Origin: a virus | Length of the DNA: 63,999 bases | Virus record (IMG/VR): IMGVR_UViG_3300030101_003107 | Coordinates: 1 to 63,999 of that record | Reading direction: 5' to 3' (one strand) | Shown: one piece after another, positions 1 through 63,999 of the stretch | Numbering within the stretch: the stretch's first letter is position 1 | How the letters are laid out: every line of letters starts with the position of its first letter | The notes under the pieces: generated by a model | Told to the model about the DNA's origin: nothing | What the model saw: the letters and a program-made list of their open reading frames with translations, nothing else | Database searches by the model: none | Position numbers and translations under genes: made by a program

Positions 1-100
1 CGATGAATATATAGCCATTACACTTTATTTTTTATATGATTATACATATCTAATCCTATTTGTTCTCCAAATTTACTATCAGACTCGTAATGAGCATGAG
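1..100. repeat. Terminal redundancy, left copy (circular genome junction)
   Basis: Bases 1-100 recur at 63900-63999 with one mismatch (position 99 is a; position 63998 is g). This is what a circular or circularly permuted contig looks like when written past its closing point. The repeat interrupts nothing: the gene that starts at 63917 reads straight into the gene that ends at 18, so the late operon is continuous across the junction. Confidence 0.9.
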
Positions 101-557
101 CTACATTTCTACTATATGAAATATCTTTGCCAAGCTTTAAAAAATCTTTAGCATATTTAGGATATTTCTTAGCAAAAACTTTTGCTATTAATATACCTTG
201 AGCCGAATGACCTGACGGATAAGACGGCGTTTTCATTGAGTCTAACTCTTTGTCATCAAACTTAATATTCATTTTTTTAGCTAATACTTTTGGTCTCGGT
301 CTATTATGATGTTTCTTTATTTTCATAATAACCTTAGATGATTGATTTATTATTTTATCTATAATACTAGCGTCAATATCTATATTCTTTGATTTAGCTA
401 ATTTTATAAAGCTAGCTTTTATATCATCTTTTTCTTTAACAAAACTTTTATTAATAGGTATCTTATTAAGCTTTTTTATCTCTTGAGCTGTTTCAAAAGA
501 AGAATCGCTAGGAGGTTTTTTACTTAAATACTTTTGTATATTAAAGTCTTTAAACAT
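18..557 (-). CDS. PAP2-superfamily (acid phosphatase-like) protein
   Basis: This 179-aa protein carries all three PAP2/type-2 phosphatidic-acid phosphatase signatures: a K-rich RP motif (KKHHNRPRP, residues 81-89), PSGH (114-117) and SR...HYxSD (149-160). The expected catalytic residues are H117, R150 and H156. The family removes phosphate from lipids, nucleotides or small esters through a phospho-histidine intermediate. No signal peptide or membrane helix is visible, so a soluble class A acid-phosphatase-like enzyme is more likely than a membrane lipid phosphatase. Residues 1-70 are Lys-rich and unassigned. The start overlaps the stop of 557-814 by one base, and its own stop overlaps the start of the next gene across the genome junction. 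The substrate is unknown. Confidence 0.8.
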   Translation of the reverse strand: MFKDFNIQKYLSKKPPSDSSFETAQEIKKLNKIPINKSFVKEKDDIKASFIKLAKSKNIDIDASIIDKIINQSSKVIMKIKKHHNRPRPKVLAKKMNIKFDDKELDSMKTPSYPSGHSAQGILIAKVFAKKYPKYAKDFLKLGKDISYSRNVAHAHYESDSKFGEQIGLDMYNHIKNKV

Positions 558-814
558 TATCGTTTTAAATATTTACTAGGATTACGCGTGCATCTTACAC
601 CCCAGCCAGAAGCATAAGCCGAAGGCCATACTTTAAACTTACGTTTTGCAGCTGTTTTACAAGCAGGACTAATTTTTCCTTTCATAGGTGTTTTCATTTT
701 ATTAACACTATTCATACGTTCCAACTTGTCTGCTTGACCAGCGTGTAGCTTGCTAGCGTTTCTAAGTTCACCTATTATTTTTTTTACTTCTTTGTTTTTT
801 AATTTAAAAGCCAT
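557..814 (-). CDS. Small basic protein with MAFKLK N-terminus (DUF5872-like)
   Basis: An 85-aa basic, Cys-containing protein. The C-terminal half (ACKTAAKRKFKVWPSAYASG, followed by a Cys-Thr-Arg-Asn segment) resembles the small phage/virus family annotated as DUF5872. The N-terminus MAFKLK resembles three other late proteins here (40503, 40846, 44221). It sits in a translationally coupled run with the PAP2 protein. A virion-packaged DNA-binding role is plausible from charge and operon position only. Confidence 0.7.
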   Translation of the reverse strand: MAFKLKNKEVKKIIGELRNASKLHAGQADKLERMNSVNKMKTPMKGKISPACKTAAKRKFKVWPSAYASGWGVRCTRNPSKYLKR

Positions 815-817
815 AAC

Positions 818-1219
818 TTAATATTTTCCTCTAACACCTTTTGGATTAGACTTTGTTGATCCACCTTTGCCAGACCAAAGATTTTTACAAGCCCAATACG
901 AAGCTGTTAATTTACTTTTCTTTTTATCGCAACCATGCCTAGCTCTAAAACTTTTACGAGCTGCAGCTGAATAATTATGCCCATAACTAGTGTGGCCATA
1001 ATGTATTATTTTTTCTTTACCACCTTCGCAAGCTTTAACAACTTTTTTCTTTTGAGGCTTAGGTGATCTACGAGGCTTATTGCAAGCCATTTTACTTTTG
1101 TCTAATTTTCTAAAAGGCGGCACATTTCTGCTTTCATCAAATCCAGCAGCGACACCACCAGCTCTACGTCTACCGCAGCTAGTTATAGGAAAAGGATTTT
1201 TATGTTGTATGTAAGCCAT
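818..1219 (-). CDS. Basic Cys-rich late protein, function unknown
   Basis: 133 aa, rich in Arg/Lys, Gly and Cys (CGRRRAGG near the N-terminus, ARHGC and WACKNLW near the C-terminus). The C-terminal RKSFRARHGC-type segment, with a Trp-Ala-Cys-Lys motif, is a pattern I recognise from small proteins of marine phages that have no assigned role. It is one of several tiny basic proteins at the end of the late operon. Its start overlaps the stop of the upstream gene at 1219. Nucleic-acid binding is possible but not shown. Confidence 0.65.
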   Translation of the reverse strand: MAYIQHKNPFPITSCGRRRAGGVAAGFDESRNVPPFRKLDKSKMACNKPRRSPKPQKKKVVKACEGGKEKIIHYGHTSYGHNYSAAARKSFRARHGCDKKKSKLTASYWACKNLWSGKGGSTKSNPKGVRGKY

Positions 1220-1686
1220 TATTTACTTATTATTACATTAACAGAATCATTAGCATCGTCTAGTGAGGCAAAAAAAACTAAATCTCTTCTTGTTAATGCT
1301 GCTTTCTTTTTAGAGCTTAATGTAGGTGAATCTTCAGTTGTTCTTCTTTGAACTTTTCTTCTACCGTCATCAACAAGGCTTGTTTTAGTTTGTCTTAGTA
1401 TTATACTATCACATTTAAGTGAATCTATTTCTAAAGTTACACCAACTGGTATATTTATTGATTTAAAAAAATAAAAACCTTTATCAAGACTTGCTATAGA
1501 TGTCTCTCCTTCTAGAGTATTACCTGTTATATTTAAAAACGAATTAGCTCTTTGTTTATGTATGCCAGCGGCTAAATTAAAATCGCATGCATTAGCGCCA
1601 GTATTAGTAACTGTTAGTTTATTAAAACTGTTACAGCCTAAACTTACAAAAGCATTTGTTGATATTTGTTTTATTATTTTCGACAT
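1219..1686 (-). CDS. Probable fibre/decoration structural protein
   Basis: 155 aa, mainly beta-type composition in the first 100 residues (SxGCNSFNKLTVTNTG..., alternating hydrophobic/polar) and a charged Arg/Lys-rich stretch around residues 105-135. No enzyme motif is visible. It lies directly downstream (2 nt from the preceding stop) of the two fibre-like genes, so it is probably another receptor-binding or particle-surface component. This is inferred from location and composition. Confidence 0.6.
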   Translation of the reverse strand: MSKIIKQISTNAFVSLGCNSFNKLTVTNTGANACDFNLAAGIHKQRANSFLNITGNTLEGETSIASLDKGFYFFKSINIPVGVTLEIDSLKCDSIILRQTKTSLVDDGRRKVQRRTTEDSPTLSSKKKAALTRRDLVFFASLDDANDSVNVIISK

Positions 1687-2217
1687 TTATCTTAATGTTA
1701 AATCTATTGTTTTAGTCACTGGCGATCTAGCGTTTGTAGAATCAACAACTGTTATTCTTAATATATAACTACCTCTATTGTTTATTACATCAAACTGCAT
1801 AGTATGGTTTGCGGTTTTTAAATTCTGACTTACTTTAGCTGTATTAGCATTTATAGCGCTAGCTTGACTAGTTGATATACCTGTTTTAGCGGTGTTAGCT
1901 ACTATAGCATCAGCCTGCGATGTAGATATACCTGTTTTAGCAGTATTAGCTGTTATAGCATTAGCTTGAGACGTGCTTATACTAGTTATTTCGCTGCCAA
2001 CAAATCTTCTTAACTCATCTATATCTTCACTTAATTTTTGAATAGCGTATAAAGCTGGTGCTATGGTATTAAACATACCGTCGTCTGCAATATGAACTCC
2101 TGCATCATATTCAGCTTTTATTTCAAGTTCTTTTGTATCTGTAATAGATCTTGCATCTTTACTTCCTCCTGTTTTTTTATTAAAAATTTCTGGTATTTTT
2201 CTACTTGCTAATGCCAT
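1687..2217 (-). CDS. Fibre-like protein with 17-residue ISTSQA repeats
   Basis: 176 aa. Residues 1-75 contain an alpha-helical segment (ALYAIQKLSEDIDELRRFVG). Residues 80-130 are three near-identical 17-residue repeats (ISTSQANAITANTAKTG and variants). The repeats are followed by a beta-rich C-terminus (YILRITVVDSTNA). This Thr/Ala/Asn-rich repeat is common in the shafts of phage tail fibres and other trimeric fibrous proteins. It sits next to a second fibre gene (2221-3261). I infer a trimeric shaft with a small C-terminal head domain. Confidence 0.75.
   Translation of the reverse strand: MALASRKIPEIFNKKTGGSKDARSITDTKELEIKAEYDAGVHIADDGMFNTIAPALYAIQKLSEDIDELRRFVGSEITSISTSQANAITANTAKTGISTSQADAIVANTAKTGISTSQASAINANTAKVSQNLKTANHTMQFDVINNRGSYILRITVVDSTNARSPVTKTIDLTLR
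1828..1980 (-). repeat. Three tandem 51-bp coding repeats in fibre gene
   Basis: Three in-frame 51-bp units encode ISTSQA-(N/D/S)-AI-(T/V/N)-ANTAK. Bases vary mainly at silent or single variable positions. Such repeats change copy number by recombination and set fibre length. Confidence 0.8.
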
Positions 2218-2220
2218 AAT

Positions 2221-3261
2221 TTATACTGTATATTCGTAAACTATTGTTACTGTTAAATCTACGTTTGTTGCAGTTGTATTTTTAACTAATGAAAAACCTA
2301 ACATATCACCTTCATCAAAAACCCAGTTAGCAGCATTAGTACCACCAACTCCGCAAGGTACTATTACAGTAGACTTTGTTGATCCGTCAAATGTTTCTGA
2401 AGCTTGAAAACTACTAGTTTGATGTGAGACAGATGTTCCATCATGATCTCTCCTAGACATGTTTATTGTACAACTACTACCCATAACTTCAGAGCCTCTA
2501 AATAACATCTTAACTATTTTACCGCCATAAGCAGCTACAACTCTAGTATAATATAAACTAGAGCTACTACCATCTGCTAATGAGTTAATAGGAAAATAAT
2601 AGTCTACAGTAGAGCTACCACCATCTAAAGACATGTTGTGATGCGTGCAGCATATCTGCTTTACAACATTAGAGTTTTGTCCCGTTGACAAGCTTACAGC
2701 TCCTGATGATACGCTAAAATTACTAGAACTAAAACTAGCTATACCTTTATTTGAAGTTGTAGCATCTTCTCCAGCTATAGTAATAGTAGTACCACTACTA
2801 CCGCTAGTGTCTATGCCCTCTCCTCCACTAACAAGAAGACTAAGCGCTCCGGAGCTACCTCCAACGTTATTTCCATCGTCTGTTCTAAAATTTACATCTG
2901 TTATATCTCCTGTGTTAGCTGTAAATCCAGAGTCATTATTTAAAGAACTTATGTCTATGCTACCTAACGAAGTAACACCAGTACCACCGTTACCTACAGG
3001 TAAAGTACCGGTAACATCTGCCGCTAAATCAATTTGATTTCTAGTTATTTCTTGTCCTGACAGTGTTATATAATCAGGCGTACCAGCTAAAGTAACAGCA
3101 TCATGTGATGTTGGTACGTTTGCTTTTACTATTTTATTATTTGAATCAAGGCCAAGATTACCACCACTAGCTATTGTGCCAGAGCTTACGTCTTCAAGAA
3201 AAACATCAGACCTAAAGCGAGCTATTAGGTCAACTATATGCTGACCTATAAATTTAAGCAT
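2221..3261 (-). CDS. Tail fibre protein
   Basis: I place the start at the ATG at 3261 (MLKFIGQHIVDLIARFRSD), 346 aa, because the upstream in-frame ATG at 3321 would overlap the preceding gene by 68 bp, against 8 bp here. The N-terminal ~25 residues look like a short helical attachment segment. The middle has fibre-shaft motifs widespread in marine phages (VTGTLPVGNGGTG, NNDSGFTANTGDIT, SGGEGIDTSGSSGTTITI). Residues ~215-346 form a beta-rich globular tip. It is predicted to bind the host receptor. Confidence 0.8.
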   Translation of the reverse strand: MLKFIGQHIVDLIARFRSDVFLEDVSSGTIASGGNLGLDSNNKIVKANVPTSHDAVTLAGTPDYITLSGQEITRNQIDLAADVTGTLPVGNGGTGVTSLGSIDISSLNNDSGFTANTGDITDVNFRTDDGNNVGGSSGALSLLVSGGEGIDTSGSSGTTITIAGEDATTSNKGIASFSSSNFSVSSGAVSLSTGQNSNVVKQICCTHHNMSLDGGSSTVDYYFPINSLADGSSSSLYYTRVVAAYGGKIVKMLFRGSEVMGSSCTINMSRRDHDGTSVSHQTSSFQASETFDGSTKSTVIVPCGVGGTNAANWVFDEGDMLGFSLVKNTTATNVDLTVTIVYEYTV

Positions 3262-3739
3262 AAGCCACGAATATACTACACGAGCATTCAGCAGTATCAG
3301 CTTGAAGTAAAACTTCTTCAATTTTACCTGAAACTGTTGTAGCTGATTTAACAGTACCTAACGTTACACCAGCGTCTATACAGAAAAAATTAAAAGTATC
3401 AAAATACATGCTTTGTCCAGCTAGTAGTTTATAGTTAACTGATAAGTTATTAGTTGCGTCTTGAATAGTTAAAATAACAAAGTTACTAGAGTCATTATTA
3501 GTTATACGCATATACTTAAAATCAGTATGCTTAATTTGACCAGCTGACTCTGTTGGAGAACCAGCGTGATCTATTTTAAAAACTTGAGTAGCTCCAGTAT
3601 GTAATATTCCTAACGTTTGTTGAAACACATGGTTTACACCTGTTATTTCAAGATCATCTGAAGAGCCTGTTGTGTCAAAGCTAAAAGTTGTACCGTCTAT
3701 TGTTACACTTTCTTTTATACCTAATGTTAATGTTGCCAT
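3254..3739 (-). CDS. Small beta-rich structural protein (MAT family)
   Basis: 161 aa with an N-terminus (MATLTLGIKESVTIDG) and overall beta pattern like the two proteins at 4211 and 4636; all three begin MAT and have a GQSMYF/GDW(L/M)F-type strand. It lies between the DUF5675 lysin candidate and the fibre. It is probably a fibre-associated or decoration protein; no enzymatic motif is seen. Confidence 0.65.
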   Translation of the reverse strand: MATLTLGIKESVTIDGTTFSFDTTGSSDDLEITGVNHVFQQTLGILHTGATQVFKIDHAGSPTESAGQIKHTDFKYMRITNNDSSNFVILTIQDATNNLSVNYKLLAGQSMYFDTFNFFCIDAGVTLGTVKSATTVSGKIEEVLLQADTAECSCSIFVAYA

Positions 3740-3741
3740 AG

Positions 3742-4209
3742 TTAATCGTAATCTATATATGTTATTGTTACCTCTTCGCCTTGCTCAATAGCTTTTGCAA
3801 TGCTCGGGTAAATACGTTTATACGCGTTGACAGACTTTCCAACAAACCCGTCTCTAAGTATAAGGTTGTTTTCTTGACTATCCCCAACGATAAGACACCC
3901 AGCAGTATGCTCATCAGTGTTTCCAGTATGAATAAGAATATACTCAAAACCAGGAACATCGACGACATGAAGCATACCACGATGTAAACCAGGATATTTT
4001 TTATCATATCTTGCATGGAAGCCACCTTCTTTTCTTAACTCAATACGATATGTACCTGCTGGTATTCTAGTTTCACCTTTTACTTTTAAAACACGATGTT
4101 CGTCTTCTAAAGTATAACACAAAAAATGTTTTTTTATGTCTGTTACTTCAAACAAAATACCATGTGTACAATCGGCTTGAGAACTAAATCTCAATACTTC
4201 AAGTTTCAT
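3742..4209 (-). CDS. DUF5675-family protein, candidate lysin
   Basis: 155 aa that fit the DUF5675 family throughout: an N-terminal CTHGILFEV segment, CYTLEDE, RIPAGTYRIELRKEGG, and the signature IHTGNTDEHTAGCLIVGD. The His...His-x-x-GC layout recalls the catalytic His/Cys pair of L,D-transpeptidase-like folds. DUF5675 proteins are common in phages and are suspected peptidoglycan-active enzymes. No other endolysin is recognisable here, which makes this the best lysis-enzyme candidate. The function is inferred. Confidence 0.7.
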   Translation of the reverse strand: MKLEVLRFSSQADCTHGILFEVTDIKKHFLCYTLEDEHRVLKVKGETRIPAGTYRIELRKEGGFHARYDKKYPGLHRGMLHVVDVPGFEYILIHTGNTDEHTAGCLIVGDSQENNLILRDGFVGKSVNAYKRIYPSIAKAIEQGEEVTITYIDYD

Positions 4210-4210
4210 A

Positions 4211-4612
4211 TTAATATAAAGCCATGTATTCTAAAGTAACTGAATCAGTAGTACTAGGTGTAACTTTTAAGTCAGACGCATCTGGAGCTAGCGTAGGCAT
4301 AAAAAGCCAATCACCACCATAAAGTCTACCAACTTCAACACTACCTAGTAATACTTGAACATACTGAGTTGAAGATGTAGAAGTATTTTTAATATATACT
4401 TTTTCATGTCCAGAAGATGTAATGTCATCTGCTGAATAATCAATTAAAGTAAAAGCAGTGTTTTGCGTTAATGTTTTAGAAGCTAAACCAGTAGATCCAG
4501 TAATACCTGTTGAAATACCAGCTTGTGTTAATACTGAAGAGTTTGATATATTAATACTGTTAGAGTGTAAATCTCTACTTGATATTGATATTGCAGCTGT
4601 TACTGTTGCCAT
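4211..4612 (-). CDS. Small beta-rich structural protein, paralogue of 4636-5061
   Basis: 133 aa. It aligns with the upstream neighbour across its length: MAT start, SxRDLxSxxI / SSDLISTAP, the shared strand VGRLYGGDWLFMP / IGRLYAGDWMFIP, and a C-terminal (L/I)E(Y/W)M. The pair looks like a tandem duplication that has diverged. Particle decoration or tail accessory function is inferred from the late-operon location. Confidence 0.7.
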   Translation of the reverse strand: MATVTAAISISSRDLHSNSINISNSSVLTQAGISTGITGSTGLASKTLTQNTAFTLIDYSADDITSSGHEKVYIKNTSTSSTQYVQVLLGSVEVGRLYGGDWLFMPTLAPDASDLKVTPSTTDSVTLEYMALY

Positions 4613-4635
4613 AATTTTTTATTGTTAATTAGTTA

Positions 4636-5061
4636 TTAATCTGCAGCTGTTGCTAGCGTTTCATTTTCGTGCATGCACATCCACTCTATAGTTTGAGTAC
4701 CACTACTGGCCTCTACTTCTATATCATGAGTAGCATCATCACAATTCCAAGGTATAAACATCCAATCACCAGCGTATAATCTACCAATAACTTCTGCATC
4801 TATAGTTATAGTAACATACAGTGTAACGTCTGTTTCTAAATTAGCTATATAAACCCAGTTAGATTTATCTACAGCCGCCGCAGTGGCGTCTAATAAATCA
4901 AAATTAGTACCAGATGTTATTTCATTTCTACCCATACGAACTTGATCTAAACCTATTTGAAGCCCAGCTTTATACAACACGTTTGAAGTTGCAACGTTTA
5001 AAGGGGCTGTAGATATTAGATCAGAACTGTTTAATGTAAAACTACATGTTGTTGTTGCCAT
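4636..5061 (-). CDS. Small beta-rich structural protein, paralogue of 4211-4612
   Basis: 141 aa. See the shared GRLYxGDW(L/M)F(I/M)P strand at residues ~95-108. It differs from its paralogue by a Cys-containing segment (PWNCDD) and a short acidic C-terminal extension (NETLATAAD). The gene sits between the T9SS cargo gene and its paralogue. Confidence 0.7.
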   Translation of the reverse strand: MATTTCSFTLNSSDLISTAPLNVATSNVLYKAGLQIGLDQVRMGRNEITSGTNFDLLDATAAAVDKSNWVYIANLETDVTLYVTITIDAEVIGRLYAGDWMFIPWNCDDATHDIEVEASSGTQTIEWMCMHENETLATAAD

Positions 5062-5064
5062 TTT

Positions 5065-6876
5065 TTATTGTTTTATAATTTTATGTTTTAATGTTCTGCT
5101 ATTTATTTCTATGTGTAAACTATATACACCAGGTGTTAGTGCAGATACATCTATTATATTCACCTGTTTTGCTTCTAACGTAACTTTACCTGTAATGTCA
5201 TATAATTTAACGTTAGCTATTTTATTTATTCTTATAGTTGATTTAACTGGATTAGGATAAACCTCAGTGTTTATTATTAGTTCGTTTAAACTTGTAGGTC
5301 CTGACCACCCGTTTTGACAGTAAGTATACAAATCATCGCAAGTATAATCCCAAGTATTATCACAACAATACGGATCAACATCTATAACCCACTCAAAACA
5401 AGCGTCAGGCACATAGTATATATCACCACTAGCACAACCAGCAGAATAATAACACGAACTATCAGCGATGTTTGCTTCAATATTATAATTAATAGCGGAC
5501 GGATCAGTGCAACCAGGCACTGGATAAATACAAGAATTATTATCAGTGTTTGCAAGAGCATTATAGTTTATAGCCGTGCTATCAGTACAACCATTTATTA
5601 TTTCAATACAGCTACCGTTGTCTGTATTACATGTGTCACAATAATTAAAAGCTGTAGGATCTATACAGCCAAATATAAGCGGTATACAACTACCGTCTTC
5701 TACGTTAGCGTTAGGATTATAGTTAAAAGCATCGTCGTCCATGCAACCTAAAACTACTTCAATACAAGATCCTTCAAGCTCTACATTTGCTTCAGGATTA
5801 TAATTAAAAGCCGTAGAGTCCATACATCCAAGAACTATTAACGTCTCACAAGAGCCATTATCAAAATCTGCTTCTTCATTATATTCAATGTAGTTTGGAT
5901 TCATGCAGCCAGCTATATAGTAGCAGCTGCCGTCATCTGTATTAACGCTGTCATTATAGTTTAAAGCTGTTTCGTCTATACAGCCGTATGTTCTGTCTAT
6001 ACAATTATTGCCACAGTCAGGATCACCAAATATATAAACAAAAGGCGGTATAGGATTTACAAACCCACCTTCTATTTCTATAGCTACATGTTCTTCAGAA
6101 TATATACTATAGCCGCACTGTACGGCTGTAAAGTCTGATTGTTGAGTTATATTAAACTGTACTCTTACAGGCTCTGATATATTTAAGTTAAAAGTAAACG
6201 CAGTATCAAAGCCTTCTTCTAAAGTAAATTGACCTATAAAATTATTGCCCTGATAAACCATTAAGTATGAGCCAGCCCAACCGTTGCCTGCTAAATCTGT
6301 TAACTCTAACGTGTGAGTACAACTATCTACAAACTCATCAATGTTTGCCATAGGATCATAATTGAAAGCTAGTGAGTCTGTACAACCAAATAGCTTTGGT
6401 GTAAAACACATACCTGTGTCTACTGTTGCTTCTGGCAAAAACTCTAAAAAGTCGTCTTGCATACATCCATACACGGGTGGAGGTGGCGCACAATCTTCTA
6501 ATGTAAACCCATGAAAAGCAGCATAACCAAAATCTGCAGAGTCTGGTTGTACTAAAGTATCACCGCAATGAACTACATAATATGACCCATCTTGACCACC
6601 CCATAAACTACCAGCCATACCATCTCCGTACTGATCAGCTATGTTAAATAAATAATCACCGTTAGGTATGCATACTTGAATTACTTGCGGTTGATAATCT
6701 ACTATATCAACATAAGGCCCACCAGTAGCAATAGTGTCTTCTAGCGGTGTAATAATAGCCCAAGAAGTTTCTTCTGGATATTGATCAGGATTAATAATTA
6801 TATTTACGTAAGTACCGTTTGGACATTGCGCAAACGCTATATTAACACATAATAATAATGTAATTAAATATTTCAT
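5065..6876 (-). CDS. Secreted T9SS cargo-like protein with nine GC-D-x-x-A-x-N-Y repeats
   Basis: 603 aa. Residues 1-16 are a signal peptide (MKYLITLLLCVNIAFA, cut before Q17). Residues ~20-130 form a Bacteroidota-type secreted domain (VCIPNGDYLFNIADQYGDG, GYGD-like). Residues ~136-470 hold nine Cys-bounded repeats of the type GCTDPTAxNYNxxANxxDxSC, known from secreted Bacteroidota proteins. The last ~70 residues (VYPNPVKSTIRI, LYDITGKV, LTPGVYSLHI, HKIIKQ) match the type A T9SS C-terminal sorting domain (TIGR04183 family). Together these predict Sec export, then T9SS transport and display or release at the host surface. It lies inside the virion/fibre operon, so it is made late. Surface masking or exclusion of other phages, or capture as a particle component, are the main options. 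Confidence 0.85.
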   Translation of the reverse strand: MKYLITLLLCVNIAFAQCPNGTYVNIIINPDQYPEETSWAIITPLEDTIATGGPYVDIVDYQPQVIQVCIPNGDYLFNIADQYGDGMAGSLWGGQDGSYYVVHCGDTLVQPDSADFGYAAFHGFTLEDCAPPPPVYGCMQDDFLEFLPEATVDTGMCFTPKLFGCTDSLAFNYDPMANIDEFVDSCTHTLELTDLAGNGWAGSYLMVYQGNNFIGQFTLEEGFDTAFTFNLNISEPVRVQFNITQQSDFTAVQCGYSIYSEEHVAIEIEGGFVNPIPPFVYIFGDPDCGNNCIDRTYGCIDETALNYNDSVNTDDGSCYYIAGCMNPNYIEYNEEADFDNGSCETLIVLGCMDSTAFNYNPEANVELEGSCIEVVLGCMDDDAFNYNPNANVEDGSCIPLIFGCIDPTAFNYCDTCNTDNGSCIEIINGCTDSTAINYNALANTDNNSCIYPVPGCTDPSAINYNIEANIADSSCYYSAGCASGDIYYVPDACFEWVIDVDPYCCDNTWDYTCDDLYTYCQNGWSGPTSLNELIINTEVYPNPVKSTIRINKIANVKLYDITGKVTLEAKQVNIIDVSALTPGVYSLHIEINSRTLKHKIIKQ

Positions 6877-6880
6877 ATTG

Positions 6881-7690
6881 TTAGCCTATTAATTCTCTGT
6901 TATTCATAATATTAAAAAGCTCTGTTACTTGACTAGAAGACAGCTCTTTCTCGTATGATCCCCACTCAAATAACTTTGCACCCATTTGCCTTTGAGGACT
7001 GCCAGAGTGATGACCTATAATTTTTATATCAAAAGCTTTATCTCCACTTAAGCTGCTTGAAGAGGCTTCATTTATTGAATCTGAATTTGTATCGTTTCCT
7101 CCAAAATAAGCTTTAACTGTACCGCCATCAGTGTCTGAACAAGTTATTACTACTAAACTCTTAGTGTCGTGCAGTGGATCAGGATTAGTAGCTACGCTAA
7201 TAGAGCTACTTGAAGATCCAGACGCAGCGCCAGAAAGCACCATTTGAAAAAAAGTATTACTTAAAGTACTTGTATTATCAAAAAAGTTTATAGTACTATC
7301 AGTAGATGATAAAGTACCACCAGCAGTAAACCCATGAAATATAAGTGTACCTGAAGTAAAGTCCTCTAGCTCTACAAGAAAATACAAAGAAAAAGCTCCT
7401 GTAAAAGATTGAAGGGAACTAAATTCTAGTCTATTAGAGTTAGCGCTAGTTTCTGCAACAGTAAAATTTATACCGCCTGTAGTAGAGTCATATAATGGTT
7501 GGCGATTAACAGTTGTTTGTACTAAATTGGCTGTACCTATTTGATCTTCCCAGTTAGTAACACGATCACTAGAAGTAGTTATACCAGTTTCATGTTGAAA
7601 AAAATGTTTCATGTCACCTAGAGAGTCAGGTAAAACTACTCCGCTTGGTGTTACTGTTTGTGATAAACTTTGGCCTAATCCTAAACCCAT
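6881..7690 (-). CDS. Structural protein with LamG/concanavalin-like fold signature
   Basis: 269 aa. The order of strands (WEDQIGTANLVQ, RLEFSSLQSFTGAFSLYFLVEL, STINFFDNTSTLS, KSLVVITCSDTDG, KAYFGGNDTN, IKIIGHHSG, AKLFEWGSYEKELSSSQV, ELFNIMNNRE) matches phage proteins with a LamG/concanavalin-A-like jelly roll that ends in 'LxEWxxYxxxLSxxQ'. Such domains bind carbohydrate on many phage tails. It is four bases upstream (in transcription) of the T9SS cargo gene. Carbohydrate binding is inferred. Confidence 0.65.
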   Translation of the reverse strand: MGLGLGQSLSQTVTPSGVVLPDSLGDMKHFFQHETGITTSSDRVTNWEDQIGTANLVQTTVNRQPLYDSTTGGINFTVAETSANSNRLEFSSLQSFTGAFSLYFLVELEDFTSGTLIFHGFTAGGTLSSTDSTINFFDNTSTLSNTFFQMVLSGAASGSSSSSISVATNPDPLHDTKSLVVITCSDTDGGTVKAYFGGNDTNSDSINEASSSSLSGDKAFDIKIIGHHSGSPQRQMGAKLFEWGSYEKELSSSQVTELFNIMNNRELIG

Positions 7691-7694
7691 AATA

Positions 7695-8042
7695 TTAAAA
7701 TTTACTTATAATTAATTCATCAATATATTCTTGTATCTCTTCACGGGTAGCAACCATTTTAAAACTTAAGTCTGCTTGAAACCGTTTGACTTCTTCACCA
7801 TCATCGAAAACAATGATAGTAGGTACAATAGCAATAGCATATTTTTTTTGTATTTTTGTGTCGTCTATACTTAAACTTTTTTTGCCAGCGTCTGATAATT
7901 TATCAAACCACTCAACGTCATTAGCTTCGTTCCAGCCAGCATTAAAGTGTATTACTTTTACTTGACTAAAAGCTGTTGATACTGTAAACACTAATAACAT
8001 GATTAGTATGTACAAGTAGTTTGCTATACACACTTTTTTCAT
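7695..8042 (-). CDS. Exported thioredoxin-like protein with degenerate active site
   Basis: 115 aa. A signal peptide (residues 1-26, ending TAFSQ) is followed by a thioredoxin-fold pattern: VKVIHFNAGWNEAND at the position of the WCxxC strand-helix, and IAIVPTIIVFDDGEEVKRF containing the cis-Pro loop. Both redox cysteines are missing (NAGWNEA instead of WCGPC), so it is not a disulfide reductase. A binding or scaffold role in the periplasm is likely. Its start overlaps the stop of the TM/coiled-coil gene. Confidence 0.75.
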   Translation of the reverse strand: MKKVCIANYLYILIMLLVFTVSTAFSQVKVIHFNAGWNEANDVEWFDKLSDAGKKSLSIDDTKIQKKYAIAIVPTIIVFDDGEEVKRFQADLSFKMVATREEIQEYIDELIISKF

Positions 8043-8320
8043 CTTCTGTCTAATTTATCTTCTATACGTCTAACGCTTTCTTTAAGTTCTTTAACATCTT
8101 CTTGTGTTGTCATGATAGTGTTACGTATCATTTCATCTTTCATTTGAAACTCCATGCGTGTAACTTCTGGAGCTGGTGGCTCTGGAAGTTCTTTTGCGTC
8201 AGCAATATCTGCTTGAAGCGTAAACCACATACCAGTCATTGTTACTAGTACGATACCTAATGATATTATTGTTTCTAAACTTAATTTTACTTTTGTATCT
8301 TTACCTATTTCAGTTGCCAT
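8039..8320 (-). CDS. Single-TM protein with coiled coil (spanin- or holin-like candidate)
   Basis: 93 aa. One membrane helix (SLETIISLGIVLVTMTGMWF, residues ~14-33) is followed by a Pro-rich hinge (LPEPPAPEV) and a ~40-residue charged coiled coil (EDVKELKESVRRIEDKLDRR). The topology fits an inner-membrane spanin or an accessory lysis protein. The position between two exported proteins supports an envelope role. There is no sequence-specific evidence. Confidence 0.65.
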   Translation of the reverse strand: MATEIGKDTKVKLSLETIISLGIVLVTMTGMWFTLQADIADAKELPEPPAPEVTRMEFQMKDEMIRNTIMTTQEDVKELKESVRRIEDKLDRR

Positions 8321-8323
8321 TTT

Positions 8324-9367
8324 TTAGAATATAATGTAGTTTATACCTGCTTTAAAATCGTACCATTCACGATTCCAGTATTTATTGTACTTACCTTCAG
8401 CAAACACTCCTAAGTTTCTATTTAGTTTATAACCAAATATCAAACCACCTGAGTAGTCGTACCATTGTTCGCCGTTATTAAAGTTATGGTATGAAAATCT
8501 ACCACCATCATCATAGTGATAAGGCATAAAGTTGCCCCAGCTGTGCAGCCAAAAGCTTTTGGTATAATGGTAAAAGTCAAAACCAATAACAACACTATTT
8601 TGCCATTGATTATCTAACTCATTACGTTTTTTATCTACATAGTTTTCTAAAACTGTAGGTATTACTACTTGATTCCAAACATCAGAGCTTGTAGCTACTA
8701 TACTACCGTTTGGATCTTTGTATTCATTATTGTATACATCTATGCTATAACCTTCTTGTATTGCTAGCTGTGTGTAATGTATATCGCCTGTAGCCATAGT
8801 CCACTCTTCTAATGGATCATAACCGTATGGCTCTGCTAGTCTAGTAACGCCACCAAAGTTAAACGATAACTTTTTTTTACCGTTTAATCTAAATCTTTGC
8901 GTGGCTTCATAATATTCTATGTCTGCAAAACCATCTTTAATATATTCTACTTTTGTAAACCAAACAGGCCTAACATATCTTAACATGTGTGTTTGATCAA
9001 AGTATTCTACGCCTTCTTGTCTTTTGTAATCTACTTCAAATAAATACTCAAAAGGTGATCTACCAATATTAGCCGCATCTGAAAATGATGTTTCTGTACC
9101 ATCTTTAAAAGGTGTAGATCCTTCGTAGCCAAATCTTTGTATTTTGCGTATACCCATAGTTAATGAGTAATCGTAAGGCGTTAATATAGTATCATATAAT
9201 AGCGTGCTATTGTTAATAGAATATATTTCTCTATCAGACAATGATGTACCGCCATTAGTAGCTACATAAAACGTAGAAAACTTAAATGCTTTTTTAATTT
9301 GCGAGCAACACTCTTTAGGTGCTGCGCAAGAAATTATAAATATTAATATTAAAATTATATACTTCAT
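8324..9367 (-). CDS. Outer-membrane-type protein with lipoprotein signal
   Basis: 347 aa. Residues 1-14 form a signal ending in a lipobox (FIIS-C14), so a lipoprotein is possible. The rest is rich in aromatic residues with alternating strands and ends in a beta-strand finishing in Phe (GINYIIF), the usual outer-membrane beta-barrel ending. Strands such as KKLSFNFGGVTR, NSVVIGFDFYHYTK and YSGGLIFGYKLN suggest a ~12-strand barrel. It heads the envelope cassette (8324-5065). It may change the host surface during late infection; the function is unknown. Confidence 0.7.
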   Translation of the reverse strand: MKYIILILIFIISCAAPKECCSQIKKAFKFSTFYVATNGGTSLSDREIYSINNSTLLYDTILTPYDYSLTMGIRKIQRFGYEGSTPFKDGTETSFSDAANIGRSPFEYLFEVDYKRQEGVEYFDQTHMLRYVRPVWFTKVEYIKDGFADIEYYEATQRFRLNGKKKLSFNFGGVTRLAEPYGYDPLEEWTMATGDIHYTQLAIQEGYSIDVYNNEYKDPNGSIVATSSDVWNQVVIPTVLENYVDKKRNELDNQWQNSVVIGFDFYHYTKSFWLHSWGNFMPYHYDDGGRFSYHNFNNGEQWYDYSGGLIFGYKLNRNLGVFAEGKYNKYWNREWYDFKAGINYIIF

Positions 9368-9385
9368 AAGTAAATTATTACATGT

Positions 9386-12300
9386 TTAATCGTGAGCGTA
9401 ACATCTTGTTTTAGGCTTGTTTACCATGTTTTTACATCTAGAACTATCACGCTTAATAAAGCTGCATTGATTTTTGTTTTGTTTTTTCTCTTTTTTCTTT
9501 TGCTCTTTTAGCTCATCTTTAGCTTCTTGCTGTGCTTGACGTTTTAAATCTAAGTATCTTACGTATTGATTTTCTTTACCTTTGTTTACAACTACACGCT
9601 CACCAACTTGTAAATCCCAAGCACTCCAACCTAGCGTTAAAAATGCTCTTTGCATTGCTGTGTTTTCTTGATTTAAAGCTTCTCTAATGTTGTCCGTTTT
9701 TCTAAATAACCTATCAAGCGGAACATTAGTAGCAGCTGTTGTAACTTTTGCTGTAGCATCCCAAATAGGATTATTATAATCGAACGTGTCCATGCTACCC
9801 ATTATCTCTCTATTAAATTTATAAGCATTTAATGCACTATAAACTTTTCTAGCTTTTGATCCCATAGGCGGCGAAACTTGCACAGCTTCAACTACTACTT
9901 GACCATAATCAGCCCTAGACTTTCTTTCAGACTCAGAAATAAATCTCATTATAGTGTTTTTAATAGTTGCAACTGCAGCGCCTGCTACACCAGAGCCTCT
10001 TAGTATTGTATCAAGCATACTATTTGCTATTCTTGTAGCTCTTTGGTCTAGCGCGTCGTCTTCTTCGTCGTCAAAGCTTAAAGCAAATATAGCTGATTGC
10101 AAGGCAGAGAATATAACATTTTGTATAGCGCCGTAATATAATATTCTTGACACGTTACTTCTCCAGTCTCCACGATTATTAATTAAATCTCTACTAGCTT
10201 TTTTAATTAAACGATTATATTGCATAGGTGTATTAGCGAAAGCTAATATAAGACGACCTAATGGACTAGCTTGCTGTTGTGATATACGATCAGGTCTAGC
10301 CGACTGCTGAGTTTCTTGAGCTATTTCTTGAAAATCTAAAAAAGCTTTTTCTTCTGCAGCTTTTTTATTCATACCTTGCTTCGTATATGTTTCAACTCTA
10401 TTTCTATAAAACGTAGATCCACCAGAAGCAATAGCAAAACTATCAGCTATTTGTGTAGGTAAAAAACCTTTTTTAAGCAAATACGCAAGCGCAGCTTTAG
10501 CTTTGTTCTGAGCGCCTGCTACAGCATTAGCAAGTTCAGCTTCATTTACATTTATTTGTAAACCTGCTCGTCTAGCTTTTAAAAAGTCGGAGTTAAATAA
10601 CGTTGAAAAGTCTGACCAATATTGTTTTTGATTAGCAAAAGCTTTACCAGCTTTAAATATATTGTTATCGTCAAAGTTTATAAAGTTAACTGTAGACAAA
10701 GTTTGTAGTACAGCTGATCTTGCGTTAAAGAACATTATAGCGCCAACAGATCCGTTAACCCAGTTTGTCCAAGCTTGGCCATAAGTTCTACCTGAAGATC
10801 TATTTGTACCGTTTTCCATACGATATAATGAATCTTCTAAAGCGCTTCTAAATCTAGAGCCATATATAGCTTCTATTTTATTCATATTTTCAGTAGAAAA
10901 TATAATATTTTTATTTTCTATAAACTCTGCTAAATATTGTTTTCTACCTATTTTGTTTACAATGTTTTCTAAGTCAGAAGCTATACTTTCTACACTCCAG
11001 TTTTCACTTGGCTCTATCCAACCTTTATCTCTTTTTGATACAATGCTTAAAGCATCTGCAAATGTTTTTAAGTCTTGATCTGTGTTAACAACGTTTTTTA
11101 AATAATTTAAATCTCTTTTAGATATACCTGGAACTTCAAAGCCTGCTTTATCAAATAAATAAACTCTTATAGCATTATCAAAAGTAAAACCAGTATCTTT
11201 TTCTATTAACTTACCTAATCTTTTTTTAACGTTAGGTATTTCTTTTCTAAGTAGTTTATAATCGTCTAATATACTCATACGAGCTTCACTCATTTCACGA
11301 TCAGCTCTACCAAACGGATCTAGTAAAGCTTTTTTCATAAACTCCATATCAGCATCACCTTGTTTGCCTTTGCCGTAAAAGTCATATAATAAGCCCGCAA
11401 AGTCTTCAGCTGACGGTGGTACAAAAAATCTATATCTACCTATGTTTTTACCACGCTTTTGACCAACAACTCTTGAAAATATTTTTTCAGCTGCAACACC
11501 TTTTGTTCGCTCGATCATTTTGTTAAACTCAGAGCTCATGTCTTTGCTAAAGTTTATTCTTGCTTGTACGGATTTACCTTTAACATCTAGCTGATCAAAT
11601 ACATGTTTAACAGCTTCTACATTAGGTAAAGCATCGTCTACAAAGTACATATCATTATATCCCTCTTGATATTTTTCTAAAAACCAAGCTGCTTTAGCAT
11701 CGCCTTCGCTTTTACCAAGTCCAGTTATATTTTTTAAAGGTATATTAATACCTTGGCTTTTTAACCACTTGTGTATAGGTTCAGCAGCTTCTTGCATACG
11801 AGCTGTTAAAACAAACACATTACTAGGACCATACTTTTTTATTTGGTTTTTCATCTTCTGAAGTAGTGGCCCTTCTTTACCTCCTCTTACGTTTGCAAAA
11901 TCAGAAAAGTCAAATTCATAACCATCAGCCGCTAACTTAGGTCCATCAATAGGCCATTTGTCAGAAGGTATTTTAACTGTTTCGCCATCTTTAGTTGCTG
12001 TAACAAAGTTTTCACCGTCTATAATTAACGTTTCGTCAAAGTCAAAAGTAGACATACCTTTTGAGTCTTTGCTATAAGCTAGCACAGGTCTAACGCTAGA
12101 TATGTTTTGACTAATGCTAGAGTTTTGTTTTATTTCAGCATTTGGCTTAATTTTGTTTCTAGTTTGTAAAAAAGTATCTAAGTTGTTTTTAGCTTGAGAA
12201 GCTGTAATATCTCCATTTAAAAACTGATACAAAAGATTTTGTTGAGTGCTAATAGTTGATGCATCGCTATGCAAGCTAACGTCAACGCCTAAACCAAACT

Positions 12301-15300
12301 CTTCTGCTATAGTTTCACCTCTAGCATTTATTAAGTAGTTAGGATTTATTCCACCATCGTTAGCGTTTACTAATGGATTAAAATATCTTATCCACTTAGA
12401 TTTTAATCCTAACAATATATCAAGATGATATTCTAGCGGCGGTGCTTGAACAAAATTAAACTTAACGCCATTAATTTCACCTTTAAGCTTTTTATCGTAA
12501 GATAAAGGCAAAGATCCTTGAGCATAGTTTTCAAAAGCGCCATCAATATACAACTCTAAGTTGCCTTGCAAAGCTCTATTAAATAAAAATTTAGCAAAGT
12601 CGCTAGCTGGTAAAGTGTGTTCTTCTACGTTTTTTTCATTAAGAGTATTAGTAAATTCTAATGTTGATATAACTCTAGCAAAATGACCCATGTTCTGAGA
12701 AGTAGAAGCAAACATAGTAGCAAAATAAGGTATAGTCTCAGGTTGAGCTTGCATTATCTCTTGTATTTTAAGCCATACCTTTTTAGCGCCTATTATTGAT
12801 GATTCGTGATACTCAGAGTCTTTTAGTTTTTCCGCAACCGTTTTACCAGTTGATTTGCCGTATTTACCTACCGATGAAACAGCTGCAGTTATATCTGGAT
12901 CAGAAGGGGCAAACTTAGCTCCTTCAACAGAGCTTAATAAATCTTGTTTACTTGTAAAAGCAAAGTTTCTTTTTCTACCATTAGCTCCAGCTCCAGCAAA
13001 AGTTCCTACAGTTAACATTTCTATTGGAAAGTTAGGTGCTATGGTATTTTTTACAAAGTCTCTATAATTTTGAAGATCTGCGTCGTTATTAACTATGTCT
13101 ATAGGTTGAACATCTTGAGTAGCGGCAGCAACAACGCTTTTCCAAGCTTTGTTTTCTTGTCGAAGCATTTTGTTTAAGTCTGTATCTTCTTTAGAAAACA
13201 TATAGTTTGCCATACCGTCAGATATGCTAGTTAGCTCTGGATTTTGTCTTCTTATTTCTTGATTAGTTATAACTTTACCAAGTAAATCTGCAAGTGCTAT
13301 AACTCTAGCCGATGTATTTCTATTACGTGTTGGCTTACCGTCTATAATATCTATAAGCTCTAATAACTCTGAGTCTTTAATGTTTGTTCTTTTGACCTGA
13401 GTGCGCAAACCTGCTTTAGTTTTAGCTCTAGAGTCTCTTTTATTATAAAGTGTCTCTAATACAGTCTTAGGCACTCCTGTTGCTTTACCTGATGAATCAA
13501 AGCCTTGCGGTAAAGCTTGTATTACTAAAGCGGCATTAGCTTTAAACCATCTTTGCGCTGAAGCTACTTCTGCGGCTGTAAGATTTGCTTTGCTCTTAAT
13601 TTTATCAGGTGATATACCTAACAATTTACCAATAGTATTTCTAGCGGCATTTGGCACGCTCTTAAAATTAGACAATGTAGAAAACTTAGTTTCTTGTTCG
13701 TTTACCTCTGTAGTAACTTCATTTTGTATGTTTAACCTATCAGCTAATACTATATCTTTAGTTTTTCTTTCTGGCTGTTGCTCTACAGTTTCTTCAGCCG
13801 CAACACCTCTAGCCTCTGTTACATCATCTGTAAACTCTTCGCCTAACACTCTACGTGAAGCCTCAATAGCTCTAGCAGGTAAAAACTTATTTATGTAAGC
13901 AGCTAATGGTACGCCTGACTCAGGATTATATTTTTGTATAAGATCAAATATACCTCTTTCACCAGTGTTTATTTCATCAGTTAATAATTGTCTATCAAAG
14001 TTAGGCGCTTCAGATCTTCTCTGCACAAGTCTATTTACTATAGGTGCAAACTGATCTATAATACTCATAGCACCACCTACACCTTGATCTTGGTATATTT
14101 GTTGTACTCTATCAGAGGCTTCTTTTGAAAACTGTTGAACATCACCTGGTTTTATATCAGTAGGTAGTATGTCACCTTTAATTCCTTTAGCAGCTGATTT
14201 AATTAAATCTTTGTTTATATTGCCTGACTCTACAGACTCTACATAGTCTCTAAAAAAGTTAAATACATCTTGATTAGTGTTAAACTTATATTCTAAACCA
14301 GTTGTATTTTTAGTAAATCGCTTGACAACATCTTTTAATCTACTAAATAAGTTATCGTTAAATTTAATATCACCATTTTGAACTGCTTCAGCTGCTAGTG
14401 TAAATACTTCTTCGCTTTTACCTTCAGCTTCTGTATATTGATCTAATCTTCTTTTAAAATCAGTACCTTCTATAGCTATATTGTTTTCATCAAAGCTTTC
14501 TAATAAAGCATCACCAAATGCTTTTCTTGCGGCTTGATTACCTTGCAAAGTAGCAAAAAGCAAAGCATGTCCAAACTCATGTGTAAGTGTAGTCATAACG
14601 CCGTCTCTTAGCTCAGACTCTTGATTTATAAATATTTCTAAACCACCTTTACCGTCTTGTCTTATAGCACCATATCTAGTAGACTCACCTTTTAATATTT
14701 CTTCTCTTTTTCTAAACTGTTCGCTTTGAGATCGTTTTTCTTTTCTTGCTTCTGCTATTTCTTCTTGTGTAGAACTAGGATCGTTTATTATTTCGTCCAT
14801 AGCTTGAATAGCACCTATATCAAACGAAGCTTGTTCATCGTCTCTTCTCCAGTTAACAAAGTCATTAGAATTACCTTTACGTATATCTACATTAACGCCT
14901 TGTTGTTTTAAAGCTTCGGCTTGCAGCGACACATTTTCAAATAACTTTTCTCTACGAGAGTTTTGAGCGCTTTCTATTAAGTTAAAGTTATCTTGATTAC
15001 GTTTATTTATTTTATCTAAAATTAACTCTTTGTCTTTATCAGTTTTAGCTCTTCTTAGTTTATTTTTTTGCTTGTGAATAGCATCTAAGTTTTGAGCATA
15101 AGTTTTAAGTTGAGAATTACTTAAAGAGTTAAAAGTTCTATATAAGCTTTTTTTATTAGCTACTTGCGCGTTGTTAAGATCTTTTATTTCCTCTTGTATT
15201 CCAGCTTTTTCAGACTCTTTAGCTGTTTCTAACTGTTTTACTTTAGCATCAATTTGCGTGGCTATATCAAATTGTATATTTTTAAACTGTTGTGGCGCTA

Positions 15301-16765
15301 AATAATTATATACTTGTTCTACTTCTTTTGGTTTTGTAGCAACACTAGTTACTGATGCAGCAGGACCACCTAGCAAAGCACCTATACCAGCATCATGTAT
15401 AACATTTGTAAAAAACTCTTTACCACCTATCTCGTCGTCAAATATAAACATATCTCCAAGCTGCTGCAAAGTTTTATTCGCTCCTTCTGTAGCACCTTCT
15501 GTTACAAAACCACCACCAAACTTTGAAATAGCGTTAGTAGTATAACTTCTAATATAGTCTGTAACAGCTTTTTCGCTAGCACCTACTCTTCTTAATCCTA
15601 CTACATCTCTAAATAATCTAGCTCCCAAATATTCTGTACCCCACTCAAACAAACCATCTGTACTACTAGTTAAATATAACTCTCCAATAGTAGCGTCTGG
15701 TCTTTCTTTTAAGTTTTGTTCAAAACTACTACCAGCTGCAGAAGTACCTAAAGCTATACTACCATACATTGGAAAACCAATTGCTAAAGCCAAAGAAGGT
15801 ATGTTAGATAAAGCTTGCTCAGAAGCTACTTTAGCAGCGTTAGGATAATCACCTTTTTTTATAAGATCAATATACGTCATGGTGTTGCCGTCTTCATCTC
15901 TAACGTTAGTCATGTGACTTCTTAGTTTAGCTGAAGTGTATTTTAGCTGTTCTGTAGGTATATCTGGATATGTTCTTTGTACAATCTCTAGTGGTAAACC
16001 TGTTGATTGAGCTATTAAAGGTTTTAAGCCATAATTGTTTACAAAATCAACCATACCAGCGGTTAAATCTAGTGTTACTGCTTTTACACCAGACAAATAA
16101 GGAATTAAAGCTTTAGGAATGTTTGAGTTTGCTGATAGTTTAATTTTTTCGGCTTCTGCTATAGCGTCTTGAAGATCATAACCTGTTTTTTTATAAATCT
16201 CTTTACGCTCGTTTAAATCTAGTTGTCTAGCTTCAAGATCTTTGCCAGCTTCAGCTGCTTTAAAAAAATTATCTCTAAGCGTATAATATTCGTCTAAAGT
16301 TTCTTGAGGAAAGTTTGCAGGAAGTTTTTTATTTTCATCTAATTGCAAAGCTATGTTTTGATTATAAAAACCATCAACAACATCTTTAGCATTATTTAAT
16401 TTTTCAGTGTATTCTTCTATTGTTTTGCTTAGCTCTCTTTGTTGAACTTCTAAAGGCACTATATCAACTTCAGGTAAAGTTACGCCTTTTATAGTATCGT
16501 CTTCTACTCTTGCTCCGGGCACAACGTCAAAACCTGAAGCTTGAACTTCTGCTATAGTTTCAGGATTATTTGTGTAAGTAGGAAACTCCGATAAAGATTT
16601 TGCCGAACTGGATGCCGTACTTTCTGGCTCCGCAGGGGCATCCACTTTCTGGGGAGCTTGTTCTTTTTTTGTTTCGACGTAGTTTGTAATAAAGCCTTTT
16701 ATTTCATCATCAGACTTTCCAGCATCGATTAGTTTTTGAATTTCTAATTCTAACTCTTCGTTCAT
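9386..16765 (-). CDS. Giant multidomain internal virion / polyvalent protein (2459 aa)
   Basis: Domains seen in order: an acidic N-terminus with a short repeat-like helix (residues 1-35); hydrophobic/Gly-rich segments (~215-260 and ~310-460) like those of phage ejection proteins; long charged coiled coils (~470-700); a zinc-metallopeptidase motif HEFGH (~residues 729-733); a short sigma-region-like/helical segment (~925-980, NPESGVPLAAYINKFLPARA); a HAD-type phosphatase domain (~1570-1740; FDFDETL, VLTAR, GDAKAAW, FVDDALPNVEAV); further helical regions; and a C-terminal Cys/His knuckle (CSFIKRDSSRC ... CYAHD, ~2434-2459). Such assemblies are known as large polyvalent proteins injected with phage DNA. 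It lies with two other ejection-type genes just after the hub gene. Co-injection into the host is inferred. Confidence 0.75.
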   Translation of the reverse strand: MNEELELEIQKLIDAGKSDDEIKGFITNYVETKKEQAPQKVDAPAEPESTASSSAKSLSEFPTYTNNPETIAEVQASGFDVVPGARVEDDTIKGVTLPEVDIVPLEVQQRELSKTIEEYTEKLNNAKDVVDGFYNQNIALQLDENKKLPANFPQETLDEYYTLRDNFFKAAEAGKDLEARQLDLNERKEIYKKTGYDLQDAIAEAEKIKLSANSNIPKALIPYLSGVKAVTLDLTAGMVDFVNNYGLKPLIAQSTGLPLEIVQRTYPDIPTEQLKYTSAKLRSHMTNVRDEDGNTMTYIDLIKKGDYPNAAKVASEQALSNIPSLALAIGFPMYGSIALGTSAAGSSFEQNLKERPDATIGELYLTSSTDGLFEWGTEYLGARLFRDVVGLRRVGASEKAVTDYIRSYTTNAISKFGGGFVTEGATEGANKTLQQLGDMFIFDDEIGGKEFFTNVIHDAGIGALLGGPAASVTSVATKPKEVEQVYNYLAPQQFKNIQFDIATQIDAKVKQLETAKESEKAGIQEEIKDLNNAQVANKKSLYRTFNSLSNSQLKTYAQNLDAIHKQKNKLRRAKTDKDKELILDKINKRNQDNFNLIESAQNSRREKLFENVSLQAEALKQQGVNVDIRKGNSNDFVNWRRDDEQASFDIGAIQAMDEIINDPSSTQEEIAEARKEKRSQSEQFRKREEILKGESTRYGAIRQDGKGGLEIFINQESELRDGVMTTLTHEFGHALLFATLQGNQAARKAFGDALLESFDENNIAIEGTDFKRRLDQYTEAEGKSEEVFTLAAEAVQNGDIKFNDNLFSRLKDVVKRFTKNTTGLEYKFNTNQDVFNFFRDYVESVESGNINKDLIKSAAKGIKGDILPTDIKPGDVQQFSKEASDRVQQIYQDQGVGGAMSIIDQFAPIVNRLVQRRSEAPNFDRQLLTDEINTGERGIFDLIQKYNPESGVPLAAYINKFLPARAIEASRRVLGEEFTDDVTEARGVAAEETVEQQPERKTKDIVLADRLNIQNEVTTEVNEQETKFSTLSNFKSVPNAARNTIGKLLGISPDKIKSKANLTAAEVASAQRWFKANAALVIQALPQGFDSSGKATGVPKTVLETLYNKRDSRAKTKAGLRTQVKRTNIKDSELLELIDIIDGKPTRNRNTSARVIALADLLGKVITNQEIRRQNPELTSISDGMANYMFSKEDTDLNKMLRQENKAWKSVVAAATQDVQPIDIVNNDADLQNYRDFVKNTIAPNFPIEMLTVGTFAGAGANGRKRNFAFTSKQDLLSSVEGAKFAPSDPDITAAVSSVGKYGKSTGKTVAEKLKDSEYHESSIIGAKKVWLKIQEIMQAQPETIPYFATMFASTSQNMGHFARVISTLEFTNTLNEKNVEEHTLPASDFAKFLFNRALQGNLELYIDGAFENYAQGSLPLSYDKKLKGEINGVKFNFVQAPPLEYHLDILLGLKSKWIRYFNPLVNANDGGINPNYLINARGETIAEEFGLGVDVSLHSDASTISTQQNLLYQFLNGDITASQAKNNLDTFLQTRNKIKPNAEIKQNSSISQNISSVRPVLAYSKDSKGMSTFDFDETLIIDGENFVTATKDGETVKIPSDKWPIDGPKLAADGYEFDFSDFANVRGGKEGPLLQKMKNQIKKYGPSNVFVLTARMQEAAEPIHKWLKSQGINIPLKNITGLGKSEGDAKAAWFLEKYQEGYNDMYFVDDALPNVEAVKHVFDQLDVKGKSVQARINFSKDMSSEFNKMIERTKGVAAEKIFSRVVGQKRGKNIGRYRFFVPPSAEDFAGLLYDFYGKGKQGDADMEFMKKALLDPFGRADREMSEARMSILDDYKLLRKEIPNVKKRLGKLIEKDTGFTFDNAIRVYLFDKAGFEVPGISKRDLNYLKNVVNTDQDLKTFADALSIVSKRDKGWIEPSENWSVESIASDLENIVNKIGRKQYLAEFIENKNIIFSTENMNKIEAIYGSRFRSALEDSLYRMENGTNRSSGRTYGQAWTNWVNGSVGAIMFFNARSAVLQTLSTVNFINFDDNNIFKAGKAFANQKQYWSDFSTLFNSDFLKARRAGLQINVNEAELANAVAGAQNKAKAALAYLLKKGFLPTQIADSFAIASGGSTFYRNRVETYTKQGMNKKAAEEKAFLDFQEIAQETQQSARPDRISQQQASPLGRLILAFANTPMQYNRLIKKASRDLINNRGDWRSNVSRILYYGAIQNVIFSALQSAIFALSFDDEEDDALDQRATRIANSMLDTILRGSGVAGAAVATIKNTIMRFISESERKSRADYGQVVVEAVQVSPPMGSKARKVYSALNAYKFNREIMGSMDTFDYNNPIWDATAKVTTAATNVPLDRLFRKTDNIREALNQENTAMQRAFLTLGWSAWDLQVGERVVVNKGKENQYVRYLDLKRQAQQEAKDELKEQKKKEKKQNKNQCSFIKRDSSRCKNMVNKPKTRCYAHD

Positions 16766-16776
16766 AAAATTTTATT

Positions 16777-18216
16777 TTAAGTAGTAGGATTTTGTATTTC
16801 GTTTGCAAATTTTAAATAGTCTGCTAGTGTTTTTTTAGCTGCAGGCTGAGTACTTCGATCTAACAAGGCTGGAACTTTACCTGATTGTTTTTTATCAAAC
16901 TTTTTAAGTTGACTTCTAAACTCTTTTGGTATACCTTTACCCATTGTAAGCAGATCTTTTTCTTCTATTATATTTGGTTTTTGATTTGCTAAAGTAACAG
17001 GATTACCTTTCTCATATATTAAATATCTACCATCAGATTGTCTTTTAGCAGTTCGAGTAGTTCCAGGTATATTTATTTGTGCGCCTTCAGTGTTGTAAGA
17101 CTCTATAAAAGCATTTATTTCGTTCATAAAAGAATAACTTGGCTTAGTTCCGCCTTTTCCTACGTTTGGTTTTTTATCATTAGCAGCCATAGCTAGTATA
17201 GCGTTGTTGTCTATAAAATCTTTAAAATACCCTAAAAAAGCATCTGTTAAATCTTCGCCTTTCAAAACATCAAGCATTTCATCTCTCTGAGCTGGCGTTA
17301 CAAATGTTAATTTTTCGTCTGCTAGTAATTTATCTAGCCATATTGTAGCGTAAGCTGACTCAGCACCTTCTGTTTTATCTGCTGTAAAACCACCAAATAT
17401 AATAGGTCTTAGTTTTTCAGGATCTGACTTAGCTAAATTCAACATGCCGCTAATAATCTCTCTCCTTGAGTCTTCGTTCCATTTGCCTGTAGCAGCAAGC
17501 TTTCTAGCATCGTTAACAAACTCTGCCATTTGAGCTTCAAACTCTAAATCTACTTTGTTTACGGCTTTTAAATCTTCAATTTTAATAAGTTTGTCAACGT
17601 CTTTGTAATATCCTCCTAGTTGTTTTTCACCATTAATTACAGGATTCCAAACTATATTATTTTTAAAACTACCGTCCATTAATTCAGCATGTACTCTTGA
17701 TTCTAATAAAGTTGGATTTGGATCTGGATTTTTTTCAGCTTCTATAGCTTTAGAATAAAGATCGTTAATTAAATCTTTATCTTTTTTATAAACTTTAAAT
17801 CTATTTTTTATAGCAGAAAGCTCATTAGTTTCAGCTAATTTTTTCTTTTTGTTTACAAAAGGATTTTGAGATCTTTTAATTAGTCTGTAAGCTTCTTCAT
17901 TGTCTTTTTCTATTTCTTCAGTTAATGTAGCATTAACTTCTGGACTATTTGCAATGTCAAGCTTTAATGGCTTTTTAGATAAATTTTTTGTGTAATTTTG
18001 TAAATCTTTTATCTCGTTAGATACAGGTTGATTTGACTCTTTCAAGTATTTATTATAAGCAGCCTCAGTATTTTCTAATGCTTGAGAAGCAACTTCAGAT
18101 AAATCTGTTACAGCTTTATTAATATACTTTACAAACTCAGTACTTCTAGCAGTGTTGTACTTAGTTTGAGATTCGCTTAACCTTGTTAATGATTTTTGTA
18201 AAAAATTTAATGACAT
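16777..18216 (-). CDS. Probable internal virion protein, alpha-helical
   Basis: 479 aa, mostly predicted helix with high Lys/Glu/Asn content and no signal peptide (starts MSLNFLQKSLTRLSESQ). No recognised domain. It sits between the glycine-zipper ejection protein and the giant polyvalent protein, 11-13 nt from each, the place where T7-type phages keep their internal core proteins. The function is inferred from position only. Confidence 0.65.
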   Translation of the reverse strand: MSLNFLQKSLTRLSESQTKYNTARSTEFVKYINKAVTDLSEVASQALENTEAAYNKYLKESNQPVSNEIKDLQNYTKNLSKKPLKLDIANSPEVNATLTEEIEKDNEEAYRLIKRSQNPFVNKKKKLAETNELSAIKNRFKVYKKDKDLINDLYSKAIEAEKNPDPNPTLLESRVHAELMDGSFKNNIVWNPVINGEKQLGGYYKDVDKLIKIEDLKAVNKVDLEFEAQMAEFVNDARKLAATGKWNEDSRREIISGMLNLAKSDPEKLRPIIFGGFTADKTEGAESAYATIWLDKLLADEKLTFVTPAQRDEMLDVLKGEDLTDAFLGYFKDFIDNNAILAMAANDKKPNVGKGGTKPSYSFMNEINAFIESYNTEGAQINIPGTTRTAKRQSDGRYLIYEKGNPVTLANQKPNIIEEKDLLTMGKGIPKEFRSQLKKFDKKQSGKVPALLDRSTQPAAKKTLADYLKFANEIQNPTT

Positions 18217-18229
18217 GTTTATTATTTAA

Positions 18230-19132
18230 TTAATTCGTAGAGTCAGGATCTAGAAGGTTTGGCACGCCGTCACCATCAGAATCATTAGGATCACTACTAC
18301 CACCGCCAGTACCACTAAAAGCATCAATAATAGTTGGCGCAGCGCTTATGATATTGTTAAACAAATTAGTGTTTTCTTGTTGTTGTGCTTGAGCTGTTTC
18401 AGTTGCAGAAGCTAATTGTTGAGCTTGAAAGCCTAAAGCTAAAGACTCTCTGTCAGCTTGCATTCGTTGCACATCCATTGCGCCTTGAGCTTGAAGTTGT
18501 TGTATATTCATGCCAGCTTGAGCTTGCGCTTTATCAAGTTCTAATTGTGCTCTACCTATATTCATTTCAGCTTGTCTGGCTTGTTCAGCACCTTGAGCTT
18601 TTAATCTTTCATTTTGAGCTTCTTGAGCACCAATATCTGCGGCTATTTGTTGTCTAACTTGAGCATTTTGTCTAGCTAAAAGTCCAGCAATACTAGCAAT
18701 ACCACCAGCACCGCCCGCGCCAGCTCTAGCACTTTGCAATATAGCTGCTTGAGACTCTTCAGCCATTTGTCTTTGATAATCTGCAGATTTTAAATTTACT
18801 GTTAAATCTTCAAACTTATTTTCTGTAGATATTTTAGATAAAGGATTTTCAAGTCCAGCAAACGTATTAGTCATGCCAGCAAAAGGATTTGTTAGTTCAG
18901 CGCTTGTAAAAGCGTCTAGCTGACTTTGAAACTCACTTTGTTGGTCAGTTAAATTATCGTCAATTTTATCGTTTGCTCTACCAGTTAAAAAACCACCAAG
19001 ACCACCAATAATAGCTCCACCTATAGCTCCACCAGTACCTAACTTAGAACCTTGCGACGCTCCACTAACGGCGCCGCTAAATATATCTGTAAACGTATTT
19101 TTTAAAGGACTTTTTGATTCTTGGTAACTCAT
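18230..19132 (-). CDS. Ejection-type internal virion protein with glycine-zipper and Ca-binding tail
   Basis: 300 aa. Residues ~25-55 are a glycine-zipper membrane segment (GTGGAIGGAIIGGLGGFLTG). Residues ~115-245 are Ala/Gln-rich coiled coil (QAEMNIGRAQLELDKAQAQA). The C-terminus is a DSDGDGVPNLLDPDS motif, the thrombospondin type 3/EF-hand-like calcium loop common in Bacteroidota surface proteins. The first two features resemble T7 gp14-like proteins that form a pore for DNA entry. A calcium-binding tail on such a protein is unusual. Confidence 0.7.
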   Translation of the reverse strand: MSYQESKSPLKNTFTDIFSGAVSGASQGSKLGTGGAIGGAIIGGLGGFLTGRANDKIDDNLTDQQSEFQSQLDAFTSAELTNPFAGMTNTFAGLENPLSKISTENKFEDLTVNLKSADYQRQMAEESQAAILQSARAGAGGAGGIASIAGLLARQNAQVRQQIAADIGAQEAQNERLKAQGAEQARQAEMNIGRAQLELDKAQAQAGMNIQQLQAQGAMDVQRMQADRESLALGFQAQQLASATETAQAQQQENTNLFNNIISAAPTIIDAFSGTGGGSSDPNDSDGDGVPNLLDPDSTN

Positions 19133-19161
19133 TTTATTCTTTTATTATATTATTATTACAT

Positions 19162-22100
19162 CTATTTGCTACTTTCAACAGCGTTTAGCGCTGCAGCAAA
19201 TAACTCAGATTTATTTTCAAAATCATTATTTCTCCAAACACATCTTGCATAGTAGCCTTTAACTCCAGAGTGTTCAACAGGATTTTGTGTTAATACAAGC
19301 AATATTGAGCTTATATCAACGTTATAATCATCTACAATAGGGCCTAATGCTTCAAATAGCTCAGGTGTAGATACATTTGTTGTTATTGACGTAGAATCAA
19401 AACTTACCACGCTTCCAAGATTTACAAATTGACCTACAGTTTCTGATGGAGGAATAACAGTTGGATTATCACCTACGGTAGTACGCATTACGCGCACGTT
19501 AACACCTTCTTGAATAACAGCCATGTTTATAATTCCTAAATCAAATGATATTGTAAAACCTAGGCTACCATCACTATTTTCTACAATGCTTGTTGGTATA
19601 CCTAAAGGAGCTATATATTTTTGAAAATCTTCACTGTCTGTAGATAAAGTATCACCTTGTTTATCGTCTATATTTACATGCATTAAATTATTATGCCATT
19701 TGTTTTCTTTATTCTTAAAGTTTATTGACATACCCTGCTCAAGATCTGTTGTAATTCTACTTATCCACCATCCATCTTTGTTTAAATTAGTAGATAACAC
19801 GCCGTCGTTATTGTTAGATATAATTCTAGCTTGAGTACCTTCATAGTTAGTATAAGTAAAGTCTTTTACAGTGCCAGGCATTTCGTTATAAACTAAAGCA
19901 ATTCTTGGCTCTTGACTACTAGGCTCTGATTGAAAATAACCTTCATAAAAGCCGTATTTAGCTACTACGTTGTCATGATGATAATGCTCGCTGCTAATAC
20001 TAAAATATTGATTTTTTAAACTATATCCTTGAGCATCTTTATAGTATGTTCTAAAAGAAGTCCAAGCGTTTAAGCTTTCGTCCCAAGCAATAGTCAAATA
20101 GCCAAAAATTTCATCTTCTATATCTGTAAGATCAAAGTTTCTACAAGATAAAAGATATTCGTTTTTATCAATATCATAACTTCCAAATATATAACTATTT
20201 TGATCTCTAGCGTCTGATAGTTGGTTTTTAAAATAAGAGTCCATACCTTGATCAGATATTATAGTCATACCATCTTTTGATAATCTTATAACAACACCAC
20301 GTTTGGCATCGGTAAAGTAAGATCTAAAACCATATTGAGCAAAAGACTCAGGATTATTTGATATACCATATTCACCGTCAAAAGCAACAGATTGACCTAA
20401 AACTTTATCAGTAGCTAATAAATCAGGATTACCATCAGCTTTAAATATTGCATCTTTTTGAGAAAGAACTTTTAAAACTTTATCTTCACAAAGAACTATT
20501 AAATCATTTGCTCTAGAGTATAGTTTTTGTATAAATCCGTGATCTGGATTAAATCTTTTAGTTATACCTAATGCTTCTATAAACTGATTAGTCTCGTTAA
20601 ATCCACTATAAGAATTATATATACCTGAAAATATTAAACCTTCACCAACCTTAATTTCAGCATAATCTTCATATATACTAGATGCCTTAACACCTTTTTG
20701 TATTCTAGCTCCATTAAAAGAGTTTTTAACAGTAGATATTTCTATACCGTTTCCAAAGCAGAAACAATTATAATAAGGTAAAGCTATAGGTGTAACTACA
20801 TCGTTTACTAAACTAAAGTTTGATAAATGCGTGTGTCTTTTTACAAGAATAGTATCACTATTAACAACGCTTTCTGCTACGGTAACGTATACGTGCTCTC
20901 CAACATTTAATCTTCCGCCTCTATGCTCTTGTATTTTTAAGACTAGTTGATCTGGATTAGCAGGAACAGTTATGGTTACAGGTTGACTTAAAGTTATTGT
21001 AGTATACAAAGCATCATTAATATTATGTCTACCAACATTAGTTGATACAGATGTTACTGTAATTGGAGTAAGATCAATATCGTCAAGAATACTAACCCCA
21101 CCATCGCCATCATTATCACTTGTATATAGTAGAGGAAAAGTAGTATCACCTACTTGAACAACGCTATTTAAACCTAAAGCGCCGCCTGGGCCTGGTATTA
21201 AAGCAGTATAATAATAAGCTTCTACCATACGACCAACTTTAATAAACTGTTCGTCAGTTTCATCGTCTAATACTATAGGATATGCTTGAGAAGCTTCATA
21301 ATATAAGTCTGTATCATAATTAGGTTTTGGCAATGTTTCAAATACACCTTGTGTTTTAGCTGTGTTCGGGCCAGGTAACGGGCCTACGTCATTGTTCACT
21401 ACTAATGGTCTATCAGTTTTTACATAAACAAAAAACTTACCTTCAAAAACGTTTGGATCATCGTCTAAAGCATCAATTAAAGCTTCAGGCACTTCATTTC
21501 TTATTCTTTGAACTTCATATTCAAGATTAAGATTGTCTGACTCATAGTTGTTTGTTACATTAGACAAATCAGGATCTGGTTGTCCAGATTTTCTATGAGC
21601 TCTTTTTTGTATTAGTATATCGCCTTCTTGAACTTTGTTTCTATGATCAGAACTAAATATTAAAACACTATTAGTTTTTTCTGTTAAGCTACTTGCTTGA
21701 GCTTCAACAGAAGCGTCATCTTCACCGTCAACATTTATAAAATGTCTAATTTCTTCTAATGGTAAAACATTATAATCTAAAGAAGTATCTTTAACAAAAA
21801 ATTTATATGACTTAGCCCAAGTTGGATGTGGGTTTTTAACTATTACAGATATTCTTTGTGTTTTTTTAGAGTCTTCTGGACTTACTTTTATAATAGCTTG
21901 TCTATTAGTTAAAACAGGTGTTTCTCTACCAAACTCATCTCTATAAACAATACCAACTTGATAAGATCTATAAGATTTAATAGACTCCTGTGGTACGCCA
22001 AAGTTAGGGTTTGTTCCAGCGAAAGCTTCTTCAAAAACTTCAATAGCTCCATCGTCTGAGCTAGCACCTATAATTATTGGGTTACCATCAGGTCCAAGTA

Positions 22101-25100
22101 TTTCATTTATTTCTTGATTAACATAGGTGTAAAGTCCTACTTCAAGATTAACTTTTATATCAGAAGAAGATATAATTTCGTTATTAAAATCAAGTACTGT
22201 TTCTACTAAGTTGTAGTCTTTTAAGTAATTACCATAAACAACTCTATTAGCAGTAACTTCTTGTGCTTTAGCTGATTTTGGCACAGAGTCAAAAGGTCTT
22301 AATATTTGATTAGGATCTATTGTTAAACCTAAAGTATTAGCATTAAAAGGATGTAAGCCTGTATAAGATCCGTTTGCTGGTAAATTATATTCACCATCTC
22401 TAAAATCATATTTTTTTACAGCATATATATTATTTGCTTCTTCACTTTTAACTACCAACTCTACAGCTTTTACATCATGTGGTAAATTTTTTGGTGTCCA
22501 GTCTATTAATCTTAAATCTTTTATTTCATTAATTAAAGATATGTAATAGTTTGGCCAATCTATTTTTTGATTTAAAGTTCTCCAAATAACTGTAGTAAAA
22601 GGCGCAAAGCCAGAGTATTCGTTGTCTTCGTATTGATACCTGTAAGAAAATCTTAACATAGCTTCTCGTAAAGACTTTTCATCAGCTAATCTGCCTGCGC
22701 TGCTACCTTCATATTGAGAAGCTAAACTAACAGACCAAACTTGAGGAAGAGGTGGACCATAAAATTTTGGATTACCTTGAGAGTCAACTAGCAAACCATC
22801 GCGGCCCCAATTTTGATTAGTAGTCCAATAAGGTGATCTTCTGCCTTTGTAATCTTTAGGTAACATTGCTGCGTTTTTAGTACTGTCACCTTCTCCAATA
22901 ATAATAGGGCCTTCATCGCCTGGTCTTACATACTTATTGCTTAAATCAACTCTTAACGATGGATCTAAAGGATCTTTAGCGTTGTTTTCATCTATTTGAA
23001 TAGTAATAATATATTGGCTAATAAAATGCTCTGTAGAGAAAAAACTTGGCGGTAAGTCTACTACTGTACCGTCATCTAATACTATTTCTTCTCCACCAGG
23101 ATCAGTGCCATCAATTATAGTTTGATCAACTAACCCATCATTTAAAAATATAAATTTATCTTTTAAATCAGTATAAACATTACCAAGGTTATCAGTGAAA
23201 CCTACATTGTTAGGAACACCATTTATAACTGCACCAGCTCCTGCTGGGCCTTCAGGCCGCATGTTTACATGCTCTATTTTTGTTATTGTAGCTTTTACTA
23301 AATCAGCAAACCCGTCGTGTCTTCTGCCTGCAAACCGTGTACTATTTAAAAAATTAGCTCCTAGTGGATTTGCAGGGCTATTGAAACTAAGCTCTTGAGT
23401 ATCTCCAAAGTCTTGCCCACCTTGATTGTCTATTGTCCAAAGATCTTCATCTACAAAACCTCCTGTTTCTTCTAAAACCGAAGCAGGTGTGAAAAAGCTA
23501 TTGTCGTCTTCATCTGTATAATAAACATCAGTATATCTACCAACTGCGTTACTTCTTCTAGTATTACCTTGACCTTCTAATACAATTTTGTCACCAACAC
23601 TAAATCCATGAGGTTGAACTACAAATCTTCCAGGCCCTGTAGGTCTATATAAATTATTTTCGTTTAAATCAATTCTACCATTATGCACAAAATCAGCCAT
23701 TGGACCATCGTCAGGATCTCCACCTAAACCCCAATATTCGCTAATAGCAGCTAAATTTTGCGAAGGGCCTGATATATTAGCTTGTGAAAAAAGACCACCT
23801 AAATGATAAGCTTTAGCTATACCGTGCTGATTTGCATAAATAGGTGGGGCAACATCACCATCAAGAAGATACCCTCCAGGCATTTGATTTGTGTAGTGTA
23901 TAACATCACCTTCTGATCCAGCGTTACCACCAAAAGAACTGCCAGGACTAAAAGATACTAGCACGTTTTCATTTACAGAGTTAGCACCTACACCTCTAGT
24001 ACCACCTGCGCCTGAATAATTTTCCCAATAAAACGGCTCTAACGCTTGATTAAAGACACCATCATCTTCAGTAATTCCTGAAGCCATACGCATTGGACCA
24101 ACTGGAATAATATGTCCATCAGTTGGATCATTAAAAAAACCAAAAAGTGGTCCAAGCTCTTGGTAAGAGTCCATACCAGCGTTTAAATAATTTTTAAACA
24201 ATGGGTAAGGCGCTGATGGTTGTGAGTTTGCTTGTACATTTTCAGCTATAGCAGTTGGAAAAACTAAAGACTCTATAGTATATCCGCGTGGATCGTCTTG
24301 ATTAAAAATGTTAGCTGGAACACCAAAAAATCCATTGCCAGCTCCCATTGGATCTAGCGCGCCAGTTCCTGGGGCAGCAGTACCGTAAATACTTCCTCTA
24401 GATGCTTTTACATAAGCGCCCCAAGATAAAGTGTCAGGAATATCAAGAGTCATGCTGTTTCTAAAGTCCATAGCTTGGTTGCCATTTACATCAGCATACG
24501 GAATAAAAGATCTGAAGTTATAATAAGTATCAGGGCCTAAGCCTACTAACGGCTCACCCAGTCCATCGTTAGTAATTAATCCACCGGCTTCGTTATAAAA
24601 ACCAGCTTCGTTTAAAAATGCAACTGCAAACTGTAATGTTTTACCACTTGCGTGGTTTGGATGTATAGGAAAAGGATGCGTCATAACACCTTTAGTTGGA
24701 CCAACTGTTTTAACGTCTGAGTCGCCAACCACAGCACCCACATCAGTTAACACTTTTAAATGCTCTTCTGGATTTGGTCTTATAACAGTACAGTGAGACT
24801 CTATAGTTCCACCTAGCCCTGTATTTATAGCATTGTTTGCTATAACAGCGTTATCGTGATACCCGTTAAACTGCCAACCAGGAACACCTTGAAAGCCTAA
24901 ATTGTTATCAGAGTTTTCTCTTAATAATCTAGTATGAAAAAGTCTTCTATCTGTAAGCCAGTCTGGATATACCGACTGTTGATCAGATAAAGTACCTACT
25001 TTAGATCTATTTATTTGTATTTTTTTAGGTTCGTTTTTATTATCTGTAAAAAATATTAAACCATCAAATACATTTATACCTGTTATATATCTTGAGTAAT

Positions 25101-26709
25101 CAAAATCTAATATTCTTTTAGATACAAAAGCAAAGAAAAAATTATCCTCATCAAGAGCTATGTCATCAGGAATAACTACATTATCTGCAAATCGATTAAA
25201 ATCATCTTTTATGTATACTCTGTAGTTAACTCTATCAACATAGTCAACATAAAAAGCATCTATTAAAGTATTTATACCAGCACCTTCAGTTAAAGAATTA
25301 GAAACAGCAAAATCAGTGCCTACTATTGTGTCATACTGAAGAATACGCATGTCCTCTCTAATGTCTAAGTCACGCATATTCAAACCATCGTCAGGAAGTT
25401 GTATGTATGTTCCTAATTCATTCATGGGCTGGCCTATGAAAACAGCTGGAGTTCTTATTTCATAAACATCGTTAAAAACTAAATCCATGTCTCCATGGCC
25501 ATTGTTTTCTTCTGATATTCGCTGCATAGCTCTATTAGGCTCATACTCGTATATAGCGTCAGCTCTAACAACAATGCCTCTAGCGCCAAAAGATTCTGGA
25601 TCAAGATCTTCTATAGCATCAATACCACCGCTAAAAAATTGTCGAGTATCTTCTCTAAATTGATCTATATGAGTAAAAGGATCGTGTTCACCCGTCAAAT
25701 TATCTGTTAAGTGATTCCATGTTCCAGGAATTGCAGTAATTAAAGCTTGATCTACAGTACCTCTATTAGGACCTGTTAACTCAATAAGATTACCATCTTC
25801 TCCAGCGGTAGGTTGAATTATTGTTACAGAGCTTCCGTCTAATTCAACGTTAACTCCTATGCTACTTAGAGCATTATAAAAGTTTGTTGCTTTTCCTTCT
25901 GCTGAAGCTGCTGAAGCTACATTTATAGTTACTAGCTCTCCTGCTTCATCAAAAATATGTCCATTAGGAAATGATATGTTAGTATAACTATAAGGAAAAA
26001 GCGGATTAGCTTGTGCTTCAGTTGTAAAAGCGCCATAAACAATAGTTATTTGACTAAAACCGCTAGATGTTGCGTTGTTTAACGTAAACCTCATTTGAGG
26101 ACATCCACCAATTGTTCCTGCGTCCCAAGGTCCTGAGCCATCAATTTGATAATCTGGATTACCTATTGCGGCTTCCCACCAGTTGCTGCTAAGTTGACTA
26201 CCAAAATCACTTGGACCTACTGGTCCTTCGTTTATCCAGCCAGGTTCGTTTGATTCAATATTTTCGTTATGTAATCCATATCTACGCGCAACTGCGTAAT
26301 CATAAAGAGGGCTTATGCCTACGTAATTATTAAAATTAATTGTAAATCTTGCTCTTTCACCAAAGCCTTCACCTTCTAGTCTAAAGGCATTAACATAAGC
26401 TGAGTCTTTAACGAAATGATAAGCATAATCATTTGTTCTATCTACAGCTGTACCTACTACTCTAGGTTGAGTAAAACCTACTCTTCTAGGGCCAAAAGTG
26501 TTTAGCTCTCCATCTCCTTGATGTCTCCATCTATCTTGAGCAATAACTTTAGTATTTGCTCTAACAGTTTCTAACGAACCTTCGTTTCCTTCTGAAGAAC
26601 TACTAACCCGTATGTTTATAGCTTCACGATATAAACCTTGACCTACTAGCCTCTCATCAAGGTCAAGATTCATTCCACCTTTAATAAAAGTTCTTTTTAA
26701 TTCAGCCAT
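19162..26709 (-). CDS. Giant tail hub/stabilization-like protein (2515 aa)
   Basis: 2515 aa. The N-terminus (KRTFIKGGMNLDLDERLVG, YREAINIRV) matches the start of podoviral gp10-type tail stabilization/hub proteins. The family's characteristic late elements also occur: FDGLIFFTDNKNEPKKIQI (~res 545-565), a block with KSYRSYQVGIVYRDEFGRET (~1570), and YGISNNPESFAQYGFRSYFT (~2105). P22 gp10 is under 500 aa, so this version carries very large insertions rich in Gly/Asn/Asp/Pro (residues ~150-450, ~600-1350). These may form an elaborate tail surface. It follows the ring/adaptor genes directly, which supports the assignment. Confidence 0.7.
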   Translation of the reverse strand: MAELKRTFIKGGMNLDLDERLVGQGLYREAINIRVSSSSEGNEGSLETVRANTKVIAQDRWRHQGDGELNTFGPRRVGFTQPRVVGTAVDRTNDYAYHFVKDSAYVNAFRLEGEGFGERARFTINFNNYVGISPLYDYAVARRYGLHNENIESNEPGWINEGPVGPSDFGSQLSSNWWEAAIGNPDYQIDGSGPWDAGTIGGCPQMRFTLNNATSSGFSQITIVYGAFTTEAQANPLFPYSYTNISFPNGHIFDEAGELVTINVASAASAEGKATNFYNALSSIGVNVELDGSSVTIIQPTAGEDGNLIELTGPNRGTVDQALITAIPGTWNHLTDNLTGEHDPFTHIDQFREDTRQFFSGGIDAIEDLDPESFGARGIVVRADAIYEYEPNRAMQRISEENNGHGDMDLVFNDVYEIRTPAVFIGQPMNELGTYIQLPDDGLNMRDLDIREDMRILQYDTIVGTDFAVSNSLTEGAGINTLIDAFYVDYVDRVNYRVYIKDDFNRFADNVVIPDDIALDEDNFFFAFVSKRILDFDYSRYITGINVFDGLIFFTDNKNEPKKIQINRSKVGTLSDQQSVYPDWLTDRRLFHTRLLRENSDNNLGFQGVPGWQFNGYHDNAVIANNAINTGLGGTIESHCTVIRPNPEEHLKVLTDVGAVVGDSDVKTVGPTKGVMTHPFPIHPNHASGKTLQFAVAFLNEAGFYNEAGGLITNDGLGEPLVGLGPDTYYNFRSFIPYADVNGNQAMDFRNSMTLDIPDTLSWGAYVKASRGSIYGTAAPGTGALDPMGAGNGFFGVPANIFNQDDPRGYTIESLVFPTAIAENVQANSQPSAPYPLFKNYLNAGMDSYQELGPLFGFFNDPTDGHIIPVGPMRMASGITEDDGVFNQALEPFYWENYSGAGGTRGVGANSVNENVLVSFSPGSSFGGNAGSEGDVIHYTNQMPGGYLLDGDVAPPIYANQHGIAKAYHLGGLFSQANISGPSQNLAAISEYWGLGGDPDDGPMADFVHNGRIDLNENNLYRPTGPGRFVVQPHGFSVGDKIVLEGQGNTRRSNAVGRYTDVYYTDEDDNSFFTPASVLEETGGFVDEDLWTIDNQGGQDFGDTQELSFNSPANPLGANFLNSTRFAGRRHDGFADLVKATITKIEHVNMRPEGPAGAGAVINGVPNNVGFTDNLGNVYTDLKDKFIFLNDGLVDQTIIDGTDPGGEEIVLDDGTVVDLPPSFFSTEHFISQYIITIQIDENNAKDPLDPSLRVDLSNKYVRPGDEGPIIIGEGDSTKNAAMLPKDYKGRRSPYWTTNQNWGRDGLLVDSQGNPKFYGPPLPQVWSVSLASQYEGSSAGRLADEKSLREAMLRFSYRYQYEDNEYSGFAPFTTVIWRTLNQKIDWPNYYISLINEIKDLRLIDWTPKNLPHDVKAVELVVKSEEANNIYAVKKYDFRDGEYNLPANGSYTGLHPFNANTLGLTIDPNQILRPFDSVPKSAKAQEVTANRVVYGNYLKDYNLVETVLDFNNEIISSSDIKVNLEVGLYTYVNQEINEILGPDGNPIIIGASSDDGAIEVFEEAFAGTNPNFGVPQESIKSYRSYQVGIVYRDEFGRETPVLTNRQAIIKVSPEDSKKTQRISVIVKNPHPTWAKSYKFFVKDTSLDYNVLPLEEIRHFINVDGEDDASVEAQASSLTEKTNSVLIFSSDHRNKVQEGDILIQKRAHRKSGQPDPDLSNVTNNYESDNLNLEYEVQRIRNEVPEALIDALDDDPNVFEGKFFVYVKTDRPLVVNNDVGPLPGPNTAKTQGVFETLPKPNYDTDLYYEASQAYPIVLDDETDEQFIKVGRMVEAYYYTALIPGPGGALGLNSVVQVGDTTFPLLYTSDNDGDGGVSILDDIDLTPITVTSVSTNVGRHNINDALYTTITLSQPVTITVPANPDQLVLKIQEHRGGRLNVGEHVYVTVAESVVNSDTILVKRHTHLSNFSLVNDVVTPIALPYYNCFCFGNGIEISTVKNSFNGARIQKGVKASSIYEDYAEIKVGEGLIFSGIYNSYSGFNETNQFIEALGITKRFNPDHGFIQKLYSRANDLIVLCEDKVLKVLSQKDAIFKADGNPDLLATDKVLGQSVAFDGEYGISNNPESFAQYGFRSYFTDAKRGVVIRLSKDGMTIISDQGMDSYFKNQLSDARDQNSYIFGSYDIDKNEYLLSCRNFDLTDIEDEIFGYLTIAWDESLNAWTSFRTYYKDAQGYSLKNQYFSISSEHYHHDNVVAKYGFYEGYFQSEPSSQEPRIALVYNEMPGTVKDFTYTNYEGTQARIISNNNDGVLSTNLNKDGWWISRITTDLEQGMSINFKNKENKWHNNLMHVNIDDKQGDTLSTDSEDFQKYIAPLGIPTSIVENSDGSLGFTISFDLGIINMAVIQEGVNVRVMRTTVGDNPTVIPPSETVGQFVNLGSVVSFDSTSITTNVSTPELFEALGPIVDDYNVDISSILLVLTQNPVEHSGVKGYYARCVWRNNDFENKSELFAAALNAVESSK

Positions 26710-26711
26710 AT

Positions 26712-27965
26712 TTAGTGCTTAATAAACTTATTTTGATTTCTTAATACTTGAGCAAACTCTTCTATTTTAAAGTTAGATAATCTTAACTTAGCGTTTCTTT
26801 TAGCTGCTCTAGCTTCTTTTTTTAACATTGCTAATATATTACCTGGAATACCAGCTCTAACAGATGCTAAATTATATTGAACATACTTATATAAAGCTTC
26901 TTCAGCAAATTTATGTATAACCATTTCATATTCGTTTCCAAGCGAATCACTAATATATTCTAGTACCACTACTTGCCCTACTAAACTAGAGCCAAATCTT
27001 ATTCTACCAGTTGTATGATCTATATAATAACTTCCGTTAATTTGAGCTCTTTCAGACTCTAATCCATATCTTCTACCATAAACATCCATTAAGTCATTGT
27101 CTACGTTTGGATCGTAAGATACTGTATCGCTATTAACATTTTGGCTTGTTTTATAATTAGTTAAAGCCGTAGACTCGTGTGTTACAAAAGTAACAACTTC
27201 ATTAATATCACCACCAACAAATTTGTTAAGAAATATAAAAGGTGAAAGTGGGTTAATAATTTGAGATGGTGCTTTATTTACTCTAACTATACCAGTAGAT
27301 CCAGTTTGTAATCTATTAAACATTGGATTAGACATGTCTCTATTAGCATCAAGCATTAATCCTTTTCTAACATCAGCTATAGAGCCTAATGTAAAGTTTT
27401 CTAATATATAAACAGGATTATCAGGTGAAGTTGCTCCAAAAGATCTAATATTACAAGTTATCACGTTAGTAGCTACTTGAGTCATTCTTTGCATGTCTAC
27501 TTGACCATCAGGACCAAGACCATCATCTTGAAAATTATCTCCAGTGTCAAAGCTTGGTTGACCATATTCGTCTTGCACCATGCGAAAAGCATTACCTGTT
27601 TTTCTCTCTGGATATAAAGTTCTATATAAACCGCTACTATCTACTACAGCAACTCTAGAATAATTAACATAATCTTTAGGTAATATAAAAGATAAATTAT
27701 TAGGTACTTCAAACTCTTGAGCTTTTATAGATCGTATAGTATCATAACTTAATTCTTGCAAGCCTCTTTGTGCAAAAAAAGAAACTTCTGTTCTATTTGC
27801 TTTTCTTATTATTTTATCTTCACCAACATAAGAAACCATAAACCCATTTAAAAAAGAGTGAAAGTCAGTATGTTGATATTGTCTAGCTAAATGAAAGCCA
27901 GAATTACCAGTGTCTAACGAAGCATCTTCGTAATATTTTCTATCAAATATAAAATCTTGTGCCAT
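26712..27965 (-). CDS. Tail/ring adaptor-type structural protein
   Basis: 417 aa. No catalytic motif. Its block YDTIRSIKAQEFEVPNNLSFILPKDYVNYSRVAVVD is typical of head-tail joining proteins of Bacteroidota podoviruses, and the C-terminal half ends in a Lys/Arg-rich helix (AMLKKEARAAKRNAKLRLSN). It is located between another connector-like gene and the hub gene and is separated from each by only 1-2 nt. It is probably one of the stacked ring proteins between portal and hub. Confidence 0.7.
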   Translation of the reverse strand: MAQDFIFDRKYYEDASLDTGNSGFHLARQYQHTDFHSFLNGFMVSYVGEDKIIRKANRTEVSFFAQRGLQELSYDTIRSIKAQEFEVPNNLSFILPKDYVNYSRVAVVDSSGLYRTLYPERKTGNAFRMVQDEYGQPSFDTGDNFQDDGLGPDGQVDMQRMTQVATNVITCNIRSFGATSPDNPVYILENFTLGSIADVRKGLMLDANRDMSNPMFNRLQTGSTGIVRVNKAPSQIINPLSPFIFLNKFVGGDINEVVTFVTHESTALTNYKTSQNVNSDTVSYDPNVDNDLMDVYGRRYGLESERAQINGSYYIDHTTGRIRFGSSLVGQVVVLEYISDSLGNEYEMVIHKFAEEALYKYVQYNLASVRAGIPGNILAMLKKEARAAKRNAKLRLSNFKIEEFAQVLRNQNKFIKH

Positions 27966-27966
27966 A

Positions 27967-28992
27967 CTAACTGTTTCTTATTTGTGTTTTTTCTTGAATT
28001 TTAGCTCTACCTACTTGAGATATATCTGCTTGTTTTAATTTAACACCAGACAATTCAAGTATTTTGTTTACTAAACTAGAACTTTCAGATATATGTAGTT
28101 CAAAATTAATAGAATTATTAGGATTATATATGGGATAACTTGTTCTACCAAGATTATTTTCAGTATAACCCCATCTAGGAACACTAGGTTTTCTAATATA
28201 TGAAATAATTAAAAGCTCAGGAGAAATATTAGCAGTATCTAAAATACCGTTATGAGTGAAGCCTCTAAACCTTGGACTTCTACCGTCGCCTGGTGGTATT
28301 TCATTTTCACTTCCATTATGTCCTGCAAAAGAACTTGGATCTAAAAAGTATCGTTGAGCACTAGAATAATTATCTGGATAACCATCTTTACCAAAAACTC
28401 TAATAAAATCTAGCTTTTTACCTTCAAAAGTATAAACAGGTCTTTTCATTGTTGGTCTTGTAAGCTTATTACCCATTATATTTATAAGCTCTTTTTTACT
28501 TACATATTCAGCTTCATTAACAGCGTAAGCTTTAGGGCCACTAATTTCACCGCGATCAACTGAATATTCATAGCCAAGCGGTGGTTGTAAAATACCGTTA
28601 ATTCCAGTATCTTCGCCTGCTAAAAAAATTTCTTGATTAGATTGATTGTCAGTTGTATCTGCCACTAATACTGTTTGTAGTTTGTAAAAATCAGTAGGAG
28701 TATACATTTGATAAATTCTAAAATCATCTGGTCGAAAAGCTATTTCAGCACCGTATATTTCTTTTTCAAAAAACTCTATTTTTTCTTGAATAATATCATG
28801 TCTGTCTGAGTGCTCAGTGTCGTTAGGCCCTGTTCTACCATAACGCTCTGAGCTATAGAAGTAGCTGTCAAATATTTCCATTTGAGCTTGGTCAGCAAAG
28901 TTGTTAAACTCTTTAGGTGTTATATATCCTCTTTGCTCTTTATTAGCAATGTCTTGTACTTTTTGATATACTGTGTTAATGTTTACTGACAT
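27967..28992 (-). CDS. Head-tail connector / ring-type protein
   Basis: 341 aa. The N-terminus (VYQKVQDIANKEQRGYITPK, followed by an EFN-AQ helix) is the conserved start of a connector protein found next to the hub gene in crAss-like and Cellulophaga-type podoviruses. The rest is beta-rich with no enzyme motif. Its start follows a strong hairpin (29012-29037). Confidence 0.7.
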   Translation of the reverse strand: MSVNINTVYQKVQDIANKEQRGYITPKEFNNFADQAQMEIFDSYFYSSERYGRTGPNDTEHSDRHDIIQEKIEFFEKEIYGAEIAFRPDDFRIYQMYTPTDFYKLQTVLVADTTDNQSNQEIFLAGEDTGINGILQPPLGYEYSVDRGEISGPKAYAVNEAEYVSKKELINIMGNKLTRPTMKRPVYTFEGKKLDFIRVFGKDGYPDNYSSAQRYFLDPSSFAGHNGSENEIPPGDGRSPRFRGFTHNGILDTANISPELLIISYIRKPSVPRWGYTENNLGRTSYPIYNPNNSINFELHISESSSLVNKILELSGVKLKQADISQVGRAKIQEKTQIRNS

Positions 28993-29011
28993 ATTGTATT
29001 TTTTATAGTTA

Positions 29012-29037
29012 AGTAACCACCCCGAAGAGTGGTTACT
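29012..29037 (-). terminator. 11-bp hairpin with UUCG tetraloop between late genes
   Basis: On the minus strand AGTAACCACTC and GGGUGGUUACU pair to form an 11-bp stem (one U-G pair) closed by a cUUCGg tetraloop. It is not followed by a clear U tract on the minus strand, so it may be an attenuator or an mRNA-stabilising or processing hairpin rather than a full terminator. Confidence 0.6.
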
Positions 29038-29050
29038 CTTCTATAAATGA

Positions 29051-29887
29051 TTACGCGTTTAAGCGCTTTTCTATGTTGGAGTATATCTCCATACCTTCAT
29101 CTGTTTTAAACCAAGAGGCTAAAGCAGAATAAGGGTGTTCATCAAATGGCACGGTCATTAGTTTCCTATCATTTGATCCCCATAAAAAGTTTCGTTGATC
29201 ACTTGATAATTTTAATATACCTAGCTCTGTAGCTTTAATACCAAAGTTTCTAAGTTGAACGTTATCATCAGTAGCTAATTCTAAGAACAGTTTAGCATTT
29301 TTACGTGCAAATAGTAGTAAATCTCTTTTTAGCTCTTTAGAGCTTAAACTATTAACCTTAGATCCGATCTCTGCTCTCATAATAGCTTCAGCTAAATCAA
29401 TATCTATTGATCTTGCTAAATCTAAAGCTTCTATCTCCATTTCTAAAATGTCAAGTTGATTTTCAGCGATCTGCACAGGTTTATGTTCATAGTACAAATT
29501 TTGATGAGGGTGATATAAAGATAATAGTTTCTGTAAAACTGTTTTTTCTTTAGGAACATATAAGCTTCCGCTTGTAAAAACAATATGAGCTAATCTTTGA
29601 TCGCCTTGCATTTCATCAACAAATACTGTTCTTTGGTTTTCACAATACTTAAGCTCTCTTTCATAACCTTTTTCTTCATCAAACCAATATATGTTTGAAG
29701 ACTTTATAGATCTTGTTAAAGGCTTTTTGTTTCCTTTAAGATAATAAATTCTATCTTTTATTTCCCATTTTGGTTTTTTTGGCTCAGCTTTAATTTTAAC
29801 TTCAACCATTTCATTTGTAGCTTTAATTTGTGGTTGTGCTACTTCAACTTCTGGTGCAGACTTTGCTGCAGTTTTTTTCTTTGTCAT
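29051..29887 (-). CDS. Late structural-region protein, unknown function
   Basis: 278 aa. A Lys/Glu/Ala-rich disordered N-terminus (~residues 1-45) precedes a mixed region with IYWFDEEKGYERELKYCENQ, and then a long helical domain (residues ~140-240). It sits directly downstream of the major capsid gene and its terminator, a place often held by head-completion proteins. No signature allows a firmer call. Confidence 0.6.
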   Translation of the reverse strand: MTKKKTAAKSAPEVEVAQPQIKATNEMVEVKIKAEPKKPKWEIKDRIYYLKGNKKPLTRSIKSSNIYWFDEEKGYERELKYCENQRTVFVDEMQGDQRLAHIVFTSGSLYVPKEKTVLQKLLSLYHPHQNLYYEHKPVQIAENQLDILEMEIEALDLARSIDIDLAEAIMRAEIGSKVNSLSSKELKRDLLLFARKNAKLFLELATDDNVQLRNFGIKATELGILKLSSDQRNFLWGSNDRKLMTVPFDEHPYSALASWFKTDEGMEIYSNIEKRLNA

Positions 29888-29907
29888 AATATAATATAAT
29901 AAAAATT

Positions 29908-29936
29908 AAAAAAAGCCGAGGGCCTAAGCCCTCGAC
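29908..29936 (-). terminator. Rho-independent terminator after the major capsid gene
   Basis: The minus-strand stem GTCGAGGGC/GCCCTCGGC (9 bp, one T-G pair) with loop TTAG is followed at once by seven T residues and a second T run. It lies 9 nt past the capsid stop codon. It should cut most transcripts here and make capsid mRNA more abundant than downstream mRNA. Confidence 0.9.
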
Positions 29937-29945
29937 TAAATTGAT

Positions 29946-31475
29946 TTACTTCATTAACACGAAGTTGTTAGCACCTTGTACTACCAAACATCTTTCAGTT
30001 AAGAAGTGAACTTGCATTGCATCTAATGCAGCTGTAGTAGCTCCAACAGATCCAGTAACCCATGACTTCATTCTACGGTCATCAGTTTGAGAAGCACGAT
30101 AACGAACGTGTAAGAACGGACGCTTGATGTTTCTACCTAATTGCTGATCGTAAACAGTTGAAGTACCAGCAGGGATAAATATACCTCTGATAGCGTTAGC
30201 GCCAGCAGCAGTATTAATACCTCCACGAGTAGCTTTGTCGTTCAAGTAACGGAAGTCAGACTTATAGAAGTCGTATGAACCTCTTCGGAATCCAGAGAAA
30301 CCTAAGTTTAAAGCCATATCTTCAGAGTTATCAAATACTCCGTAAGAAGTACCACCAGCATAGTAACCATTCATAGAAGCTAACATGTCATCAATTGCAA
30401 GAGATACACCTCTGTTGCAGAAAATCATGTTTTCTTCGATAGCACCTTGCTTATCAAACTCAGCTAATATAGCATCAAACTCTTGTAAATCATTAGCAGA
30501 GTTAACGCCGTCGATACCAGCAGTAATGTTACCTCTGTCTTCTAAAGCAGCAAACAAACCTTCAGTACCAACACCAGCAGCAGCAGCTACTGAGCCAGGT
30601 AAAAGGGCTGAGCCATCAAGAAAAGAGTTACCAACTGTAGCAATTTCAGCTTCTAGCATAGCCATTTCTACGTAGTCAGTGAAACGAGCTCTTGTATCAG
30701 CTTCAGCTTTTAAATACCATAAGTAACCAGAAGCACCCATTTCAGAAGCAACTTCTACCCAACCAATACGAGATGCATCAGATCCTGATACTTCGTAGTA
30801 GTCTTTCATGATAATTGGCTTGTTTGAGAAAGACGTAAAGTCTGGCTCGTTAGCACCTCTTGTGTCAGTAGCAGCACCAGTAGATCCAGTGTGGTAAGAT
30901 TGACCTTTACTAAATTCAGAACCATAAACTAATATAGTTGTGTCATCAGCAGCACCTGTAGCAGCAAGTTGACCACCAGCGTTGTCGTAAGGAGCAACGT
31001 CAATAACGTGGTCAGTAACTTCTGTTACTAAACATTTGAAAACACCGTTAGCATTAGCAACGATAATAGTATCGTTAACTCTAATACCGTGATCAGGTAA
31101 TGTACCACCGTTAGTAATAGCTAAACCATCGATATTACTTTGTATAGTAATCTCTGATACAGCACCTGTACCAATGTTAGCACCACCAGCAGCACTAGTA
31201 ACTTGACCAGTATATGATAAGTGTAATCTTCCTTGTTCAGACCAGACAACTTGATCAGATGTCATAGCCTCTTCAGCGCCTACTTGAGATAAAAATCCTG
31301 AAATAGTTCTCGGTCCGAAAACTTCAGCTTCTTTCTCCATTAGGTCTGGTAAATATTGTTGAGCCCAGTTTACTCCACCAGCGCTCGCAAAGTCCAAATA
31401 ATTTGAAGCTAATGCTTGTCTCTGAGGAGCAGGCACGCTATTTATATTTGTCCCAAATGATAATTGATTTGGCAT
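29946..31475 (-). CDS. Major capsid protein
   Basis: 509 aa. It is placed after portal and scaffold and before connector genes. The N-terminus (MPNQLSFGTNINSVPAPQRQ) and the middle (MLEAEIATVGNSF, FCNRGVSLAIDDMLASMNGY, IRGIFIPAGTSTVYDQQLGR, FLHVRYRASQTDDRRMKSWV) fit HK97-fold capsid proteins of Bacteroidota podoviruses. Codons differ from neighbours: C- and G-ending forms (AAC, ATC, TTC, AAG) and CGT for Arg are frequent, as in highly expressed genes. The private terminator directly downstream agrees with very high expression. Confidence 0.8.
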   Translation of the reverse strand: MPNQLSFGTNINSVPAPQRQALASNYLDFASAGGVNWAQQYLPDLMEKEAEVFGPRTISGFLSQVGAEEAMTSDQVVWSEQGRLHLSYTGQVTSAAGGANIGTGAVSEITIQSNIDGLAITNGGTLPDHGIRVNDTIIVANANGVFKCLVTEVTDHVIDVAPYDNAGGQLAATGAADDTTILVYGSEFSKGQSYHTGSTGAATDTRGANEPDFTSFSNKPIIMKDYYEVSGSDASRIGWVEVASEMGASGYLWYLKAEADTRARFTDYVEMAMLEAEIATVGNSFLDGSALLPGSVAAAAGVGTEGLFAALEDRGNITAGIDGVNSANDLQEFDAILAEFDKQGAIEENMIFCNRGVSLAIDDMLASMNGYYAGGTSYGVFDNSEDMALNLGFSGFRRGSYDFYKSDFRYLNDKATRGGINTAAGANAIRGIFIPAGTSTVYDQQLGRNIKRPFLHVRYRASQTDDRRMKSWVTGSVGATTAALDAMQVHFLTERCLVVQGANNFVLMK

Positions 31476-31498
31476 AATCGTTAAATTTTAAATGTTAT

Positions 31499-32701
31499 TT
31501 ACTTTTTTTTAATTTTAAACTTAAAATCTGAACTATCTTCTCCTAATACTCTAAACTTTATGCCATCAGCGTTAAATTCTTTTTGAACGCCTCTTGGTTC
31601 CATATCAATGTTTTTTGCTTTATTAACACTATCTTTTACAGCGTCAGCCTTACCTTGCTCATAAAAATGTTTTGCAATAGCATCAGCGTTCATAGCTGTA
31701 AATAAAGATTTGTGATAACCTGCAGCATTATCTATTGTGCCATCTTTACTTAGAAACTTTCCAAGAAAATTATTAATGTCACCTTGACTTTGCTTTACAG
31801 CACTAACATCTTTAACTTTAAATCTATATTTTTTATCACCAACATTATATTCAAAACCTTTGAAGTTGTCGTTAAAAACACTATTTGTTTTTTCGTTAAA
31901 TACAGATTTTTGTCGTTCATTTAGAGTTTTAGCCTGTTCAGACTTTTCGTTATACTCTTTGTAGAAGTTAATGGCTTGTTGTTGATCTTCTGTAAGATTA
32001 ACACCAGCTTTAACCTCTTGGTAATACTTAGACTTTTGCCCGTCTAAATAGGCTTTAGCATTGGCAACCTGCTCTTTTAATGCTAATTTCTTTCTTCGTA
32101 TATCTCTTTCTTCGTCAACTTCTTCATCATAATTAAATTGATCTTCCATTAAAAAAGATATTTCTTCTCCAGTTAAATGCGGTTTTGTTTTATTATAATA
32201 TTCTCTCAAAACCGTATCGCTGTCTAGTTCAGAATAGTCTTTATTTAATCTGACATAATCTTCTAAACTACCACCAGTTTCGTTCATAAACTCAACTAGC
32301 TTTTCTACGCTACCTGGTATTTTTATTTCTAAATTACCAGACTCACTAACACCAACATCAAGCTTTTCTGGCTCAGGCTGTTCAATAGTTTCTTCAACAG
32401 TCTCTTCGACAGGCTCGTCTATTACTTCTTCAATAACAGACTCTTCTTGTGTTTGTTCTTCCGGCTGTACTTCTTCTTGTTCTTGTACGGGCTCGGCGTC
32501 TTCATCGCTTCCAACCACTCCTGTGTTGTCAGCTTCTGCATCGTTAGTTTCCTCTGGTTGTTCATTGTTTTGCTGCTCTATAGGAGCATCTAGGTTTATT
32601 TTAATAACGCTTTCATCTTCTGCAGACTCAAACGTTGGTCCTTGTTCTTGAGCTTGTTCTACTTTTTCAACTTGCTCAACTTGTTCATTGTTTTCTTCCA
32701 T
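31499..32701 (-). CDS. Scaffold-like head assembly protein
   Basis: 400 aa. Residues 1-135 are extremely acidic and Gln-rich (runs such as EEVQPEEQTQEESVIEEVID), then come helical coiled segments (~190-290) and a basic C-terminus (FKFKIKKK). Between portal and capsid, an acidic coiled protein with a basic tail is the classic scaffolding arrangement, in which the tail contacts the capsid interior. This is inferred from composition and synteny. Confidence 0.7.
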   Translation of the reverse strand: MEENNEQVEQVEKVEQAQEQGPTFESAEDESVIKINLDAPIEQQNNEQPEETNDAEADNTGVVGSDEDAEPVQEQEEVQPEEQTQEESVIEEVIDEPVEETVEETIEQPEPEKLDVGVSESGNLEIKIPGSVEKLVEFMNETGGSLEDYVRLNKDYSELDSDTVLREYYNKTKPHLTGEEISFLMEDQFNYDEEVDEERDIRRKKLALKEQVANAKAYLDGQKSKYYQEVKAGVNLTEDQQQAINFYKEYNEKSEQAKTLNERQKSVFNEKTNSVFNDNFKGFEYNVGDKKYRFKVKDVSAVKQSQGDINNFLGKFLSKDGTIDNAAGYHKSLFTAMNADAIAKHFYEQGKADAVKDSVNKAKNIDMEPRGVQKEFNADGIKFRVLGEDSSDFKFKIKKK

Positions 32702-32723
32702 AATATATAATATAAGTTAATAG

Positions 32724-35141
32724 TTATTTTGGTGCAAAAGCTTCTAGACCAAATCCACTACCAAGTATATCATTACCTGATGATTCAAACTTTTTAGGTG
32801 ATCCACCTGTTTTTCTTTGATCTATAAGTTCTGACTGTTGGCTTGCTTGTATTTTTGTTCTTTCGTCTTTACGGTCTTCTTTTTCTTTTTCTCTACTTTT
32901 TAAATTGTTAGACTGCGCATTTTGAATTTGTTGATTATATTGAAACTCTAAAGCCATTAACTGCTTTTTAAGTTCAACTTCTAAATTCATTTCTTTTTCT
33001 TTAAACTGAGCTTTAGCTTGTTCTACTTGTATATCAGCTTGAGCTTTACTAGAGTGCTTTTGTTGTTCTAGTTGTGCAGCTAACTGTTGCTGTTGAGCGT
33101 TAGTTTGAGCTTGTTTATCCATATTAGCTTTTTGAGCTGCAGCAGCTGCTTCCATTTTCTTTTTTCTTCTAATCTTTAAAACTTGATTAGCTAACTTAAG
33201 ATTTTTAATTTGTCTAATATCTATAGCGTCTTCAAGATCAAGAGTTTGCTGTTGTATAGACATTTGTATATTATTTTCAAGTCTTTGTTTTTCATCTTCA
33301 TCTGGAGATACTTGTAAAAATATACCAAAGTCATATAAGTGCATTTTGCTAATTTCTTCTAAGTTAGCAACACTATGAGAACCTATAGCTTGAATAAAAG
33401 CTTCTTTAGTTGGTGAAAACTCTAATATATCTGATATTCTAAGAGACATAGACTCTAAAACATCAGCAACTAAAAACATGCCAGCTTGAAGAATATGACG
33501 TGTAGCTGTGTTTGAATTTTGAGCGGCTAGTTTTTGCAAACCTACTAAAGCGTTTTTATCAGGTGTGCTACCATCTCTAGCTTCGTTTAAACCAGTAGTA
33601 TCACGTATCATTTGTAAATAATAGTTATAGTTTCCTATTAGCGCTTGCATTTTGCTACCACCATTACTATTTCTTATTTCTTGTATAGGTACTTTACCAG
33701 GATTCATATCTCCATCTTGAGTCATTGATCTACCAATAACACTACCTGTTTGGAAAAACATGTTTAAAGCTTCTTGTGGATTATAGTTTGTACCGTTACC
33801 TAAATCTATTTCAGCTAAACCATCTGCATCTAAGTAAATACCGTCAGGTATTATCTTAGACATTACTTGTTGTATTTTTAAATGAGTAAGCTGTATCATA
33901 TCAGCAAAACCAGTTATACGACTTACTATACTTTCTATTCTGTTTTCATACATGCGAGGAGCAACAATACTATAATTCATTTTAACTTTAGTATAGTCGC
34001 TTTTAGGCCTAATCATGTTTTTACACATTTCCCACTTTAAAAGTTTTTCTGCACCTAAAACATAAGCACCTTCATATAAAACTTCAACTTGTTTTGATAT
34101 TCTTTGAAAATTTTCACTATTAGGTGGGTTAAAGCTGTCATCTTTTTCTATAGCTCTTTCTAAACCAACAGATGTTTCTTTTACTTTATAAACATTATTC
34201 ATATAAGTTTTATAATTAAAATATAAAACTTGAACTATATTGTTATCTTTATTTTGGCTGCTATATCTATTATTAGCTTTTCTATTGTAGTTTTTGTTAG
34301 TTATATCTTCTAAGTCTTGTTGACTTAAAAATGGAAACTGCTTGGCCAGCTCGTTTACAGGTATTTCTTTTACTTCGCCTACATAGTATATATCTTCAAA
34401 AAATGGAGACTCAGTATACGAATAAACCATATTAGCTGGATCTACGTAATCTACAGTTAAACCTTCAGATGTATTAAAATTAGTTTTAACCGCACCTATG
34501 CCTATTACTGCTAAATCATAAAAAAATCTTCTTTTAATTAAATCAAACTTATTGCCTTTTAATAAAACATTTAGCGCTTGCTCTTGAGCTATTTCAGCTT
34601 CTTGTTTATAGCTAAGCTGCATGTGAAGCCCTAACTCTTCTACACTGTCAGGTAAAGTTTCAGGATTATTTTCATACATGTTAACACCAAGCTCTTTAAG
34701 AGAAAAATCTTTTAACTCTTTTAACTTCATGTCTTTTAATATAGATTCCATGTACTCAGTTCTTTTACTAGCTCCATAAGGATCTTGTGAATGAGCTTTT
34801 ATAGAATAGTCTTTATCAGTCATGCCGTTTACGACTATGTCGACAAATTTAGGTATAATAGGAACAGGCTTCCAGTCTAAGTTTAAATAAGATAAATCAC
34901 CGTTTATAGACAATTCATCTTTATATTTTTGTATTGGTTGCTCGCCTCTAGCATAAAGTCTTAAACTTCTAAATGTATCTCCATTTGAAGTATATCTTCT
35001 TGAATAATAATTTTGTCCATTATTGCCATTATAAAACCATTCAGCTTCAATAGCTTTTGCTATTTTTAAACCATAGTCATAGCTTACTTTTTCTATATCG
35101 CTTACTGCTTGACTTGGAAAATAATTATTTGGTGACTTCAT
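32724..35141 (-). CDS. Portal protein
   Basis: 805 aa, lying between the large terminase gene and the scaffold/capsid genes. Portal-type features are a mixed core with QEQALNVLLKGNKFDLIKRR, DYVDPANMVYSYTESPFFED, a long helix with RDTTGLNEARDGSTPDKNAL (the conserved helix-clip region of Bacteroidota podovirus portals), and a long Gln/Ala/Lys coiled coil at ~650-780 (barrel). It forms the dodecameric DNA channel. It is long for a portal but normal for crAss-like relatives. Confidence 0.85.
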   Translation of the reverse strand: MKSPNNYFPSQAVSDIEKVSYDYGLKIAKAIEAEWFYNGNNGQNYYSRRYTSNGDTFRSLRLYARGEQPIQKYKDELSINGDLSYLNLDWKPVPIIPKFVDIVVNGMTDKDYSIKAHSQDPYGASKRTEYMESILKDMKLKELKDFSLKELGVNMYENNPETLPDSVEELGLHMQLSYKQEAEIAQEQALNVLLKGNKFDLIKRRFFYDLAVIGIGAVKTNFNTSEGLTVDYVDPANMVYSYTESPFFEDIYYVGEVKEIPVNELAKQFPFLSQQDLEDITNKNYNRKANNRYSSQNKDNNIVQVLYFNYKTYMNNVYKVKETSVGLERAIEKDDSFNPPNSENFQRISKQVEVLYEGAYVLGAEKLLKWEMCKNMIRPKSDYTKVKMNYSIVAPRMYENRIESIVSRITGFADMIQLTHLKIQQVMSKIIPDGIYLDADGLAEIDLGNGTNYNPQEALNMFFQTGSVIGRSMTQDGDMNPGKVPIQEIRNSNGGSKMQALIGNYNYYLQMIRDTTGLNEARDGSTPDKNALVGLQKLAAQNSNTATRHILQAGMFLVADVLESMSLRISDILEFSPTKEAFIQAIGSHSVANLEEISKMHLYDFGIFLQVSPDEDEKQRLENNIQMSIQQQTLDLEDAIDIRQIKNLKLANQVLKIRRKKKMEAAAAAQKANMDKQAQTNAQQQQLAAQLEQQKHSSKAQADIQVEQAKAQFKEKEMNLEVELKKQLMALEFQYNQQIQNAQSNNLKSREKEKEDRKDERTKIQASQQSELIDQRKTGGSPKKFESSGNDILGSGFGLEAFAPK

Positions 35142-35143
35142 AC

Positions 35144-37354
35144 TTATTTAATTATCTTTGATGTATAGCCGTCATTACTAAATCTAGCTATATTTATATT
35201 TATTTTTGGTCTTGATTTAGTTGAAACTGGTGAATATAAATGTCTATTACAACCCATTACTGCTAAACCACTACTTATTGAAGCATCGTGCTTTGTTCTT
35301 TTATTTATATCAAACTTTGCCCAATCATTTAATGTTTCATTAAAATACATATCGCCGTGCGATCCATCTTTACGTATACCAACATGATCGTTAATATACA
35401 TTTCAATAGCTGCCGCATGAGCTTGTTTTATATCTTCACTAGAGTTTGGTATGCCACCTATTTCTTTTTCAGCTGTAGATAACTTATTCCAAACTTTGTC
35501 TGGTCTGTTCATGCTAAAACCTCTATACCCTCTTCTTTTTAAATAGTATAAAAGTCTTGGTTTATTATTTTCTGCTAGTAGCGGCATACCGTAAAACACT
35601 AAAGCCATTAGCACATCTTCAAAAAATATCTCAGCGGTTTGTGGTCTAGCTATATATTCTAAAAAAAACGTATTAGCTGGAGCGTTTTCCATACTAAACT
35701 TAGTTAATCCATGAAGAGATCCGTTGGATCCTCTACCATCAACAGTACCGCTAATATCATAACTATCGCAGCCAAAAGCGCCCATGTGTTCATTTCCAGG
35801 ATATTTAACTCCATTTTTTATTATCACTCTATTTTGAAGATTTGTATTAGGCACCCAGCTAACTTTAAATCTTCCGTTAGGGTCAGGATTAAAAACAACT
35901 TGAGTATCTTTAACCCCGCCAACCCATTGAAAACTACCCTGTGTTATAACAGCAGAGTTTCTTATTCCTTCATTATAATCTATTTGCTCATATATTTTTG
36001 ATAAATTAAATAGACTATTTTTTGTTTCATCTCTAAACGCGTGTTCTTCAGTTCTTGGAAACTGTCTGTAAAACTCATTTAACGCGTCTTGATCTCCTTT
36101 TAATCCATCAACTTCATTATTCCAATGATCTATAACTCCTACGTCTATTAGTTCGCCATCTGGTCCGAATACATCATTGCTAGGGCTATTAAATACTGGT
36201 TGTCCATATTCGTCAATAAATCCTTCAAAGTTCCATTCCATTGGCATAAACAAAGAATATAAACCAGATTTTGTCTGTCCATTTTTATTTCTACTTCCGA
36301 CGTTTGAGTCATTGTAAATTTTTTTAAAGTTTTCACCACCTTTATCTAACGAGTTACTCGTTGAGCCCATCATACACTTACCAATAATTCTACTACCTAA
36401 TCTTAGACAAGTTTTAGTTACTCTCCAGTTATTTAGTATATTATCAGGCCTTTCCCACTTACCACTTTCGTCGTGTACTAGCAGATTAAGTTTTTCACCG
36501 TCATAGCTGTTATCACCTGTGTTTTTCCAATCAATAGTAGTGTCAAGTCCAACCAGCTCTTCTTGCTTTTCGTTTGCCGTAATTTTTCTACGCGTAAACT
36601 TACTTGCAGGTACGCGATAAGCAAGTTCACTTTTAGGTCTGTCCATACCGTCTTGTATCGGTTTAAAGAAAAACGGATAGTTAACAGATATTGGTACAAC
36701 TTTATCGGTAAACATTTTTTTAGCATCAGCACCACTTTTAGATAATATTCCATATCTAGCATCACTCGATATTGTAGCTAAGTTAACAGTTTCAGCTGAG
36801 CTCATAAACGAAAAACCACTACGTCTATTTTTTAAATAACACATGCCGTAACATCTGCTATCAGCTTTACAAGCTTCCCAAAATATAAAGAACAGTCTAT
36901 TAGCTTCTCTAAAGTCAGGCGCACCTACGTCTATCTTACTCCATTGAAGATACATGTAGTGTGTTCCTGTAATATAAGTAGGTTTACCATTATTTGTAAA
37001 CCAAAACCCTTCGTCACGACGTTTAAACTCTTCGTCTATATAATCGTACCATTGCTCTTTTGCTTCTTCCGGGTACGATCTCCAATCAAATATACTTTTT
37101 AACTTACTTAACTCTTTTGGATAATCAGACTTTTTCCATTTGTTTATTTTGTTACACAGCTTCCCTGGCACTCCTGGCAGCGCAATTCGCAAACCTTGGA
37201 TCTCAAGTATTTCACTAATTCTTCCAGTTTTAGAAATAACGACAATATCATTTTCTTTATTATATCCATAATCCCATTTACGTTTTTTATTAAGTCGACT
37301 TATAGTTGTCTTCTTAACTGGTTCTACAATCTTATATAGTGTTTGCTCGTACAT
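35144..37354 (-). CDS. terL: Terminase large subunit
   Basis: 736 aa. The ATPase is recognisable from a Walker A variant (LKNRRSGFSFMSSAE, ~res 170-185) and a Walker B acid pair (LNLLVHDESGKW, ~290-300), with a following coupling motif (MMGSTSN). The C-terminal nuclease half has acidic sites in GAFGCDSYDISG (~525-540). The lysine of Walker A is replaced (SGFS), so the ATP-binding lysine may be the earlier one, a known variant in this phage group. It packages DNA into the prohead with the portal. Its start overlaps the stop of the small upstream gene. Confidence 0.85.
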   Translation of the reverse strand: MYEQTLYKIVEPVKKTTISRLNKKRKWDYGYNKENDIVVISKTGRISEILEIQGLRIALPGVPGKLCNKINKWKKSDYPKELSKLKSIFDWRSYPEEAKEQWYDYIDEEFKRRDEGFWFTNNGKPTYITGTHYMYLQWSKIDVGAPDFREANRLFFIFWEACKADSRCYGMCYLKNRRSGFSFMSSAETVNLATISSDARYGILSKSGADAKKMFTDKVVPISVNYPFFFKPIQDGMDRPKSELAYRVPASKFTRRKITANEKQEELVGLDTTIDWKNTGDNSYDGEKLNLLVHDESGKWERPDNILNNWRVTKTCLRLGSRIIGKCMMGSTSNSLDKGGENFKKIYNDSNVGSRNKNGQTKSGLYSLFMPMEWNFEGFIDEYGQPVFNSPSNDVFGPDGELIDVGVIDHWNNEVDGLKGDQDALNEFYRQFPRTEEHAFRDETKNSLFNLSKIYEQIDYNEGIRNSAVITQGSFQWVGGVKDTQVVFNPDPNGRFKVSWVPNTNLQNRVIIKNGVKYPGNEHMGAFGCDSYDISGTVDGRGSNGSLHGLTKFSMENAPANTFFLEYIARPQTAEIFFEDVLMALVFYGMPLLAENNKPRLLYYLKRRGYRGFSMNRPDKVWNKLSTAEKEIGGIPNSSEDIKQAHAAAIEMYINDHVGIRKDGSHGDMYFNETLNDWAKFDINKRTKHDASISSGLAVMGCNRHLYSPVSTKSRPKININIARFSNDGYTSKIIK

Positions 37355-37632
37355 TACCTAGACCTTCCTTCAGCAAATCCTTTAAACACTCTTTCTTTTT
37401 TCTCTTCAGGCTCTTTACCTTCTAGTATATTTTCTTCTTCTTGTATACGGTTAAGTATTTCAAAAGCATCAAATATAGCTAACTTTTTTGTAGCCGCTGC
37501 GTTTTTTAATCTATCAGCTGAAACATCATCTTCAGTATTAGTTATAATTTGCTCTTCAGCAACTTTAATTAACTCTTTAACTGCTTTGTGCCCAGCTTGG
37601 ATTATAAACTTCTTCGTCTCCTTTATATTCAT
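37354..37632 (-). CDS. Candidate terminase small subunit
   Basis: 92 aa, helical. The core SADRLKNAAATKKLAIFDAF followed by a charged helix is a conserved pattern in small proteins directly upstream of the large terminase in Bacteroidota phages. Its stop overlaps the large terminase start. It overlaps the preceding gene by 56 bp, unusually long for this genome, and no later ATG would preserve the N-terminal helix. The assignment is by position and length. Confidence 0.6.
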   Translation of the reverse strand: MNIKETKKFIIQAGHKAVKELIKVAEEQIITNTEDDVSADRLKNAAATKKLAIFDAFEILNRIQEEENILEGKEPEEKKERVFKGFAEGRSR

Positions 37633-38191
37633 ATTTAATTGTAATAAATTTATTGTGTACTCTAAAAAGTCTTTTACCTTCTAAAACAAACTCATATTGA
37701 GAAAAAGGCGTATAACTAACTACATCACCTTTTTTAAAGTGTTTGTTTCCATACACTACAACTCCTTTGTTAGGATGTTCTACTTTTCTGTTCATAGATA
37801 ACTCTTCTACAAAAGGCTGTACAAAACAATATCCTTCTAAAGGTTTCCAAGTTGCTTCTTTAAATCTACTCCATTTAGCAATTCTACTATAAGCGTATAT
37901 TTGATCTTGCTGCACGAAGTATTTATTATCTTCAAAATAGCTTTTGCTATTTTTTTCTCTACCTTTAACATCATACCATCTTCTAAAAACGTTATGATGA
38001 ACTAAAATTTTATCACCAACTTCTAGTTCTGTTTCACCAAAAGCTGGTAAAGAAATTATTTCAGCAAATCTATTAACGTACTTGTGATCTTCAATACTAG
38101 AGTTTACTATTAGTTCTTTTCCATCTATATCAATAGAGTTTCTATATCTTTTACCAACAGGCTTTACTATGTAGCTATTTATAGCTTTCAC
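37577..38191 (-). CDS. Tandem cpn10 (GroES-like) protein
   Basis: 204 aa. It starts MKAINSYIVKP, close to the phage GroES at 42051 (MKAVNYYVV). Its second half (residues ~125-200) aligns with that GroES: G-x-V-V-Y-G-N, K-x-GDVV-x-Y, (F/V)-x-(L/F)EGK, and a final I-T-I/I-V-L strand. The first half repeats the pattern (EIISLPAFGETELEVGDKIL, VHHNVF). I read this as two fused co-chaperonin domains. It is encoded with the terminase genes, away from groEL, and may cap the phage or host chaperonin during capsid folding. Confidence 0.6.
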   Translation of the reverse strand: MKAINSYIVKPVGKRYRNSIDIDGKELIVNSSIEDHKYVNRFAEIISLPAFGETELEVGDKILVHHNVFRRWYDVKGREKNSKSYFEDNKYFVQQDQIYAYSRIAKWSRFKEATWKPLEGYCFVQPFVEELSMNRKVEHPNKGVVVYGNKHFKKGDVVSYTPFSQYEFVLEGKRLFRVHNKFITIKYEYKGDEEVYNPSWAQSS

Positions 38192-38424
38192 TAGTATTCA
38201 AGATTATACTCAACAGAAACAGCCATGTTTTTATTAAAGTCTTTCCAAGGCATAACATCTTTATTTTTTCTAATATAAATGCTATATTTCTCTTGCTCTT
38301 CAATAATATCGCAAATTTTATGACCTCCGTAAACTTCTTGACCTACAGAGTAATGCATTGAGTCTATTTTGTAATCTTTACCTATCGTTATTTTTCTGAT
38401 CAGCTTTGTTGTCTCCATTTTCAT
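38191..38424 (-). CDS. Small late protein of unknown function
   Basis: 77 aa from the ATG at 38424 (MKMETTKLIRKITIGKDYKI), which overlaps the preceding gene by 47 bp; a later ATG at 38358 would remove the overlap but lose a well-formed N-terminal strand. HYSVGQEVYGGHKICDIIEE and YSIYIRKNKDV make a small beta-rich protein. A KOW/SH3-like or chaperone-adaptor fold is possible but not demonstrated. The start is uncertain. Confidence 0.55.
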   Translation of the reverse strand: MKMETTKLIRKITIGKDYKIDSMHYSVGQEVYGGHKICDIIEEQEKYSIYIRKNKDVMPWKDFNKNMAVSVEYNLEY

Positions 38425-38695
38425 TATATTTAATTTCTCCGGTTTTAATATCAATATCGCATGAGCCATACTTTTTTTCAAAACCTTTTTTAGTTTCTTC
38501 TATGAATTTATTTATAGTAAGTATATCGTGGCATATTAAATGTTTTTTGTGCTCTAATACTCCTAGCTCTCTGTGAGCCATATCTAACGATTTAACTACT
38601 TGCTGCAAAGATTCTAACTCAGAGTCTTCAATTTTTGTAGCTTTAGTTAAATCTATAATTTCATCTTTTACTTTTGGTGTTTTTCTTTTTGCCAT
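38378..38695 (-). CDS. Coiled-coil late protein, unknown function
   Basis: 105 aa. After a basic N-terminus (MAKRKTPKVKDE), residues 20-80 are a continuous coiled coil with Ser/Leu heptads (SELESLQQVVKSLDMAHREL); the tail is acidic/Asn-rich. It is a typical small conserved protein upstream of terminase in Bacteroidota phages. No function is assigned. Confidence 0.6.
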   Translation of the reverse strand: MAKRKTPKVKDEIIDLTKATKIEDSELESLQQVVKSLDMAHRELGVLEHKKHLICHDILTINKFIEETKKGFEKKYGSCDIDIKTGEIKYNENGDNKADQKNNDR

Positions 38696-38711
38696 TTTAT
38701 TTAATTTAATA

Positions 38712-39368
38712 TTAATAATATCTACGATAATCTCTTCTTGGATCTCGTTTTATTTCTATTTTTTCTTTTTCTACTTGTGTTTTCTTAGTAGTTTGTTTTT
38801 GTTGAATATTAATTACGTTAACTTTTATCTTATCTTGTACGTTTATTTTTTCTTCTGTTTTTTCTTCTTGCACTACACCTTCTACAGCAGAAACAGAAGC
38901 TTGTGCTTTGTCTAGCGTTTTTTCTTCTATTTCTTGTTTGTCTATTAACTCTTGCAACTCTTGTGGTGATGAACTTTGAGCTTTTTGTTTATCTAAAGAC
39001 AGTTTATCTTTTTCAGATGTTAAAAAAGTAATAGACTCTTTAATACGATCTATTTTATCTTCAATATTTTTATCTGGTTTATTTTGCGTCACTCTGTCTA
39101 AGTCATCTTTTTCACTTTCAAGTCTTTCTATTTCTTTTTCAACAATATTTATTGACTCAGTAGTTTGAGATATGTATTGTTGATAAACTGTTTGTTGAAC
39201 GTTTAAATTTGAAGTAGGGTGATTATAACCTGCCATATAGCCAATTATTCCTTCATACTCATGTGTATGATAACCTACCATTCTAGGCGAAGCTGTAGCT
39301 CCATAGCTAATAGCTTCAGCTTTAGTAGTAAATAAAGGTATATTGCTTATGTAGGTTAGTATTGGCAT
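38712..39368 (-). CDS. Coiled-coil virion-associated protein
   Basis: 218 aa. Residues 1-50 form a small domain with YHTHEYEGIIGYMAGYNHP, a sequence seen in virion-associated proteins of marine phages. Residues 65-165 are a long coiled coil. The C-terminus is a basic tail (KIEIKRDPRRDYRRYY). The N-terminal domain may attach the coil to the particle. Inferred only. Confidence 0.6.
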   Translation of the reverse strand: MPILTYISNIPLFTTKAEAISYGATASPRMVGYHTHEYEGIIGYMAGYNHPTSNLNVQQTVYQQYISQTTESINIVEKEIERLESEKDDLDRVTQNKPDKNIEDKIDRIKESITFLTSEKDKLSLDKQKAQSSSPQELQELIDKQEIEEKTLDKAQASVSAVEGVVQEEKTEEKINVQDKIKVNVINIQQKQTTKKTQVEKEKIEIKRDPRRDYRRYY

Positions 39369-40082
39369 TTAGTAACCAAAGTAACAAATAATTCCACTAG
39401 GCTTGGCTGCAGCAACAGTAACAGCGTTAGTAGTTTGAACAGCAGTCCATCTTCCATATATAGTCATACCAGCTGGAAAAGCTAAACTAGTAGAGTTTGT
39501 TATACCACCTGCGCCGTGAGTATCATCTAAAAATATTAATGACTGAGAGTCAGGAGATATTCCGACAAAAGTGCTTCTAGTAGTGCCATGACCTTCTAGT
39601 GTAACATTTGCTCCATCTACTGATTTAACTTTAACACCTCTAGCGTTAGGCCCATTATATATAGGCGTTGGAGTTTGAGCATCAATAACAGTAGCAGGAT
39701 CACCATCTGATTCAGCTGTAGCGTTTACTAATAAAACAAATTGACCAGCTTGAACTCTGTCATTAGCACCACCAGCTAAGGCTACTGTAAATATATTACT
39801 ACCAGTATTGTCTGTTAAATCTAAAGTAACTACACCGTTTGCATTAATATCATTATCTTCAGCGTCTAAATCTAAATTATTACTTCTACTATCTACAGCA
39901 GGAAAGTTTGGGCCTCTTTCGTCTAAACTTTCTGGAGTTAATAATGTTAAAGCATTCGCTGCTAAAAATTGAATAGCAACTATAACCATATCGCGAGGAG
40001 GAACTACTACATTAGCGTTAGCGCAATATGCACTACCCATTTGTCCAAAGTTATATGCTACGTCTTGTGAATTTTGTCCCAT
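39369..40082 (-). CDS. Probable capsid decoration / head fibre protein
   Basis: 237 aa, nearly all beta, with low Lys/Arg and many Ala/Gly/Asn/Thr residues (VVTLDLTDNTGSNIFTVALA, AGMTIYGRWTAVQ). No enzyme motif. The stop-to-start distance to the coiled-coil gene is a single base. Composition and location suggest a surface component of the head. Confidence 0.6.
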   Translation of the reverse strand: MGQNSQDVAYNFGQMGSAYCANANVVVPPRDMVIVAIQFLAANALTLLTPESLDERGPNFPAVDSRSNNLDLDAEDNDINANGVVTLDLTDNTGSNIFTVALAGGANDRVQAGQFVLLVNATAESDGDPATVIDAQTPTPIYNGPNARGVKVKSVDGANVTLEGHGTTRSTFVGISPDSQSLIFLDDTHGAGGITNSTSLAFPAGMTIYGRWTAVQTTNAVTVAAAKPSGIICYFGY

Positions 40083-40083
40083 T

Positions 40084-40506
40084 TTATTTTTCTTTTATTT
40101 GTTCGTTTTTCTTTGAACTTCCACCGAAGAAGAAGTCTATTATTGTATTTACTTTAGCGCTCATAGCACCAAATATTGTTGATATAAAGCTAATTTCAAA
40201 TTCACCTAGCTCTATAGTTTTTGTAACGAAATAATTAAACATTACAAATGTAATACCAAAATACGCTACGGTAAACAGTGTTGCTAATACTTTTTGAATA
40301 ACAGCATCGTCTTTATATAGATCACGCGCATCTTTACGATCTTCAACTTCTTTTGCAAAAGCTTCACGCTCCGCGTCTAATAATAATTTTTTTAAAGCTA
40401 ACTTAGCTTCGTCTCTTTCTTTATCTGTAGTTATTACTTTGTCGAGTATGCCTTCAGCATTATCAACTATTTTACCAAATAAACCACCTACTAAATTGTT
40501 TATCAT
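40084..40506 (-). CDS. Holin-like membrane protein
   Basis: 140 aa. The architecture matches the phage '3TM holin' type: an N-terminal amphipathic region (NLVGGLFGKIVDNAEGILDK), a charged helix rich in Glu/Ala/Arg (~30-70), two membrane helices (VLATLFTVAYFGITFVMFNY, ~73-92; FISTIFGAMSAKVNTIIDFF, ~105-125) and a basic tail. It should make inner-membrane holes to release the lysin at the end of infection. It is far from the DUF5675 gene, so the lysis functions are not clustered. Confidence 0.75.
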   Translation of the reverse strand: MINNLVGGLFGKIVDNAEGILDKVITTDKERDEAKLALKKLLLDAEREAFAKEVEDRKDARDLYKDDAVIQKVLATLFTVAYFGITFVMFNYFVTKTIELGEFEISFISTIFGAMSAKVNTIIDFFFGGSSKKNEQIKEK

Positions 40507-40844
40507 ATTTTATCGTTTTCCCAAGGCAAGCTTCTATCACCTTCTTCGTATTTTTTACCTGTATTTGGATCTGTTATATAACCATCACCTCTTGGCCAGA
40601 CTTGGCCTTGGTGATATACAGCTTGATCGTCATAGGTAGTTCTACCTATCTTCATATCTGTTTGGTGTTGCACTTCATGTACAACAACTCTTTCAACTTC
40701 TTCTTCAGGTACATTAGTGTTTACGTATATAGAGCCATCGTTATTAGCTTCACCCATAATGCCATCAGCTAGCCTCTTCCTAAATATAGGTGTATTGCTA
40801 GAGCTTCTTATTTGTCTTTTTTCGCTACCTAGTTTAAATGCCAT
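40503..40844 (-). CDS. MAFKL protein with HExxH zinc-binding motif
   Basis: 113 aa. It starts MAFKLGSEKRQIRSS. At residues ~50-70 EVERVVVHEVQHQTDMKIG contains HEVQH, the HExxH zinc metalloprotease signature. The family is common in marine phage genomes, is short for a full peptidase, and has no experimental role I know of. Possibly a maturation protease or a zinc-binding structural protein. It overlaps the holin gene by four bases. Confidence 0.6.
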   Translation of the reverse strand: MAFKLGSEKRQIRSSSNTPIFRKRLADGIMGEANNDGSIYVNTNVPEEEVERVVVHEVQHQTDMKIGRTTYDDQAVYHQGQVWPRGDGYITDPNTGKKYEEGDRSLPWENDKI

Positions 40845-40845
40845 A

Positions 40846-41097
40846 TTATTTCATTGATCCCATATCGTAAGGATTTATTGCTTTAGTTGCTTTTCCTATA
40901 GTTTTATAATCTTTGTGAAGCTTATTATGAGCTTTACCTAAATTCTTTATACTTTCAAAAATAGTTCCAATAGCTCCTGGTGCTGTACCTGCTTTTGTTT
41001 TACCTTCACCTTCTTTTAAAGGTCTCAAAGCTCCCATATCTTCGTTTTTCATAGCTGAGCTTTTAAACCCGCTAAATCCTTTCATTTTAAATGCCAT
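40846..41097 (-). CDS. Small basic MAFKMKGFS protein
   Basis: 83 aa, Lys/Gly/Met-rich, with no known domain. The N-terminal MAFKMKGFSGFKSSA repeats almost exactly the start of the 44221 gene (MAFKMKGFP). It is one of a set of basic late proteins sharing this tag; co-packaging with DNA is a reasonable guess. Confidence 0.6.
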   Translation of the reverse strand: MAFKMKGFSGFKSSAMKNEDMGALRPLKEGEGKTKAGTAPGAIGTIFESIKNLGKAHNKLHKDYKTIGKATKAINPYDMGSMK

Positions 41098-41102
41098 AGT
41101 TG

Positions 41103-41543
41103 TTATCTTGTTGGATCTTTAATCATATCATCAATAGCCTTATTAAAGACTTTATCTGTATATGTTTTGTTATTGTAGAATACACTACGATCTGATACTG
41201 GCATGTCTTCTTCTCCGAGTAAGATACGATATATTCTACTTATAAGTTGGCTGCATTTAAATGAGGTTTTGAAGACGCTGTATTTAATCGTAGTTCGATT
41301 TCGATGACGCCAGACCTCTATCCAGCCTTTTTTTCTTAGTTTATCCCAACGCTTCTTGTCCCAGCTCATGGTATAAGTACCATCTATAAATTCTTGTCTT
41401 GTAAACCGACCTTGACAGTCTAAAAATATTAGTAATTCAAGTTCGGCATCTGTTAACCCGTAAGTCTTACAAGCCCACTTTCTAGTGAGCCTGTAATACT
41501 TAAGGATTTTTAATTCACGTAAATCGTGACTAGTTAATCTCAT
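41103..41543 (-). CDS. Winged-helix (MarR-like) DNA-binding protein
   Basis: 146 aa with a MarR-type winged-helix layout: helix ELKILKYYRLTRKWACKTYG, LTDAELELLIFLDCQGRFTR (helix-turn-helix), and the wing region WDKLRKKGWIEVWRHRNRTT. The family recurs in Bacteroidota phages within structural operons. It may regulate late transcription or bind the packaged DNA. It is the only recognisable transcription-factor fold on the late strand. Confidence 0.7.
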   Translation of the reverse strand: MRLTSHDLRELKILKYYRLTRKWACKTYGLTDAELELLIFLDCQGRFTRQEFIDGTYTMSWDKKRWDKLRKKGWIEVWRHRNRTTIKYSVFKTSFKCSQLISRIYRILLGEEDMPVSDRSVFYNNKTYTDKVFNKAIDDMIKDPTR

Positions 41544-41548
41544 TGAGA

Positions 41549-41974
41549 TTAGTCTGCAGCAGCCTGTTGTGCAACGACAGTAATACCAGTAACTCCTGGA
41601 ATACTAGTAGTTGGATCAGCAGCTGGCTTATCAGCATAGCCATCAAAAAGAGTAATAAACCCTTCATCATGAGGACCAGCGTTGATAGCATTAATCAAGT
41701 CAATCATTACTCGCTTTTGCCCATATTGCCCGCAAGCTAGTACAATTACATCTGGATCTGCATCAGCAGCGTTGTCTTCTTGAGTTTGAGTCTTTAGTAT
41801 AGGCTTTAAAAATAACGAAATTGCGTTGTCGTCATCAGTAATAGCACCATTACCATCTGAAGTACCAGAACACATGCCCATGAAGTTTTCAACTGGGTAT
41901 AAGTTAGAACCCGTAGTGTTGTCACGTTCAGTAGCAGTTACTCCACCTACTCTAAAATAAAAAAACTTTTTCAT
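41549..41974 (-). CDS. Probable minor structural protein
   Basis: 141 aa, neutral to acidic, Asp/Ala/Thr-rich (DPDVIVLACGQYGQKRVMID). No enzyme motif. The gene uses more C-ending codons than its neighbours, resembling the capsid gene, which suggests strong expression. Probably a particle component; unassigned. Confidence 0.6.
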   Translation of the reverse strand: MKKFFYFRVGGVTATERDNTTGSNLYPVENFMGMCSGTSDGNGAITDDDNAISLFLKPILKTQTQEDNAADADPDVIVLACGQYGQKRVMIDLINAINAGPHDEGFITLFDGYADKPAADPTTSIPGVTGITVVAQQAAAD

Positions 41975-42050
41975 TTTAATTTTTTTTAAGGATTAATAAT
42001 TAATTTTGTTTTAGATTTTGTGTTTAAAGTTTTAGGATTATGGTTTATGT

Positions 42051-42308
42051 TTAATCTACTAGTACAATATCACCTGCTTTGATAACAAAATAAAGCTTAC
42101 CTTCAAATTCTACTCCGTGACCAGCGTGTTTATCATACCAGACAACATCACCATCTTTTATAAATTCTATTAAATTACCAGTTGATATAACTTTACCTTT
42201 AGAATATCTAACGTCTTCGTCAGCATCTTCTTTAATAATTAAGCCAGCAACTTTCTTTTCTGTTTGTTTTATCTTATCGATAACTACATAATAATTAACT
42301 GCCTTCAT
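42051..42308 (-). CDS. groES: GroES-type co-chaperonin (cpn10)
   Basis: 85 aa, shorter than bacterial GroES (about 97). The N-terminal MKAVNYYVVIDKIKQTEKKV, the mobile-loop position with AGLIIKE, VISTG, KDGDVVWYDKHAGHGVEFEG and the closing AGDIVLVD strand all fit cpn10. It caps the GroEL ring and its ATG overlaps the groEL end (14 bp overlap), so the two are translationally linked. A 76-bp AT-rich gap follows it. Confidence 0.85.
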   Translation of the reverse strand: MKAVNYYVVIDKIKQTEKKVAGLIIKEDADEDVRYSKGKVISTGNLIEFIKDGDVVWYDKHAGHGVEFEGKLYFVIKAGDIVLVD

Positions 42309-43863
42309 TGATACGTATATTTGAAATTACACAATCAGCAGAAATTATTGTCGATGCTACTGAAGCAGCGTTAGTAAGTGCTGTTTTAGTAACAAGCACA
42401 GGGTCTATGATACCTTCAGATACCATGTCAACAGTTTTTCCAGTTACAACGTTAATGCCTTCACCTTCTTTAGTTGGTAAGTCTGTGTCTGTGGATATAC
42501 CTGCATTATCAAGTATTGTAGCCATAGGCGATATAATAGCGTTAGCTACCACTTGTTCACCGACCGTGTCGGTCGAAATTTTTTGAGATGCGTTAAAGAG
42601 GGCGATGCCGCCTCCTGGCACTATACCTTCTTTCAAAGCAGCTTTAACTGCGTACACAGCATCTTCAACACGATCTCTTTTTTCTTTTAACTCTACTTTA
42701 GAGTTAGCACCTACTTTAACTATAGCTACACTACCAGATAATATAGCAAGCCTGTCTTCTAGCTTCTTCTTCATAAAGCCGTTTTTCTCGTCAGCCACTA
42801 GCTTTGCAACATGATCAATACGTTCTTCTATATCTGAAGTTATCTCTTCTAACGTTATAACAGTATTTTTTTCATCAGTCTTAACAAATTCAGCTTCACC
42901 TAAATGTTCTGGAGTTATAGTATCAAGATCGTCGCCTAAGTCTTCATTAAATAATGTACAGCCAGTTAGTATGGCTACATCTTCACATGTGTCTTTTTTA
43001 GTAGGACCAAAACCAGGCAAGTCAATTATGTTAACTTTAATATTGCCTTTTACTTTGTTCATCATAAGCGCAGACTTAACTTGATCGGCTACTGGCGCTA
43101 TAATTAATAAAGATCTATTATTTTTAATAACATGCTCTAATACTTTTTGTATTTTACGTATGTTAGGTATTTCTGACATACACATTAATATTAGTGGATT
43201 ATCTAAATCACAGCATTGCTTGTCGGTATTAGTTACAAAGTTAGTGGAAATTAAGCCACAATCAAACTGAACACCGTCAACAGTCTCTACGTATGTTTCT
43301 TCTGTATCTGATGTTTCCATAAGTACAACACCGTCTTTACCTACAGTCTTATAAGCTTCTGCTATAATTCTACCTAGCTCTTGATCGTTATTACAGCTAA
43401 TACTAGCTACGTGATCTAACATATCATCATTAACTTCTATTTTAATAGAGTCAAGATATTTGATAATATTAGCTACAGCAGTGTCTATACCTTGCTTAAC
43501 ATCTCTAACATTATTAGTTTGTAATACTTTGTAGACTTCTTGAAGCAAGCTTTCAGCCAAGACGGTAGCCGTTGTGGTACCGTCACCCGCTTCCTTGACT
43601 GTTTTGCTTGCAGCTTCTTTAATGAGAGTGGCGCCAATGTTCTCTACGGGATCTAATAGTGTTACAGATTGCGCGACCGTAACACCATCTTTTGTGATCA
43701 CTGGCTTTCCTCGGCTATCTTCATAGATTACGCACTTGCCAGAAGCGCCGAGAGTTGATTTTACTGCCGATGCTAACTTATTAACACCAGCGATTATTCG
43801 GTTTTTGGCATTATCGCCAAAATTAAGCTCTTTTACGAGCTCACTCGGTAAATTATATTCCAT
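42295..43863 (-). CDS. groEL: GroEL-type chaperonin (cpn60)
   Basis: 522 aa, full-length HSP60 (bacterial forms ~545). Nucleotide-site motifs are intact: TLGASGKCVIYED, ITKDGVTVA (~residues 57-66), GDGTTTATVLAE (93-104) and GIVPGGGIAL (~415-424). The apical substrate-binding region is more divergent (VQFDCGLISTNFVTNTDKQC). The Gly-Gly-Met tail of host GroEL is missing (it ends NIRINEGS). It should fold phage (probably capsid) proteins. Close to the start of the late operon, it is made before the structural proteins. Complete phage-encoded GroEL-GroES pairs are rare. Confidence 0.9.
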   Translation of the reverse strand: MEYNLPSELVKELNFGDNAKNRIIAGVNKLASAVKSTLGASGKCVIYEDSRGKPVITKDGVTVAQSVTLLDPVENIGATLIKEAASKTVKEAGDGTTTATVLAESLLQEVYKVLQTNNVRDVKQGIDTAVANIIKYLDSIKIEVNDDMLDHVASISCNNDQELGRIIAEAYKTVGKDGVVLMETSDTEETYVETVDGVQFDCGLISTNFVTNTDKQCCDLDNPLILMCMSEIPNIRKIQKVLEHVIKNNRSLLIIAPVADQVKSALMMNKVKGNIKVNIIDLPGFGPTKKDTCEDVAILTGCTLFNEDLGDDLDTITPEHLGEAEFVKTDEKNTVITLEEITSDIEERIDHVAKLVADEKNGFMKKKLEDRLAILSGSVAIVKVGANSKVELKEKRDRVEDAVYAVKAALKEGIVPGGGIALFNASQKISTDTVGEQVVANAIISPMATILDNAGISTDTDLPTKEGEGINVVTGKTVDMVSEGIIDPVLVTKTALTNAASVASTIISADCVISNIRINEGS

Positions 43864-43889
43864 TATATTAAATTAAATTAGGTTTTTTA

Positions 43890-44186
43890 CTATTTTTTGA
43901 ACGATTTTACAACTTTTGGGCCTTTTGTAGCCTCTAGTTTTTTAGTAAAATGCTCAATACTACCGTCTATCGCAGATTCTGCGCCTTCTAAAGTCTCTCT
44001 ACGCGTAACATCTGACCATTTGTCAGCATCGTCAGGGTGATTTACTTCAGTTTGGTAGTAACCATTAGGTAATTGGGTTATTCGCCAGTTTTCTTTGTTG
44101 GCAAGGTGTTCCCATTGGCCCTTGGTTTTGTCATTAATTTGTGGATTTCCGGTCCACGTACTAGTTTTATAATACAAATACGTCAT
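43890..44186 (-). CDS. Small late protein, unknown function
   Basis: 98 aa, hydrophilic. Trp residues are frequent (TSTWTGNP, KGQWEHL, ADKWSD) and the C-terminus is basic (KGPKVVKSFKK). I do not recognise a domain. It sits between groEL and the Lys/Met-rich protein, near the start of the late operon. Confidence 0.6.
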   Translation of the reverse strand: MTYLYYKTSTWTGNPQINDKTKGQWEHLANKENWRITQLPNGYYQTEVNHPDDADKWSDVTRRETLEGAESAIDGSIEHFTKKLEATKGPKVVKSFKK

Positions 44187-44220
44187 TTTGGTTTTATTTA
44201 TTGGTTAATAATTAGTTTTG

Positions 44221-45114
44221 TTAAAATCTTGCTTTAGGCTTTTTAGGCGATTTAGGCGTTTTAGGCTTATTTACATTCATAGTAGGCTTTGGTGTTTTAG
44301 GAACCATACTACTGTGTGGCACTGCTGTTACAGTCTTACCGCTTAATGTAGCTTTAAGAACTTTGCCAGCTTCTTTTAAGTTTGCTAATGAAAAATATTT
44401 ATCTTTACCGTTTTTCATAGGAGTTTTCATTTTCATAGCTTCATCTTTCTTCATCTTCATAGCCTCACCTTTCTTCATTTTCATTGGCTTTTCTTTTAAC
44501 TTCATAGCCGGATCTTTTTTCATAGGCTTAGCAGATTTACCACCTTCACGACTGATAGGCGTTCTATAGTTAGTCTCAGGGTCCATCTCTACCTGATTAT
44601 ACTTTTTGCCTTCAAAAGGCTTGTAAGCCATGTCGTGACCTGGGTTTTTTCTGTTAAACTCATTTCTCTTTTTTATGTAATCTTTGTACGCAGTTGTTTT
44701 AGAGTATTTATAATGAGGCTTGCTAGTATCAAGTTCAGCAATAACCTTACTTTTTTTCTTTTTCCCTTCGTCATCTTTCATAGGAGTTTTCTCTTCTTTC
44801 ATCTTCATCGGCTCCTTCATCTTCATCGCTTTTTCTTCTTTCATCTTCATAGTAGACTTAAGCTTCATAGCTTTTTCTTTCATTTTGTCAGGAGAGCTGC
44901 CAGATTTAACAGAAGCTGTAGCAGACTTAATAGACTCTGTTGTATTGCCATCACCGTCTACATCTGGAAAGTCAGGCATAGCTTTTTTCTTCATTGCAGC
45001 TTCTTCTTTAAGCTTCATAGCTTTCTCTGCTTTCATTTTTTTAGCAGACTCAACTGCCATTTTCATAGGTTTAGTTCCGCCGATCATTGGGAACCCTTTC
45101 ATTTTAAATGCCAT
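44221..45114 (-). CDS. Lys/Met-rich low-complexity protein (MAFKMKGF tag)
   Basis: 297 aa, first gene of the late operon. It starts MAFKMKGFPMIGG and contains two blocks of M-K repeats (AMKLKEEAAMKKKA; PMKMKKGEAMKMKKDEAMKM), with a more ordered middle (~130-190, HYKYSKTTAYKDYIKKRNEF) and a Pro/Lys tail. Very high positive charge suggests polyanion (DNA) binding, as in protamine-like or virion DNA-condensing proteins. It is extremely Met-rich, which is odd. Its repeats produce long spurious open frames on the other strand. Confidence 0.65.
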   Translation of the reverse strand: MAFKMKGFPMIGGTKPMKMAVESAKKMKAEKAMKLKEEAAMKKKAMPDFPDVDGDGNTTESIKSATASVKSGSSPDKMKEKAMKLKSTMKMKEEKAMKMKEPMKMKEEKTPMKDDEGKKKKSKVIAELDTSKPHYKYSKTTAYKDYIKKRNEFNRKNPGHDMAYKPFEGKKYNQVEMDPETNYRTPISREGGKSAKPMKKDPAMKLKEKPMKMKKGEAMKMKKDEAMKMKTPMKNGKDKYFSLANLKEAGKVLKATLSGKTVTAVPHSSMVPKTPKPTMNVNKPKTPKSPKKPKARF

Positions 45115-45193
45115 TGTTTATATTTTTTTTAGTTATAACGTTATAAAATAGTAATCACATATTTTATAGTATTATAAATATTGAAGTAAAGTG

Positions 45194-45262
45194 TAGCCCC
45201 ACCTATATACTCGTACTTACTCTGTAGAAAATTGTTTGTAGTTTACCTAGGCCCCCTATTTT
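45194..45262. promoter_or_regulatory. Twin GC-rich elements in divergent region
   Basis: TAGCCCCACCTATAT (45194-45208) and TAGGCCCCCTATTTT (45248-45262) share the pattern TAG, C-rich core, CTATWTW and are 54 bp apart in otherwise A/T-only DNA. The spacing (about five helical turns) suits a regulator binding site or a late promoter pair. Confidence 0.4.
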
Positions 45263-45335
45263 ATTTTTATATGTGTAAAAGTTTTTGCGTTTTTACATTT
45301 TACATATTACTATACTATACTTTTTTACAGACTAG

Positions 45336-45357
45336 TTACGACATGTATTGGATAATA
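45336..45357 (+). promoter_or_regulatory. Early element copy 1 (divergent)
   Basis: TTACGACATGTATTGGATAA followed by TA: same layout as the other copies (TACGA, seven bases, TGGATAATA) but with a less conserved upstream part. It is followed by a T/A-rich leader to the first early ATG (45395). Confidence 0.6.
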
Positions 45358-45394
45358 TATATGTAAATAAAATATAAACTTAAACTAAATTATT

Positions 45395-45625
45395 ATGTCA
45401 CAAGAAACATTAACTAAAAAAAGATTTGTAATATCAAAGTCACTAATCGGTAAAAATGTATTAATTACTTTTACAAATAAAAAAGGTGAAACATATACAT
45501 ATGACCACGACGCAGTATACAGTGCAAATCAAGAAAAGTTTGAAACAATGAATTGTTTTCAAAAGTACGGAAATTATACTAATAGTAATAATGTACCAAC
45601 ATTCGGTCGTAAGTTCACAGTGTAA
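45395..45625 (+). CDS. First early protein, unknown function
   Basis: 76 aa, basic. Residues ~10-45 (RFVISKSLIGKNVLITFTNK, then YTYDHDAVYS) share the DHDAV segment with the 68-aa protein at 47167. As the first gene of the rightward unit it may be an immediate-early host-takeover protein. No domain recognised. Confidence 0.6.
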   Translation: MSQETLTKKRFVISKSLIGKNVLITFTNKKGETYTYDHDAVYSANQEKFETMNCFQKYGNYTNSNNVPTFGRKFTV

Positions 45626-45682
45626 AAACTGTGACACTTGCCACCTACTATACTTTACTTAACAACCTAATGTCACACTATT

Positions 45683-45781
45683 ATGATACATGATTTAATA
45701 ATACTAATAACACTCGGAATAATTTTACAATATATTGAAAAGTTAATTGTAGAAAAAGAGAGTGAGCGGAATAACTCTTAA
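45683..45781 (+). CDS. 32-aa small membrane protein
   Basis: The ATG at 45683 opens a 32-codon frame: one hydrophobic helix (DLIILITLGIILQYIEKLIV) and a charged tail (EKESERNNS). Codon use fits the neighbours, and it ends 44 bp before early element copy 2. Small membrane proteins are frequent in phage early regions. Confidence 0.45.
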   Translation: MIHDLIILITLGIILQYIEKLIVEKESERNNS

Positions 45782-45824
45782 CTAAATTTATTAACTAAAC
45801 AAAGTAACTACTTTTATACAAACT

Positions 45825-45848
45825 AAATACGACTCAAGTTGGATAATA
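45825..45848 (+). promoter_or_regulatory. Early element copy 2
   Basis: AAATACGACTCAAG followed by TTGGATAATA, preceded by ATACAAACT. The first part equals 11 bases of the T7 promoter core (AATACGACTCA). A short A/T leader precedes the ATG at 45876. Confidence 0.7.
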
Positions 45849-45875
45849 ATAATGTAAATAATAAATAATAATAAT

Positions 45876-46052
45876 ATGACTGAAAAAGAATACCTTGAAA
45901 GAGATAAACTCGCACTTGAACTAATGGAAAAGTTAGACAAAAAGTATAACATGAACAATATAATTTCACTTGATGAATATGTATATGAATACTTTAATTT
46001 ACTAACAGAAAATGAAAAAACTAAATGTTTTGAAATAATTGAAATTAACTAA
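45876..46052 (+). CDS. 58-aa early protein, unknown
   Basis: 58 aa, acidic/Leu/Lys-rich, helical (EYLERDKLALELMEKLDKKY). It begins 28 bp after early element copy 2. No recognised family. Confidence 0.55.
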   Translation: MTEKEYLERDKLALELMEKLDKKYNMNNIISLDEYVYEYFNLLTENEKTKCFEIIEIN

Positions 46053-46066
46053 TAAAATAATATACT

Positions 46067-46291
46067 ATGTCAAACTTTAAATCAGACTCATCAACTAATA
46101 TAATTAAATTAAATAACCAAACTTATATTCCATTTCAACTTCACCAATTACCGAAGTACTATAATGAAATACCTTTATCAGAACAATTTAATTTAAAAGG
46201 TTACTGTTATATAAACTTAACTTCTTTAAAATCTCACAACAAAGATATTCATACTTTAAATAGAGACTTAGACTATACTCAAAGAAGATAA
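46067..46291 (+). CDS. 74-aa early protein, unknown
   Basis: 74 aa, Asn/Leu/Tyr-rich (IPFQLHQLPKYYNEIPLSEQ). No signal peptide or domain seen. Early element copy 3 follows immediately. Confidence 0.55.
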   Translation: MSNFKSDSSTNIIKLNNQTYIPFQLHQLPKYYNEIPLSEQFNLKGYCYINLTSLKSHNKDIHTLNRDLDYTQRR

Positions 46292-46297
46292 CAAAAT

Positions 46298-46321
46298 AAA
46301 TACGACTTAAACTGGATAATA
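46298..46321 (+). promoter_or_regulatory. Early element copy 3
   Basis: AAATACGACTTAAAC then TGGATAATA, preceded by AACAAAAT. Followed 26 bp later by the ATG at 46348. Confidence 0.7.
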
Positions 46322-46347
46322 TAGATGAACTTAATAAAATAAATAAT

Positions 46348-46542
46348 ATGTCAAAGAAAATAATTAATAAGGTAGTAGATGAAACAGTAGATACAATAAT
46401 AGATAAAATAGATGAAGTACTAGTAGACTATATGTTTGACTATGGTAACTATGAAGAAACAGATAACAAGTTCTTTGATGATAAAGAAGAAATGTTTGTA
46501 CAGGTAATAAAAGAATTAAATAATAGAATAAATAATAAGTGA
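46348..46542 (+). CDS. 64-aa acidic early protein
   Basis: 64 aa, strongly acidic (VDETVDTIIDKIDEVLVDYM), helical. No family recognised. Directly coupled to the 37-aa frame that follows. Confidence 0.55.
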   Translation: MSKKIINKVVDETVDTIIDKIDEVLVDYMFDYGNYEETDNKFFDDKEEMFVQVIKELNNRINNK

Positions 46543-46543
46543 T

Positions 46544-46657
46544 ATGAAAGTAACTAATAAAATAACAGGTGAAGACATAACTAAATATGTTATCGGTTTA
46601 CTAGAAGGTTTAATTACTCAAGATGAGTTTGAAGAACTAACTATGTTAACAAAATAA
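46544..46657 (+). CDS. 37-aa early protein
   Basis: 37 aa (KVTNKITGEDITKYVIGLLE, then GLITQDEFEELTML). The segment LLEGLITQDEFEEL resembles the short SHOCT-type oligomerisation helix pair. It starts 1 nt after the preceding stop and ends directly in early element copy 4. Confidence 0.5.
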   Translation: MKVTNKITGEDITKYVIGLLEGLITQDEFEELTMLTK

Positions 46658-46679
46658 ATACGATTACTAATGGATAATA
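46656..46679 (+). promoter_or_regulatory. Early element copy 4
   Basis: AAATACGATTACTAA then TGGATAATA, preceded by AACAAAAT. The ATG inside the element would add six residues to the next gene; I prefer the ATG at 46688. Confidence 0.7.
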
Positions 46680-46687
46680 ATAATGAT

Positions 46688-46879
46688 ATGAAAATTAAAT
46701 TAAAAGAACTAGAGGCACTACTAATCAGTCACGACTGGTACTATATGATGAGTGATGATAACCGTTGGTATAAACAAGGTAGAAAATCATTTGAATTAAT
46801 AACTAAACTAATGTTTGAGTTGAAAGACGGTGGTTACTATACCGAAGCAAATAACTTATACGATAAATACAGTAAATAA
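46688..46879 (+). CDS. 63-aa early protein, unknown
   Basis: 63 aa, hydrophilic, Trp/Tyr-containing (LLISHDWYYMMSDDNRWYKQ). Start chosen at 46688 because the upstream ATG (46670) lies within the conserved element. No family recognised. Confidence 0.55.
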   Translation: MKIKLKELEALLISHDWYYMMSDDNRWYKQGRKSFELITKLMFELKDGGYYTEANNLYDKYSK

Positions 46880-46880
46880 T

Positions 46881-47165
46881 ATGAAGAGAATTAAATTAAC
46901 AGTACTAACATTACTACTAGGTGGTATATGTTACGGTCAAACTCAAGTAAAAGACGACGCGTTAACTAAAAAAATGGCGTACATTGAATCAGTGAATACT
47001 ATTCAAGATATAATAGAGTGGATGAAGTCAGATATAGACAATGAAGTAATCGACAAAGATTACGGTGAAACGTACATAGAAAACTTAGTAGGTTTATTAT
47101 CAAGACTAGAAGATATTAATGCAGGTTACGTATTCGACTGCGAAAACTGCGATGAAATAGATTAA
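46881..47165 (+). CDS. Exported early protein
   Basis: 94 aa from the ATG at 46881. The Sec signal peptide (MKRIKLTVLTLLLGGICYGQ) is of Bacteroidota style with cleavage near YGQ. The mature ~75 residues are acidic and helical and end in DCENCDEID with two Cys. It is the first of three consecutive exported proteins. Upstream in-frame codons (from 46830) are rejected because they would bury the signal peptide. Confidence 0.65.
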   Translation: MKRIKLTVLTLLLGGICYGQTQVKDDALTKKMAYIESVNTIQDIIEWMKSDIDNEVIDKDYGETYIENLVGLLSRLEDINAGYVFDCENCDEID

Positions 47166-47166
47166 T

Positions 47167-47373
47167 ATGACAATAACTATAAAACAAATCGGCAAAACTT
47201 ACAAGGTAAGTAACGATAATACAGTAGAAGTAACTCATGACCATGACGCGGTAGTGTCTGTATGTGGTGAATACTATAAAAACAAATACACAGGCGAGTG
47301 GTTAAGTGAGTTAGAAGCTGAGCAAGCAATGATAGATAAATACGAAGAAGATGAATCAAATAAGTACTACTAA
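47167..47373 (+). CDS. 68-aa DHDAV protein, unknown
   Basis: 68 aa, acidic. TVEVTHDHDAVVSVCGEYYK resembles the 45395 protein (YTYDHDAVYS), suggesting a diverged paralogue. One base separates it from the exported protein; its stop overlaps the next ATG (TAATG). Confidence 0.55.
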   Translation: MTITIKQIGKTYKVSNDNTVEVTHDHDAVVSVCGEYYKNKYTGEWLSELEAEQAMIDKYEEDESNKYY

Positions 47374-47447
47374 TGTTTGAGTGGGCATGGGTAATATGTG
47401 CCTGTTGGTACTTAGGAAATATAATATATAGATATGATAAAAAATAA
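47373..47447 (+). CDS. 24-aa membrane microprotein
   Basis: Frame MFEWAWVICACWYLGNIIYR followed by YDKK: one Trp/Cys-rich hydrophobic helix with a positive end. Its start overlaps the previous stop, and it overlaps the lipoprotein start by 14 bp. Weak but consistent with coupled translation. Confidence 0.35.
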   Translation: MFEWAWVICACWYLGNIIYRYDKK

Positions 47448-47913
47448 ATTTATAGCGTCAGCAGTAGTAGCTACTCTTGCGCTAACATCTTGCGAAAAAA
47501 CTGACTATGATGTTCAGTTTGACAGAGATACTCATGTAAAAATCATGAGCGATAACAGTGTAAGCACTTACGCAGTGTCAACTTGTACTGGTAACGATAC
47601 TAGTTTTGTAGTTGATTTTGGTGTTGCTATGTGTATAAATGTAGCAAACCTGCCTGGTATTGACGACGTTCGCTACGATGAGTATGAGTTCTATGCTATG
47701 CTTGATGGCAGAAAAGTAAAAGGTTTTCAAAACCTAAAAGACCAAGTTAGTAATCTAGCGCAAGGTATAATTGAAGGAAATATTAACATGCAACTTTCAG
47801 GTCATGACGACTTAGCTGTGTACTTATTACACGAAAATATGTATAAAGCTCAGTTCTTTGTAGAGAACGGTGATGGTCAAATCTTTGAGTTACAACTAAA
47901 AGAAGTTTACTAA
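47434..47913 (+). CDS. Predicted lipoprotein
   Basis: 159 aa. The signal MIKNKFIASAVVATLALTSC ends in a lipobox with Cys20, so the mature protein is probably lipid-anchored. The mature part has several Cys (CTGND, AMCIN) and an acidic core (LPGIDDVRYDEYEFYAMLDG). Second of three exported early proteins. Surface or periplasmic interference with other phages is possible; no family recognised. Confidence 0.65.
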   Translation: MIKNKFIASAVVATLALTSCEKTDYDVQFDRDTHVKIMSDNSVSTYAVSTCTGNDTSFVVDFGVAMCINVANLPGIDDVRYDEYEFYAMLDGRKVKGFQNLKDQVSNLAQGIIEGNINMQLSGHDDLAVYLLHENMYKAQFFVENGDGQIFELQLKEVY

Positions 47914-48290
47914 TGAAAAAAATAACACTATCAGTTGCTCTACTATTAGGTAGTTTAGCGGCTAAAGCACAGACAGAATATATAGATATTACTAGTAAAA
48001 AACCGTTTGGCAGAAGTGAGATGGTGCTTTACAATGATGACACTAATTATTACGATTTAGAATACTTTTATTTAAGTAGATTTACTAAAAACTACCACTG
48101 GGTAAAGTATACTGACGCTAATAAAATTATTTTATCACTAAATGACGACAAAGGTGATAAGCGAGAAATATGTACTAAGCAAGATACTTTTAAAGTTTAC
48201 TGTCAAGTATATGATTCTTTTGCACAGCAATTGAAAATAAATGTATCAACTAAAGTATTTCAAGTATGGATTTCAAAACCTTTAAAATAA
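47913..48290 (+). CDS. Exported early protein, third of the cassette
   Basis: 125 aa. Signal peptide (KKITLSVALLLGSLAAKAQ) with cleavage after AKA. The mature region is rich in Tyr/Lys (YDLEYFYLSRFTKNYHWVKY) and beta strands. Start overlaps the stop of the lipoprotein gene. Unknown role. Confidence 0.65.
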   Translation: MKKITLSVALLLGSLAAKAQTEYIDITSKKPFGRSEMVLYNDDTNYYDLEYFYLSRFTKNYHWVKYTDANKIILSLNDDKGDKREICTKQDTFKVYCQVYDSFAQQLKINVSTKVFQVWISKPLK

Positions 48291-48295
48291 TAATT

Positions 48296-48397
48296 ATGAG
48301 AAAATTTTCACACACAGATATAGTAATAGTAGCTGTTCCGGCTATACTTATTGCTTTAATAGTATTTAACATTATTACTGTTGGTATTCAATTTTAA
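48296..48397 (+). CDS. 33-aa small membrane protein
   Basis: 33 aa: DIVIVAVPAILIALIVFNII is a clear membrane helix after a short basic start (MRKFSHT). Six bases after the preceding stop. Ends just before early element copy 5. Confidence 0.5.
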   Translation: MRKFSHTDIVIVAVPAILIALIVFNIITVGIQF

Positions 48398-48405
48398 TAC
48401 AAATT

Positions 48406-48429
48406 AAATACGATTACTATTGGATAATA
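48406..48429 (+). promoter_or_regulatory. Early element copy 5
   Basis: AAATACGATTACTAT then TGGATAATA. The centre ACTAT followed by GG-A is the closest match here to the T7-class TCACTATAGGG core (one base shorter). It drives the zinc-ribbon gene and the structured RNAs downstream. Confidence 0.7.
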
Positions 48430-48452
48430 TATATGACAAAAGCTTATTAAAT

Positions 48453-48668
48453 ATGAATAAATATTGTAAATGTGGTGAGCCCGTACACCCAGTTAGACAA
48501 AAATACGGGTACAAAACATGTGTTAAATGTAGTAATGTAGAGCGTGTCGCATCGGCACCTATTACTAATCATAAAACAGGTAACACAATACAAATAGTAT
48601 CACAGGCAATGTCTGTTGCTATACACAAGGCGAGTAGGCGTAAAGGCTACGGTACTTGTCTTAGATAA
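48453..48668 (+). CDS. Small zinc-ribbon protein
   Basis: 71 aa from the ATG at 48453. CKCGEPVHPVRQKYGYKTCV followed by KC makes a CxC...CxxC zinc ribbon like small DksA/TraR-type proteins. The remainder is basic (SRRKGYGTCLR). It could bind RNA polymerase or RNA. It is directly upstream of the structured RNAs; the TAA stop is 48666-48668. Confidence 0.6.
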   Translation: MNKYCKCGEPVHPVRQKYGYKTCVKCSNVERVASAPITNHKTGNTIQIVSQAMSVAIHKASRRKGYGTCLR

Positions 48669-48671
48669 TAT

Positions 48672-48745
48672 ACGAGGAGTGAAGTTGGAAGTTAGCGCAT
48701 AAATCTGCAAGACAGTAGCCCACTAACTCAAACACTTCACCTCGT
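48672..48745 (+). ncRNA. Structured RNA element A
   Basis: ACGAG (48672-48676) pairs with CTCGT (48741-48745). After a two-base bulge, GTGAAGT (48679-48685) pairs with ACTTCAC (48734-48740). Inside, AGTTAG (48690-48695) pairs with CTAACT (48723-48728). A T run follows. It is not a standard tRNA (no T-loop). See element B for the covarying partner. Confidence 0.5.
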
Positions 48746-48752
48746 TTTATAT

Positions 48753-48841
48753 ACGAGCGTGGCGCGTGAGACGTGTTCAGTAAAATGGAACTAACAGGTG
48801 AGGCCCCAGCCTGACTGTTCTTACTCACTTGGCCACCTCGT
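48753..48841 (+). ncRNA. Structured RNA element B (paralogue of A)
   Basis: ACGAG pairs with CTCGT (48837-48841) as in element A; after a one-base bulge GTGGC pairs with GCCAC, a base-paired substitution of A's GTGAAGT/ACTTCAC. Inner stems are GTGAG/CTCAC (48766-48770, 48824-48828), GTTC/GAAC (48775-48778, 48788-48791), AACAG/CTGTT and AGGC/GCCT. A T run follows (TTTTA). The compensatory differences argue for selection on RNA structure. Confidence 0.5.
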
Positions 48842-48854
48842 TTTACAATTGACT

Positions 48855-48974
48855 GGTAGTGTTAGTCTCACGTAGCATCTATCGCGAGAAGCTAAAGACA
48901 TTGCTCGCAGGCTAGTCACCAAACAGCTAGGTATTGGCAATACAGGTTTGAGGTTCGATTCCTCACTAGCTACT
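48855..48974 (+). ncRNA. tRNA-like 3' half / multi-hairpin RNA
   Basis: A T-arm of perfect tRNA type (TGAGG-TTCGATT-CCTCA, 48949-48965), with CTAGCTA as acceptor-like strand, is preceded by an anticodon-like loop TTGGCAA (48934-48940) in a short GTA/TAC stem. A GCGAG/CTCGC hairpin and a CTAG/CTAG hairpin lie upstream. I could not fold a full cloverleaf: the D-arm and acceptor 5' strand do not fit. It may be a degenerate tRNA, an attachment-site remnant or part of the A/B RNA system. Confidence 0.35.
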
Positions 48975-48988
48975 AAAATTAAATAACT

Positions 48989-49174
48989 ATGAATATAATA
49001 ACAGTATTAGATTACGAAAGCGGTAAAGTATGGCAGTATAAAGTAGATGCAGTCGAGTATGTTCAGGTCGAAACCATTGAAGAAATACTTCAAGAACAAG
49101 GACATAAGCTAGAAGACATCGACTATATGATACACGCAGACGAAACTATTAACAAAATTAAAATTGAATTATGA
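48989..49174 (+). CDS. 61-aa early protein, unknown
   Basis: 61 aa, acidic, beta-alpha type (YESGKVWQYKVDAVEYVQVE). No family recognised. It follows the 320-nt RNA region and overlaps the next frame by ATGA. Confidence 0.55.
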   Translation: MNIITVLDYESGKVWQYKVDAVEYVQVETIEEILQEQGHKLEDIDYMIHADETINKIKIEL

Positions 49175-49236
49175 GCAGATTAAAACCATTAACTAAGCCA
49201 AAAGGTATATTTTTGGTAACAAACCCAGGAAAATAA
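49171..49236 (+). CDS. 21-aa microprotein
   Basis: A 21-codon frame starting in an ATGA overlap (MSRLKPLTKPKGIFLVTNPG). Basic start, short hydrophobic end. Kept only because of the coupling; it may be spurious. Confidence 0.3.
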   Translation: MSRLKPLTKPKGIFLVTNPGK

Positions 49237-49237
49237 T

Positions 49238-49777
49238 ATGGAATACATGTCAACAGAAATTAGAAGTGCGCGCGAAGCAATGACTGTCTTTAAGATACTA
49301 GGTATCAAAGACGTCACTACAGATCGCCAACGTAAAAACGGTACACAAGTATTTGAGTTACCAATACAACAAATGTATCAAAGCTTAATACCAAAACCTT
49401 TACGTTTTGCTACTTACAAAGCAGGTTATGTTAGAAATGTAAGTGAGTACAACTCAAGTCCTTACCAAATTAACAAAACGAAAAAACGACCAGCAGGCAA
49501 AGGTTATCACTTTGAAACGGTTGAGCGTATACTTATTCCAAATTGGGAAGAGCGATTGATATACTTAGCTAAGTTTATTATCAAGAACTACTATAAAAAG
49601 CCTACATACTTAATTAACGACTATGTTATTAAGTGTTTGAAAGAAGCTTATTTTAGAGACTATAACAATAATCCTAACAATAGACTACCATTTGGCGATA
49701 TTGTTCACCCAGACTCTTCGCCAGTAGATGATATACAAGTAATTATTAACGGGCATAGGTATAACCTTACAAATTAA
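49238..49777 (+). CDS. 179-aa early protein, unknown
   Basis: 179 aa, basic, mixed alpha/beta, with Tyr/Asn-rich stretches (RFATYKAGYVRNVSEYNSSP, YFRDYNNNPNNRLPFG). No motif of a known family. Early element copy 6 overlaps its last codons. Confidence 0.6.
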   Translation: MEYMSTEIRSAREAMTVFKILGIKDVTTDRQRKNGTQVFELPIQQMYQSLIPKPLRFATYKAGYVRNVSEYNSSPYQINKTKKRPAGKGYHFETVERILIPNWEERLIYLAKFIIKNYYKKPTYLINDYVIKCLKEAYFRDYNNNPNNRLPFGDIVHPDSSPVDDIQVIINGHRYNLTN

Positions 49778-49799
49778 ATACGAATACTAACGGATAATA
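49776..49799 (+). promoter_or_regulatory. Early element copy 6
   Basis: AAATACGAATACTAA then CGGATAATA, preceded by TTACAAATT. Leads to the ATG at 49825. Confidence 0.7.
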
Positions 49800-49824
49800 T
49801 TATAAACCAATTAAATAAACCATT

Positions 49825-50196
49825 ATGACAAAAACAGAATTACAAGCAAAGATAGAAGCTTTGCAAACAGCTCTTGAAACTAAAGCGCAAGAGCAAAACG
49901 CATATCAAGGTCAAATTGATACACTTAAAAAACAACTAGAAGACTTAAACAAACCAAAGCTTACTGGTCTTCAGTTCGATAAGTTACATGAAGCTATTGA
50001 AGAAGGTATTGGTAGTTACGATTTTAGTGATACTGATTGTTATAGTATTGACTACGGTATTGACTACGATGGCAGAGTACATTGCGAATCATTTGACTTT
50101 GAAAACGCTGATGACTTAGCTCATGAAATATACGAACAAGTAGCACGTTTATTTGCTGAAGCAGATGAAGATAATAACCAAGAAAACCAAGATTAA
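49825..50196 (+). CDS. Coiled-coil acidic early protein
   Basis: 123 aa. Residues 2-45 are a coiled coil (KTELQAKIEALQTALETKAQ). The rest is acidic/Asp-Tyr-rich (YDFSDTDCYSIDYGIDYDGR) and ends in Glu/Asp/Asn. DNA-mimic or dimeric regulator functions are possible but unproven. Confidence 0.55.
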   Translation: MTKTELQAKIEALQTALETKAQEQNAYQGQIDTLKKQLEDLNKPKLTGLQFDKLHEAIEEGIGSYDFSDTDCYSIDYGIDYDGRVHCESFDFENADDLAHEIYEQVARLFAEADEDNNQENQD

Positions 50197-50197
50197 C

Positions 50198-50431
50198 ATG
50201 AAAACATTATATAACAGTTTAAAGCCAGAGTACATAGAAGCGCTTGAATCTCATGCAGAGAAATATCCTGCGTCAGTTAGAGCTATTAAAAAAGCACTAA
50301 AAAATAACTCGCTATGGTCACGTTTAACAGTACAACAAGTTAGAGACTTTATAACTTTTTCAGACAATGTAGTGTTTGAAACTAGTTATCAAGACTGGGC
50401 TTTTGGCACTAAATTTTTACAAAATGAATAG
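50198..50431 (+). CDS. 77-aa early protein, unknown
   Basis: 77 aa from the ATG at 50198, helical (TLYNSLKPEYIEALESHAEK). Start chosen after the preceding stop; in-frame upstream codons would overlap it. No family recognised. Confidence 0.5.
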   Translation: MKTLYNSLKPEYIEALESHAEKYPASVRAIKKALKNNSLWSRLTVQQVRDFITFSDNVVFETSYQDWAFGTKFLQNE

Positions 50432-50437
50432 TGAGTT

Positions 50438-50545
50438 ATGCGAAGATTAATATACGACATGTACTACGCTGAAGAGATTACTCCGGACGTAGCCGCAAGA
50501 TTATTAAATAAATTAGAAGAATTAAGAAATAAAAAAAGAAGATGA
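50438..50545 (+). CDS. 35-aa basic microprotein
   Basis: 35 aa (YDMYYAEEITPDVAARLLNK, Lys/Arg tail), helical. Its TGA stop overlaps the next ATG (ATGA). The coupling on both sides supports it as a real gene. Confidence 0.5.
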   Translation: MRRLIYDMYYAEEITPDVAARLLNKLEELRNKKRR

Positions 50546-50814
50546 CAGGACAAGAAGTAGAAAATTATATTAAAAACGAGCTTGGTCATGAGCCAAGACA
50601 CGATGTATATGCTATAGCAGATGCAGCAGATGAGCTAGCATATTTATATAGTAATAGTACAACAGCTAAACAAATTGTTGAGTTTATGTTAGCAGACAAA
50701 CCAATACCAACACTTTATACTCATAGCTATGGCTTTCATACGCGTAGCGGTAGAGGTTTACGAGAATTATTTACAGAAAATTATAACAGTTACGTAAGAA
50801 ACAATGGCGACTAG
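50542..50814 (+). CDS. 90-aa early protein, unknown
   Basis: 90 aa, neutral, helical N-terminus (VENYIKNELGHEPRHDVYAI) and a Gly/Arg-rich end (TRSGRGLRELFTENYNSY). No domain seen. Overlaps the following gene by 11 bp. Confidence 0.55.
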   Translation: MTGQEVENYIKNELGHEPRHDVYAIADAADELAYLYSNSTTAKQIVEFMLADKPIPTLYTHSYGFHTRSGRGLRELFTENYNSYVRNNGD

Positions 50815-51289
50815 AGCATTAATATGTTTTGCTAAACGTGAAGATAAAGTATCGTTTAGCGATTTTAAACTATACGACGACTGTGGTAGGCAAAGAGTCA
50901 CACACCAAATATATCACCACTATGATGGCGCGCCTAGCTTTTTAGGTGTTGCGTTAGCAGAATTTATTGATAATGTCGGTGATAAACACAACGGTATACA
51001 CTGTTTTGCAGCACAGCTGTTAACACACTTAAAAATGGGTGTACATTACGGTAAATGTAGTAACGATTCACATAACGTGTACCTAGAAACACCAGGCGTT
51101 GAGCACGGTGATCTTGACTATACATATTATTTATGGTGGGGTAAAGGCGAAGTATGGATAAGTATATTTAAAGTTGGTTTTAATTATAACTTAGATCCGC
51201 TATACGATGACAGAGATAAATGTATATTCGTAGGTAAGCCAAGTAATCTTATAGATAAATACAAACTAAATACGAACTCTGATGGATAA
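50804..51289 (+). CDS. Conserved phage early protein with HHYDG segment
   Basis: 161 aa. The segment VTHQIYHHYDGAPSFLGVAL is characteristic of a family seen in T7-like and other phages ('HHYDG...G'), of unknown function. Residues 60-120 are His/Trp-rich (YTYYLWWGKGEVW). The last codons lie in early element copy 7. Confidence 0.6.
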   Translation: MATRALICFAKREDKVSFSDFKLYDDCGRQRVTHQIYHHYDGAPSFLGVALAEFIDNVGDKHNGIHCFAAQLLTHLKMGVHYGKCSNDSHNVYLETPGVEHGDLDYTYYLWWGKGEVWISIFKVGFNYNLDPLYDDRDKCIFVGKPSNLIDKYKLNTNSDG

Positions 51290-51291
51290 TA
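51268..51291 (+). promoter_or_regulatory. Early element copy 7
   Basis: AAATACGAACTCTGA then TGGATAATA, preceded by ATACAAACT. It overlaps the end of the HHYDG gene and contains an ATG (51282); I start the next gene at 51291. Confidence 0.65.
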
Positions 51292-51548
51292 TGAACGACA
51301 AACAAATGCAAAAGCTAGCTAAATATATAGCAGCAGATCTTACTAAAAGAATTTATGGTATCGCAAACCCTGCTACTGAAGATAATGATATGATGTGGTA
51401 TGCAGACAGAGACGATGACCACGCTGTTGGTGAGTTAGCTAGGCTAATGACACTATTAAATCTATATCAAGACAGAGAAGAATATGAAAAGTGCCATTTA
51501 ATAAACAAGCACATTAAAAAATTAGAAAAAATAATAGAAAACTTATGA
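51291..51548 (+). CDS. 85-aa early protein, unknown
   Basis: 85 aa, helical (KQMQKLAKYIAADLTKRIYG; DDDHAVGELARLMTLLNLYQ). No family recognised. Overlaps the ligase start by ATGA. Start uncertain by three codons. Confidence 0.55.
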   Translation: MNDKQMQKLAKYIAADLTKRIYGIANPATEDNDMMWYADRDDDHAVGELARLMTLLNLYQDREEYEKCHLINKHIKKLEKIIENL

Positions 51549-52417
51549 TGAGAAAAAAACCAATGCTAGCATATCCTGTTAGCGACAAACCAATTGATTA
51601 TACCAAACCTGTATTCATGCAACCAAAGCTTGACGGCGTACGTTGTCTTATACAAGCTGAGCCAGATTACTCAAGTTCTGGTTATCCTATACCTGGTGTT
51701 AGAGTAACAGCTTATTCACGTACAGGTAAAGAGTGGAAAAACATTGACCACATACTACAAAGCCTCAAGCCTTTTTTTGATGCTAACCCTGATGTTATAC
51801 TCGATGGCGAGTTATACAATCATGCGTTACGTGATGACTTTGAAAAGATTATATCTTGTGTACGTAAACAAAAGCCAACAGATGCTGACAGAGCTGAGTC
51901 GCGTAAGCTTGTACAGTTTCACTGTTACGATATTGTAGATGAAACACTTGACTTTCAATCGCGTAGTATAAGACTTAATACATTATTAAAGCCAACATAC
52001 GGTATTAAACTAGTTAAAACTATTGTAACTCCAACAGAGTCCCAAGCTAAAGTTAATCACGCTAGAAACTTAGATGCTGGCTACGAAGGCTCTATACTAC
52101 GTCTAAACGATGTCTATCAATGTAAACGTTCACATAGCTTACGTAAGTTCAAAGACTTTCACGATGCTGAAGCTGTACTAACCGACTGGGTCGAAGGTAA
52201 AGGCAAGCGTGCCGGTACTATTGGCAAGTTCATGGCTGTCGATGCTGATGGTAATGAGTTTGGCATGCCAGTCATGGATAATTTTAAAAAGTTACAAACA
52301 ATGTTTGATGAGATGAAAACTTGGGTTGGTAAAGAAGCTACGTTCACATACTTTGAGCGTACAAAAGCTAACAGCTACAGACATCCATTATTTAAAGCAA
52401 TACGTGATTATGAGTGA
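51545..52417 (+). CDS. ATP-dependent DNA ligase
   Basis: 290 aa, minimal phage-type ligase without extra domains. Motif I KLDGVR has the AMP-accepting lysine at residue 28; then GELYNHA (motif III), YEGSILRL (IV) and the motif V region KFKDFHDAEAVL lead into a C-terminal OB fold (VEGKGKRAGTIGKFMAVDAD, ending TYFERTKANSYRHPLF). It seals nicks during replication and recombination. Upstream genes are coupled (ATGA). Confidence 0.9.
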   Translation: MMRKKPMLAYPVSDKPIDYTKPVFMQPKLDGVRCLIQAEPDYSSSGYPIPGVRVTAYSRTGKEWKNIDHILQSLKPFFDANPDVILDGELYNHALRDDFEKIISCVRKQKPTDADRAESRKLVQFHCYDIVDETLDFQSRSIRLNTLLKPTYGIKLVKTIVTPTESQAKVNHARNLDAGYEGSILRLNDVYQCKRSHSLRKFKDFHDAEAVLTDWVEGKGKRAGTIGKFMAVDADGNEFGMPVMDNFKKLQTMFDEMKTWVGKEATFTYFERTKANSYRHPLFKAIRDYE

Positions 52418-52496
52418 TAAATTAAAACTAAAAATTCAACACATGTTGAAAACATTAAAACCAATTGAGACTGTGACAACAGCCTCTAATAAATAA
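52410..52496 (+). CDS. 28-aa microprotein overlapping ligase end
   Basis: 28-codon frame (SDKLKLKIQHMLKTLKPIET), basic-helical. It overlaps the ligase gene by 8 bp and precedes a 14-bp gap. Codon use is similar to neighbours. Weak evidence. Confidence 0.35.
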   Translation: MSDKLKLKIQHMLKTLKPIETVTTASNK

Positions 52497-52510
52497 CTAA
52501 TAACAGGCTA

Positions 52511-53131
52511 ATGTCATACGAGAGAAACCTAACATACCTAAATAATAAACGTTTAATATACAGGCGACATCCAGTATCAGATAAACCAGACATTGATACT
52601 AAAGAGTTTATGTATTTTGAAAACGGTACGCATCAATGCTACGAGCTATTTAGATCAACAGCAAAGATTACTACGTATCGTTCGCTTAAATGGCATTTAC
52701 TAGTACTTTGGTATTTAAACCCTAACCTCAACCAAGACGACTTTATACAACTAGCTGAATATATAGTACACAAGCCAAATGGCTTTGTAAGTTTTAACGT
52801 ATCAGAACGTTTGCTAGAAAAAGTTGTCTACGAGGTTAGCATGTCTGACCTTGATCGTCCACCTAAAAATAAATTACGTAAAGTTATATTTAAACCGTTT
52901 AGTGGCTTAACAAAAGAAATGAAATTATCTATTGTAGGCCAGCTAGTTGGTCAAAGTCCTAGAGTTTGTTCTGACGACATATATGAAGTTATGATAGATA
53001 TGCATGACATGGGCAAAAAGATTACAATAGGACGTATCGCAGGTCTGTTAGACTGTTCGTCACGTACAATATATAGACACATGTGTAACGAACTTAAAAA
53101 AGAAAAAGAATTACTTAACCAACAACTATGA
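52511..53131 (+). CDS. Helix-turn-helix early protein
   Basis: 206 aa. The C-terminal ~40 residues contain a helix-turn-helix (KITIGRIAGLLDCSSRTIYR, then HMCNELKKE). The N-terminal 150 residues have helices with Arg-rich ends (KPNGFVSFNVSERLLEKVVY) and DRPPKNKLRKVIFKPF. It overlaps the sigma gene by four bases, so the two are probably made together. Possibly a replication initiator or regulator; no family signature seen. Confidence 0.6.
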   Translation: MSYERNLTYLNNKRLIYRRHPVSDKPDIDTKEFMYFENGTHQCYELFRSTAKITTYRSLKWHLLVLWYLNPNLNQDDFIQLAEYIVHKPNGFVSFNVSERLLEKVVYEVSMSDLDRPPKNKLRKVIFKPFSGLTKEMKLSIVGQLVGQSPRVCSDDIYEVMIDMHDMGKKITIGRIAGLLDCSSRTIYRHMCNELKKEKELLNQQL

Positions 53132-53880
53132 AACAATACGATTCAAATAATTTTAGCAGGTATAAAAAAGATGTTAAAGCATCTCAACCTAAAAATAAAG
53201 ACTGGCAACACTATAGTAGAGATGAACTTATAGTTAAATTTCTACCTCTTGTAGAAAATATAGCTAGAAAGTTTAATGATGGTGATGCTGCATCTGGCGT
53301 TATGTCGTTAAGTGATTGTATACAATTTGGTAATATTGGACTAACTAAAGCTGTTGATAAAATTATTTGGTCAACAATAACTGAGTCTAAAGATCCTGAA
53401 AGAACTATAAAATCTTATTTATCTAAAAGAATACGAGGCGCAATACGTAGAGCCACAGACGCTAATCGTAGTGGCATGCGTATACCAGAACATAAACTAA
53501 ATGATATACGTAAAAACTTTGAAAATGAAGATAATTCAAAGTTATTTTTTAACTCTATGTTTGAAAGTATAGACAAACAGTTAGACGATGAAAACTCTTA
53601 TTTATATCAAATCGAAGATACTTCAAAAGATCCAATGAGAAAAGAAAAGTTACACGCTGTAATAAGAGATATTATGCTTAAGCATTTAACTGACAAAGAA
53701 TATCATGTTATAAGACTAAGCTATGGTTTAGGTTGTGATAAAATATCTGCAAAACAAATAGCAGAAAAACTTGATATGAAAGGTAGTAGCTCTTATGTTC
53801 GTGTTTCTCAATTAAAAAAGCAAGCGATTGAAAAACTTAGAAATGTTTTAGATCACTCGCAAGTGACTGATTATCTGTAA
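53128..53880 (+). CDS. Sigma-70-like transcription factor
   Basis: 250 aa. Region 2 is visible as LSDCIQFGNIGLTKAVDKII followed by SYLSKRIRGAIRRATD (core-binding and -10-recognition helices), and region 4 as LTDKEYHVIRLSYGL...ISAKQIAEKLDMKGSSSYVRVSQLKKQAI, with a helix-turn-helix for promoter contact. Region 3 is shortened and charged (~120-165). It likely redirects the host RNA polymerase to phage promoters, with the seven-copy early element as first suspect. It is followed by a 61-bp gap. Confidence 0.85.
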   Translation: MKQYDSNNFSRYKKDVKASQPKNKDWQHYSRDELIVKFLPLVENIARKFNDGDAASGVMSLSDCIQFGNIGLTKAVDKIIWSTITESKDPERTIKSYLSKRIRGAIRRATDANRSGMRIPEHKLNDIRKNFENEDNSKLFFNSMFESIDKQLDDENSYLYQIEDTSKDPMRKEKLHAVIRDIMLKHLTDKEYHVIRLSYGLGCDKISAKQIAEKLDMKGSSSYVRVSQLKKQAIEKLRNVLDHSQVTDYL

Positions 53881-53941
53881 GTTACTCATTAAATATTAAC
53901 TGTTATATGTAATTATATATATACACTAAACCAATATACCG

Positions 53942-54484
53942 ATGACAGATTTAACTAAAAAACTAGCTGATGTACAGACTAAGTTAAAAGCAAAAAAGTC
54001 TTCATATAATAGCTTTGGTAAATACTATTTCCGTAAAGCTGAAGACATCCTTGAAGGTGTAAAGCCTTTTTTATTACAACATAATATTTACGTTACAGTA
54101 TCAGAAGAACTAATCGCTACAGATCCAGTTCCAATGATAAAGTCGACCGCTACAATTAGCGACGGCCAAAATGCTATACACGCCACCGCAGTAGTAGGCG
54201 TTGATATGCAACAAAAAGGTATGCAGACTGCCCAACAGTTTGGCGCAGCATCTACATACGCAAAAAAGTATGCACTTGGCAATTTATTTTTAATTGATGA
54301 CACTGAAGACGCTGACGCAACAAACAATCATGGCAAAGCAGCTCAAGTTACCACAAAGCCTAAAGCTAAAATAACTAAAGAGCAAATGACTAAAGCACTA
54401 GATTTTGTTAAAAACGGCGGATCAGTTGATGCTATTAAAAAGAAATATGAATTAACCGCAGCTCAAATCAAACAATTGGCATAA
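53942..54484 (+). CDS. erf: ERF-family single-strand annealing protein
   Basis: 180 aa. The ERF pattern is clear: LADVQTKLKAKKSSYNSFGK, YYFRKAEDILEGVKPFL, TATISDGQNAIHATAVVGVD and MQTAQQFGAASTYAKKYALG (the GxxxTYxRRYAL-type motif). The C-terminus has a short helical domain (KPKAKITKEQMTKALDFVKN). It anneals ssDNA in recombination with the exonuclease whose ATG overlaps its stop. The upstream 61-bp gap may contain a promoter. Confidence 0.9.
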   Translation: MTDLTKKLADVQTKLKAKKSSYNSFGKYYFRKAEDILEGVKPFLLQHNIYVTVSEELIATDPVPMIKSTATISDGQNAIHATAVVGVDMQQKGMQTAQQFGAASTYAKKYALGNLFLIDDTEDADATNNHGKAAQVTTKPKAKITKEQMTKALDFVKNGGSVDAIKKKYELTAAQIKQLA

Positions 54485-55215
54485 TGAAAGAAGTTTACGA
54501 AAAACTAAGAGAAGACGAGCATTACTATGGCGACTTTGGCAAACAGTTTCTTAGCAACTCTGACATATCTGTTTTGTTAAAAAATCCTAAAGATCTGCAC
54601 AAGCCTAAGCCTAGTAGTCCGGCTCTCTTGGTTGGCGGTTATTTTCACACTGCAATACTTGAACCTGACAAGTTAAATAGGTTTAAAATAGTTGAAGCTA
54701 CAACACGTAATACAAAAGCTTATAAAGAAATATCAGAAGGTGAACTATGTTTATTACAGCATGAAGTTGACAAGATACAGCTGATGACAGAAGCTATACA
54801 AAACAATGATGTGTGTAGAGACTTAATTAAACCTATACTTGGCGAGGTTGACTATGAAGAGCCACGTGTACAAAAAATCCACGGTCAAATGTGGAAAGGC
54901 AAAGCTGATGTAATTAATCATGAAGAAAAATTAGTTATAGACCTTAAAACTACAAGTGACATAGATAAGTTTCAATGGTCAGCTAATAAGTTTAATTATG
55001 ACAGCCAAGCCTTTATTTATAGCACTCTATTTGGCTATGAGATGTTATTTATTGTTATTGATAAAGAAACACATCAAATAGGTTTGTTTGATTGTTCGCC
55101 TGACTTTTATGCTAAAGGCGAAGACAAAGTGCGTAGAGCTTGTGACGCATACGAGTTATTCTATCAAACAGATAATTTTGACCACAAGCAACATTTATTA
55201 ACTAAAACCCTTTAA
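54484..55215 (+). CDS. PD-(D/E)XK exonuclease (RecE/DUF3799-like)
   Basis: 243 aa. The core shows HTAILEPDK, WKGKADVINHEEKLVIDLKT (GKxD and IDLKT of the PD-(D/E)XK fold) and a QAFIYSTLFGYEMLFIVIDK strand-helix, as in RecB/lambda-exonuclease-type and DUF3799 proteins. It degrades dsDNA ends to expose ssDNA for ERF. The two genes overlap (TAATG), a standard recombination pair. Confidence 0.85.
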   Translation: MKEVYEKLREDEHYYGDFGKQFLSNSDISVLLKNPKDLHKPKPSSPALLVGGYFHTAILEPDKLNRFKIVEATTRNTKAYKEISEGELCLLQHEVDKIQLMTEAIQNNDVCRDLIKPILGEVDYEEPRVQKIHGQMWKGKADVINHEEKLVIDLKTTSDIDKFQWSANKFNYDSQAFIYSTLFGYEMLFIVIDKETHQIGLFDCSPDFYAKGEDKVRRACDAYELFYQTDNFDHKQHLLTKTL

Positions 55216-55219
55216 ACCA

Positions 55220-55387
55220 ATGCCTAGAACTAAATCTAGAATTTGTGATGTTTCAGGAATTAAAACATCAGAAAATAATTTTTACAAAAATCAAAGCCAC
55301 GTAAAAGCTGTAGATAATCTGCGTAGATCAAGTGGTGCTACTAAATCACAGATGCAGCGTATGTTTCACCAAATAAATAATTACTAA
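55220..55387 (+). CDS. 55-aa early protein, unknown
   Basis: 55 aa, basic (PRTKSRICDVSGIKTSENNF), single Cys, no known domain. Its stop abuts the start of the SSB-like gene. It resembles short DNA-binding inserts in recombination operons, but this is a guess. Confidence 0.55.
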   Translation: MPRTKSRICDVSGIKTSENNFYKNQSHVKAVDNLRRSSGATKSQMQRMFHQINNY

Positions 55388-55696
55388 ATGGCAAGTATTA
55401 TTAAAACGAGTATCAACCTCAACGATATACCTAAAGACAAGATCTATGTCGGTAAAAAAGGTAAGTATTTACCAATAACAATTACGCTCAACGACGAGCC
55501 TGATCAGTTTGGTAATCAAGGCCCAGTTGTTGTTGAACAAACAAAAGAAGAGCGTGATGCTAAGGCGCCGAAGACATACCTTGGCAATGTTAAAGTTGTG
55601 TGGACAAACGGTACAAACGTTGATACTGCGCCACGTGATAACCAACCAGCTGCACCAGCTCCGGCACCTGTGGCTGATGAAGATTTACCGTTTTAA
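55388..55696 (+). CDS. SSB-like protein with acidic DEDLPF tip
   Basis: 102 aa. The first 75 residues are beta-rich (KGKYLPITITLNDEPDQFGN; LGNVKVVWTNGTN), followed by a Pro/Ala-rich linker (NQPAAPAPAPVA) and a terminal DEDLPF. Bacterial SSB proteins end in a very similar acidic tip (DDDIPF) that binds partner proteins. Position between exonuclease and primase-helicase fits an ssDNA-binding role. The OB fold is inferred only. Confidence 0.65.
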   Translation: MASIIKTSINLNDIPKDKIYVGKKGKYLPITITLNDEPDQFGNQGPVVVEQTKEERDAKAPKTYLGNVKVVWTNGTNVDTAPRDNQPAAPAPAPVADEDLPF

Positions 55697-55699
55697 TAA

Positions 55700-57415
55700 A
55701 TGAACGTACAGGAAAGAGAGATCAATGGATTTACGATTGACCAGTTCAATCAGTATGGCCTAGAAGTTGGGAAGACACAGGGTATATGCCCTACGTGTTC
55801 TCACACTAGGAAACCTGAAAATAGGAAAGCTAAATGTGCTTCTTATGATTGGGAACGTGGTCTTGGTACCTGTCATAACTGTAACACTAGTTTTCAACTT
55901 CACACTTATAAGCGTAAAGGAAACAGCGAGAAGGTTTATATTAGACCTAAGCAAAGTCTTGCACCGAATATGAGTGAGAAAGTTGAAGGCTGGTTTAAAG
56001 ATCGCGGTATATCATCAGCTTCCCTTCGTGACTTAAACGTTACCACAGGTGAAGAATATATGCCGCAGACAGGTAAGTCTGAGAATACCATTCAATTTAA
56101 CTATTACATGGGCGATCAACTCATAAACGTTAAATACCGTGATGGCCGTAAGAATTTTAAACTGTACAAAGGTGCAGAGAAAATATTTTACAACATTAAC
56201 AGTATTGTCGGTTATGACGCTTGTGTCATAGTTGAAGGTGAAATGGACGTGCTTGCAATGCACGAAGCGGGAGTTAAAAACGTTATATCAGTACCTAACG
56301 GTGCTACGTTAAACTCAAACAATCTCGATTATTTAGATAATTGCATAGACTATTTTGATGACAAAGAAAAGATTATATTAGCAGTTGATGCTGATGAGCC
56401 TGGCCAAGCTCTAAGACAAGAATTTATTCGTCGTCTTGGTGCTGAAGTTTGTTATCTAGTCGATTTCGAGGACTGTAAAGACGCAAACGATTATTTAGTT
56501 AAGTATGGAGCTAAAAAGCTCAGAGATGTAATTGATAACGTTAGGCCTGTACCTCTTGAGGGCGTGTCTACATTAAGAGATATTGAAGATGAACTTAAAG
56601 ACTTTGTTAAAAACGGGTTTAAGCCCGGCTTTCAAATCGGACTTAAAAACTTTGATAATGTTTTCTCTACTTACACCGGTCAGTTTATTACTGTTACTGG
56701 CGTACCCAGTAGCGGCAAGTCTGACTTTGTTGACCAAATGGTTGTGGGCTATAATCAACTATACGGTTGGAAAACTGCGTATGCTAGTCCAGAAAACCAA
56801 CCAGTGTATTTACACGCGCACAAACTAATGCGTAAACATTGGCAAGACATGCCAGCTGTAGGCGATATTGGCGGTGATAAATGGCATCAAGTTACTGAAC
56901 ATGTTAATGACAACTACTTCTTTATTGATATGGATAAATATAATTTAGAAGCTGTATTACGTAAAGGCGCTGAGCTTGTTAAACGTAAAGGTATTAAATG
57001 TTTAGTTCTCGATCCATTTAATAAGATCAGAGATGTTAATGCACACTCAGATGACGTCAACCGTTATACAATGGATTATCTAGCTAAGATCGAGGCTTTT
57101 TGTAAGAAGTATGATGTACTAACATTTATTGTAGCGCATCCTACTAAAATGTACAAAGGCCAAGACGGTAAAATGGAAGAGCCAACGATGTATAACATTA
57201 AAGGCGGTGGTGAGTGGTACGATGCTAGTTATCATGGCTTGCTAGTTCATAGAGATTATGAAGCTAAAACAACTAAAGTTAAAGTGCTTAAAGTTAAGTT
57301 TCAAAACCTTGGTGAAAACGGCGCTGAGTCTTTCTTTACATGGGAGCCACGATCTGGTAGCTTTGTACCTCACGTTACATCTGAAGCAGAAGCTGAGCCA
57401 ATGCCTTGGGAATAA
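55700..57415 (+). CDS. T7 gp4-type primase-helicase
   Basis: 571 aa. Zinc-binding primase motif (ICPTCSHTR, then KCASYDW and TCHNC, ~residues 29-60); TOPRIM (VEGEMDVLAMHEAG, ~175-190, and ILAVDADEPGQA, ~225-245); RecA-type helicase core with Walker A GVPSSGKS (~335-342), ending in an acidic tail (EAEAEPMPWE). It unwinds the fork and makes primers. With no DNA polymerase in the genome, it presumably works with the host polymerase. Confidence 0.9.
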   Translation: MNVQEREINGFTIDQFNQYGLEVGKTQGICPTCSHTRKPENRKAKCASYDWERGLGTCHNCNTSFQLHTYKRKGNSEKVYIRPKQSLAPNMSEKVEGWFKDRGISSASLRDLNVTTGEEYMPQTGKSENTIQFNYYMGDQLINVKYRDGRKNFKLYKGAEKIFYNINSIVGYDACVIVEGEMDVLAMHEAGVKNVISVPNGATLNSNNLDYLDNCIDYFDDKEKIILAVDADEPGQALRQEFIRRLGAEVCYLVDFEDCKDANDYLVKYGAKKLRDVIDNVRPVPLEGVSTLRDIEDELKDFVKNGFKPGFQIGLKNFDNVFSTYTGQFITVTGVPSSGKSDFVDQMVVGYNQLYGWKTAYASPENQPVYLHAHKLMRKHWQDMPAVGDIGGDKWHQVTEHVNDNYFFIDMDKYNLEAVLRKGAELVKRKGIKCLVLDPFNKIRDVNAHSDDVNRYTMDYLAKIEAFCKKYDVLTFIVAHPTKMYKGQDGKMEEPTMYNIKGGGEWYDASYHGLLVHRDYEAKTTKVKVLKVKFQNLGENGAESFFTWEPRSGSFVPHVTSEAEAEPMPWE

Positions 57416-57678
57416 TGGCTAAGAGTAAGCCTTTTAAACCTGGACTTCGACCTCTTTCAAAATTAGAATCTAAAATGATACAATGGTGTTTAGACAACAG
57501 CATAGCTTGTTGTGTTATACCTGCTCCAAAATATACAAATTGGGGCGAAGATTACTGTGTTGAAATAGTAATTAATGGTAAGTCAAACTTTAGTCCTAAT
57601 TTTAAAAAGCAAGAAGTATTAGAAAAACAAATTGAATATTATAAATACTATTATGACAAATACAATAAAACAACTTGA
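57415..57678 (+). CDS. 87-aa early protein, unknown
   Basis: 87 aa from the ATG at 57415, which overlaps the primase-helicase stop. Basic, with CLDNSIACCVIPAPKYTNWG (Cys-rich) and a Tyr/Lys tail. No family recognised. The in-frame codon at 57406 is rejected because it would overlap the helicase by 10 bp. Confidence 0.55.
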   Translation: MAKSKPFKPGLRPLSKLESKMIQWCLDNSIACCVIPAPKYTNWGEDYCVEIVINGKSNFSPNFKKQEVLEKQIEYYKYYYDKYNKTT

Positions 57679-57790
57679 TTATAAAACAATAGCAATGAGC
57701 CGCAATGGCAAAACTAAAATACTTACTAAGCGTATTAGTACTTTAGGTTTAAAATCATGGTATAATATTAAAGGCGAAATTTATGCATAA
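57653..57790 (+). CDS. 45-aa basic protein
   Basis: 45 aa (MSRNGKTKILTKRISTLGLK), basic and coupled on both sides: it overlaps the preceding gene by 26 bp and the thymidylate synthase-like gene by 8 bp. The central segment resembles short basic pieces in marine phages; unknown role. Confidence 0.45.
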   Translation: MTNTIKQLDYKTIAMSRNGKTKILTKRISTLGLKSWYNIKGEIYA

Positions 57791-58460
57791 TAATTTCAAA
57801 ACAGCTAATGAAGCTTTTCATGATTTATACTGGCGTATTGTTCGCGATGGCGTAGACTTTGCTGGAACTAAAGCATTATTTAACGCTGGGTTTTATATTG
57901 AAAATCCTGCATTAAACGATATTAAAGATAGTAAAGTTAAACGTAACTGGTCTATAGATTATGCTGAGGCTGAGTGGCAGTGGTATTTATCTGGCGATCG
58001 TAACATAGCTAAGCTTGGCGAGTTATACGGTAAAGTACCAGCTATATGGAAACGTATGGCTGATGAGTATGATGAAGTAAACTCTAATTACGGTTGGCAA
58101 TGGAAAAGACTACATCAACTAGATAAAGTAATTACTATGCTACGTAGTAATCCTGAAACTAGACAAGCTGCAATATCAATATATGACGGTAAAGAAATAA
58201 GCCAGTACAAGTATGATACACCATGTACATACGCTGTACAGTTTACAGTACTAGATAATAAGCTTAATATGTCTGTTGTAATGCGATCTAATGATCTCTG
58301 GTATGGTTTTTGTAATGATCAGTATCAGTTTTCAAACTTGCAGCTATTAGTTGCTCAGAAGACAGGATATGACGTTGGTACATATTATCATTTTGCGCAT
58401 AACTTACACTTGTATAATGATAAATTACCAGAAGATAAAACTAGAAACTTTCACAAATGA
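57783..58460 (+). CDS. Thymidylate synthase / dCMP hydroxymethylase-like enzyme
   Basis: 225 aa, shorter than ThyA (264). The active-site region is TPCTYAVQF with the catalytic Cys (residue ~140) but lacking the usual His after it. It is followed by RSNDLWYGFCNDQYQFSNLQ, where the residue aligned to the dUMP-selecting Asn (Asn177 in E. coli ThyA) is Asp, as in T4 dCMP hydroxymethylase. The C-terminal HFAHNLHLYND corresponds to the His/Tyr pair that holds the sugar. It may make dTMP or hydroxymethyl-dCMP, pointing to possible cytosine modification in the phage DNA. Confidence 0.75.
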   Translation: MHNNFKTANEAFHDLYWRIVRDGVDFAGTKALFNAGFYIENPALNDIKDSKVKRNWSIDYAEAEWQWYLSGDRNIAKLGELYGKVPAIWKRMADEYDEVNSNYGWQWKRLHQLDKVITMLRSNPETRQAAISIYDGKEISQYKYDTPCTYAVQFTVLDNKLNMSVVMRSNDLWYGFCNDQYQFSNLQLLVAQKTGYDVGTYYHFAHNLHLYNDKLPEDKTRNFHK

Positions 58461-59260
58461 CGTATGCAATATACCATATACCGGGTGTAAAAATAGGTGT
58501 AACAAACAACATTAAAAGTAGAGTTGAAGAGCAACAAGGCTATAAGCCTAGCGAGTATGAAATACTAGAAATGTCTGACGATATAAATTATATATCTAGA
58601 CGTGAGTTGTATTTACAAGAGCGTTACGGCTATAGAGTTGACAGACAACTATACAAAGAATTATTTAATAACAATTTTATAAAATTAAACAATATGGATA
58701 TAAATGTAACTGAAATGACTACAACATTTCCGTGTCCAGTTAACAAGTTAAAAGGCAGGCTTATGGACAACTTAGGTATGACCTGGGAAACAGATGCTGG
58801 TAAAGTAATGATTACAAAAGAATCTATTAAATGGGTAATGAACAATGTTAAATCATCACAATATACTAACGATAGATGCTATGTATATAACAAGGCTTTT
58901 GCTAGATGGTTTGATAACAATAACCCGTTTGAAGAAACTTGCGATACATACTGCGATGATTGTGGCGATAATATATTTGAGTGTATCAGAATGTGGGCAG
59001 ATGAACGCGGCTTATACGATAAAGGCGATCCAAAAACACAATACATTAAGCTAATGGAAGAGACTGGCGAGATCGGTAGAGCTATATTAAAAGATGACAC
59101 AGCTGAAATAATCGATGGTATTGGCGATGCTGTAGTTGTATTAACTAATCTAGCTGAACTATGCGGCGTACCTATTGAAGAGTGTATACAAGAAGCTTAT
59201 AATGTTATTAGTAAGCGTAAAGGTAAAATGATTAACGGAACATTTGTAAAATATGAGTAG
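58457..59260 (+). CDS. GIY-YIG-like / MazG-like fusion protein
   Basis: 267 aa. Residues ~1-70 resemble a GIY-YIG nuclease-type fold (YAIYHIPGVKIGVTNNIKSR). The centre is unassigned, with a Cys cluster (CDTYCDDCGDNIFEC, ~165-180). The C-terminal ~75 residues are MazG-type: LMEETGEIGRAILK followed by EIIDGIGDAVVV, giving the ExxE...ExxD metal site. MazG-like enzymes hydrolyse nucleoside triphosphates. It overlaps the thymidylate synthase-like gene by four bases, in keeping with nucleotide-pool control. Confidence 0.7.
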   Translation: MTYAIYHIPGVKIGVTNNIKSRVEEQQGYKPSEYEILEMSDDINYISRRELYLQERYGYRVDRQLYKELFNNNFIKLNNMDINVTEMTTTFPCPVNKLKGRLMDNLGMTWETDAGKVMITKESIKWVMNNVKSSQYTNDRCYVYNKAFARWFDNNNPFEETCDTYCDDCGDNIFECIRMWADERGLYDKGDPKTQYIKLMEETGEIGRAILKDDTAEIIDGIGDAVVVLTNLAELCGVPIEECIQEAYNVISKRKGKMINGTFVKYE

Positions 59261-59564
59261 TAGAGAAATATATGACGGTATGGACGGCGTAACAACACGC
59301 ACGTTTAAATTTAGAGATCCTGTAGTTGATAATGTGTGTAGAGAGTTTGTAAAACGATCTGATGCTGGCTACAAAAAATACGGTTCGACACTTGATGATG
59401 AACGTAGACTTGGTATGAAAAACCTACAAGGCTATTTAAAAGATGTACAAGAAGAGCTAATGGATGCTATATTGTATATACAAGCTGCACGTGAAGAACT
59501 TCAAGACTTATCTGAGGAAGCTTTGATTAATAAGTTTGATGATGATGAGAAAGAAGCGTACTAA
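59253..59564 (+). CDS. All-alpha NTP-pyrophosphohydrolase-like protein
   Basis: 103 aa. VCREFVKRSDAGYKKYGSTL and LKDVQEELMDAILYIQAARE form the helix bundle seen in a short phage family of all-alpha NTP pyrophosphohydrolases, with an E-E-x-x-D pair. It overlaps the MazG fusion by 8 bp. Substrate unknown. Confidence 0.65.
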   Translation: MSSREIYDGMDGVTTRTFKFRDPVVDNVCREFVKRSDAGYKKYGSTLDDERRLGMKNLQGYLKDVQEELMDAILYIQAAREELQDLSEEALINKFDDDEKEAY

Positions 59565-59988
59565 AAAAAGAGGTCCAGTTAGAGCTAAACGCGTAAGACA
59601 AGACGGTATTAACTTTGCTTCAGGGCTAGAGCGCTATATGTATCTAGCTCTGAAAAAAGCAAAGATCAAAGCTGTATACGAAGGTGAAACTTACATTGTA
59701 CAAGAAGGCTTTGAGTTTATGCAATCAGCTTACGAAAAACAAGCTAATGGTAAGGGCGAATATAAAAACAGAGGAAATAAAAAAATACTACCAGTTAAAT
59801 ATACTCCAGACTTTGTTGGTAAGGACTTTATAATAGAGTGTAAAGGTCGAGCAAACGAAAGTTTTCCAATGCGATGGAAAATGTTTAAAAAGTACGTAAA
59901 AGAAAATTTACCACATGTAACTTTATATAAACCTCAAAATCAAAAAGACTGCGACGAAACAATTAAACTTATTCAAAATGAAAAATGA
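59539..59988 (+). CDS. DUF1064 PD-(D/E)XK nuclease
   Basis: 149 aa from the first ATG of a run of three (59539, 59542, 59545). The basic N-terminus is followed by INFASGLERYMYLALKKAKI and KYTPDFVGKDFIIECKGRAN, the S-x-x-E...PDF...E-x-K layout of DUF1064 proteins, which act like phage endonuclease I / Holliday-junction resolvases. It could debranch DNA before packaging. The start within the ATG run is uncertain. Confidence 0.75.
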   Translation: MMMRKKRTKKRGPVRAKRVRQDGINFASGLERYMYLALKKAKIKAVYEGETYIVQEGFEFMQSAYEKQANGKGEYKNRGNKKILPVKYTPDFVGKDFIIECKGRANESFPMRWKMFKKYVKENLPHVTLYKPQNQKDCDETIKLIQNEK

Positions 59989-60115
59989 TTGGGAGTTAAG
60001 CTTTGGAACTTTTCCAGGCATATTGTTTGGCGTGAGAACATATAAAGAAAATTTAAGAGACAATCACGTGTTATACCTAGGTTTCTTAGACGTTTGTTTA
60101 ACAATATATAAATAA
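59978..60115 (+). CDS. 45-aa conserved early protein
   Basis: 45 aa (WELSFGTFPGILFGVRTYKE; VLYLGFLDVCLTIYK). The pattern WE-S-G-PG-LFG-RTY plus a hydrophobic end is recurrent in marine phages, with no known role. It overlaps the nuclease by 11 bp. Confidence 0.6.
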   Translation: MKNDWELSFGTFPGILFGVRTYKENLRDNHVLYLGFLDVCLTIYK

Positions 60116-60122
60116 AAATAAT

Positions 60123-61976
60123 ATGAATAACATACTATCAGACATTACTGTTCACATGAAGTATGCTAAGTATATTCCAGAGCTTAATCGCCGGGAAACT
60201 TGGACTGAGCTTGTTGATCGTAATGTAGCAATGCATAAAAAGAAATACCCTAACCTAATAGACCAAATAGATGAAGCATATAAGTTTGTATATGATAAAA
60301 AAGTTTTACCAAGCATGCGATCATTACAGTTTGCAGGTAAGCCTATTGAAATATCCCCTAATCGCTTATACAACTGTAGTTATTTGCCTGCTGATAGTGT
60401 CGACGCTTTTAATGAAATAATGTTTTTACTTCTATCTGGTTGTGGCGTAGGCTACTCAGTACAACAGCATCATATTAAAAAGCTACCAGCTATTATTAAG
60501 CCGTTTGACAAACGTAGTAGACGTTTTGTTATTGGCGACAGTATTGAAGGCTGGTCTGACGCTGTTAAAGTATTAATAAAATCTTATTTAGGTAACAAAC
60601 GTACGTCTAAAATAGTATTTGATTATACAGACATAAGACCTAAAGGCGCAAGACTTGTAACGTCAGGTGGTAAAGCACCTGGTCCACAACCATTAAAAGA
60701 GTGTTTAACTAAAATAGAAGGAATATTAAATGATAAAAAAGATAGCACAATACTTACCTCACTTGAGGTCCATGATATTATATGCCATATTGCTGACGCT
60801 GTTCTTGCTGGTGGCATACGCCGCGCAGCTTTAATTGCTTTGTTTTCAGCTTACGATGAAGACATGATAGCTTGTAAGTCTGGTAGTTGGTGGGAGTTAA
60901 ATCCACAACGCGGTAGAGCTAATAACTCAGCTGTACTTATGAGACATAAAATAACTAAAGACTTTTTTATAGACCTATGGAAACGTGTTGAGTTATCTGG
61001 CGCAGGTGAACCTGGTATATATTTAAATAACGATAAAGACTGGGGTACAAATCCATGCTGCGAAATAGCTTTACGTCCGTTTCAGTTTTGTAACTTGTGT
61101 GAAGTAAACGTATCTGATCTTGAAAGTCAAAATGATTTAAACGAAAGAGTTAAAGCCGCAGCGTTTATAGGTACGTTACAAGCTAGTTACACTGACTTTC
61201 ATTATTTAAGAGAAATATGGAAAGAGACAACAGAAAAAGACGCGCTTATAGGTGTGTCAATGACAGGGATAGGGAGTGCCGCTGTGCTCCAGCTGGATAT
61301 GAAGGCAGCTGCAAGTATCGTAAAAAGAGAGAACACGAGAGTAGCAAAGCTATTGGGCATAAACAAAAGCGCTAGATGTACAACTGTAAAACCTGCAGGG
61401 ACGACTTCTCTGGTGCTAGGAACATCATCTGGTATTCACGCGTGGCATAATGATTATTATGTCCGTAGGATGCGCGTAGGAAAGAACGAGGCTATATATA
61501 CATATCTTAATATTAATCACCCTGAACTAATTGAAGATGAGTACTTCAGACCTCATGATACGGCCGTTATATCTGTACCGCAAAAAGCACCTGATAATTC
61601 TATACTTAGAACTGAGTCGCCGTTTGATACACTTGACCGTGTTAAGCGTGTAGCTACTGAGTGGGTTAAGCCAGGTCACAGAGCTGGTAGTAATACACAT
61701 AATGTATCTGCAACAATATCGTTAAAAGATAATGAGTGGGAGGCTGCTGGCGAGTGGATGTGGTTAAATAAAGATTATTATAACGGTTTATCTGTATTGC
61801 CTTACAATGGCGGTACGTACACTCAAGCTCCGTTTGAGGACATTAGCGAAGCTGAGTTTAATAAAATGTCCAAAGTATTATCTGAAGTTGACTTAACAAA
61901 AGTTATTGAAACTGATGATAACACAGATCTATCAGGCGAGCTTGCTTGTGCTGGTGGCAACTGTGAAATTGTTTAA
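60123..61976 (+). CDS. nrdJ: Class II (B12-dependent) ribonucleotide reductase
   Basis: 617 aa. Characteristic pieces: LPSMRSLQFAGKPIE, SGCGVGYSVQQHH, NPCCEIALRPFQFCNLCEVN (radical/active-site Cys region), KPAGTTSLVLGTSSGIHAWH, and a C-terminal redox tail (CAGGNCEIV). No small subunit or flavodoxin-like partner is encoded, as expected for adenosylcobalamin-dependent class II enzymes. It converts ribonucleotides to deoxyribonucleotides for phage DNA. The host must supply B12. Confidence 0.9.
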   Translation: MNNILSDITVHMKYAKYIPELNRRETWTELVDRNVAMHKKKYPNLIDQIDEAYKFVYDKKVLPSMRSLQFAGKPIEISPNRLYNCSYLPADSVDAFNEIMFLLLSGCGVGYSVQQHHIKKLPAIIKPFDKRSRRFVIGDSIEGWSDAVKVLIKSYLGNKRTSKIVFDYTDIRPKGARLVTSGGKAPGPQPLKECLTKIEGILNDKKDSTILTSLEVHDIICHIADAVLAGGIRRAALIALFSAYDEDMIACKSGSWWELNPQRGRANNSAVLMRHKITKDFFIDLWKRVELSGAGEPGIYLNNDKDWGTNPCCEIALRPFQFCNLCEVNVSDLESQNDLNERVKAAAFIGTLQASYTDFHYLREIWKETTEKDALIGVSMTGIGSAAVLQLDMKAAASIVKRENTRVAKLLGINKSARCTTVKPAGTTSLVLGTSSGIHAWHNDYYVRRMRVGKNEAIYTYLNINHPELIEDEYFRPHDTAVISVPQKAPDNSILRTESPFDTLDRVKRVATEWVKPGHRAGSNTHNVSATISLKDNEWEAAGEWMWLNKDYYNGLSVLPYNGGTYTQAPFEDISEAEFNKMSKVLSEVDLTKVIETDDNTDLSGELACAGGNCEIV

Positions 61977-61992
61977 TTAAATTTTATTTACT

Positions 61993-62184
61993 ATGACTGA
62001 ATTACAAAGAATGTATAATGAGATGTTAGTTACCTTAGAAAAAGGTATTGAAGATCTTGAAAAGTTTGAAGATGGAAATATGTCTGCTGGAACTAGGGTT
62101 CGCAAGACAATGCAAACAACTAAAGAGTTAGCCCAACAAATACGGGTTACAGTTCAAGAACAAAAAAATGCTGTTGTAGCATAA
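61993..62184 (+). CDS. Histone H1-like DNA-binding protein
   Basis: 63 aa. The segment GNMSAGTRVRKTMQTTKELA matches the Hc1/H1-like proteins common in Bacteroidota (AGTRARK motif), preceded by an acidic helix. It is the last gene of the rightward unit, 7 bp before the terminator. It may bind phage or host DNA; host-derived origin is likely. Confidence 0.75.
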   Translation: MTELQRMYNEMLVTLEKGIEDLEKFEDGNMSAGTRVRKTMQTTKELAQQIRVTVQEQKNAVVA

Positions 62185-62190
62185 AATAAT

Positions 62191-62216
62191 AGAGGGCTTT
62201 TTAGCCCTCTTTTTTT
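62191..62216. terminator. Bidirectional terminator at the convergence of both units
   Basis: AGAGGGC (62191-62197) and GCCCTCT (62204-62210) form a 7-bp stem with loop TTTTTA, followed on the plus strand by six more T. The minus strand reads AGAGGGC/GCCCTCT plus ATTATTTT, a weaker terminator. It lies between the H1-like gene (+) and the last late gene (-), whose stop codon is in the loop. Confidence 0.85.
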
Positions 62217-62434
62217 GTACCTTTACCATCATTACCACGATTAGCTTTTATAGATTTAAACTTACCGTCTTTATGATCGTAATCTTTTCCTTTTATATTT
62301 ACACCAGCTTTTAATGCTGCTCTACGTTTACGTTGGTTTTCTGCTTTTTTCTTTTTACGCTCTTCTGTCATTGCTGCTCGCTTATCACGAATAGCTTTCA
62401 TGCGTCTAGCTGTTGGTGTTAACTTTTGACTCAT
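62201..62434 (-). CDS. Small basic late protein (last of late unit)
   Basis: 77 aa, extremely basic (KKKKAENQRKRRAALKAGVN) with DYDHKDGKFKSIKANRGNDG, a loosely HNH-like D-H spacing. The C-terminal codons (GTKKEG, stop) run through the terminator hairpin. Resembles small Arg/Lys-rich phage proteins; DNA binding is inferred. Confidence 0.6.
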   Translation of the reverse strand: MSQKLTPTARRMKAIRDKRAAMTEERKKKKAENQRKRRAALKAGVNIKGKDYDHKDGKFKSIKANRGNDGKGTKKEG

Positions 62435-63201
62435 GCTTCACCACATTTTTTACTTGGATTACTAACTTGCACCCAGTTTTCTTTTTGAAACCAATCACGT
62501 AGTGTAGCACCTTTTTTACGAGCACCTTTAACATTTGATTTTGAAGATCTTTTATATTTACCTTTGTTAGCTGCAGATCTTTTAGCTGAAACAACTCTTC
62601 TACGCTCTTCAGGCGACATGTTCATGACTTTAGCTTTAGGTAAACAAACTTTTTTAGTTCCTCCGCCTTTAACTTTACTTCTTCTGCCGCTTCTTCTTCT
62701 ACGTCTTGTAAAAGCAGAATTAAGTTCTGCTTCTTCAAACCTTGAATATGATCTAGGTTTAGGTGGCTCTCCAGTTTTTAAAGTTTGTAAAGCTTCTTGT
62801 TGAGTTACTAAGCCAGCAGATATACGCTTAGTATCTTTTTCTAAAGTTCTTTCTTTTGTAGCTTTATCACTGCGAGCTGTTCTTTCTAATCTTTCTTTTT
62901 CTTGTTGCTCTTTCTTTTTTCTTTCTGCTTCTTTTTTTTCTTGAAACTCTTGCTCTTTTCTTATTCTTCTTTCTTCGTTTAAAGCTAATTGGTTTTCTGC
63001 TGCTTCTGCGCCTAGTTGAGCACCAGTTTTTCTACCAATACCAAAAACATTGCTTTGACCTGGCGTAAACATCGGGCCAAACGCAGCAGTAAAAGTAGTT
63101 CCAACAGCAAGCGGATTACCACTAGTTAAACCTGCAAATGTACTTACAGCGGTACCTAAATCACTACCAGCTACGTTTTGTTTTTTAGGACTTTTTGCCA
63201 T
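62431..63201 (-). CDS. Basic late protein with Ala/Glu/Lys coiled coil
   Basis: 256 aa. A hydrophobic Gly/Thr-rich N-terminal segment (~10-55, GTAVSTFAGLTSGNPLAVGT), a charged coiled coil (~75-135) and a strongly basic C-terminus (RRRRSGRRSKVKGGGTKKVC, KRSSKSNVKGARKKGATLRD). Possibly an internal virion or DNA-binding protein. Overlaps its neighbours by 4 and 17 bp. Confidence 0.6.
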   Translation of the reverse strand: MAKSPKKQNVAGSDLGTAVSTFAGLTSGNPLAVGTTFTAAFGPMFTPGQSNVFGIGRKTGAQLGAEAAENQLALNEERRIRKEQEFQEKKEAERKKKEQQEKERLERTARSDKATKERTLEKDTKRISAGLVTQQEALQTLKTGEPPKPRSYSRFEEAELNSAFTRRRRRSGRRSKVKGGGTKKVCLPKAKVMNMSPEERRRVVSAKRSAANKGKYKRSSKSNVKGARKKGATLRDWFQKENWVQVSNPSKKCGEA

Positions 63202-63643
63202 GTTGTTTTTTTAATTGTTTTTTAGCAGCTCTTGCAAGTCTTGCTTGTTCCATTTTACCCATAACCTCAGCTCTTTGTTCTAATACAGTTAGTATCTGTA
63301 TTTTTCTAGCATAAGGTTTATTTATTCTTTTAACTTTAGCTATTGTAGCTCTAGCATCAGCAACAGTAGCAAACTTAATACTTACTGTATCTTTTGGATT
63401 TTCATCTGTATACAGCCGTCTATCTGAGCCTTTAGGTTTTTTACCTGTGCCAACTACAGGATCTTTACGCTTGTTAGGTGAAGGCCTATTAGTTTGCATG
63501 TTTATAAACCAATTGCACAACTGCTTATCACGAGGTGTAGCTCCAGGTCTAGCTTTTAACTTTTTACATTTTTCAATAGTTACATCACCACCATACACTT
63601 TAGCAATACGTGCTTTTAATACGCCTCTATAAGCTTTACTCAT
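63185..63643 (-). CDS. Basic late protein, unknown function
   Basis: 152 aa, basic. KAYRGVLKARIAKVYGGDVT and a central segment rich in Arg/Pro (MQTNRPSPNKRKDPVVGTGK) precede a helical C-terminus. The start matches small proteins of marine phages without assigned function. Overlaps the neighbour upstream (63636). Confidence 0.6.
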   Translation of the reverse strand: MSKAYRGVLKARIAKVYGGDVTIEKCKKLKARPGATPRDKQLCNWFINMQTNRPSPNKRKDPVVGTGKKPKGSDRRLYTDENPKDTVSIKFATVADARATIAKVKRINKPYARKIQILTVLEQRAEVMGKMEQARLARAAKKQLKKQHGKKS

Positions 63644-63917
63644 CTTTCTTTTTACCTAATCGTTTTCTAACTATATTCATAACAGTCTTCATTTTACGAG
63701 CATAGCTAGGATTTTTACCTCTATTAAAAACATACTGTTGATTTAAACTACTAATAATTTTAGATAAATTACCTTTACGAGTTTTAATTAACCAGCTAGC
63801 TAATGCTTGAGTTGACAAGTTTTTAAACTTGCCTTTAGCATCAGGTGCGTCTGAGTCATGCCACTCTATAGACTTTGAAGTTTTTTTCTTTTTATTAGGC
63901 GATGAATATATAGCCAT
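63636..63917 (-). CDS. Basic late protein, unknown, spans the genome junction
   Basis: 93 aa (SKSIEWHDSDAPDAKGKFKN; SLNQQYVFNRGKNPSYARKM; KRLGKKKDE). The combination of an acidic-His start and a basic C-terminus is found in small proteins of marine and large-virus genomes (loosely DUF3175-like); no known function. Its start (63917, equivalent to base 18) overlaps the PAP2 stop by one base across the junction. Confidence 0.6.
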   Translation of the reverse strand: MAIYSSPNKKKKTSKSIEWHDSDAPDAKGKFKNLSTQALASWLIKTRKGNLSKIISSLNQQYVFNRGKNPSYARKMKTVMNIVRKRLGKKKDE

Positions 63918-63999
63918 TACACTTTATTTTTTATATGATTATACATATCTAATCCTATTTGTTCTCCAAATTTACTATCAGACTCGTAATGAGCATGGG
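63900..63999. repeat. Terminal redundancy, right copy (circular genome junction)
   Basis: Copy of bases 1-100; the mismatch is at 63998 (g versus a at 99). With it, the unit genome is 63,899 bp. The codons of the start of 63636-63917 and the end of 18-557 are unaffected. Confidence 0.9.

Follow-up and report, generated by a model that had tools for sequence, protein, structure and literature searches.

Downstream of a repeated promoter-like motif in a tailed phage lies an array of small structured RNAs in which stable scaffolds carry exchangeable modules, and the same scaffolds and modules recur in related phages. That these are modular RNAs maintained by selection we regard as nearly certain; for their function, we infer from the pattern of conservation and exchange a role against host factors, which is put forward more tentatively. 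The whole stretch of DNA analysed (the window) is a 63,999-bp IMG/VR virus record. Its genes for TerL, a portal protein, a GroEL-like chaperonin, an ATP-dependent DNA ligase, ERF, thymidylate synthase and ribonucleotide reductase identify it as a tailed phage, and because its closest named TerL relatives infect Flavobacterium, Cellulophaga, Tenacibaculum and Maribacter, its host probably belongs to the Bacteroidota. The phage-encoded GroEL-like chaperonin occupies 42295-43863 (- strand), and in the named relative MW202828 the annotation includes groEL as well as a chaperonin 10 kd subunit. Also on the - strand are a 297-aa protein rich in lysine-methionine repeats (MKMKEEKAMKMK; 44221-45114), for which a Pfam search returned no family, and two giant ORFs at 9386-16765 (2459 aa, without a Pfam family) and 19162-26709 (2515 aa).

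The array sits among small genes. Six exact copies of the promoter-like motif are present where none is expected, and every one lies in the early region on the + strand; there is a diverged copy at about 45334-45358, and the motif is also found before genes in relatives. Immediately upstream of the array, in the window and in relatives, a 71-aa zinc-ribbon gene serves as a syntenic marker. Its product has no Pfam or PHROG family and no match in named phages; the small proteins adjoining the array likewise lack a Pfam or PHROG family. The features of the region are as follows.

45824, 46297, 46655, 48405, 49775 and 51267, + strand: copies of the promoter-like motif
48405..48429, + strand: exact match to the promoter-like motif TAAATACGA-N8-GGATAATA, 5' of the zinc-ribbon gene and the array
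48453..48668, + strand: zinc-ribbon-like protein, CxCG/CxxC, 71 aa (tblastn in relatives, 39-97% identity)
48672..48745, + strand: unit A, capped-hairpin scaffold, ACGAG (48672-48676)-GA-GTGAAGT (48679-48685)...ACTTCAC (48734-48740)-CTCGT (48741-48745)TTTA
48686..48733, + strand: module M1, carried by unit A, present in other scaffolds and covarying
48753..48841, + strand: unit B, branched scaffold, ACGAG (48753-48757)-C-GTGGC (48759-48763)...GCCAC (48832-48836)-CTCGT (48837-48841)TTTA
48764-48776 paired with 48819-48830, + strand: core of unit B (about 40 loci with B or F core; core and linker covary)
48780..48817, + strand: module M5, the arm 1 insert of unit B, with identical or near-identical copies in arm 1 of L094, L106 and L181 and in arm 2 of L124
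48925..48975, + strand: unit C, minimal tRNA-like RNA, acceptor AGCTAG (48925-48930)/CTAGCT (48966-48971), short hairpin, T-arm TGAGG-TTCGATT-CCTCA (48949-48965), tail ACTA

The initial annotation had described two tandem structured RNAs in a 320-nt gene-free stretch. Its letters, stems and coordinates for both units are exact, and the stretch (48669-48988) is free of ORFs of at least 60 aa and matches neither a tRNA nor any Rfam family. Both RNAs are present, but they are not two copies of one RNA; they belong to a modular array that continues past them to a third, tRNA-like member, unit C. Since A and B are different scaffolds with only the outer stem and spacer in common, the compensatory changes read between them involve real stems but are not the best evidence for structure, which comes instead from covariation inside one class across phages. 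Folding of single sequences compared with shuffles gives modest support (z -2.42 for unit A, -2.26 for unit B, -2.77 for the pair), and the stretch between units B and C (48849-48915; z +0.26) shows no structural support.

About 100 related loci (L numbers) were gathered by scans with the DNA ligase and a 179-aa neighbour protein, and unit B or its core is present in some 40 of these uncultivated phage loci. Unit B lies at the syntenic site behind the 71-aa zinc-ribbon gene, with scaffold halves that are nearly invariant and inserts that are entirely different; its arm 1 inserts range from 14 to 104 nt without steps of three, indicating that they are not coding. Scaffold F is larger than B by one extra arm and shares with it the core GCGUGAGAYGUGU...UCUUACUCACUUGG. 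The recurring classes comprise the capped hairpin A, the branched scaffolds B and F, the tRNA-like C and E, the tmRNA-like T, and the hairpins D and G. Scaffold A is found again in L137 with a compensating second stem, and other ACGAR/YTCGT hairpins occur in L038, L095 and L097. A truncated F unit in L080 has an uninformative single-sequence fold (z +1.34). Among close relatives, units at the same site differ in presence, absence and identity, as expected of arms-race loci, and some arrays grow to many units (L141:8393-9282). Depending on the phage, unit B is followed by a 61-aa gene, the 179-aa gene, other genes, tRNA-Arg or another RNA unit. This freedom from any one downstream gene or constant gene class argues against a leader, riboswitch or cis-regulator, and with it against the regulatory role that had been suggested for the pair; nothing was found in favour of a packaging or priming RNA, which had also been proposed. 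A separate intergenic inverted repeat, GTGACA...TGTCAC with a conserved inner stretch (L023:3954-4411, L080:3222-3716, L106:2547-3207), is a possible replication or control element.

The scaffold arms are tipped by discrete structured modules, about 15-55 nt long, which turn up again in other scaffolds, positions and phages and are in places nested within one another. At least 14 module families were each seen in two or more contexts. M1, the 48-nt insert of unit A, is carried by capped hairpins (window, L137), scaffold B (L083), scaffold F (L080, L141), tmRNA-like scaffolds (L139, L140, L036) and another frame (L067, L143). M3 occurs between 17 distinct flanks, and in one of these it is nested as an end loop in M9. 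Where an arm is "empty", it forms just a GNRA hairpin (ACACU-GUAA-AGUGA in L111); in L083 the stem of this empty arm bears M1 where the tetraloop would be.

Selection on structure shows in the linker stems between insert and scaffold, which belong to neither. Among 36 units there are 25 distinct 5' four-base linker sequences, and 147 of 180 scored positions pair, compared with 73.3 when the 3' linkers were dealt out anew among units (0 of 20,000 permutations reached the observed value). M3 linkers covary too (3/20,000). For M1 with its linkers, 93.1% of cells are paired against 80.4% in shuffled data, with 22 both-side changes against 7.5 (0/500), and pairing collapses in slid controls; the M1 copy in L036 has three separate compensatory changes (A-U to G-C, G-C to C-G and G-C to A-U). 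The B/F core was aligned as two conserved halves joined by an artificial GAAA loop because its middle part is unalignable; core and linker are 94.7% paired against 73.1% shuffled, with 62 both-side changes against 19.8 (0/500), although the kinship among these phages means that such shuffle counts are not probabilities. The core helix GUGAG/CUCAC has the variants GCGAG/CUCGC and GUAAG/CUUAC. The bulk of the covariation signal stems from linkers that are nearly all different from one another, and within modules both paired and unpaired bases are conserved across scaffolds. Joining stems that differ nearly everywhere yet stay complementary indicate a fold under selection. Selected RNA structure, as the initial annotation claimed, is thus backed by covariation exceeding all 500 shuffles, and the recurrence of the units in relatives likewise bears out its suggestion of a new ncRNA family.

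Searches of existing collections returned few counterparts. Rfam, at gathering and permissive thresholds, gave only true tRNAs and three tmRNA-like matches in the window and several relatives; the modules had no Rfam match, the GOLLD and ROOL covariance models were unmatched in the window and scanned relatives, and no type III antitoxin RNA in Rfam matched at any threshold tried, a search to which families outside Rfam could be invisible. Among 50,697 named phages there was no convincing match to the array: blastn with the window stretch gave four weak short matches (E 0.3-0.9) and the arrays of two relatives none. The M1 model, run with fast filters against 395 Bacteroidia genomes, returned one match (E 0.0095) in apparent coding sequence, as expected by chance given that number of genomes. 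The L141 array, run likewise against 295 Bacteroidia genomes, gave short matches in apparent coding sequence and promoter-like matches (best E 1.2e-5 apart from a phage-like contig), all judged chance or trivial; the one to a Cas9-type-like gene lies on the same strand as the RNA and is therefore not antisense. Scanning genome contigs with the 3' half of unit B produced three matches, with the full unit only in L134, a phage-like contig within a Sphingobacteriales MAG. Apart from that contig, no credible module was found beside defence genes or elsewhere in the 300-400 Bacteroidia genomes sampled. We found no description of modular RNA arrays of such design in the literature (open-licence papers).

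We favour, at slightly short of an even chance, a decoy or inhibitor function in which stable scaffolds display exchangeable effector modules against host, perhaps defence, factors; a decoy was among the possible roles raised initially. The array would be co-transcribed with the neighbouring small genes, host RNase P and tRNase Z would process its tRNA-like members, with CCA addition, and the scaffolds would shield the RNAs from decay. Each module might then bind one host macromolecule, most likely a defence factor or a factor of RNA or translation metabolism, and so block or titrate it, with fast module swapping reflecting an arms race. Anti-defence is the favoured, putative target class because of the hypervariability, the presence/absence polymorphism, the location and the precedent of pseudo-ToxI (PMC3475682). 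Somewhat more tentatively, we propose a combinatorial RNA effector system, in which standard scaffolds draw on a shared module pool, each module neutralises a different host (defence) factor, and cassette-like recombination moves modules between phages.

The tRNA-like members raise an alternative. Unit C is the smallest member of class C, consisting of a 6-bp acceptor, a short hairpin and a canonical T-arm, GGTTCGATTCC; it has the T-arm and acceptor stem of a tRNA (RF00005) and lacks the cloverleaf with anticodon arm. The T-arm motif GGTTCGANTCC has a single occurrence in the window and none in shuffles (expected 0), and the fold of the unit has z -1.86. ARAGORN made no call on it, and the Rfam tRNA model had no match in the window. 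Relatives carry homologous class C elements with longer inserts and AACTAG/CTAGTT variants. A simple script listed 97 T-arm-bearing candidates across the loci; with true tRNAs, two bacterial-contig matches and poorly paired entries set aside, tRNA-like elements span about 49-230 nt. Their acceptor stems covary (AGUAUGA/UCAUACU versus AGCACGA/UCGUGCU; AGCUAG/CUAGCU versus AACUAG/CUAGUU), and their ACTA/ACAA tail is that of true tRNA genes of these phages. The Rfam tmRNA model (RF00023) matches three elements well above threshold, through the tRNA-like domain and with the tag skipped. These miniature tmRNA-like genes, which lack the tag reading frame, are at the following positions.

L065:6023-6104
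L075:6215-6296
L067:969-1049

They are 81-82 nt long with the middle of the model skipped (in L075, 12 nt replace 304 positions), and the tag reading frame and pseudoknot domain of tmRNA are absent from them. The window itself, which holds only the more reduced C element, is unmatched by this model. G3.U70 and A73 mark alanine acceptors. The three elements and related T-class members carry G3.U70, except L062, and nearly all have A73; classes C and E lack G3.U70. Scaffold E combines a tRNA-like acceptor (GCCCAAG/CTTGGGC) with inner strands that are conserved, AAUCUAUGGUAAUGUGGGAA and AACAAAAAUAGAGCCUUG, has two points of insertion and could be a large structured RNA in its own right. It was located as follows.

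L082:about 5075-5285
L124 from 2599, reverse strand
L141:9022-9217

The tRNA- and tmRNA-like members might be charged with an amino acid, or be ligands of EF-Tu, SmpB or the ribosome, and target stalled or host ribosomes; they could, for instance, jam trans-translation or sequester AlaRS, with modules tuning the effect. The tmRNA matches, the alanine identity elements in most T-class members, the sheer number of tRNA-like elements and the true tRNAs that occupy the same places in relatives all speak for such translation-directed RNAs. We nonetheless consider this unlikely, as the same modules are carried by scaffolds A, B and F, which have no tRNA features, and C and E lack G3.U70.

Slightly less likely still, the units could serve processing or stability between cistrons, as strong hairpins and tRNA-like structures of a generic kind through which polycistronic phage mRNAs are cut and protected. 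They do lie between genes of one apparent operon, and RNase P and tRNase Z would cut the tRNA-like ones, but generic hairpins have no need of conserved 40-50-nt modules in many frames, and some arrays are many units long. That unpaired module nucleotides are conserved from scaffold to scaffold also speaks against generic stabilising hairpins. Selfish mobile hairpins, akin to palindromic or double-hairpin elements and able to recombine with, and insert into, one another, would account for nesting, presence/absence polymorphism and swapping. They are improbable here, since covarying, non-identical linkers argue against hairpins landing in a fixed frame, and neither the conservation of paired and unpaired module bases nor the preserved T-arms is expected of neutral insertions. 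Antisense small RNAs that pair with host RNAs through variable loops are just as improbable, for while hypervariable ends on stable scaffolds resemble sRNA design, the modules keep complex sequence with internal loops, identical over a long stretch from phage to phage, in place of short seed loops.

To our knowledge, research on phage counter-defence and host takeover has dealt almost solely with proteins. If the decoy or inhibitor function holds, a modular, recombining RNA arsenal on tRNA- and tmRNA-like scaffolds would represent a phage effector of a new kind, open up numerous RNA-protein interactions and give the tRNA-scaffold trick used in RNA engineering a natural forerunner. As pull-down probes, the recurring modules make the question of their partners directly testable.

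Several known systems invite comparison. Like tmRNA, T-class elements possess an acceptor stem with G3.U70 and A73, a stemless D-loop, a P2 stem and a T-arm; unlike it, they are about 82 nt long, have no tag reading frame or pseudoknot domain, and end P2 in an exchangeable module. Array elements share the T-arm, acceptor stem and ACTA/ACAA tail with tRNA but have no normal D-arm or anticodon arm. GOLLD and ROOL are structured RNAs of phages and prophages found near tRNAs, with conserved and variable parts (PMC12286853); they are single large cage-forming RNAs, which the array does not match in Rfam. Pseudo-ToxI of phage PhiTE, a noncoding RNA that mimics the type III antitoxin ToxI and suppresses host defence, changes through recombination and repeat expansion (PMC3475682). 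The array resembles it as a phage-encoded noncoding RNA changing by recombination, a kinship of presumed role only, since pseudo-ToxI consists of identical pseudoknot repeats of one kind, without a scaffold and with a known toxin partner, whereas the array combines many unrelated modules. TIGR arrays also consist of phage RNA units in tandem, each with constant and variable parts (PMC12045711). No Tas gene was noticed among the neighbours of the array, and the variable parts of TIGR arrays are unique guide spacers, whereas those of the array are structured modules common to several phages.
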